Shown: positions 1-23,180 of the stretch, piece after piece
Layout: every line of letters starts with the position of its first letter
How positions within the stretch are numbered: position 1 is the stretch's first letter
Source: a virus
IMG/VR virus record: IMGVR_UViG_3300030331_005033
Location: 1 to 23,180 of that record
Length of the DNA stretch: 23,180 nt
Direction: 5' to 3' (one strand)
Notes under the pieces: generated by a model
What the model was told of the DNA's origin: nothing
Database searches by the model: none
What the model saw: only the letters and a program-made list of their open reading frames with translations
Program-made: the position numbers and the translations under genes

Positions 1-165
1 ATGACATGGGGCATGTTTACAGAACGCCTTAATGCTGTTGAAAAGAAAGCGGACAGTGTTGCACAAATGCAACAAGATATCGCTATAATTAAATCTAAAA
101 TATTAGATATGGATGACAGAATAGCTTGGATTGAAGAGTTCTTAATTAAAACTTCTGATTTTTGA
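1..165 (+). CDS. Small coiled-coil protein, possibly 5'-truncated
   Basis: This frame is open from the first base of the window and gives 54 residues if the ATG at position 1 is the true start; the gene may begin further upstream. The product has one tryptophan-containing N-terminal stretch and then a strongly helical, charged segment (ERLNAVEKKADSVAQMQQDI and onward) with hydrophobic residues at heptad-like spacing, so a coiled coil is likely. It has no signal peptide and no convincing membrane segment. Its TGA overlaps the TTG start of the next gene, suggesting translational coupling. I do not recognise the family. Small coiled-coil proteins of this kind occur near phage lysis or packaging genes, but nothing here fixes that role. 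Confidence 0.5.
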   Translation: MTWGMFTERLNAVEKKADSVAQMQQDIAIIKSKILDMDDRIAWIEEFLIKTSDF

Positions 166-740
166 TACCCAAAAAATTAATTAATTTAGTAAAAGAGGAT
201 GTAAGACTCTGGTCAAAACATTTCTTAGAAGTTCCAAATATCCAACTTAATAATTTACCTGCTTGTCCTTATGCTAAAATGGCTTGGTTACAAAACAAAG
301 TAAACATACAATTAAGAGATCCTGATAAAGGCTATATTTCATATCTTCATAAATTAATAAAAACTATAGATTACGAAAAAATAGAACTTTTAATTTATTG
401 TGATCCTTTTTATAAAGAATATAGCATTAATAAATTTCAAAAAATTATTGATAAATTTAATAATAAATACAATCTTAATGATCATTATTTTATGGGCTTT
501 CATCCATATAGCCCTCCTAATGACGATGATCACGAATTTTTAACAAATCCTAGTGGTGACAAGTCAGAGTTACCAGAGTCTAAAATAGAATATTCAATGA
601 TGTTAATACAAAAGTTCTCGAAATTATATAAGGAATCTGATAGATTAGAACGTATGGGTTATTATAAGAAATGGCCCAAAGACTACTACCATGAGGTAGT
701 GTCGTCTAGACAAAAACAATATAAAAAGCTTTTTATGTAA
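162..740 (+). CDS. DUF1415-like conserved phage protein
   Basis: This is a 192-residue soluble protein of unknown function. Two motifs resemble the DUF1415 family: LPACPYAKMAW at about residues 32-42, matching the family's LCPFAK element, and FMGFHP with His114, matching its AsFHPdYqF element. Length is also close to that family's. The similarity is recalled rather than searched, so it is a tentative assignment. The start is a TTG at 162 that shares bases with the upstream TGA; the next in-frame Met is residue 40, inside the first conserved motif, so a later start is unlikely. There is no good Shine-Dalgarno sequence, which fits coupling to the upstream gene. It is followed directly by a strong GGAGG for the next small gene. 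Confidence 0.6.
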   Translation: MIPKKLINLVKEDVRLWSKHFLEVPNIQLNNLPACPYAKMAWLQNKVNIQLRDPDKGYISYLHKLIKTIDYEKIELLIYCDPFYKEYSINKFQKIIDKFNNKYNLNDHYFMGFHPYSPPNDDDHEFLTNPSGDKSELPESKIEYSMMLIQKFSKLYKESDRLERMGYYKKWPKDYYHEVVSSRQKQYKKLFM

Positions 741-745
741 GGAGG
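741..745 (+). promoter_or_regulatory. Ribosome binding site for the 44-residue basic protein
   Basis: A full GGAGG lies five bases before the ATG at 751, directly after the stop of the upstream gene. It is one of the strongest Shine-Dalgarno sequences in the window and is the main support that the very short downstream frame is translated. Confidence 0.6.
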
Positions 746-750
746 CTAAA

Positions 751-885
751 ATGGTCGGAATGGCAAAAAAGAAAAATGCAAATAAAATGAGCATGATGCG
801 TGGCGGCGGTATGATGAAAAAAATGAAGGGCGGCGGCATGGCAAAAAAGAAGCAGGTAAAAAAGAAGAAGAAGAAGAAAAAGTAA
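751..885 (+). CDS. Lysine/methionine/glycine-rich mini-protein
   Basis: This 44-residue frame reads MVGMAKKKNANKMSMMRGGG and continues with MMKKMK, GGGMAKKK and a C-terminal run of eight lysines after KKKQV. It contains only a handful of residue types, is very basic and has two GGGM units, so it is probably unstructured and able to bind nucleic acid or acidic surfaces. A perfect GGAGG stands at 741-745. From general familiarity, short proteins with MMKK and GGG repeats recur in uncultured marine phage genomes, without known function. Its place just before the head-tail adaptor genes would suit a virion or DNA-condensing role, but that is inference. The A-rich, lysine-coding 3' end also makes a low-complexity artefact worth considering. 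Confidence 0.6.
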   Translation: MVGMAKKKNANKMSMMRGGGMMKKMKGGGMAKKKQVKKKKKKKK

Positions 886-891
886 TTTAAA

Positions 892-1560
892 ATGACCACT
901 TCAGGGACAACAACATTTAATTTAGAAATAGATAAGGTTATTGAAAGAGCCTATCGCAGAGCAGGTAAATCTATGCGAACAGGATATGATTTAGAAGCTG
1001 CTCGTGATAATTTAAATTTGTTGTTCTCTGAATGGGCTAATAGGGGATATAGTTTATGGAAAGTACAGAACCATACGCAAAATCTTACAGCATCGACTAA
1101 TGAATACACTGCTCCAAGTAATGCTGATGACATTTTAGAAATGGTGTTTAGAAATGGTAGCACTGACACCACTATGACAAAGATTTCTCGATCTGAGTAT
1201 CAAAATATACCTAACAAAAGTTCTGAGGGCACACCCACACAATTTTATGTTCAGCGTAATTTAGCTAATGTGACAATAACCACTTATCTAACACCTGACA
1301 CTACGGACACACAAATAAATTATTGGTATGTACAAAGAATTGAAGATGTGGGGAAATATACAAATACACCTGATGCACCCTTCAGGTTTTTACCCTGCAT
1401 GGTTTCCGGTCTTGCTTATTATTTATCACAAGAGGTAAATCCAACTCTTTCTGGTGAGTTAGAAAGAAGGTATGAGTCTGAATTAGCAAGAGCTATAACT
1501 GAAGATTCTCAATCAACCTCAGTTAATATAGTGCCAAAGAATTTTTATCCAGGAGTTTAA
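892..1560 (+). CDS. Head-tail adaptor, P22 gp4-like
   Basis: This 222-residue protein has an N-terminal helical pattern (VIERAYRRAGKSMRTGYDLE, then LNLLFSEWANRGYSLWKV, about residues 16-62) typical of gp4-like podovirus adaptors, which carry a conserved 'A..LG...G......A...LN.ML..W...G' arrangement. Such proteins bind beneath the portal ring and close the head after DNA packaging. The central part is beta-rich with a YW-V-Q-R strand, and the C-terminal third is helical (SGELERRYESELARAIT). The ATG at 892 follows the mini-protein stop by six bases. It is the first of three contiguous genes that look like a connector block. Assignment rests on pattern and context; the P22 gp4 / T7 gp11 adaptor family is the best guess. 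Confidence 0.55.
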   Translation: MTTSGTTTFNLEIDKVIERAYRRAGKSMRTGYDLEAARDNLNLLFSEWANRGYSLWKVQNHTQNLTASTNEYTAPSNADDILEMVFRNGSTDTTMTKISRSEYQNIPNKSSEGTPTQFYVQRNLANVTITTYLTPDTTDTQINYWYVQRIEDVGKYTNTPDAPFRFLPCMVSGLAYYLSQEVNPTLSGELERRYESELARAITEDSQSTSVNIVPKNFYPGV

Positions 1561-1890
1561 ATGAGTTTTGCAGTAGGTAGATATTCAAATGCAATATGCG
1601 ATAGATGTGGGTTTGAAGTAAAATATCTTGAATTAAGTCAAGAATGGAATGGTTTATTAGTATGTCAAGAATGTTTTGAACCAAAACACCCACAGTTAGA
1701 GCCACCTTTTGCAAGTGCTGACGCAGAGGCTTTAGAAAATCCTAGACCACAAGTTCAATTGCCTTTAACTGTCACAGTTGGCATACCTAACGACACCTTC
1801 TTCACATCTAATGGTATGCAACCATCACAAATAAGTGATGACTTGAACATAATCTCAACTGTTGGTACAGTTAGCGTGGTAATAACATGA
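1561..1890 (+). CDS. Small zinc-ribbon phage protein
   Basis: This 109-residue protein carries two CxxC pairs, Cys13/Cys16 and Cys35/Cys38, separated by an Glu-Trp-Asn-Gly (EWNG) turn and followed by EPKHPQ. That is a clear zinc-ribbon layout at the N-terminus. The C-terminal half is Pro/Gln- and beta-rich (PRPQVQLPLTVTVGIPNDTF), with no membrane segment. The start codon abuts the upstream stop with no gap, and the end overlaps the next gene by four bases (ATGA). I recall similar CDRCG...EWNGL.VC..C...HPQ proteins between the adaptor genes of marine podoviruses. The specific role is unknown; a small structural connector or assembly factor fits the position. Confidence 0.6.
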   Translation: MSFAVGRYSNAICDRCGFEVKYLELSQEWNGLLVCQECFEPKHPQLEPPFASADAEALENPRPQVQLPLTVTVGIPNDTFFTSNGMQPSQISDDLNIISTVGTVSVVIT

Positions 1891-2573
1891 ATTATTCTGA
1901 ACTCTTGACAAATGTGCGTGATTATACAGAGGTTACTAGTGATGTTTTAACTGACTCTATAATAAATACTTTTATTATTAATATTGAAAATAAAATTGAT
2001 AGAGCGATAGATTATGATGCACAAAGGAGATACGCTACTACATCCTTAGTGGCTAACAATTCTTTTATTGATGTTTCGGGACCTGAGGGCGGCTTTAGAT
2101 TTGCTAGAGGTTTACAATTACATAAATCAGACGGCACTATTGTTTGGCTCCAACAGGTAGACACAACATTTATTGACGAATATTCTGTTGAAAGATCAAC
2201 ATCTGATACTAATTTTGAAGGAGAGCCTAGATATTGGGCTAATTGGGATGCTACTACTCTTATAGTAGCCCCTACACCCGATCAAGCTTATACTGTAGAA
2301 ATGTGGTATAATGAAACCCCTGAGAGAATTAGCAGCACAAATACAACCACATTTATTTCTAATAATGCACCTGAGGTTTTATTATATGGCACAATTGCAG
2401 AGGCCTATTCTTACTTGAAAAATCCACAGGATATGCAATTATATGAAGCTAAGTTTACCGCTGCTCTTAAACTTTTTGCAGATGAGCAGATGGGTAGAAA
2501 ACGCAGGGATGAGTATGTCGATGGTGTACTACGAATTCCCTTAACATCATTAGATCCTAAAGGGGGTACATAA
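1887..2573 (+). CDS. Head-tail connector/adaptor, SU10-adaptor-like
   Basis: This 228-residue protein has the layout of a second phage adaptor: an N-terminal helical segment (residues about 1-45, with TDSIINTFIINIENKIDRAI), a central beta domain (GGFRFARGLQLH, then RYWANWDATTLIVAPTPD), a strand reading TVEMWYNETPERIS, and a C-terminal helical tail (VLLYGTIAEAYSYLKNPQDM, later RKRRDEY). The order 'TVxxWYxxxPExxS ... PEVLLYGxxxEAYxxLK' is what I remember from SU10-type adaptor proteins that form a ring between portal and nozzle. It overlaps the upstream zinc-ribbon gene by four bases. Function at the head-tail joint is inferred; the family name is moderately certain. Confidence 0.55.
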   Translation: MNYSELLTNVRDYTEVTSDVLTDSIINTFIINIENKIDRAIDYDAQRRYATTSLVANNSFIDVSGPEGGFRFARGLQLHKSDGTIVWLQQVDTTFIDEYSVERSTSDTNFEGEPRYWANWDATTLIVAPTPDQAYTVEMWYNETPERISSTNTTTFISNNAPEVLLYGTIAEAYSYLKNPQDMQLYEAKFTAALKLFADEQMGRKRRDEYVDGVLRIPLTSLDPKGGT

Positions 2574-2574
2574 A

Positions 2575-3018
2575 ATGGCAATAAATCAAGCAGTCTGTGC
2601 TTCATTTAAAAAAGAGTTGTTAGCGGGAGATCACGATATTGATAATGACACTATCAATCTTGCCCTGTACACAAGCTCAGCGACTTTAAATGGAAACACA
2701 ACAGCCTACTCAGCCACAAATGAAGTAGGAAATTCCGGAACATATGCAGCAGGTGGGGCAACTTTGACAAGTCCTACAATTGGATTAACAGCAACAAGCG
2801 CAACGGCTTCAACAGCTTTTGTTGACTTTGCAAATGTAAGCTTTACATCAGCAACTATTTCTGCTCAAGCAGCTTTGATCTATAATAGATCATCAGCAAA
2901 TACTAATGCAGCTATCGCAGTTTTAGATTTTGGTGCAGTAAAAACATCGACTAACGGAACATTTACTATTGCATTTCCAACAAACGATGCTTCAAGTGCT
3001 ATACTAAGACTTTCATAG
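2575..3018 (+). CDS. Beta-rich virion structural protein
   Basis: This 147-residue protein is rich in Ala, Thr and Ser and lacks charged clusters, typical of a virion surface beta-sandwich. Conserved-looking elements in order are an N-terminal CASFKKELLAGDHDI helix, the strand TINLALYTSSATL, the SATNEVGNSGTYAAGGATL segment, AFVDFANVSFT, AALIYN and AVLDFGAVKTSTNGTFTI. I recognise this order from a family common in tailed marine phages (usually hypothetical, sometimes called a minor tail or decoration protein). The ATG at 2575 follows the previous stop by one base, with an AAGGGGG Shine-Dalgarno just inside the preceding gene. Exact virion location is unknown. Confidence 0.6.
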   Translation: MAINQAVCASFKKELLAGDHDIDNDTINLALYTSSATLNGNTTAYSATNEVGNSGTYAAGGATLTSPTIGLTATSATASTAFVDFANVSFTSATISAQAALIYNRSSANTNAAIAVLDFGAVKTSTNGTFTIAFPTNDASSAILRLS

Positions 3019-3026
3019 AGGTCTAA

Positions 3027-4376
3027 ATGACCACTTTCACGGTTACGGTAGTCAGCACTGGAGGTGGTAATAAGTATTATATTGATGGCGTTCAACAAGC
3101 GAGTGTATCGCTTATCGCTAATAATACATTTATCTTTGATCAGTCAGATGCATCAAATGATGGGCACCCTTTACAGTTAAGTGAGACATCTAACGGAACT
3201 CACAATGGTGGGAGCCGATACGATACTAACGTAACTTATCAAGGTGATGGAAGTGATGTTTCTGCATCTGACTATATTTCAAATTTTAATTCTTACACCA
3301 CTCGTAGCGTTACAATATCTGTAGCGTTAACTACTCCTAATCTTTTTTATTATTGTTTTTATCACTCAGGCATGGGTGGCTCTGCTTCTTTTTCTAATCC
3401 TTTACAAGGGTGGGGCAGACAAGGTTGGAATGATGGCACATGGGGAGGACCTGTACCTGTAAGCCTTACAGGTTTATCTACAACTTCTGCATTAGGCACT
3501 GAAAGTGTTGTAGGTGACGCTTTAGTTACATTAGACTCATTACAAATATCATCATCCCTGGCTGATGTACTTGCTGAGGCAACTAACATCTTTCCTGTCA
3601 CGGGTGTTTCTTCAACAACAACTCTCGGATCTGTAAGTATTTTAGAAGGACACGGTGTTTTACTAGGTAGCTTACAAATGAATTTTGCTTCAGGTGATGA
3701 AACAGCATCTGGAACTGTCGATGCAGGTTGGGGTAGATCAACGTGGGGATCTTTTGCATGGAATGAGAATATAGAATTTATTACTAACGTCAGTGGGGTT
3801 TCAATGTCTACAGCGTTAGGCACTACAACACAAGAGGTTGGAACAGGTGTTATAGTAAGTCCTACAGGACTGTCAATGACTTCCGCATCAGGGGATATTT
3901 CAGGAACAGGTCTTGCAATTGTAACTCCAACTCCTGTCACTATCGGTGCAGCTTTGTCAGGTGTTACAGTATCTGGTGAAGGTAGTGTTGGAGTAGTGGC
4001 TCCTTCAGATCAATTAGACTTTAGTTTAGGCACAGTAACTATAGATATCTTTACACAAGTAGATCCTGTCGGTGTTTCTATGACAACTAATGCAGGTGCA
4101 ATAGGCACAGTTTCTGATGCCTTAGTGCAACTATCAGGAGTAAGTGTTTCCTTTGCGGCAGGTACTGCAGGTACAGAGGTTGGCACAGGTGTGATTGTTA
4201 GTGTGTCCACTGTCGCATTGTCTTTCGCTTCTGGAACAGCTTCTGCCGTAGGTGACGCTCCTGTATTTCCTACAGGTGTTTCTATGACATCTTCGGTAGG
4301 AGATTTATTTAGCACACCGTGGGCTAATGTGGTTACAGGGGCAAGTAACACATGGACAGGGGTTGATGCAGCGTAA
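3027..4376 (+). CDS. Virion protein: cupredoxin-like domain plus tandem repeats
   Basis: This 449-residue protein has two parts. Residues about 1-125 form a beta-rich domain with a complete type 1 copper ligand set: His47 (DGHPLQL), then Cys110, His113 and Met116 in YYCFYHSGMGG. The C-x2-H-x2-M spacing equals that of amicyanin. Residues 148-432 consist of about twelve short repeats around TG(V/L)SMTSxxG, and Trp-Gly motifs (GWGRQGW at 128, GWGRSTWG at 234) interrupt them. There is no signal peptide. It sits between a structural beta protein and the S74 fiber, so it is probably a tail or surface protein. AGAGG-like bases precede the ATG. I recall related domains ending HSGMGG in marine phage proteins; copper binding itself is inferred. 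Confidence 0.65.
   Translation: MTTFTVTVVSTGGGNKYYIDGVQQASVSLIANNTFIFDQSDASNDGHPLQLSETSNGTHNGGSRYDTNVTYQGDGSDVSASDYISNFNSYTTRSVTISVALTTPNLFYYCFYHSGMGGSASFSNPLQGWGRQGWNDGTWGGPVPVSLTGLSTTSALGTESVVGDALVTLDSLQISSSLADVLAEATNIFPVTGVSSTTTLGSVSILEGHGVLLGSLQMNFASGDETASGTVDAGWGRSTWGSFAWNENIEFITNVSGVSMSTALGTTTQEVGTGVIVSPTGLSMTSASGDISGTGLAIVTPTPVTIGAALSGVTVSGEGSVGVVAPSDQLDFSLGTVTIDIFTQVDPVGVSMTTNAGAIGTVSDALVQLSGVSVSFAAGTAGTEVGTGVIVSVSTVALSFASGTASAVGDAPVFPTGVSMTSSVGDLFSTPWANVVTGASNTWTGVDAA
3468..4322 (+). repeat. About twelve tandem 20-26-residue coding repeats
   Basis: Within the cupredoxin-like virion protein, residues about 148-432 repeat a unit with the core (T/S)-G-(V/L)-S-(M/V)-(T/S)-x3-G followed by a Gly/Val-rich tail such as EVGTGVIVSP. 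Clear copies include TGLSTTSALGT, TGVSSTTTLGS, SGVSMSTALGT, TGLSMTSASGD, VGVSMTTNAGA, SGVSVSFAAGT and TGVSMTSSVGD; others are diverged. The DNA copies differ mostly at third positions, so the array is old and kept at the protein level. Confidence 0.65.
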
Positions 4377-4427
4377 AAAAAGTGTTGCTAGGATATTAAA
4401 AAAAGATATATTTTATGGAGGTAAAAA

Positions 4428-5501
4428 ATGAGCAGTTCATATTCATCTAGATATTTATTAGAATTAATGGCTACAGGAGCCAATGCTAATACTTGGGGTA
4501 CCAATACTAACAATAACCTCAATGTTATTGATGCTTTTTCAACAGGTTACATATCTAAATCTGTAGCAGGATCTTCAAATATTACCCTGACTACGACTAA
4601 TGGTAGTTCTACAACTGAGTCAGCTAATAGAAATATTGAGTTAACAGGTGCCCTAACGGGTGACATTGTTGTATTCATACCTGCCACAGAAAGCACTTAT
4701 ACATTTTTTAATAATACTACAGGTTCACAAACATTAACAATTGCTGCCACAGGTCATACAGCTAATGGTGTTACAATTACGCAAGGTGCAAAAACAAGTA
4801 TTTTTTGTGATGGTGCATCAAATTACAATATAAAAAAATGGGCCTCTACTGATTTAGGTTCTTTAACAGGAACTTTACCCGCAGTATCAGGAGCTAACTT
4901 AACCTCATTAAATGCATCTGAATTAGATTCAGGAACAGTTCCTAATGCTAGATTAGACGCACAGCTACAAGATATAGCAGGATTGGCAGTTACTGATAGC
5001 GCTATAATTGTTGGTAACGGATCTAATTTTGTCTTGGAGTCAGGTGCAACCATGAGAACTTCTTTGGGCTTAGGCACAGGCTCTGATGTTCAATTTAATG
5101 ATATGCAAGTAGACTCACTTGGTGTGGCGACAGCAGCATCAGGTACAAGTGGTGAGATTAGAGCTACAAATGACATCACTGCTTTTTATTCTTCTGATGT
5201 GGCATTGAAAGAAAATATAGAAAATATTTCATCACCTATGGATAAAGTTCAAAATCTCAATGGTGTTTTATTTGATTGGAAACAAGATTTTATAGATGCA
5301 AAAGGTGGTGAGGATGGTTATTTTGTGCGTAAAAGAGATGTTGGAGTAGTAGCACAAGATGTAGAAAAAGTTTTACCAGAGGTCGTAGGCACACGACCAG
5401 ATGGAGTCAAAGCTGTTAAGTATGACAGATTATGTGCATTACTAATTGAATGTGTAAAGGATTTACAAACTCAAGTGAATGATCTTAAGAAGGGAGAATA
5501 A
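4428..5501 (+). CDS. Tail fiber with C-terminal peptidase S74 chaperone domain
   Basis: This 357-residue fiber ends in an intramolecular chaperone of the peptidase S74 family. The domain starts at Ser256-Asp257 (SSDVALKENI, with Lys261), followed by LNGVLFDWKQD, DVGVVAQDVEKVLPEVV and VKYDRLCALLIECVKDLQ, all standard for the family. In known members the chaperone drives trimer folding and then cuts itself off just before the serine, so cleavage before Ser256 is predicted and the mature fiber would be about 255 residues. The N-terminus (LMATGANANTWGTNTNNNLN) and the repeated GSLTGTLPAVSG region are typical of marine phage fibers. A GGAGG at 4417-4421 precedes the ATG. It is followed by a glycine-rich adhesin. 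Confidence 0.85.
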   Translation: MSSSYSSRYLLELMATGANANTWGTNTNNNLNVIDAFSTGYISKSVAGSSNITLTTTNGSSTTESANRNIELTGALTGDIVVFIPATESTYTFFNNTTGSQTLTIAATGHTANGVTITQGAKTSIFCDGASNYNIKKWASTDLGSLTGTLPAVSGANLTSLNASELDSGTVPNARLDAQLQDIAGLAVTDSAIIVGNGSNFVLESGATMRTSLGLGTGSDVQFNDMQVDSLGVATAASGTSGEIRATNDITAFYSSDVALKENIENISSPMDKVQNLNGVLFDWKQDFIDAKGGEDGYFVRKRDVGVVAQDVEKVLPEVVGTRPDGVKAVKYDRLCALLIECVKDLQTQVNDLKKGE

Positions 5502-5504
5502 TAA

Positions 5505-6584
5505 ATGACTACACCTTCAGGTCAAATTAGCTTAGATGATGTTAACACTGAGCTAGACATATCACCAGGAACACAAATTAATATGGATGCTGCTAATGTT
5601 CGTGCATTAGCTGAAGTTCCCTCTGGTGCAATAACAATGTCTGATCTTCAAGGAAAGTCTAATGCTCAATTTATTGTTGCCTCAGGTGGTTCTGAAGCCA
5701 CTAGTGGTGATTACAAAATTCATACTTTTAATTCAAGTGGAACTTTCACCGTAAACCAAGCAGGTAATGCCGCAGGATCAACAGGCGTAGAGTACATGGT
5801 CGTTGCGGGAGGTGGTGGTGGAGGTGCAGGTAGAGGTCAACCTGAAAATAATAATCGTAAAAGACCAGGTGGTGCAGGAGCAGGTGGATTTAGAGAAGCT
5901 AAAAGTCCCTCTGCACCTTTTCCTGCGAGTCCTTTAGCATCTAGTTCTTTAATTACTGTTCCCGCAACTTCATACCCTATTTCTGTAGGTGGTGGAGGTG
6001 GGGGTGCATCACCCACTCCTAATTTTGAGGGAGTTCCTGGTAGTAGTGGATCTACTTCAAGTTTTTCAAGCATAACCTCCGCAGGAGGAGGTGCGGGAGG
6101 TGGTGGAGGAAATGGCTCTGGCACAGGCAGAAATGGAAGTTCTGGCGGCTCTGGCGGAGGTAGTGGAATGGATGGAAGTAGAGGAAATGGTAACAGTCCC
6201 CCTGTTTCCCCACCTCAAGGTAATCCAGGTGGTCAAGGAAACTATAACGGTCAAAGTGGTGGCGGAGCTACAGGATCAGGATCTGGACCTAATTCTCCTT
6301 CTGGTGGAACAGGTGGTGCAGGTGCCACAACTTCAATTACATCATCTTCAGCTTCATACGCAGGTGGTGGAGGAGGCGGTGATGGCTTTGGTGGTGCCCC
6401 TGGTGGAACAGGTGGTGGCGGCAAAGGTGGAGGTTATCGATCTGACGCAGGTAATGGATCTGCAAACACCGGAGGCGGTGGAGGAGGCGGAAGTGGTTTC
6501 CAACCTGTAGGTCCTAGTGGTTATAGACTTAATGGAGGGTCTGGTGGCTCAGGTAAGGTAGTTATAAGGTATAAATATCAATAA
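5505..6584 (+). CDS. Glycine-rich tail adhesin
   Basis: This 359-residue protein has a short N-terminal domain (SGQISLDDVNTELDISPGTQ, then VPSGAITMSDLQGKS, about residues 5-50) seen on many phage fiber-tip proteins, a linking strand (YKIHTFNSSGTFTVNQAG) and then about 250 residues dominated by Gly, Ser, Pro, Asn and Thr, beginning VEYMVVAGGGGGG. This matches the glycine-rich domain family; in phage S16-like adhesins comparable regions pack as polyglycine II helices and present receptor-binding loops. The longest loops here are Pro/Asn/Gln-rich (SPPVSPPQGNPGGQG). The C-terminus ends in the beta strand GKVVIRYKYQ. An AGGGAG Shine-Dalgarno lies before the ATG. Its place after the S74 fiber supports a receptor-binding role, by inference. 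Confidence 0.75.
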   Translation: MTTPSGQISLDDVNTELDISPGTQINMDAANVRALAEVPSGAITMSDLQGKSNAQFIVASGGSEATSGDYKIHTFNSSGTFTVNQAGNAAGSTGVEYMVVAGGGGGGAGRGQPENNNRKRPGGAGAGGFREAKSPSAPFPASPLASSSLITVPATSYPISVGGGGGGASPTPNFEGVPGSSGSTSSFSSITSAGGGAGGGGGNGSGTGRNGSSGGSGGGSGMDGSRGNGNSPPVSPPQGNPGGQGNYNGQSGGGATGSGSGPNSPSGGTGGAGATTSITSSSASYAGGGGGGDGFGGAPGGTGGGGKGGGYRSDAGNGSANTGGGGGGGSGFQPVGPSGYRLNGGSGGSGKVVIRYKYQ

Positions 6585-7096
6585 TGGCTCATTTTGCAAA
6601 ACTATCTGAGGAAAATTTAGTATTATCGGTTGAGGTAGTTGCTGACGCTGACACAACTAACGAATCAAATGTAGAGGATGAGGCAACAGGAGTTGCCTTC
6701 TTACAAGGTATTCATGGTTGGACTCTTTGGAAAAAATGTTCTTACAACACTGCGAATGGAAAGTACTATAACGAGGATAAGACGGAAGCTGAAGATCAAT
6801 CAAAAGCTTTTCGTAAAAATTACCCTAGTGTGGGTTGGTCTTATGACAGCACAATAGATGGTTTTATTCCTCCTAAACCAGAAGGTATGACATCTTGGAT
6901 TATTAATACTACTACGGGACATTGGGAGGCTCCTGTAGCATATCCAACAATTGATACTTATAATGATGGTAATAAAGATAGACCTTATACCATCTCGTGG
7001 GATGAAGCGAATGTTCGGTGGGTTGCCACTGACAAAGCTGATCCTGTAGGAAATTGGAGATGGGATGCTACTTCTTTGGCATGGGTGTCTATCTAA
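6584..7096 (+). CDS. Trp-rich conserved phage protein
   Basis: This 170-residue protein starts MAHFAKLSEENLVLSVEVVA and contains ATGVAFLQ, WTLWKKCSYNTANGKYY, FRKNYPSVGWSYDSTIDGFIPPKP, a WxxxxTTGHWEAPVAYP segment and WDEANVRWVA. This order is familiar from a conserved hypothetical family in cyanophages and other marine phages, which is usually found next to tail fiber genes. The C-terminal half consists of short Trp-anchored beta repeats (SWIINTTTGHWEAP, ISWDEANVRWVA, NWRWDATSLAWVSI) that look like small carbohydrate- or protein-contact modules. Start and preceding stop share one base (TAATG). The role is unknown, but the context points to the fiber or baseplate. Confidence 0.7.
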   Translation: MAHFAKLSEENLVLSVEVVADADTTNESNVEDEATGVAFLQGIHGWTLWKKCSYNTANGKYYNEDKTEAEDQSKAFRKNYPSVGWSYDSTIDGFIPPKPEGMTSWIINTTTGHWEAPVAYPTIDTYNDGNKDRPYTISWDEANVRWVATDKADPVGNWRWDATSLAWVSI

Positions 7097-7099
7097 TTA

Positions 7100-7660
7100 A
7101 TGTTTGTAAAAAATACTTTAGTAGAACAATTTGTATCACTAAAAAAAATAAACACGAAACATCTTCCAATAGATTTTGAATTACTAAAAAAAGAAGGTTT
7201 AAAAAGTTTTAAACAAAGAAGAGTTTTAAACAATAACAAATTTTCACCTTACAAAAATTATTATCAGGCCGATGTAAATAATAATATAGTATGGATTTAT
7301 GACATGGTTAGAGATTTTTTTGTCATAGATAATTTAAAATTAAAAAAGACTCCTATTCTCACACAACATTCTTATATAGTTGTCAATAAAGATTCTGACA
7401 CTTTTTTGCATAATCACATAGATGAGTACGATTTACATAATTCACCTGACCTTACTGCTTTAATACCAATTGTTGGTGATAAGGATAGCTTTATTGAGTT
7501 TTTTTATGAGTCAGGAAGAAAAAGACATATGAGGCAAAGAGTAAATTTATTTAAAGAAGAGATTATTTTATTTAATTCAGAATTAAAACATCGATTAATT
7601 ATAAACAAACTTCACAAAAATCTAGTATTTTTATCTTTAAAAATGCAACTTATTAGTTAG
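7100..7660 (+). CDS. Divergent 2OG-Fe(II) oxygenase-like protein
   Basis: This 186-residue protein has a basic N-terminal half with no recognised motif and a C-terminal half that looks like a jelly-roll oxygenase core. Candidate iron ligands are His106 and Asp108 in FLHNHIDEYD and His164 in FNSELKHRLIIN. The strand order ALIPI ... IEFF ... IILFNSELKH ... LVFLSLKM supports the fold. The usual arginine ten residues after the distal His is not present; Lys173 could take its place. It begins three bases after the Trp-rich protein and is the first gene of the accessory cassette. I take it as a diverged oxygenase or a cupin-like relative, with moderate doubt. It is more A-rich and lysine-rich than the structural genes upstream. 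Confidence 0.5.
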   Translation: MFVKNTLVEQFVSLKKINTKHLPIDFELLKKEGLKSFKQRRVLNNNKFSPYKNYYQADVNNNIVWIYDMVRDFFVIDNLKLKKTPILTQHSYIVVNKDSDTFLHNHIDEYDLHNSPDLTALIPIVGDKDSFIEFFYESGRKRHMRQRVNLFKEEIILFNSELKHRLIINKLHKNLVFLSLKMQLIS

Positions 7661-7680
7661 TATAACAATAAGAGAGAGAG

Positions 7681-8304
7681 ATGATATTCGAAAATTCGTT
7701 TGCTTGTTTTGATAGTGTAATTCCTTCACGAATTTGTGATTTAATCATTGCAGATGCAGAACTAAAAAATCCAGAGGTAGCTCTTACAGGTGATACTAAT
7801 AGTATAAACTTACAGAATCAAACAGACGTTTCTAAACTCTATAAAACGAGAAACTCCTCTATAGTTTGGATGGATAACTCTTGGATCTATCGAGAAGTAA
7901 TACCTTATGTATTAGAGGCTAATAAAGTATGTGGTTGGAATTTTGACTTAACAAAATCTGAATCATGTCAATTTACTAAGTATAGCGAAACTCAACATTA
8001 CACATGGCATCAAGATAGTTGGAGAAATCCTTATAACAAACCAGGCGATCCAGATCATGGATTAATAAGAAAAATATCCGTTACTGTGTCACTTGCTAGT
8101 GGCGATGATTATGATGGTGGAGATCTTGAACTTGATTTAAGAGATAACAAAGATGGCTTACCTAATATTATTAAATCAGAATTAGCTAGAAAAAAAGGAT
8201 CAATAACAGTTTTTCCTTCATACATTTGGCACAGAGTAACCCCTGTTACTAGAGGTACTAGATACTCTTTAGTAGTTTGGAATTTAGGTAACCCATTTAG
8301 ATAG
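7681..8304 (+). CDS. 2OG-Fe(II) oxygenase, prolyl-4-hydroxylase-like
   Basis: This 207-residue protein carries a full set of 2-oxoglutarate/Fe(II) dioxygenase residues: His110 and Asp112 in YTWHQDSW, distal His184 in FPSYIWHRVTPV, and 2OG-binding Arg194 in RGTRYSLVVW exactly ten residues later. The central YDGGDLELDL strand and KGSITVFPS turn are also standard for the P4H/PKHD-type family. Such enzymes hydroxylate a carbon, often on Pro, Lys, Asn or Asp side chains, using O2 and 2-oxoglutarate. A purine-rich AGAGAGAGAG stretch before the ATG acts as the Shine-Dalgarno. This is the best-conserved oxygenase of the cassette; the substrate cannot be read from the sequence. Confidence 0.85.
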   Translation: MIFENSFACFDSVIPSRICDLIIADAELKNPEVALTGDTNSINLQNQTDVSKLYKTRNSSIVWMDNSWIYREVIPYVLEANKVCGWNFDLTKSESCQFTKYSETQHYTWHQDSWRNPYNKPGDPDHGLIRKISVTVSLASGDDYDGGDLELDLRDNKDGLPNIIKSELARKKGSITVFPSYIWHRVTPVTRGTRYSLVVWNLGNPFR

Positions 8305-8312
8305 GAGTAAAT

Positions 8313-8945
8313 ATGGAACAAAATTTTTTTGACAAAAATAATTTTAATGTAGTTAAAGAGGCTATCACCTCTGAAATGGCTTTTTTCTTAAATAAATATT
8401 TTCATAATAAAAGAAAATGTTTAACCTATTTGCAAGAAACAAAAAACATATCTCATCACGATAATTCATGGGGAACATTTAAGGACACACAAATGCCAGG
8501 CACTTATTCTCATTATTCGGATCTGGCTATGGATTCGCTGTTGGAGTGGGTTCAGCCTACAATGCAGAATATTACAGGTTTAAATTTAATACCTTGTTAC
8601 TCATACGCTAGAATATACAAATATGGAGATACTCTACACCGACATAAAGACAGACCTTCATGTGAGATATCTTGCACAATGAATTTAGGTGGGGACACTT
8701 GGCCAATATTTTTAGATCCAACAGGTGAAGTTGGTAAAGAAGGTGTATCTGTAGTTTTAAATCCTGGCGATATGTTAGTTTATAAAGGATCTTTATTAGA
8801 GCATTGGAGAGAACCGTTTCAAGGTTACGAATGTTGCCAAGTTTTTTTACATTACAATGATGCTAATGGACCTAATGGTGAACAAAACTTATTTGATGGT
8901 AGGCCTTTACTTGGCTTACCTGATTGGTCCTCTAGCAAAACATGA
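8313..8945 (+). CDS. 2OG-Fe(II) oxygenase-like protein, cyanophage type
   Basis: This 210-residue protein has the oxygenase core in its C-terminal half: YARIYKYGDTLHRHKDRPSC with His111 and Asp113, followed by CTMNLGGDTWPIF, LNPGDMLVYKGSLLEHWREP with distal His164, and QVFLHYND. No basic residue stands ten positions after the distal His, so 2OG must be held differently or not at all. I recall this 'LHRHxDRPSCEIS' arrangement from a family frequent in cyanophages and annotated as 2OG-Fe(II) oxygenase. The N-terminal half is helical. AGGAGT lies before the ATG, and the end overlaps the next oxygenase gene by four bases. A catalytic role is likely but the substrate is unknown. Confidence 0.7.
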   Translation: MEQNFFDKNNFNVVKEAITSEMAFFLNKYFHNKRKCLTYLQETKNISHHDNSWGTFKDTQMPGTYSHYSDLAMDSLLEWVQPTMQNITGLNLIPCYSYARIYKYGDTLHRHKDRPSCEISCTMNLGGDTWPIFLDPTGEVGKEGVSVVLNPGDMLVYKGSLLEHWREPFQGYECCQVFLHYNDANGPNGEQNLFDGRPLLGLPDWSSSKT

Positions 8946-9523
8946 AGGAGTATTTTTTAGACTTAAACACTTTTATGGGAGCTTGGTACATTCCTAAAAA
9001 CTTGTGTGATTCTTTAATAAATTATTTTGAGTATAATAAAGACTATGCCAAAAAAGGTGCTTGTGGTGGTAAAACTGATGCAATCATAAATAAAAATTAT
9101 AAAGACTCCTTAGATTTATCCATAGGTAAAGATAATAATGATAACATTATAGGTGCGTATAGAAAAGAATTACAAAAAGTTTTAGATAAATATTTAGATA
9201 AATTTCCTGCTAGTAATCAAGTTGCTCCTTTTAGTATTCTTGAAAATTATAATATGCAAAAATATTCAATTGGTGGAGGATTTAAAGAATGGCATACAGA
9301 AAATAATGGAGAAAAAAGCACAATAAATAGACACTTAGTTTTTATGACTTATTTAAATGATGTAGAGGATGGTGGCACAGAATTCAAACATCAAGATATT
9401 ATTACACCTGCTGAAAAAGGGTTGACCTTAATATGGCCATCATGGTGGACACACGTTCATAGGGGGCAGATAAGTAACAAAAAAGAAAAATATATTGTTA
9501 CAGGATGGTATGGCTTTATCTAA
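8942..9523 (+). CDS. 2OG-Fe(II) oxygenase with an HxE metal motif
   Basis: This 193-residue protein shows YSIGGGFKEWHTENN with His118 and Glu120 in place of the common HxD, then FMTYLNDVEDGGTEFKHQD, and a C-terminal LIWPSWWTHVHRG with His171/His173, and Lys183 in KYIVTGWYGFI ten residues after His173. Lysine at this place binds 2OG in prolyl-4-hydroxylases, so His173 is the more likely distal ligand. HxE triads are known in several active dioxygenases. The 'DGGTEF ... WPSxWTHxHRG ... KYxxTGW' pattern is familiar from marine phage and bacterial P4H-like proteins. It overlaps both neighbours. Function as a hydroxylase is well supported; the target is not. Confidence 0.8.
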   Translation: MKEYFLDLNTFMGAWYIPKNLCDSLINYFEYNKDYAKKGACGGKTDAIINKNYKDSLDLSIGKDNNDNIIGAYRKELQKVLDKYLDKFPASNQVAPFSILENYNMQKYSIGGGFKEWHTENNGEKSTINRHLVFMTYLNDVEDGGTEFKHQDIITPAEKGLTLIWPSWWTHVHRGQISNKKEKYIVTGWYGFI

Positions 9524-10079
9524 AGACTTAGAAGATTTTATATTTTATAAAAATATCTTTCCAAGAGATATAATAGATGGAATATTAAATGAATATAAAG
9601 AAAATATTTTTGATAGAGATTCTCATCATAATAAAATATCAAGACATTTAGGTGAGCTAGACATTAGCGATCGATCATTAATAAATAGCAGAAATAGTTA
9701 TGTAAGACAAAAATTATTCGTCGAAACAAAAGATCAAGTAGAAGTTTTAATAGAAGAATATAAAAAATACATTTTACCTTATGGTTTACCTATAGTTGAG
9801 TGCAGTCCATTTTCTTTAAGACAAATGCATGAAGGAGATTATTACGAAGAACATAATGATGACGGAATAGGCAGTGCCACCGGTCAACATAAAATAACAG
9901 TTTCAATTTGTTTAAACGAAAATTATGAGGGAGGTGACTTTACTTTTTTTCAAGAGTCATTGTCTTATACATTAAAAAAGGGAGATGTATTAATGTTTCC
10001 CTCCTCTTTTCAATATCCTCATGGTGTTAAAAAAATTACAAAAGGTACTCGTTATCAGTTGGTCTTATGGCTAAGATAA
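9510..10079 (+). CDS. 2OG-Fe(II) oxygenase, prolyl-4-hydroxylase-like
   Basis: I place the start at the ATG at 9510 (MALSKDLED), giving 189 residues; a TTG 15 bases earlier is possible. In this numbering the metal ligands are His115 and Asp117 in YYEEHNDDG and distal His171 in QYPHGVKK, with Arg181 in KGTRYQLVLW ten residues later. The strand HKITVSICLNENYEGGDFTF and KKGDVLMFPSSF are standard family elements. It resembles the enzyme encoded at 7681 in overall plan but differs in most positions, so the two are not a recent duplication. It overlaps the upstream gene by 14 bases and the downstream glycosyltransferase-like gene by 13, tying hydroxylase and transferase translation together. Confidence 0.85.
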   Translation: MALSKDLEDFIFYKNIFPRDIIDGILNEYKENIFDRDSHHNKISRHLGELDISDRSLINSRNSYVRQKLFVETKDQVEVLIEEYKKYILPYGLPIVECSPFSLRQMHEGDYYEEHNDDGIGSATGQHKITVSICLNENYEGGDFTFFQESLSYTLKKGDVLMFPSSFQYPHGVKKITKGTRYQLVLWLR

Positions 10080-10756
10080 TATTCTGCTCTGGTCAGACAG
10101 GTGATTGGGGATTTGTTCAAAGTATTAAAGAACAACAGATACCAGAGTTTGAATATTGGTTTTTACACGATAATCATATTGAAGCTACGGGTAATAAAGG
10201 TTGGAACTATATAGATACGAGTAATTTTTTAGTGACAAAATCACATCCAAAAAGAAATAGATTTATGAAGATGATGACCTATGAGTTTTTTTCAGATTTT
10301 GATTATCTTATTTGGCTAGATTGTAAATTCTATGTTCCAAAAGATTTTTTACAATTTTGTCTAAAACTTATAAAAGAGGAGAAACCCAATTGGTTATTAA
10401 GTAAACACTCCTATAGAACAACAATGCAACAAGAAATAGAACATATGAAAAATAAAAGAGATTTTACAGACTCTCAAATAAATGATGCTGTAAAACACAT
10501 CAACCCTAATTTGTGGCTGTCCATAGATGGTTCTTGGCATATTAGAAAAAATAATAAAAAAAACAAAGAGATAGGTCAAAAGTGGTATGAGCTTACTGAC
10601 AAGTGTTATCCAGACAATTTAGGCCATGTTAGAGATCAGTTTACTTTTTCGTCTGCAATAGAGGATAAGAATTACTTGAATTTAAAATTTAATCATCATC
10701 ACCTCTACAAATATGCGATTCATATAAGAGAGAAATTTTATACATCAGACTTATGA
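10067..10756 (+). CDS. DUF616 glycosyltransferase-like protein, copy 1
   Basis: This 229-residue protein matches the DUF616 (TOD1/MUCI70-like) pattern: an N-terminal KIIFCSGQTG strand, YWFLHDNHIEATGNKGWNYI, the central FDYLIWLDCKFYVPKDF corresponding to the family's 'siWiDgk' element, SWHIRKN, and the C-terminal VRDQFTFSSAIE, corresponding to 'RDQlSf'. DUF616 proteins are regarded as GT-A-fold glycosyltransferase-like enzymes of plants, bacteria and viruses. The WLDCK aspartate may bind the metal or nucleotide sugar. There is no membrane anchor, so it acts in the cytoplasm. It is clearly homologous to the next gene. Acceptor and donor sugar are unknown. Confidence 0.65.
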   Translation: MAKIIFCSGQTGDWGFVQSIKEQQIPEFEYWFLHDNHIEATGNKGWNYIDTSNFLVTKSHPKRNRFMKMMTYEFFSDFDYLIWLDCKFYVPKDFLQFCLKLIKEEKPNWLLSKHSYRTTMQQEIEHMKNKRDFTDSQINDAVKHINPNLWLSIDGSWHIRKNNKKNKEIGQKWYELTDKCYPDNLGHVRDQFTFSSAIEDKNYLNLKFNHHHLYKYAIHIREKFYTSDL

Positions 10757-11406
10757 AAATAATATTTTATTCAGCACAAACAAGTAATAGAGGATTTATT
10801 CCTTCAATTAAAGAACAAAGCATATATGAATTTGATTATTGGTTTGCCCATGATAATCATTTTGAAGCAACAGAAAACAAAGGTTGGAATTATATAAACA
10901 TAAAACACAGGTACCCTAGTCTTGGTTATTATAAAAAACATCGATTAGTTAAAATGGTTCCAAGACTTTTATTTGATAATTTTGATTATACTGTATGGGT
11001 AGATTGTAAGTTTTATCAACACAAAGATTTTTATAAACACTGTTTAAATATCATTAATAATGAGCAACCTGAGTGGATGGCTTGTTATCACAAACAAAAA
11101 AGAACTTTAAAACAAGAATTAGATTTTGCGGCTAACAACCGTTATGTCCCACAGAAAGAGTTAGAAATATTAGAGAACAAATTAAGATTTAAATTTTTTA
11201 GCACTGATACTTGTTGGTTAATTAGAAAGAACACAGATAAAAATCACGATATAGGGCATCAGTGGTTTAAAGATACAGATAAATATTTTTCTTATACTAC
11301 CAGAGATCAACTGACCTTTCCTCTATGTGTTGATGAAAAATATCTAAACTTAAATCATTCGATAGAAGAGTTAGAAAAGCACTCTTTTATAAGGCATGTT
11401 ATGTAA
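10753..11406 (+). CDS. DUF616 glycosyltransferase-like protein, copy 2
   Basis: This 217-residue protein is a tandem paralogue of the preceding gene. The first 45 residues align without gaps (KIIFYSAQTSNRGFIPSIKE, then YWFAHDNHFEATENKGWNYI), and the central FDYTVWVDCKFYQHKDF and C-terminal TTRDQLTFPL elements are both kept. The middle (residues about 120-150) and the C-terminus have diverged heavily, including loss of the His-rich tail of copy 1. Conservation of the Asp-Cys-Lys and Arg-Asp-Gln elements suggests that both copies are active, perhaps with different acceptors or acting in sequence. The genes overlap by four bases (ATGA). Donor and acceptor are not visible in the sequence. Confidence 0.65.
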   Translation: MKIIFYSAQTSNRGFIPSIKEQSIYEFDYWFAHDNHFEATENKGWNYINIKHRYPSLGYYKKHRLVKMVPRLLFDNFDYTVWVDCKFYQHKDFYKHCLNIINNEQPEWMACYHKQKRTLKQELDFAANNRYVPQKELEILENKLRFKFFSTDTCWLIRKNTDKNHDIGHQWFKDTDKYFSYTTRDQLTFPLCVDEKYLNLNHSIEELEKHSFIRHVM

Positions 11407-12084
11407 ATGTTTAGCTATAAAGAATATGAAAAAATACTTTCAATGTTTGATTTTGTAGATTTTACAGAATTGACAAAGGGTAAAGCAGTATTAAGACATG
11501 ATGTAGAATATAGTCCTAAAAGAGCTTTAGAAATTGCAAAGATAGATGCAGAGCATGACATAAAAAGTAGCTTCTTTTTTCAAGTTTTAAGCACTTGTTA
11601 TAATTTATTCTCTGTTGATAACAGAGAAATTGTTTATGAAATATTAAGTATGGGACATAAAATAGGGTTACATGTCTATTGTTCTTTTGTTTCTGATTAC
11701 AAGTTGAATGATTTAAAAAGTGAAATTGTAAAACAAAAAAACTTAATCGATAATGTTTTTCAAGTTGATAGGTTTTGTTTACATAGACCTAAGGTTTGGA
11801 TGTTAGAACAAAATGATGATTATATTTGTGGCATGTTAAATGCTTATGGTAGATCCTATTTTAATTATCCTAAACCTACGCAAGTTAAGTATTTTGCAGA
11901 TAGCAATCATCAATGGAAATATGGTTATCCCTCATATAATAGTAGCAAAATTCAAATAAATATTCATCCTGACTCTTGGTCAAAAAATGGAGAAAGTATA
12001 AATAAAAATTTTAATAACCTAGCATTAGAAAATATGGATGTATTTAAAGAAGTCTTAAAAAGAGAGGGTAGACACTTTAGGTGA
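11407..12084 (+). CDS. Polysaccharide deacetylase-like (CE4/NodB fold) protein
   Basis: This 225-residue protein has elements of the NodB-homology fold: LRHDVEYSPKRALEIAKID with His31-Asp32, IKSSFFFQVLS, IVYEILSMGHKIGLHVYCSF with His84 and His89, CLHRPKVWM, and a late KIQINIHPDSW. The GHKIGLH element equals motif 2 of carbohydrate esterase family 4, but the second His of HxxxH is replaced by Ser93, so the metal site is incomplete or built differently. Proteins with 'RHDV' and 'GHEIGLH' occur in bacterial surface-polysaccharide clusters. It starts directly after the second DUF616 gene stop and overlaps the epimerase gene downstream. A glycan-modifying role is inferred; deacetylation is not certain. 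Confidence 0.55.
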   Translation: MFSYKEYEKILSMFDFVDFTELTKGKAVLRHDVEYSPKRALEIAKIDAEHDIKSSFFFQVLSTCYNLFSVDNREIVYEILSMGHKIGLHVYCSFVSDYKLNDLKSEIVKQKNLIDNVFQVDRFCLHRPKVWMLEQNDDYICGMLNAYGRSYFNYPKPTQVKYFADSNHQWKYGYPSYNSSKIQINIHPDSWSKNGESINKNFNNLALENMDVFKEVLKREGRHFR

Positions 12085-13031
12085 AAATACTTGTCTTAGG
12101 AGGTCATGGATTTATTGGCAGTCATACTTGTAATATTTTAAAAAAACAAGGATATACAATAGGTGTTGTAGATTGTCATCATCAATACTTTACTTTCCCA
12201 GATAAAGAATATCAAACTATTTTAAAACAAAGACAAGATCATTGTATGGCAGATAAATTTTACAAAGGTAAAATTGAGGATGCAGAGTTTATGAGTAATA
12301 CCTTTAATACATTTAAACCAGATGCAGTTATACATTTTGCCACTTACCCAAATGTACACATGGTAAAACGTAATTCTTTTGACGCTACTAATAATATGAT
12401 AAATGCTACAATTATTATCTTAGACTTATGTGTAAAACATAATGTAGATAAATTCGTTTTTTCAAGTTCATCTATGGCTTACGGACATTTTAAAACTGAA
12501 GCTCCAATGGAAGATCATGCAACAGAACCTCGTTCTTTATATGGCACCTATAAATTATGTGGTGAGAGAATGTGTATAACCTGGAATAAAGAACATAATT
12601 TAAAATACATAATAATGAGGCCCTCTGCTCTTTATGGAACAAGGGACTTAATAACAAGAGTTATTTCTCAAATGACTTATTCTGCAATCACTAAAAAAAA
12701 GATTTTTGTTAGAGGTCCTAATAATAAATTGGATTTTTCTTGGGTTGAAGATGTTGCCGATGCTTTTGCTAGAGTCACTACACAACCTATTTACAATGAA
12801 GTTTTTAATTGCACCAGAGGTAAAGGGGTAACAATAATGAAAGCTGCAAAAATAATACAAAATATTTTAGGTGGTGAGATTATTGAAGAAGAACAAGATT
12901 TATTAACCTCTAATAGAGATACCTTAAATAGCTGTAAAATTAAAAATATGACAAGATGGGATCCTAAAGTAGATATAGAAGAAGGCATACCTAGGTACAT
13001 AAATTGGTTTAAGAAAAATTATAATGTTTAA
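12081..13031 (+). CDS. NAD-dependent epimerase/dehydratase (extended SDR, GalE-like)
   Basis: This 316-residue protein is a full-length extended short-chain dehydrogenase. It has the Rossmann GxxGxxG motif at Gly7-Gly10-Gly13 (LVLGGHGFIGSH), the serine strand FSSSSMAYG at about 127-135, the catalytic Tyr154-x3-Lys158 (YGTYK), the RPSALYG strand and FSWVEDVADAF late in the chain. These enzymes change the sugar of a nucleotide sugar, for example by 4-epimerisation or 4,6-dehydration. The start is a GTG at 12081 overlapping the upstream TGA; no nearer ATG fits the Rossmann strand. It overlaps the second epimerase gene by eight bases. It probably supplies the sugar donor for nearby transferases. 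Cys-Gly after the Tyr/Lys motif is typical. Confidence 0.85.
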   Translation: MKILVLGGHGFIGSHTCNILKKQGYTIGVVDCHHQYFTFPDKEYQTILKQRQDHCMADKFYKGKIEDAEFMSNTFNTFKPDAVIHFATYPNVHMVKRNSFDATNNMINATIIILDLCVKHNVDKFVFSSSSMAYGHFKTEAPMEDHATEPRSLYGTYKLCGERMCITWNKEHNLKYIIMRPSALYGTRDLITRVISQMTYSAITKKKIFVRGPNNKLDFSWVEDVADAFARVTTQPIYNEVFNCTRGKGVTIMKAAKIIQNILGGEIIEEEQDLLTSNRDTLNSCKIKNMTRWDPKVDIEEGIPRYINWFKKNYNV

Positions 13032-13713
13032 GATATTATTAAGTGGACATAAAGGTTTTATAGGTAGGCACATATACGATCATTTTAAAAGTGACTATCA
13101 TATAGACACTTTAGGTAGAGGAGATAAGTTACCAAACAAAAATTATGATCTTGTTATTCATTTAGCAGGAAGCTCTGGTGTACGAGAGAGTTGGAAGAAA
13201 CCATTAAAATACGTTATAGACAACATATTGTTATCTTGTAAAATATTTAAAAAATACAATAGAGTCATATTTGCTAGTACAAGTGCAGTAGTAGAGCCGT
13301 GGAGAAATCCTTATGTTTTTAGTAAATATATTGTAGAGAAAATAGCACCAAAAAACTCACTAGCTGTACGATTTACCACTGTCTATGGCCCGTGGTCTAG
13401 AAAAAATATGTTTATATCCAAATTAATTGATAATAATTTGCAATATGTTAGTATTGATTGCATAAGGGATTTTATACACGTTTATGATGTAATACAGTTT
13501 TTTGAACTTATAATAAAAAGTAAAATGGAAGGAGTTATTAATGTTGGCACAGGTAAATCTATACCTGTAACTAATTTAATAAATTATAAATTACCCACTA
13601 AAAAATCGTCCTTCTTAGAAGTAAAAAAAGAAAAAGTTGATATTACAAAATTAAAATCTTTAGGATTTAAACCTGTATTTAAAGTAGAGGAATATGTAAA
13701 TCGTGTTAGATAA
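13024..13713 (+). CDS. Short NAD-dependent epimerase/reductase (extended SDR)
   Basis: This 229-residue protein is a second extended SDR. It has Gly8-Gly11-Gly14 (LLSGHKGFIGRH), an LVIHLAGSSGV strand, the FASTSAVVEPW serine strand, Tyr97-x3-Lys101 (YVFSK), VRFTTVYGPW and RDFIHVYDVIQF. It is about 80-90 residues shorter than usual for the class; the N-terminal strands are compressed and the C-terminal substrate domain is small, but all catalytic residues remain, so it looks streamlined rather than broken. Such proteins include dTDP-6-deoxy-L-hexulose reductases and UDP-glucose epimerases. It has little similarity to its neighbour beyond the fold. Its 3' end overlaps the next oxygenase gene by 11 bases. 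Confidence 0.8.
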   Translation: MFKILLSGHKGFIGRHIYDHFKSDYHIDTLGRGDKLPNKNYDLVIHLAGSSGVRESWKKPLKYVIDNILLSCKIFKKYNRVIFASTSAVVEPWRNPYVFSKYIVEKIAPKNSLAVRFTTVYGPWSRKNMFISKLIDNNLQYVSIDCIRDFIHVYDVIQFFELIIKSKMEGVINVGTGKSIPVTNLINYKLPTKKSSFLEVKKEKVDITKLKSLGFKPVFKVEEYVNRVR

Positions 13714-14158
13714 TCCAATAGTTTGTTTTGATAATTTTTTTTCGGATAACATGTATAACCACATAGTAGAAGATACTAAAAGTAATTGGGAATTAAGAGG
13801 AGATTATATTTACAAAAATTTAGAAGATGATTTTTTTACAAAAGATTGTGTATTACATATGAGTAATAAATTCAATCAAAATATAAGTTTATATAGGGGC
13901 TATGCACATGGACATAAGTTTCATAAACATTATATACATCAAGACAATAATGCAACGCACACTGCTATCTTGTTTGTTGCAAAAGAATATGAAGAGGATT
14001 GGTTAGGCGGAACTATTGTTTATACTGATACTACTAATTACATACCTTTTGCACCTAATAGACTTTTAATTTTTCATGCTAGTCTTAATCACATAGGCAC
14101 TAATTTTCAAAACACTGACAATTTTAGAGTTCAATATATATGGAAAATAAATGCCTAA
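13703..14158 (+). CDS. Small 2OG-Fe(II) oxygenase
   Basis: This 151-residue protein uses a GTG start at 13703 inside the end of the epimerase gene. It has His79 and Asp81 in YIHQDNNATHTAILFV, a WLGGTIVYTDT strand, FAPNRLLIFHASLNHIGTNF with distal His130, and Arg142 in FRVQYIW. The distal His-to-Arg distance is twelve, slightly longer than the common ten. It is a compact jelly-roll with little N-terminal extension, below the usual 180-220 residues. It shows no special similarity to the other oxygenases of the cassette. The gene is placed between sugar-nucleotide enzymes and the ParB-like gene and overlaps both neighbours. Confidence 0.8.
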   Translation: MLDNPIVCFDNFFSDNMYNHIVEDTKSNWELRGDYIYKNLEDDFFTKDCVLHMSNKFNQNISLYRGYAHGHKFHKHYIHQDNNATHTAILFVAKEYEEDWLGGTIVYTDTTNYIPFAPNRLLIFHASLNHIGTNFQNTDNFRVQYIWKINA

Positions 14159-14588
14159 AATAAATTGGAATACATCTTCTACTAATACTTTTCCTGATGA
14201 CTCATCAGTTTTAGTGCCTGAGAGTTTAACAAGAAAAAGAGTTTTGACCTATATGAAACCACAAGATTTTTTAAAGTTGGCTGAGAAAATAGATTTTAAT
14301 AGTGCAAGAGCTGAGAAAGCTTTTGAGTTATTTAAAAAAAATACTATAGGACTAAGCGTTCCCTTTTTAGGAGCTAATAAAAATAAAAAAGGACAGATAG
14401 AGATTAACTACCACGAAGGTAGACATCGAGTAGAGTATACAAGAAGAATAGATCCTGACACCCCTATACCGGTGTATATTACTCTTGATGAAGAGGCAGG
14501 TGACTTACCTAGTGACGCAGATTTTATTAATCAAGAAGGTGAACTTGTTAATGTAAAAATATTTATGAAAGAGAGTATAAAATGTTAA
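14151..14588 (+). CDS. ParB/Srx-like HEGRHR-motif protein
   Basis: This 145-residue protein contains INYHEGRHRVEYTRR, with His88-Glu-Gly-Arg91-His-Arg93, followed by IDPDTPIPVYITLDEE. The spacing 'x-H-E-G-R-H-R ... IPVYI' resembles the ParB N-terminal/sulfiredoxin-like fold, in which the G-x-H/R-R loop binds nucleotide. In ParB the loop binds CTP; in relatives it can serve ATP hydrolysis, kinase or nuclease chemistry. I recall similar HEGRHR proteins in phage genomes, without known function. The N-terminal part (residues 25-65) is helical. No helix-turn-helix is apparent, so a partition role is unlikely. It overlaps the neighbouring genes by seven to eight bases, inside the glycan cassette. 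Confidence 0.55.
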   Translation: MPKINWNTSSTNTFPDDSSVLVPESLTRKRVLTYMKPQDFLKLAEKIDFNSARAEKAFELFKKNTIGLSVPFLGANKNKKGQIEINYHEGRHRVEYTRRIDPDTPIPVYITLDEEAGDLPSDADFINQEGELVNVKIFMKESIKC

Positions 14589-15394
14589 CACAAGAAGAAT
14601 TAAAAAAGAAAGAGTATAAAATATTTTTAGGTATGCCTATGTATGGTGGCATGTTATCAGAAGCCACACTACATGGTCTATTAGAATTACAACAATGGTC
14701 TATGGCTTTTAATATTCAATTAAGAATACAAACTATGGGTAATGAAAGTTTAATTACAAGAGCAAGAAACACAATAGTGTCAATGATGATGGATCAAAAT
14801 GATTTTGTAGCTACACATCTTTTGTTTATTGATGCTGATATAGGGTTTACTTGGAAAAATATTGAAAGACTAATTTGTGCAGAAAAGGACATAGCTTGTG
14901 GGATTTATCCAAGAAAACATCTACATTTTGAAAAAGCTGCAAATGTTCTTGCAAATTTTCCAAACGCTACACCTGAGGAGATTGAAGCTAAGATACTTGG
15001 TTATAATGTAAATTTTGACAATCCTAAACATCTGATGGGAGAAAATGGTTTTTTTAAAGTTAATGAAGCTGCAACAGGTATGATGTTAGTAAAGAGAAAT
15101 GTGTTTAGCACCATGTTTAAAAAATATCCAGAAAGAAAATATGACTCTGATCAAATTGTAAACGGAGGGTCCTACAGGTCAGATAATTGTTATGATTTAT
15201 TTGCTGTTGGTCCATATGAAACTGTTGGACAAAAAAGATATTTATCAGAGGATTATTACTTTTCTAGATTGTGGCAAGAGTGTGGTGGAGAGATATGGGC
15301 AGACTTATCTATGCCATTAACACATTTTGGTAACAGAGGCTTCAAGGGTCATGTTGGTGCTTTAGTAGCGAAGATGCCGAATGATAAAAATTAA
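14582..15394 (+). CDS. GT-A-type glycosyltransferase-like protein
   Basis: This 270-residue protein resembles the phage glycosyltransferase family that begins 'kiflg.P.ygg' and carries SLITRARNTIVSMMM, HLLFIDADIGFTWKNIERLI and CGIYPRKHL. The Asp-Ala-Asp of FIDADIGF is the likely DxD metal and nucleotide-sugar site. Later elements are EAATGMMLVKRNVF, LSEDYYFSRLWQECGGEIWAD and LTHFGNRGF, where the Glu-Asp of SEDYYF fits the catalytic base region and the His of THFG a further metal ligand. It has no membrane segment. It has no similarity to the DUF616 pair beyond a general GT-A plan. Acceptor and sugar are unknown; epimerases upstream may supply the donor. Confidence 0.7.
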   Translation: MLTQEELKKKEYKIFLGMPMYGGMLSEATLHGLLELQQWSMAFNIQLRIQTMGNESLITRARNTIVSMMMDQNDFVATHLLFIDADIGFTWKNIERLICAEKDIACGIYPRKHLHFEKAANVLANFPNATPEEIEAKILGYNVNFDNPKHLMGENGFFKVNEAATGMMLVKRNVFSTMFKKYPERKYDSDQIVNGGSYRSDNCYDLFAVGPYETVGQKRYLSEDYYFSRLWQECGGEIWADLSMPLTHFGNRGFKGHVGALVAKMPNDKN

Positions 15395-15881
15395 AGTAAA
15401 CAACAACGAAATATTAAGAGAGCATAATGTTTTATCTGAAGAGGATAGAGAGCTTATTCTTAAAGACGTTAAATATGAAATAAAAAATAACCTTTGTAAT
15501 TATGCAGATCCTTATCAGACACATGCAAATCTTTTACAAAGATATCAAGATAAAACTTATTGGAGTAGACTATATTCGACGGCTAGAGCCATGATTGACA
15601 ACAATTATATTTATTATAAATCATGGGCTAATTTATCAAACGAGCATAACAATTATCAGTTTCATCAACATGAAAACAAAATGACATGTGTATACTATCT
15701 TAAGAGCAATTTACCAGAGTATGGCACAAAATTAGAGGGTGATGTAATATTAGAGTCAACACAAAATTCAATGATAGCTTTTGATGGTATGATACTTCAC
15801 TCTGTAGCAAATATGCCTAAGAATATAGCAAAAGATAATCCAAGATATTCTATTGTTTTCAACTTTAAATTATCGCAATGA
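15381..15881 (+). CDS. 2OG-Fe(II) oxygenase-like protein, HxH type
   Basis: This 166-residue protein has SWANLSNEHNNYQFHQHENKM with His95 and His97 (Glu98 follows), MTCVYYLKSN, MIAFDGMILHSVANMP with distal His140, and Arg155 in PRYSIVFNF. The pattern 'W.n........H.H......vYYl ... H.v.p ... RyS..fN' is that of the TIGR02466-like putative 2OG-Fe(II) oxygenase family, whose members keep HxH rather than HxD. It overlaps the transferase gene by 14 bases and the next gene by four. The N-terminal half is helical. Whether the HxH site binds iron as in the classical enzymes is not established from the sequence. Confidence 0.65.
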   Translation: MIKIKVNNNEILREHNVLSEEDRELILKDVKYEIKNNLCNYADPYQTHANLLQRYQDKTYWSRLYSTARAMIDNNYIYYKSWANLSNEHNNYQFHQHENKMTCVYYLKSNLPEYGTKLEGDVILESTQNSMIAFDGMILHSVANMPKNIAKDNPRYSIVFNFKLSQ

Positions 15882-16351
15882 AACTTATTGAACTATCAAT
15901 TTCACAAAAAGATTGTGAAGAAATTACAAACTTTGTTTATCAAGAGAAAAAAAATTGGAAAAAAGATCTTAATAATGTAAAAGCTCTAAGCTCTGGATTT
16001 TACCCAGATTATGATTTTATTCACGACATAGGAGATTTTTGTTGTAAAAATGTTCTACCACAGGAAACTAATCATTCTCATTGGCATAAAAGCTGTTGGT
16101 GGGTAAATTTATATGAAAAAGGTCATTATACTAATCCGCATCATCATAATCCTGAGGAATACTCAATGATCGTAATAGTAAAACCTGCATTGGAAAAATA
16201 TTGTCTAAACTTTCATACAGAATTTGCATCTTACAAAATTGAGGAAAGACAAGGACTTTGTTTACTTTTTGAATCATCTCTAAAACATAGTGTTGACCCT
16301 GTCAGTAGTGATAGAATTACAATAGCTATGGATTTTAGAAAAAATCAATAG
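15878..16351 (+). CDS. 2OG-Fe(II) oxygenase-like protein, His-triplet type
   Basis: This 157-residue protein follows the same plan as its upstream neighbour: CWWVNLYEKGHYTNPHHHNP with His88-His89-His90, YSMIVIVKP, LLFESSLKHSVDPV with distal His137, and Arg146 in DRITIAMDF. The 'WWVNxYxxGxxNxPHxH' element is typical of TIGR02466-like oxygenase-related phage proteins. Two cysteines (FCCKN) and several Trp/His residues (SHWHKSCWW) precede the core. It is the last gene of the large cassette; 12 bases separate it from the nozzle/gp10-like gene. It is probably a metal-dependent dioxygenase, but the triple His makes the exact ligand pair uncertain. Confidence 0.65.
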   Translation: MKLIELSISQKDCEEITNFVYQEKKNWKKDLNNVKALSSGFYPDYDFIHDIGDFCCKNVLPQETNHSHWHKSCWWVNLYEKGHYTNPHHHNPEEYSMIVIVKPALEKYCLNFHTEFASYKIEERQGLCLLFESSLKHSVDPVSSDRITIAMDFRKNQ

Positions 16352-16363
16352 TATATTGATATC

Positions 16364-18190
16364 ATGCCCCTAGTAAATTTTAGACCCGCTCCTGGTATAA
16401 ATAAGGAAGTTACCGATTACACAGGTCAAGGTAAATGGACTGATGGTGATATGGTGCGTTTTTTTCAAGGATCGGCTCAAAAGATAAAAGGTTGGGAGAA
16501 GTTTATAAGCACAACCCTAATTGGTGTAGCTAGAGATGCTCATGCATGGGTTGGATTAGATGGTACGAGATTACTTGCTGTAGGCACAGATAGAAAACTG
16601 TACATAGTTGTTGAGGGTTTAGCGTATGACATCACCCCAATAAGAGAAACACAAGCCTTGACTAACCCATTTACCACTAATGCAACTACATTTGTAACAG
16701 TCACTGATACCGCACATGGAGCAGCTAAGGGTGACTTTGTAACATTTGACTCTTTTTCAACGATAGATGGACTAGATATGAATAAAGAGTTTGAAATTAC
16801 ATCTATTACAGATAATAATAATTATGTTGTTACTGCCACATCTGCAGCATCTGGCTCAACATCAGGTGGTGGTGGTTCAGGTAACGCAAAATATCAAATA
16901 CAAATTGGACCAGAAGTATCTACATCAGCATTTGGTTGGGGCACTGATACATGGGGTGCAGGTGGTTGGGGTAGCCCTTCTACATCAACTACTGTTACAT
17001 TAGAGGCTAGACAATGGTCTTTAGATAATTTTGGAGAAGATTTAATAGCAACAGTTTTAAATGGAGGTGCCTTTAGATGGGACACATCTAGTGGAGTCGC
17101 AACAAGAGCTGCAGCTATCACAAACGCACCAACAGCCTCTAGATTAAGTTTAGTGTCGACACCTGATAGGCATTTGTTATTTTTTGGTACAGAAAAAACC
17201 ATTGGCACAACAAATACACAAGATGATTTATTATTAAGATTTTCCGATCAGGAAGATATAAACACATATCAACCTACCGCAGAAAACACAGCAGGTTCTT
17301 TGCGTATAGCTGACGGCTCACGGATCGTGGCAGCAGAGCGTTCAAGAGGTCAAATACTTGTATGGACAGACACCTCATTACATTCTTTACAATTTATTGG
17401 TCCACCTTTTACATTTGGACTTAGACAGCTAGGTCAAAACTGTGGAATAGTTGGTATTCATGCAGGTGTAGATATTAATGGTGTAAGCTATTGGATGTCG
17501 CAAGACTCATTCTTTCTTTTTGATGGTTCTGTGAAAAAATTACCTTGTACTGTAGAACAATTTATTTTTAATAATTTAAATGTAACAGGTGCAGAAAATG
17601 CTTTTGCAGGTCATAATGGTGAGTTTAATGAAATTATGTGGTTTTACCCTCGCACAGGATCTGACATTATTAATGCAATTGTTGCTTATAACTATTTGGA
17701 GGGTACATGGTGGACAGGAACATTAGATAGAACTACTTGGTTAGATAGAGAGGTATATGATAATCCTGTAGCTACAGATTATTTACCGACTACAACGGCA
17801 AACAATGAAGTTGTATCTGGACTTACTGATGGTGCTACTCAGCTGTTTTTACATGAAACAGGAAATAATGGTGATGGAGAGGCAATTACAGCTTTTGTTA
17901 AATCAGGGGTGGTACAAATAGCAGAAGGTAACGATTTTTCTTTTGTGTCTAAATTGATACCTGATATTGAAGATCAAGAAGGCACATTAAATGCTAAATT
18001 AGAATTTAAAAATTATCCTAATAATAGCACAAGCGTTACAAAAACAGTTTCTTTTCAAGATAATACAGATTTTGTAAGCCTTCGTGGCAGAGGTAGAGAA
18101 TTTACAGTAAATGTTGTATCGAATACTACAGGCACAGCTTGGAGATTAGGAACTCAAAGATTTGATATACAGCCTGACGGTAGGAGATAA
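16364..18190 (+). CDS. Tail nozzle / packaged-DNA stabilisation protein, gp10-like
   Basis: This 608-residue protein is the largest in the window. It starts MPLVNFRPAPGINKEVTDYT and MVRFFQGSAQKIKGWEKF, includes paired strands that look like beta-propeller blades (AWVGLDGTRLLAVGTDRKLY, LIATVLNGGAFRWDTSSG, LLFFGTEK, ILVWTDTSLHSLQFIG, VSYWMSQDSFFLFDGSVKKL, EIMWFYP) and ends in a beta domain with RGREFTVNVVSN and WRLGTQRFDIQPDGRR. This arrangement, including the C-terminal 'pdGrR', is characteristic of marine podovirus proteins related to P22 gp10 and the T7 nozzle. They form the lower tail tube under the adaptor. A linker near 190-203 holds a Trp-Gly motif shared with the gene at 3027. It resumes the structural set after the cassette. 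Confidence 0.7.
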   Translation: MPLVNFRPAPGINKEVTDYTGQGKWTDGDMVRFFQGSAQKIKGWEKFISTTLIGVARDAHAWVGLDGTRLLAVGTDRKLYIVVEGLAYDITPIRETQALTNPFTTNATTFVTVTDTAHGAAKGDFVTFDSFSTIDGLDMNKEFEITSITDNNNYVVTATSAASGSTSGGGGSGNAKYQIQIGPEVSTSAFGWGTDTWGAGGWGSPSTSTTVTLEARQWSLDNFGEDLIATVLNGGAFRWDTSSGVATRAAAITNAPTASRLSLVSTPDRHLLFFGTEKTIGTTNTQDDLLLRFSDQEDINTYQPTAENTAGSLRIADGSRIVAAERSRGQILVWTDTSLHSLQFIGPPFTFGLRQLGQNCGIVGIHAGVDINGVSYWMSQDSFFLFDGSVKKLPCTVEQFIFNNLNVTGAENAFAGHNGEFNEIMWFYPRTGSDIINAIVAYNYLEGTWWTGTLDRTTWLDREVYDNPVATDYLPTTTANNEVVSGLTDGATQLFLHETGNNGDGEAITAFVKSGVVQIAEGNDFSFVSKLIPDIEDQEGTLNAKLEFKNYPNNSTSVTKTVSFQDNTDFVSLRGRGREFTVNVVSNTTGTAWRLGTQRFDIQPDGRR

Positions 18191-18513
18191 TGGAACCCTT
18201 AGAGGAGCTTAAAATTTGGAAACAAAAACCCTTTATTAAATCTAATTATGAGAACATACATATTTTTTATGATGATCAAAAATATGTAAGAATGAAGCCT
18301 AAAACACAAATAAGTTTATCACCTGGTTTTTTACATTTAATACTAAAAAAGCCGGGACATTGGGCAAAAGAAAATATAAAGATAGAGGGTGATGTTACAC
18401 TCTGTAATGAAACACATGATGTAATATATTACACTCTTATTGAATCGTTGATATCAGACGAAGATAATGAGTTTAAATTGTATGTAAAGAACGGAATACA
18501 AAAACACCAATGA
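18190..18513 (+). CDS. Hypothetical protein
   Basis: This 107-residue soluble protein is not recognised. It reads as an alternating strand pattern with Lys-rich stretches (LEELKIWKQKPFIKS, KYVRMKPKTQISLSPGFLHL) and no cysteine pair, signal peptide or membrane helix. It has one cysteine (TLCNETHDV) and a C-terminus that ends KNGIQKHQ. Its ATG shares a base with the TAA of the nozzle gene (TAATG) and its TGA overlaps the ATG of the next oxygenase gene. Such tight coupling suggests a small partner of one of these neighbours. Beta content and 'SLSPGFLHLIL' loosely recall jelly-roll proteins, but no metal ligands are visible. Confidence 0.6.
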   Translation: MEPLEELKIWKQKPFIKSNYENIHIFYDDQKYVRMKPKTQISLSPGFLHLILKKPGHWAKENIKIEGDVTLCNETHDVIYYTLIESLISDEDNEFKLYVKNGIQKHQ

Positions 18514-19046
18514 AACTAGACTTATTTTCTATACCTATATGGATAGGTAATATAGACGCTTCCAGAATTATTGTTGATGACACTGATTTGTCACAAACTT
18601 TTAGATCAGAAATAAAAACATCATTTTCTGAACAAAATAATATACCGCAAGATTCTTTAGACTATCTTTATGATGTTATTATAAAATTATTAAACAGATC
18701 AATAACCCGACCATATAATATTAAGTTAGGTCACATATGGAATAATTATTATGAATCTGATGATTATCAAGAAATACATACTCATCCTGGCTCAGATGTA
18801 TCTTTTATTATTTACAAAAAAATTAAAGAGTCCTCGACAATATTTCAAAATCCTAACAGCTCTGTAATTGGTAGTTATTATCATAGTTGTGATACGCTAA
18901 CAAAACTTGTCGGTAACCTTGATTATCGACCAGAGTGTAGAGAAAATCAAATTGTTGTCTTTCCTAGCTTTTTAGAACACTATGTTAGAAAGACAAGCAA
19001 TGCGTTGACCGTTTCAGGTAACATGAAAATTACAATAAATGAATGA
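18510..19046 (+). CDS. 2OG-Fe(II) oxygenase-like protein, HxH type
   Basis: This 178-residue protein starts with LDLFSIPIWIGNID, a typical N-terminus of TIGR02466-like proteins (often 'lFptPvw'). It then has LGHIWNNYYESDDYQEIHTH with His90 and His92, VSFIIYKKIKE, VVFPSFLEHYVRKTSNALTV with distal His157, and VSGNMKI. The usual C-terminal arginine before the last strand is absent; the segment reads NALTVSGNM, so 2OG binding would need another residue. It resembles the enzymes at 15381 and 15878 in class, but more closely matches the canonical length of the family. It overlaps both flanking genes by four bases. The likely role is oxygenation of an unknown substrate. Confidence 0.65.
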   Translation: MKLDLFSIPIWIGNIDASRIIVDDTDLSQTFRSEIKTSFSEQNNIPQDSLDYLYDVIIKLLNRSITRPYNIKLGHIWNNYYESDDYQEIHTHPGSDVSFIIYKKIKESSTIFQNPNSSVIGSYYHSCDTLTKLVGNLDYRPECRENQIVVFPSFLEHYVRKTSNALTVSGNMKITINE

Positions 19047-19585
19047 TTATTGACGACAATTTTTTAAGCAAAGAAAACAAAGATTACATAGATCAGGTTA
19101 TTTTAGGTGATAATTTTCCTTTTTATTTACAATTAGCATTTCCCGGTAAGTACAAAAAAGAACACACTGTTTTAAGTCATTGTGTTTTGCAAAGAAAGGA
19201 GGAAAGATTACCTGAAGAGTTATGGTCTAAAAGTGCCCCAACAATTTGGAACTCAGAGCATCATCCACATTTTATTAATATATTAAATAACTTTACCAAA
19301 AAACATAACATAGAATACAATGAGATTTTTAGGTGCTCCGTCTACCTTACTTTTAAAAACACTCAAGAGTCTTGTGACATTCATAATGATCACTCTTTTC
19401 CTCACAAACAATTAATTATATATTGTAATGATTGTGACATAGATGCAGTAACGACTATATTAGGCGATAAAACTGAGATAATTTCACCCAAAAAATACAG
19501 AGGAGTTTGTTTTGATAGTGTGCCTCATTTTTTGACATATCCAAAACAGGACTATAGAATAGTTATAGTCTATACATTTAAATGA
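19043..19585 (+). CDS. 2OG-Fe(II) oxygenase-like protein
   Basis: This 180-residue protein carries SCDIHNDHSFPHKQLIIYCND with His114 and Asp116, CFDSVPHFLTYPK with distal His162, and Arg172 in YRIVIVYTF exactly ten residues later. The phrase 'NDHSFPHKQLIIY' is familiar from cyanophage and pelagiphage oxygenase-like proteins. The N-terminal part begins MIIDDNFLSKENKDYIDQVI, the usual 'i.d.fls.ee...i' opening of P4H-like proteins, and there is a middle EIFRCSVYLTFKN strand. Extra His and Cys residues (HHPHF, CNDCD) surround the core. It closes the second oxygenase islet, 19 bases before the next virion gene. Confidence 0.75.
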   Translation: MIIDDNFLSKENKDYIDQVILGDNFPFYLQLAFPGKYKKEHTVLSHCVLQRKEERLPEELWSKSAPTIWNSEHHPHFINILNNFTKKHNIEYNEIFRCSVYLTFKNTQESCDIHNDHSFPHKQLIIYCNDCDIDAVTTILGDKTEIISPKKYRGVCFDSVPHFLTYPKQDYRIVIVYTFK

Positions 19586-19604
19586 TATTGTTTTATATTA
19601 AATT

Positions 19605-19775
19605 ATGGCAAAATTAACATTAACTAGATTTCCTGATCCTAGACCTGAGTATGATGCTCAACAATCTGCTGAGTTAATAAGATTACTTGAAGAGCTCATA
19701 TTACAATTAAATACTCAATATACTCAGGACACACAAGAAGAGGCTACAAGAAGGGCTGTATTTTTAAATGGCTGA
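19605..19775 (+). CDS. Small conserved virion-module protein
   Basis: This 56-residue frame begins MAKLTLTRFPDPRPEYDAQQ and continues with a helix (SAELIRLLEELILQLNTQYT) and a polar tail ending RAVFLNG. Proteins starting 'TRFPDPRPEYD' with one amphipathic helix recur, from memory, in the tail modules of marine podoviruses next to a small beta-rich protein like the one downstream. It overlaps that gene by eight bases, so the two are coupled. The start has only a weak Shine-Dalgarno in the 19-base gap. The frame covers what would otherwise be an empty 180-base stretch. Function is unknown; a small structural or chaperone-like partner fits. Confidence 0.7.
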   Translation: MAKLTLTRFPDPRPEYDAQQSAELIRLLEELILQLNTQYTQDTQEEATRRAVFLNG

Positions 19776-20124
19776 CGTATTTAAAAGATTTATAGCAAAC
19801 CTAACGACAACTGATTTGACGACTGTATTTACAGTTCCGACTGCAAATGTTGCTGCTTCGCCACCCGTTCCTGTGTCTACCTTCATTGTTAAAACAATCA
19901 ATACACATAATTATGACGGATCAACTGCAGTCACTGTGAATGTCGACCATAATAATGGTAGTGCTGATTTACAAGTTTTTCAAATTGACGTTTCTGCATC
20001 TAACACCAACACGATAAACAGTAGCATGGTATATCAATCAGGTGACTCTCTAAAAGTACAGGCCAATGCCGCATCAAGGGCGATGATAGAAGTTTCTGTA
20101 TTAGAGATAAAACAGCAACAATAA
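19768..20124 (+). CDS. Small beta-rich virion protein
   Basis: This 118-residue protein starts MADVFKRFIANLTTTDLTTV and continues as alternating strands (FTVPTANVAASPP, VPVSTFIVKTINTHNYD, STAVTVNVDHNNGSADLQVF, SASNTNTINSSMVYQSGDSL, KVQANAASRAMIEVSVLEI). It is Ser/Thr/Asn/Val-rich and has no cysteine, as expected for a virion beta-sandwich. I recognise the type from marine phages, where it is generally a hypothetical or structural protein near the tail nozzle gene. It overlaps the upstream small gene by eight bases. A role in the tail or as a head fiber is inferred from context. Confidence 0.65.
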   Translation: MADVFKRFIANLTTTDLTTVFTVPTANVAASPPVPVSTFIVKTINTHNYDGSTAVTVNVDHNNGSADLQVFQIDVSASNTNTINSSMVYQSGDSLKVQANAASRAMIEVSVLEIKQQQ

Positions 20125-20163
20125 CCTATTGATTTCTTAGTTATTCGCCTATAAAATTATAAT

Positions 20164-20415
20164 ATGGCTAAAATTGTAGACGAAGCAAAACTTTTAAGGT
20201 ATGACATGCTCGATGGCAAGAAAATACCTGTATATAGTGCAAAAGTAGAAACAACTGTAACTAATACAAAGACAGGACATGAGTATTCTTCGCATGAAGA
20301 GTGTCAAGCTGATATAGATAATCCAGAAACAGACACTACAGAGGCAGACATCAGAAGAGATGTTCATGTGATTGCACCACAAGTTTTTGCAGGTGCCACA
20401 ACATTAGAAGAATAA
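20164..20415 (+). CDS. Conserved small phage protein
   Basis: This 83-residue acidic protein contains VETTVTNTKTGHEYSSHEEC, ADIDNPETDTTEADIRRDVHVIAP and a short tail. The phrase 'TNTKTGxEYxSxEExxADxxxPxTDTTxADIRRDV' is a familiar one in tail-fiber-proximal genes of cyanophages and other marine phages. No enzymatic motif is visible. A 39-base gap separates it from the upstream gene, with a TATAAT at 20158-20163 too close to the start to act as a promoter for it. It is followed after 12 bases by an AAGGAG-preceded methyltransferase gene. It may be a small virion or baseplate component. Confidence 0.65.
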   Translation: MAKIVDEAKLLRYDMLDGKKIPVYSAKVETTVTNTKTGHEYSSHEECQADIDNPETDTTEADIRRDVHVIAPQVFAGATTLEE

Positions 20416-20427
20416 AAAGGAGAATCA

Positions 20428-21042
20428 ATGTCGGTTAAGTGGTTTGAAATACCAGGGTATTTCAATTATGTAGAGCAATATGAAATGATTGCTCATTATC
20501 TACCAGAAGGTAGTAAATTCGTAGAGTTAGGATGTCTTTTAGGTAAAAGCACGAATTTTTTAGCATCACGTCTTAAAGAATATAATAAAAAATTAGAGTT
20601 TCATGTGGTTGATACCTTCATGGGGACACCAGGTGAACATGATCATTTGACTGATTTTTACGATAAATTTTATGAAAACTGTAAAGAGTTAATAGATGAA
20701 GGCTACATCACAAAAGTTCATAAGGGCAGAACTGATGAAGTTTATAAGTTATTTGAAGATAATTATTTTGACGCAATAATGATAGATGCAGACCATAAAT
20801 ATGAAGCAGTGATAAATGATGTTGAGTGTTGGATGCCCAAAATGAAAAAGACAGGCGTAGTTTTTGGAGATGATTGGTTATTAGAGTCAGTACATAAGGG
20901 TGCTAAAGAAGGTTTAAATAGATTTTATAATAGAAAACCTGTGAATTTATCTGTAGTGCAAGGGTTTGTGCAAACGTGGATTCATACCTTAGATGAGGAT
21001 AATAAAGAAGAACATAATAAATGGTTAACTAAGATCCCGTAA
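20428..21042 (+). CDS. Class I SAM-dependent methyltransferase
   Basis: This 204-residue protein is a Rossmann methyltransferase of the Methyltransf_24 type. Motif I is KFVELGCLLGKST (Glu33, Gly35, Gly39), followed by FHVVDTFMGTP with the acidic residue that binds the SAM ribose, DAIMIDADHKYEAVINDVEC with Asp120/Asp122/His123, and TGVVFGDDWL. Members are often O-methyltransferases acting on sugars or small molecules and occur in glycan clusters. There is no DNA-methylase (DPPY/NPPY) motif. An AAGGAG Shine-Dalgarno precedes the ATG. It fits the glycan theme of the upstream cassette, although separated from it by virion genes. Its 3' end overlaps the convergent minus-strand gene by 14 bases. 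Confidence 0.8.
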   Translation: MSVKWFEIPGYFNYVEQYEMIAHYLPEGSKFVELGCLLGKSTNFLASRLKEYNKKLEFHVVDTFMGTPGEHDHLTDFYDKFYENCKELIDEGYITKVHKGRTDEVYKLFEDNYFDAIMIDADHKYEAVINDVECWMPKMKKTGVVFGDDWLLESVHKGAKEGLNRFYNRKPVNLSVVQGFVQTWIHTLDEDNKEEHNKWLTKIP

Positions 21043-21322
21043 TTTTTTTCCCTTTTCTTAAAACTTCTCTTGATAGTTGCCATGACTTAGGAATTACTGT
21101 AATTCTGCCACCATACTCTCCACATTCATCAGCAAAAAGTACAATTTTTTGTTTGTCAGAAATATATTCATAGCCAATGCTAGTGCATTGTGCGAGTTTT
21201 GCTTTTTGATTAATCTCTTTCCATTCAAACCAACCAGATCCTAACGCATCGTAAGCATCAACCCATTTTATCTCAACAAGATCACATTCTTGTACAGTAA
21301 CTTTTGTTGGTATAAATCTCAT
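21029..21322 (-). CDS. Conserved small phage protein, only minus-strand gene
   Basis: This 97-residue protein reads opposite to all others. Its sequence includes VEIKWVDAYDALGSGWFEWK, TSIGYEYISDKQKIVLFAD, and RITVIPKSWQLSREVLRKGK. The order 'vkWvDa....GW ... sxGy ... d.i.La ... g...Ip...i' recalls a widespread small phage family of unknown function. It fills a 340-base stretch with no + strand gene and has a normal start, with AAAGGT upstream on its own strand, so I accept it as real. Its 3' end overlaps the methyltransferase gene, and a 58-base gap separates its start from the next + strand gene. A divergent regulatory region there is likely. Confidence 0.7.
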   Translation of the reverse strand: MRFIPTKVTVQECDLVEIKWVDAYDALGSGWFEWKEINQKAKLAQCTSIGYEYISDKQKIVLFADECGEYGGRITVIPKSWQLSREVLRKGKKITGS

Positions 21323-21346
21323 GTTGTATATTTTACCTTTTTCTCG

Positions 21347-21354
21347 TATAAATA
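21347..21354 (+). promoter_or_regulatory. Candidate promoter, TATAAATA element in a divergent gap
   Basis: The 58 bases between the minus-strand gene and the next + strand gene contain TATAAATA, identical to the core of T4-like late promoters, and 17 bases upstream a weak -35-like TTGTAT. It lies 26 bases before the ATG at 21381, at a reasonable distance for a short leader with an AAAAGGCG site. The sequence is AT-rich and the same word occurs once inside a gene (6570-6577), so chance is a real possibility. Confidence 0.3.
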
Positions 21355-21380
21355 TACATAAGTATTAAAAGGCGAAAAAT

Positions 21381-22268
21381 ATGGCATTTGAATTCAGAGA
21401 TATTTTACCCGCAGTAGGAGCAGTTATAGGATTTGGTTTTGGCGGACCAGGTGGTGCGGCTCTCGGTTCAGGAATAGGATCTTTAGCTAGAGGCGATGAA
21501 GCAGACGATGCACTTAGAAATGCAGCTTTGGGATATGCAGGTGGTAAAGGTTTACAGTTTATAGGCGGACCAGGCACAGCGGGTGAAACATTTTTAAGTA
21601 AGTTACCAGGGGGTAATTTTTTACAAGGTGGTATGGATAAAGACATCTTCAGCACTGCCTTGACTAAAGGGCAGGAATTCTTCGGAATGGATGCCGAGTC
21701 ACAATTTGCAAAAAAAGTAGAAAAATATAATAAAATGAAAGACATAATTAATGCCAATGATAACTTAGATCAAGCTGCTAAAGATAGTTATTTATCAAAA
21801 TTAGTTGATGATTTTGGTTCTGGAGCTGAAGCAGAGGAGAGCTTGTTTAGTTTTAGAAATATTTTAGGTTTAGGTTTATTTTCAAAAGTTTTTGGAGATG
21901 CATTAAAAAGGGATGAAGGTGGTACAGATATGAGTCAATTTATGGTCACAACAGATACGCCACTAAGAGGGTTTGAAAAAGAAACGCCAATTAAGAATGT
22001 TAGAGATTTTTCCGTAAATGTTGCACAAGGTGGATTAATGTCACTAGCAAAAGGTGGTTTTCCTAGAAGGCAAGGTAAAATAGAAGGACCTGGAACTGAA
22101 ACTTCAGATGACATCCCTGCAATGTTAAGTGATGGGGAATTTGTAGTTAATGCAAGAACGGTTAGAGGCATTGGTGAATCTATGGGTGGATCTGGAAAGA
22201 TGGATGCTAGAGAAAAAGGTGCAGACTTTTTATACGGTATGCAAGAAAGATTTGGAGGTAAAGCATAA
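21381..22268 (+). CDS. Internal virion/ejection-type protein with SDDIPAMLSDGEFV motif
   Basis: This 295-residue protein has a glycine-rich hydrophobic N-terminus (VGAVIGFGFGGPGGAALGSG, about residues 12-31) that could insert into membranes, a middle helical part (ESQFAKKVEKYNKMKDIINA) and a C-terminal RRQGKIEGPGTETSDDIPAMLSD-type segment ending GEFVVNARTVRG. The last motif, 'G.I.GpGt..sDdIpAmLSdGEfV.na', is very common in tail-tape-like and internal proteins of marine phages. Later AREKGADFLYGMQERFGGK resembles the usual ending. The protein probably sits inside the virion and leaves with the DNA. The gene overlaps the downstream partial gene by one base (TAATG). Confidence 0.7.
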   Translation: MAFEFRDILPAVGAVIGFGFGGPGGAALGSGIGSLARGDEADDALRNAALGYAGGKGLQFIGGPGTAGETFLSKLPGGNFLQGGMDKDIFSTALTKGQEFFGMDAESQFAKKVEKYNKMKDIINANDNLDQAAKDSYLSKLVDDFGSGAEAEESLFSFRNILGLGLFSKVFGDALKRDEGGTDMSQFMVTTDTPLRGFEKETPIKNVRDFSVNVAQGGLMSLAKGGFPRRQGKIEGPGTETSDDIPAMLSDGEFVVNARTVRGIGESMGGSGKMDAREKGADFLYGMQERFGGKA

Positions 22269-23180
22269 TGGTACAAGCTAATCAAGTATCTATGGTCTTA
22301 CCCCCAGAGTATATTCAACAAAGAACACAAGAATTATTAAATACTTATTTTGGTGTAGGACAGCCAGGTGATACTGATTTCGTTGAGGGTATTATCACTC
22401 AACCTAGAGCCGTTCCTGCTCAAGAAGCGGTAGCACTTTCTGCCCCTCAACAACAATTAATACAGGCGGCCAACACTGCTGCCACAGCAATAACACCACA
22501 AACATTGGGCATCGGATCATTTGATCCTTTTTTACAAACAGCTCTACAACAAACTGCTGCAGGTCAACAAACATTACAAGATGCTACCGGTATCTTTAAT
22601 CCTAATGATCCTAACGCAGGGATAGCAGCGTTCATGTCACCCTTTCAACAGAATGTGACTGCAGAAGCACTAAAAGAAATAGACAGACAAGGTGCAATCG
22701 CACAAAATCAAGCCGCAGCAAGTGCTATAAGATCTGGTGCTTTTGGTGGTGGTAGAGAAGGTGTGCAAAGAGCGGAACTAGATAGAAACATACAAGATAT
22801 AAAATCAAAAAGAATAGCTGAAGATTTACAAACAAATTTTCTACAAGCATTAGCCACGGCACAAGCTGCTCAAGAGGGTCAAAGACAAAGGCAATTGTAT
22901 GCAGGTGGACAAATGGGATCTATGGGACAAAGAACTGCCGCTCTAGGATTATCAGGACAACAAGCTAGAGGTAGAGATATATCTTTGTTAAGTGGTATTG
23001 GAGCTGTTGATGTAACACAAAGACAAGCTGAGCAAGAGGCTTTAAGACAAAATATTATAGCACAGCAAGAAGAACCATTTTCAAGATTAGCTTTTGGGCA
23101 AAATTTATTAGCAGGTTTACCAACAGGCACTACAACCTTAGCTCAGGTACAACAACCAAACCCTTATCTAACTGCATTAC
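22268..23180 (+). CDS. Internal virion protein, 3'-truncated by window end
   Basis: This frame is open for 304 codons and continues past the window. It begins MVQANQVSMVLPPEYIQQRT and is very rich in Gln, Ala and Gly. Recognisable parts are FMSPFQQNVTAEALKEIDRQ, the SAIRSGAFGGGREGVQRAEL segment, repeated Gln/Ala helices (FLQALATAQAAQEGQRQRQL), and EEPFSRLAFGQNLLAGLPTG. The order 'NPFxQxV...ei.Rq ... GAFGGxR ... EPFxrlxF....l.GlPt' is a family I associate with marine podoviruses and their tail or ejection proteins. The helical, Gln/Ala-rich composition also suits ejected channel proteins. Start choice: the ATG at 22268 shares one base with the upstream TAA; there is no conflicting ATG nearby. 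The C-terminus is unknown. Confidence 0.7.
   Translation, partial: MVQANQVSMVLPPEYIQQRTQELLNTYFGVGQPGDTDFVEGIITQPRAVPAQEAVALSAPQQQLIQAANTAATAITPQTLGIGSFDPFLQTALQQTAAGQQTLQDATGIFNPNDPNAGIAAFMSPFQQNVTAEALKEIDRQGAIAQNQAAASAIRSGAFGGGREGVQRAELDRNIQDIKSKRIAEDLQTNFLQALATAQAAQEGQRQRQLYAGGQMGSMGQRTAALGLSGQQARGRDISLLSGIGAVDVTQRQAEQEALRQNIIAQQEEPFSRLAFGQNLLAGLPTGTTTLAQVQQPNPYLTAL

Follow-up and report, generated by a model that had tools for sequence, protein, structure and literature searches.

Why a protein of the phage adsorption apparatus might carry the ligands of a blue copper protein is the question raised by a 449-amino-acid tail-type protein encoded in a virus record of 23,180 bases (hereafter the window). 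An earlier note on this DNA proposed a type 1 copper site in the N-terminal domain of a phage surface protein, and the coordinates, the residue numbering, and the four candidate ligands that it named all proved to be right (Table 1). The repeats that it described in the remainder of the protein are also present. Overall, four lines of evidence give strong support to the prediction of a type 1 site in a tail-type protein of a phage: the fold of the domain, the conservation of the ligands, their loss as a group, and a link in sequence to the Copper-bind family.

Table 1. Positions in the window of the protein, its predicted copper ligands, and relevant neighbouring genes.
Feature	Position	Strand	Description	Basis
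449-aa tail-type protein	3027..4376	+	N-terminal predicted cupredoxin domain, then short beta-type repeats	ORF, PHROG matches, structural neighbours
Predicted cupredoxin domain, aa 1-125	3027..3401	+	Best structural matches are copper proteins	AlphaFold2 model, pLDDT 96.6
His47, predicted N-terminal copper ligand	3165-3167 (cac)	+	Loop between strands 34-38 and 49-52	
Cys110, predicted thiolate copper ligand	3354-3356 (tgt)	+	End of strand 106-110	
His113, predicted copper ligand	3363-3365 (cac)	+	Loop between strands 106-110 and 118-123	
Met116, predicted axial copper ligand	3372-3374 (atg)	+	Same loop as His113	
C-terminal remainder	3405..4373	+	GWGRxxW patch and TGVSMTTALGT-type repeats; conserved C-terminus NTWTxVDAA	Sequence
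SU10 adaptor-like proteins	892-1560 and 1887-2573		Upstream of the 449-aa ORF	
Protein with S74 chaperone domain	4428-5501		Downstream of the 449-aa ORF	
Glycine-rich protein	5505-6584		Downstream of the 449-aa ORF	
Five 2OG-Fe(II) oxygenase genes	7681-8304, 8942-9523, 9495-10079, 15878-16351, 18510-19046		Within the structural gene region	Pfam, above cut-off

The assignment of the protein to the tail or adsorption apparatus relies both on its setting and on its relatives. Family matches of the neighbouring genes show that the frame is surrounded by structural genes, and the neighbourhood also encodes a virion structural protein. The N-terminus of the protein matches PHROG 708 (baseplate wedge subunit) at 2.9e-17 and PHROG 30742 (tail fibre) at 9.8e-7, in addition to other PHROGs, and the annotations of its relatives name tail fibres, baseplates, or the virion, which supports the surface location proposed earlier. 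A signal peptide is absent by eye and the domain begins right at the N-terminus, which together suggest that the protein is synthesized in the cytosol. Elsewhere in the window, two consecutive NAD-dependent epimerase/dehydratase-like proteins were recognized by eye near glycosylation-type genes (12081-13713).

Structure prediction gave a consistent picture of the domain. An alignment of 110 sequences (A2, also used as a profile) served as the input for AlphaFold2, and the resulting model is all-beta, with a mean pLDDT of 96.6 and a pTM of 0.90, in keeping with the beta-rich domain of cupredoxin size that had been described. The model and its VIA-align matches agree on a Greek-key beta-barrel of about 100-130 residues, as in the cupredoxin superfamily. 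In cupredoxins, one histidine lies in a loop before one strand and a Cys-His-Met group lies between the last two strands; the His, Cys, His, and Met of the window domain occur in this canonical order and in these loops. When the model was compared with the PDB using Foldseek, the top match was a copper nitrite reductase (E 9.9e-4), and 20 of the first 21 rows were copper proteins (nitrite reductase, rusticyanin, AcoP, and multicopper oxidases), the remaining row being a factor VIII entry that we take to be a cupredoxin-fold protein. VIA-align placed residues 26-133 of 2dv6_A at the top (Z 9.8, rmsd 2.5 A, 98 aligned), and all 50 matches listed were copper proteins (nitrite reductases, laccases, and rusticyanins), with Z from 9.8 to 8.3. 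The top Z is only slightly over the range of 7-8 that the tool calls "common", but the uniform list of copper proteins is telling. We consider it almost certain that the domain has a cupredoxin fold.

Other structural comparisons were more mixed or extended to other viruses. Profile searches of the PDB gave weak matches with antibodies intermixed, and the pseudoazurin (0.36 and 0.27) and copper oxidase (0.039) matches among them are only consistent with a cupredoxin. Nanobodies and antibodies also came from a single-sequence PDB search (E 0.0095 and weaker), and these were taken as chance beta-sandwich matches. Among predicted viral structures, 62 match the domain model at E <= 0.001, many of which are cyanophage virion or tail proteins, and an S-TIM5 protein whose annotation reads 'virion structural protein and packaging' matches at 2.1e-13. 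Matches at 3.4e-6 to 2.2e-5 also came from three BFVD entries (A0A481Z6J5, A0A481Z7Q7, and A0A481YVH3), named as 'beta-sandwich proteins' of Pithovirus and Marseillevirus.

Direct sequence searches were far less forthcoming. The window domain has 0 matches in Pfam and 0 in NCBIfam, and it does not reach the curated cut-off of PF00127 (Copper-bind). Within the 110-sequence set, PF00127 matched 6 members at E up to 0.1 (best 0.009) and NCBIfam models were searched as well, with no clear cupredoxin found by either; the amicyanin model TIGR02657, which has no match in the window, matched one of the 110 relatives, at 0.0021. The Pfam family CBM_4_9 reaches more members than Copper-bind (11 of 110 versus 6 of 110), with a best value of 0.0081, and was rejected as a weak match given that the structural matches listed are copper proteins. 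Motifs of the HxH type, which serve the trinuclear copper cluster of multicopper oxidases, are absent from residues 1-125, which include three histidines only (47, 59, and 113).

The evidence for homology to cupredoxins is instead indirect, by way of flavobacterial intermediates. The A2 profile matches one segment in each of two flavobacterial genomes (2.3e-10 and 3.3e-9), and the same two segments are matched by PF00127 above its curated cut-off (6.0e-6 and 7.9e-6). Because these segments are shared by the two profiles, homology to plastocyanin/azurin-type cupredoxins is supported by sequence as well as by structure. In the A2-profile alignment, the segment L170 has H, C, H, and M in the four ligand columns, and it returned PF00127 at 7.6e-6 in a further Pfam search. 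Three further PF00127 proteins from related genomes are matched by A2 weakly, at 0.00034 to 0.0026 in what was a small sequence set.

The earlier note held that a lack of ligand conservation alongside a conserved remainder would speak against a copper site. The opposite was found. All four residues are invariant across a 19-sequence alignment, and 201 domain copies, 184 of which have the full set, were recovered with hmmsearch from 165 records (the window plus 164 loci, with L042, a copy of the window, dropped). The spacing C-x2-H-x2-M, which the note had also pointed out, is seen in 183 of these 184. In a total of 389,433 residues, from 1133 reading frames that are each 150 aa or longer, the pattern C..H..M occurs 183 times inside domain copies and 0 times outside, in loci that were gathered for the domain and partly by the C..H..M motif itself; as a matter of sequence, its occurrence in the domain copies is beyond chance.

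After removal of 81 copies that came from a ligand-pattern scan, 120 copies remain, a sample that is imperfectly neutral in that one of its six search patterns includes Cys. Of these, 103 keep four ligands, whereas all four are missing in 11, three in 4, two in 1, and one in 1; independent loss at the observed rates would give 0.03 copies without four and 0.8 without three. At the level of sequence, the ligands are shown to be kept or lost as a set. The 15 copies with at least three ligands lost retain Phe37 (93%), Gly57 (93%), Pro104 (100%), and Gly32 (100%), while Pro48 (98% to 7%) and Tyr108 (98% to 27%) disappear together with the ligands. Asn15 and Ile19 drop too, from 84% to 27% and 20%, respectively, indicating that the change in ligand-poor copies extends beyond the site. 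The single one-ligand loss, in P-RSM6 (L150, 2983-3327), keeps His, Cys, and His and has Gln at the Met position, an axial variant known from stellacyanin, and the two-ligand loss belongs to S-CAM4, where the domain match ends past Cys.

Ten of the 15 ligand-poor rows group in a single clade, which corresponds to the second domain copy within the cyanophage wedge protein. With the ligand columns left out, the tree requires 6 or more state changes, of which well-supported branches force only 2, and a phylogeny-aware paired comparison, with 2 pairs on supported branches, has no statistical power. Ligand-less copies have been kept in some phages, and thus the fold can serve without metal. One stand-alone gene of 339 bases, PSS2_gp080 (L144:5998-6315), encodes almost only the domain and is without the first His, the Cys, and the second His.

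The domain is widespread in marine phages and is not confined to one type of virion protein. Of 50,697 phage records, 330 were matched by the window domain in a tblastn search at E up to 1 (315 at E up to 0.01), and by name these 330 comprise 252 Synechococcus, 49 Cyanophage, 18 Prochlorococcus, 4 Pelagibacter, and 4 Methylophilales records and three others. The named PHROGs that match the domain are tail or virion families. Twenty-five of the 330 records were examined, and the full ligand set is present in 23 of them, PSS2 and P-RSM6 being those without it, and 12 of the 25 have intact copies in two adjoining frames, a gp9-type connector and a wedge protein. In Syn33, P-SSM7, S-CAM22, and their relatives, the C-terminus of the connector bears an intact copy, and the gene that follows ('baseplate wedge subunit') bears both an intact and a ligand-less copy. 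The S-CAM22 connector with its intact copy matches T4_gp9_10_N at 5e-12, and both of the wedge proteins examined for it, from S-CAM22 and Syn33, include YHYH-family sequence. The wedge proteins at L157:1312-5436 and L145:4264-9426 combine an intact domain, YHYH (PF14240, 9.1e-16 and 6.4e-14), and a ligand-less copy.

Relatives are also found in other architectures and in bacteria. In a contig binned as Pelagibacter (L138), Phage_T7_tail (PF03906, 1e-38) lies N-terminal to an intact domain at 477-567 of the frame. Bacterial contigs carry the domain in proteins of the surface type, within a cadherin-containing protein (L135) or as two copies in proteins of about 430 aa (L136, L129, L130, and L132), and flavobacterial genomes L124, L127, and L131 have an intact copy in frames of 6085-9219 aa, which probably encode giant surface proteins. 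Plasmids gave 0 domain matches. Proteomic data bear on the location of the family: PMC10665884 reports 24 unique peptides for S-CREM2 ORF130 (98589-103511) in the virion proteome. This protein bears a copy of the domain (6.3e-7; region 67000-105000 of the record examined, outside the conservation counts), which places the family on virions, but the copy concerned is ligand-less.

On balance, we think it probable that this virion adsorption protein has a copper site of the cupredoxin kind, which would probably act as a metal-locked module for binding or structure. The separate parts of this reading differ in strength. The four residues very probably form a functional metal site, and the metal that we infer for it is likely copper. 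The compact beta-barrel would hold one copper ion through His47, Cys110, His113, and Met116 in the style of a type 1 (blue) site. The domain is a module of the adsorption apparatus: it is tail-fibre-like in the window, belongs to the wedge protein and the gp9-type connector of T4-like cyanophages, and lies distally in the T7-type tail fibre of the pelagiphage-like contig. Having been made in the cytosol, it may acquire copper in seawater once the cell has lysed, or on reaching or entering the periplasm of the next host. Copper could then lock the loop of the C-H-M triad, and the result would be a stiff module at the surface that serves binding or assembly. Participation in an electron-transfer chain would not be the likeliest job, since the spread over fibres, connectors, wedge, and bacterial surface proteins and the lack of any common redox partner seen speak for a module that is portable and against an electron carrier. 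Even so, the evidence is evenly poised on whether the role is structural or binding rather than redox.

A more active function can be imagined, in which copper is bound or reduced at the host surface and so alters the domain, helping to fire a rearrangement of the baseplate or fibre. Such a redox-active or copper-gated trigger fits with the intact copies in adjoining connector and wedge frames and with ligands that are kept or lost as a set, but we judge it unlikely given that no partner redox protein was seen, that ligand-less copies persist, and that non-firing T7-type fibres and bacterial surface proteins bear the domain too. The electron-transfer idea in its most specific form, put forward in the earlier note, linked the domain to the iron oxygenases encoded nearby. 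Five neighbouring genes do score above the cut-off of 2OG-FeII Pfam models, yet the domain is part of a structural protein, and only one of the 25 phage records (S-H38) lists a 2OG oxygenase in the annotated stretches around the relatives. Moreover, 2OG-Fe(II) oxygenases draw their electrons from 2-oxoglutarate and act in the cell. This partnership can be set aside with great confidence. The other roles offered in the note, copper-dependent fold stabilisation, copper scavenging, and the use of a host copper receptor, are still candidates.

Two further proposals concern how, or whether, copper itself matters. A host copper-uptake receptor might recognize the copper-loaded domain, a form of metal piracy that would suit its location in fibres and connectors, and PMC11705849 presents an iron version of this proposal for HxH motifs of phage tail fibres. 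The hosts, however, are very different (cyanobacteria, SAR11, and Methylophilales). We know of no copper receptor that these groups share, and the copper of a type 1 site is mostly hidden from the surface, which makes receptor use quite improbable. It is also conceivable that the site holds zinc or another metal, or is metal-free in the virion, with the ligands kept for fold stability alone. Free copper is scarce in the cytosol, where assembly occurs, and the ligand-less copies show that the fold stands without metal. However, Met is conserved at the cupredoxin position and is lost together with Cys and both His, P-RSM6 keeps H, C, and H with Gln in the place of Met, and the domain is homologous to Copper-bind, and we consequently regard a site that does without copper as very improbable. 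A copper-bearing module with a binding or structural role is the reading that we retain.

Comparison with known systems helps to define what is distinctive about the domain. It shares with the plastocyanin/azurin cupredoxins (PF00127) a common predicted fold, the ligand positions, and the match on two flavobacterial segments, but it has no direct Pfam match and is a module of a virion protein rather than a soluble periplasmic electron carrier. The second sphere differs as well, because residue 48 is Pro (His-Pro) where plastocyanin and azurin have Asn (His-Asn). Amicyanin has the same C-x2-H-x2-M spacing and a His-to-Cys distance shorter than in the window domain, where Cys110 is 63 positions past His47. 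The nearest structural match, with 16% identity, is the N-terminal cupredoxin domain of the Hyphomicrobium denitrificans three-domain copper nitrite reductase (2dv6 and 6tfo), a domain that is part of an enzyme and has a presumed role in electron transfer. The soluble plastocyanin (petE) encoded by cyanophages is likewise a cupredoxin of marine phages, but petE is expressed inside the host cell and serves metabolism, whereas the window case is a domain of a tail protein.

A metal in a marine phage tail protein has been proposed before, for tail-fibre HxH motifs that would bind iron and in the iron Trojan Horse ('Ferrojan Horse') hypothesis (PMC11705849). The window domain differs from these motifs in ligands, fold, and metal, and HxH is absent from it. 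The viral NirK of PMC8115048 is also distinct from the phage-tail domain. Among the matches listed in a search of the open-licence PMC literature, none dealt with a cupredoxin carried by a phage virion. The chemistry is already known, but the phage-tail cupredoxin family, which lacks its own Pfam entry, is apparently undescribed in open-licence papers as far as these searches show.

A bolder extension would be that the tails and baseplates of abundant ocean phages are copper proteins, and that T4-like cyanophage baseplates, with intact type 1 sites in connector and wedge, bind or reduce copper at the host surface as a gate on adsorption or firing, such that dissolved copper controls infection, and this we regard as a long shot. 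The copper reading itself can be tested directly in cultured cyanophages. If copper is bound, then baseplate and fibre regions that are currently annotated as 'hypothetical' or only as 'baseplate wedge' would gain a name, and a large group of marine phages, which by name are nearly all phages of picocyanobacteria, SAR11, and Methylophilales, would have blue-copper-type sites on their virions. Copper would thereby join the metal chemistry of phage attachment, and virions would be part of the marine copper pool.

What the first reader, a model, noticed from the sequence alone, without database searches (positions are those of the whole stretch)
7100..16351. A 9 kb modification cassette embedded in the virion operon
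Fourteen overlapping genes between tail proteins encode eight 2OG-Fe(II) oxygenase-like proteins, two DUF616 and one GT-A-type transferase-like proteins, a CE4-like protein, two sugar-nucleotide SDRs and a ParB-like protein. The structural set stops at 7096 and resumes at 16364. Seen in sequence: the motifs, overlaps and common strand. Known: these families act on sugars or hydroxylate proteins or small molecules. Inference: hydroxylases create acceptor sites and transferases decorate them, analogous to collagen hydroxylysine glycosylation, or the set remodels host surface glycans. Co-expression with fiber genes favours virion decoration.
Basis: partly seen in the sequence, partly recalled or inferred. 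Interest (0 to 1): 0.85.

Follow-up and report, generated by a model that had tools for sequence, protein, structure and literature searches.

The report
Phage tail-fibre tailoring-enzyme island
A marine phage carries, inside its tail genes, an island of oxygen-using and sugar-adding enzymes; relatives show that part of this set travels with the tail-fibre genes, across phage families and hosts, which suggests that phages chemically finish their own host-binding fibres (not yet shown by experiment).

Summary
Positions 7100-16351 hold 15 (not 14) same-strand genes. Eight have a conserved oxygenase metal motif (five HxD/E...H, three HxH...H), and two more oxygenases lie at 18510-19585. Two DUF616-type transferases, two sugar-nucleotide SDRs, one GT-A-fold transferase and a CE4-like protein are supported; the ParB call is not. 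The window belongs to an HTVC023P-type marine phage (IMG/VR). In 46 relatives with a complete interval the slot is never empty: all keep the GT-A gene 14582, 42 keep the 8313 oxygenase, and 1-6 profile-detected oxygenases vary around them. The DUF616/SDR part is rare and occurs with two fibre types. Fibre, its small accessory gene and the 7681/9495+8313 oxygenase pair are inherited as one block, while the flanking structural gene and 14582 are not. The block recurs in a SAR11 myovirus, with oxygenases on the opposite strand, and in T4-like Synechococcus phages. The 8313 family, labelled 'ferrochelatase' (phrog_2954), folds like prolyl hydroxylase; 14582's best structural matches are collagen-hydroxylysine glycosyltransferases (moderate scores). 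I favour fibre hydroxylation plus glycan tailoring (about 0.5). Fibre-linked modification of the host receptor is not excluded. No chemistry is shown.

The parts
4428..5501 (+). S74 (endosialidase-chaperone) tail fibre; start of the exchangeable fibre module
   Evidence: PF13884 1e-13, phrog_8215 1e-51; its tree follows fibre type with 4 changes
5505..6584 (+). Glycine-rich virion/adhesin-like protein; candidate substrate
   Evidence: PF21722 3e-11; homologues beside oxygenase arrays in L005, L007, L104, L105, L113, L114, L115
6584..7096 (+). fibre-accessory protein (phrog_7759); candidate substrate or chaperone
   Evidence: phrog_7759 3e-33; next to oxygenase arrays in HTVC008M, S-SM1, S-RSM4
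7100..7660 (+). oxygenase-like protein, HxH...H motif, no library match
   Evidence: H104, H106, H164 invariant in 7/7 homologues
7681..8304 (+). core 2OG-Fe(II) oxygenase (phrog_61/PF13640, PiuC/PKHD-like)
8313..8945 (+). core 2OG oxygenase of prolyl-hydroxylase fold; family labelled 'ferrochelatase' (phrog_2954)
   Evidence: phrog_2954 1e-48; AF2 pLDDT 93; top fold match P. putida P4H 4iw3; HxD...H invariant; no PF00762 match
8942..9523 (+). 2OG-Fe(II) oxygenase (PF13640)
9495..10079 (+). 2OG-Fe(II) oxygenase (PF13640), overlaps the DUF616 gene; the same pair occurs in L052/L112 and L059
10067..10756 (+). DUF616 (TOD1/MUCI70) glycosyltransferase-like, paralogue of the next gene
   Evidence: PF04765 2e-6; A3
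10753..11406 (+). DUF616 (TOD1/MUCI70) glycosyltransferase-like
   Evidence: PF04765 2e-4, just under cut-off; 42% identical to 10067
11407..12084 (+). CE4-like (polysaccharide-deacetylase-like) protein
   Evidence: TIGR02764 8e-4; homologues in cellular and phage glycan gene clusters
12081..13031 (+). sugar-nucleotide SDR (epimerase/4,6-dehydratase type)
   Evidence: PF01370 5e-43; 4zrm 2e-31
13024..13713 (+). sugar-nucleotide SDR (short)
   Evidence: PF01370 6e-17
13703..14158 (+). 2OG-like oxygenase (phrog_274 type)
   Evidence: phrog_274 4e-9; H79/D81/H130/R142
14151..14588 (+). unassigned small protein (ParB call not confirmed)
   Evidence: no convincing match
14582..15394 (+). core GT-A-fold glycosyltransferase (phrog_1574), in 46/46 complete islands
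15381..15881 (+). oxygenase, HxH...H type (phrog_81/PF13759)
15878..16351 (+). oxygenase, HxH...H type (PF13759)
   Evidence: PF13759 2e-6
16364..18190 (+). virion structural ('stabilization') protein, fixed right flank
   Evidence: phrog_3287 5e-83
18510..19046 (+). oxygenase outside the stated coordinates (PF13759, HxH...H)
19043..19585 (+). 2OG-like oxygenase outside the stated coordinates (phrog_274 type, HxD...H)
   Evidence: phrog_274 5e-25

Best explanation
The island is a tailoring-enzyme locus attached to the phage's exchangeable tail-fibre module. Two core 2OG-Fe(II) oxygenases (7681/9495-type and 8313-type) act inside the cell, late in infection, on the fibre module's own proteins (S74 fibre, Gly-rich protein or the small accessory protein) and hydroxylate side chains. 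The always-present GT-A transferase 14582, and in this phage the DUF616 transferases fed by the SDR/CE4 sugar-nucleotide enzymes, then add sugar to those hydroxyls or to a glycan built on them. The variable further oxygenases (and, in relatives, sulfotransferase, carbamoyltransferase, methyltransferase-like and radical-SAM-like proteins) diversify the decoration. The result would change receptor binding or stability of the fibre. Shown: gene content, intact metal motifs, folds, co-inheritance of fibre and core oxygenases, recurrence across phage families and hosts. Inferred: late expression, hydroxylation of a virion protein, sugar attachment, order of steps, benefit.
For: (a) Co-inheritance: fibre-type label changes 3 times on the 8313 tree and 4 on the S74 tree (minimum 3; shuffled means 16), but 15 on 14582 (shuffled 19), 11 on 16364 and 8 on 3027. 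Within one fibre type, distances of S74, two accessory genes, 9495 and 8313 correlate at 0.75-0.95; with the flanking genes 3027 (0.13-0.25) and 14582 (0.40-0.53) much less. (b) The two core oxygenases are fused into one protein in fibre type c. (c) Right of 8313 the content changes freely: 19 different gene sets between 8313 and 14582 in type-b loci. (d) The block Gly-rich + 6584 + 7681-type + 8313-type recurs in HTVC023P, 023Pt_psg01 and HTVC033P, in the myovirus HTVC008M with the oxygenases on the opposite strand, and in Synechococcus myoviruses S-SM1 and S-RSM4; S-CAM8 has it without 6584. (e) 8313 folds like P. putida P4H; 14582's nearest solved folds are COLGALT1 and LH3, 5e-7 to 2e-5. 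(f) Metal ligands conserved in every oxygenase family. (g) No DNA-modification gene was recognised in the rest of the L089 contig.
Against: Neighbouring genes are co-inherited through linkage anyway (adjacent backbone pairs 0.66-0.71), so co-inheritance is not proof of function. 14582 does not follow fibre type. The collagen-GT match is moderate (TM 0.40-0.50; pLDDT 76; the next non-GT25 fold is only several-fold weaker in E; no sequence-level match). Distant relatives have a Gly-rich protein and fibre with no oxygenase (L083-L088), and some 14582 relatives lie in replication modules. No virion peptide data were found.
Confidence: 0.5

Rival explanations
1. The enzymes remodel the host cell's surface glycan, the receptor that the matching fibre recognises, during late infection. 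This would block superinfection or stop progeny sticking to debris, so enzyme and fibre types travel together because both match one receptor.
For: DUF616, SDR and CE4 types occur in cell-surface polysaccharide clusters. Carbamoyl- and sulfotransferases in relatives are typical glycan tailors. Co-inheritance with the fibre fits this as well.
Against: The block persists in phages of SAR11 and of Synechococcus, whose surfaces should differ. The DUF616/SDR sub-operon, the part most likely to make a surface sugar, occurs with two fibre types (type a in the window, type b in L112).
Confidence: 0.25
2. Auxiliary metabolism: the oxygenases drain 2-oxoglutarate, repair DNA or, with 'ferrochelatase', act in iron/heme metabolism, as proposed in the marine phage literature.
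For: Published proposals: PMC3037559 (nitrogen/2OG signalling, DNA repair), PMC9599517 and PMC11561400 (oxygenase plus ferrochelatase), read.
Against: The ferrochelatase partner is itself an oxygenase and PF00762 is absent. Many divergent copies, fibre-linked alleles and a fixed place in the virion region are not expected of a 2OG drain.
Confidence: 0.12
3. DNA base hypermodification (oxygenase plus glycosyltransferase, like TET/JBP or T4 systems).
For: Oxygenase plus glycosyltransferase combination; a weak Tet_JBP cross-hit of 9495 (0.017); some HTVC023P-type phages carry hypermodification genes elsewhere (PMC9599517).
Against: Best families are PF13640/PF13759, not Tet_JBP; no modification gene was recognised in the 45.5 kb L089 contig (partial genome); the island lies in the fibre region, away from the replication genes.
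Confidence: 0.05
4. A neutral hot-spot: conserved flanks act as recombination anchors and accumulate moron genes without a common function; fibre linkage is only physical.
For: Content between 8313 and 14582 is highly variable; adjacent backbone genes are also correlated (0.66-0.71).
Against: 8313-type in 42/46 and 14582 in 46/46 complete islands; invariant active sites; the same block on another strand in another virus family.
Confidence: 0.08

Closest known systems
Collagen lysyl hydroxylase/glycosyltransferase pathway (LH3/PLOD3, COLGALT1; viral counterparts in Mimiviridae)
   Same: Oxygenase plus GT-A transferase; 14582's nearest solved folds are exactly COLGALT1 and LH3; a Megavirus procollagen-lysine dioxygenase is also among its viral matches
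   Different: No significant sequence match; TM 0.40-0.50; separate genes; no collagen Gly-X-Y substrate identified; substrate unknown
Marine phage 2OG-Fe(II) oxygenase 'AMGs' with 'ferrochelatase' (HTVC023P-type pelagiphages PMC9599517; cyanophages PMC3037559, PMC9602691)
   Same: Same phage type and gene families; co-location of oxygenases already reported
   Different: Reported as host-metabolism genes. Here 'ferrochelatase' is re-identified as an oxygenase, the set is placed in the fibre module, a core GT is added and co-inheritance is measured
Mycobacteriophages with virion-protein glycosyltransferases (capsid glycosylation inferred for phage Maravista, PMC11256854, abstract)
   Same: Phage-encoded transferases thought to decorate the phage's own virion proteins
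   Different: No oxygenases known there to me; different phages and hosts
PKHD-type/PiuC and bacterial prolyl 4-hydroxylase (4iw3, with EF-Tu)
   Same: 7681 matches PiuC at sequence level, 8313 matches P4H by fold
   Different: About 13% identity for 8313; substrate not known

Membership tests
2OG-Fe(II) oxygenase superfamily (core genes 7681, 8313, 8942, 9495) | Double-stranded beta-helix with HxD/E...H metal site | tested here: met
   Motif invariant in 12-56 homologues; PF13640 for 7681, 8942, 9495; AF2/Foldseek for 8313
2OG-Fe(II) oxygenase superfamily (7100, 15381, 15878, 18510) | HxD/E...H metal site | tested here: inconclusive
   Conserved HxH...H instead; 15878 and 18510 pass PF13759, 15381 is below its cut-off, 7100 has no match; use of 2OG untested
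Ferrochelatase (label of phrog_2954 / phrog_3531) | Ferrochelatase (PF00762) domain | tested here: not met
   No PF00762 match in the window or three relatives, while 8 control genomes match; the best 50 fold matches are oxygenases as titled
Collagen-hydroxylysine glycosyltransferases (GT25: COLGALT/LH3) | Significant family-level sequence similarity | tested here: not met
   No PDB match to COLGALT/LH3 with the profile; only weak Anp1 hits in Pfam, best 0.007
Collagen-hydroxylysine glycosyltransferases (GT25: COLGALT/LH3) | GT-A fold with DxD-type motif | tested here: met
   Foldseek top hits COLGALT1/LH3; D84 and D86 invariant in 33 sequences
DUF616 / TOD1-MUCI70 | PF04765 above cut-off | tested here: met
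   10067: 27.8 vs 21.4 bits; its 42% paralogue 10753: 21.0, just below
CE4 polysaccharide deacetylase | PF01522 above cut-off and metal motif | tested here: inconclusive
   13.1 vs 23.1 bits; TIGR02764 8e-4; RHD and GHKIGLH segments also visible in homologues
ParB-like | Family match | tested here: not met
   No significant match for 14151; a short GRHR motif only
Virion-protein hydroxylation/glycosylation system | Modified residues on virion proteins | not testable with these tools
   Needs mass spectrometry

The most novel reading that the evidence does not exclude
Many marine phages (SAR11 podo- and myoviruses, T4-like cyanophages) run a collagen-like maturation of their receptor-binding fibres: fibre-specific pairs of prolyl/lysyl-hydroxylase-like enzymes hydroxylate the Gly-rich adhesin or fibre, and a GT with the fold of collagen-hydroxylysine transferases, with swappable sugar, sulfate and carbamoyl enzymes, decorates it. 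This would be the main reason why these phages carry so many 2OG oxygenases.
Probability: 0.3. Interest if true: 0.9.

Novelty: new variant of a known kind. Interest (0 to 1): 0.68.

Why it matters
Marine phages carry up to 24 2OG-Fe(II) oxygenase genes per genome (PMC9602691), with no tested function; the papers read here suggest nitrogen signalling, DNA repair or iron/heme metabolism. Showing that the two commonest types are part of the tail-fibre module in several phage families turns this into a concrete question: is the fibre the substrate? It also indicates that the 'ferrochelatase' label (phrog_2954), used in ecological conclusions about seasonal marine viruses (PMC11561400), denotes an oxygenase. 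If the fibre is hydroxylated and glycosylated, host-range prediction from fibre sequence alone would miss a layer.

Tried and rejected
Rejected: (1) one coherent 14-gene cassette: relatives show core plus swappable parts. (2) An insertion absent from relatives: no relative has an empty slot; the closest to empty are distant relatives with a 1.2 kb interval holding an 83-aa and a roughly 300-aa Gly-rich gene. (3) Ferrochelatase/heme partner: not met. (4) Assembly chimera: a second contig with 44 substitutions has the same island. (5) DNA modification: no supporting gene seen in the 45.5 kb contig. Led nowhere: tblastn of DUF616 10067, CE4 11407 and 14151 in phages (no match); viral-contig scans with 10067 and 10753 (only the near-identical contig); PDB sequence search with 18510 and with the 14582 profile; literature searches for phage fibre hydroxylation gave no direct report among the listed titles; one malformed literature query. 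Rfam: nothing; no tRNA. Caveats: fibre types were defined from genes next to S74; trees are quick ML/FastTree; the oxygenase count in relatives is a lower bound because divergent oxygenases escape my profiles; permutation p values are at their floor (999 permutations).
Full report
What was checked. The window is a 23,180-base IMG/VR virus record. The right-flank structural protein matches Pelagibacter phages HTVC023P and HTVC027P and the lake phage DSL-LC04, so this is an HTVC023P-type marine phage; its host is not known from the data. Between 7100 and 16351 there are 15 genes on one strand; 11 of the 14 junctions overlap. Eight have a conserved oxygenase-type metal motif. Five carry HxD/E...H and three HxH...H, the ligands being invariant in the homologues I could align. 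Two further oxygenases follow the structural gene, at 18510 and 19043. The DUF616 pair, the SDR pair and the GT-A call hold; CE4 is weak but plausible; ParB is not confirmed.

Not an artefact. A separate 45.5 kb contig (L089) carries the island gene for gene at 99.8% DNA identity with 44 substitutions. Its remaining 24 kb encode tail and replication genes; I recognised no DNA-modification gene there, from reading the ORFs (this is a partial genome).

The island in relatives. Scanning IMG/VR with the right-flank protein gave 80 relatives. In 46 with S74 fibre, island and 16364 gene on one contig, the interval is 2.9-7.0 kb (10.9 kb in this phage), never empty, always with the GT gene 14582 and with 1-6 oxygenases that my profiles detect; 42 of 46 have an 8313-type oxygenase. 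More distant relatives (16364 protein about 54% identical) have only a small gene and a Gly-rich gene there. Other islands carry a sulfotransferase, a carbamoyltransferase and DUF6065 (Pfam), and genes that by reading look like methyltransferase, heptosyltransferase-like and radical-SAM proteins (my reading of the sequence). The 9495-DUF616-X-SDR-SDR stretch of this window recurs in L052/L112 with the radical-SAM-like gene in the X place, and in part in L059. L112 has another fibre type, so this sugar part occurs with more than one fibre.

Fibre and core oxygenases are one unit. Four fibre types (a-d) can be told by the small genes behind the S74 fibre. On gene trees the type label changes 3 times on 8313 and 4 times on S74, close to the minimum of 3, against 15 on 14582, 11 on 16364 and 8 on 3027, the gene directly in front of the fibre. 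Inside type b alone, distances of S74, the two accessory genes, 9495 and 8313 correlate at 0.75-0.95, and with 3027 at 0.13-0.25; controlling for 16364 gives 0.71-0.93 within the block, 0.08 for 3027-S74 and 0.27-0.38 for 14582. In type c the two core oxygenases are one fused protein. Physical linkage contributes: adjacent backbone genes reach 0.66-0.71. For this reason the next point matters more.

The same block in other phages. Gly-rich protein, 6584-type protein, 7681-type and 8313-type oxygenase lie together in HTVC023P, 023Pt_psg01 and HTVC033P, and in the myovirus HTVC008M, where the oxygenases are on the opposite strand to the Gly-rich and 6584 genes. In the T4-like Synechococcus phages S-SM1 and S-RSM4 the order is fibre, Gly-rich, 6584-type, then an array of oxygenases (one annotated 'leprecan', others 'denV' or 'ferrochelatase') that ends with 8313-type genes. 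S-CAM8 has fibre, Gly-rich, carbamoyltransferase, 7681-type and 8313-type. Bellamy has 6584-type and 7681-type genes about 9 kb apart; in the Melnitz phages they are about 28 kb apart. Two hosts and two morphologies make a host-metabolism role less likely than a fibre role.

What the core enzymes are. 8313 belongs to phrog_2954, labelled ferrochelatase. Its model (pLDDT 93) matches prolyl 4-hydroxylase first and, by their titles, oxygenases throughout the best 50; HxD...H is invariant; no ferrochelatase domain is present. phrog_3531, also labelled ferrochelatase, is matched by 8313 over its first part and by 7681/9495 over its second, like the fused type-c protein. phrog_274, labelled endonuclease V, also covers HxD...H proteins. 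14582 (pLDDT 76) has an invariant DAD motif, and its best PDB matches are COLGALT1 and LH3 (E 5e-7 to 2e-5, TM 0.40-0.50); sequence profiles find no such link. It works like a GT-A transferase; membership in the collagen family is not claimed.

Mechanism. Best reading: phage-encoded maturation of the fibre module, hydroxylation by the paired core oxygenases, then glycan building by 14582 and, here, DUF616 plus SDR/CE4, with swappable extras. Shown are content, motifs, folds, co-inheritance and recurrence. Late expression, substrate, order and effect are inferred. The main rival is modification of the host receptor, which would also travel with the fibre. Host 2OG/iron metabolism and DNA modification are less likely.

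Known and new. Oxygenase clusters in these phages, with 'ferrochelatase', were reported as auxiliary metabolic genes (PMC9599517, PMC11561400, PMC3037559, PMC9602691). New here: the fibre-module link, the core GT, the re-identified ferrochelatase family and the separation of core from swappable parts. That makes it a new variant of a known kind, with a direct experimental test.

Noticed in passing
window 8313-8945; phrog_2954 and phrog_3531: These PHROG families are labelled 'ferrochelatase' but match 2OG oxygenases; more than 150 phage records hold 8313 homologues, many annotated so.
   Followed up: yes
window 13703-14158, 15381-15881, 19043-19585; S-SM1 SSM1_054 (L113): phrog_274 ('DNA endonuclease V', denV in cyanophages) matches proteins with an oxygenase-type HxD...H (in 15381 HxH...H) motif; the label is doubtful.
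   Followed up: partly
window 18190-19585 and 19768-20164; same places in relatives: Two further variable spots right of the 16364 gene carry oxygenases, DUF6065 and sulfotransferase-like genes in relatives.
   Followed up: partly
window 1887-2573 and 21381-22268: Within type-b loci these genes, about 19 kb apart, have strongly correlated distances (r 0.86, n=12), unlike most genes between them; perhaps interacting adaptor and internal virion proteins.
   Followed up: no
window 3027-4376: N-terminal part of this tail protein has a cupredoxin-like H...C..H..M pattern (GHPLQLS...YYCFYHSGM), a possible type-1 copper site in a virion protein.
   Followed up: no
window 20428-21042: Methyltransf_24-type methyltransferase (PF13578 1e-18) among structural genes; found at the same place in L053, L054 and L080.
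   Followed up: no
L052 1481-2368, L112 5976-6863: Protein with a CxxxCxxC (radical-SAM-like) motif takes the place of the CE4 gene between DUF616 and the SDR genes.
   Followed up: partly
L006 18283-19944 (HTVC027P): In HTVC027P three oxygenase-like genes in front of the 16364 homologue lie on the opposite strand to the structural genes.
   Followed up: no
window 162-740: 192-aa ORF with TTG start (phrog_28122, unknown function) conserved at the left of the virion operon in relatives.
   Followed up: no
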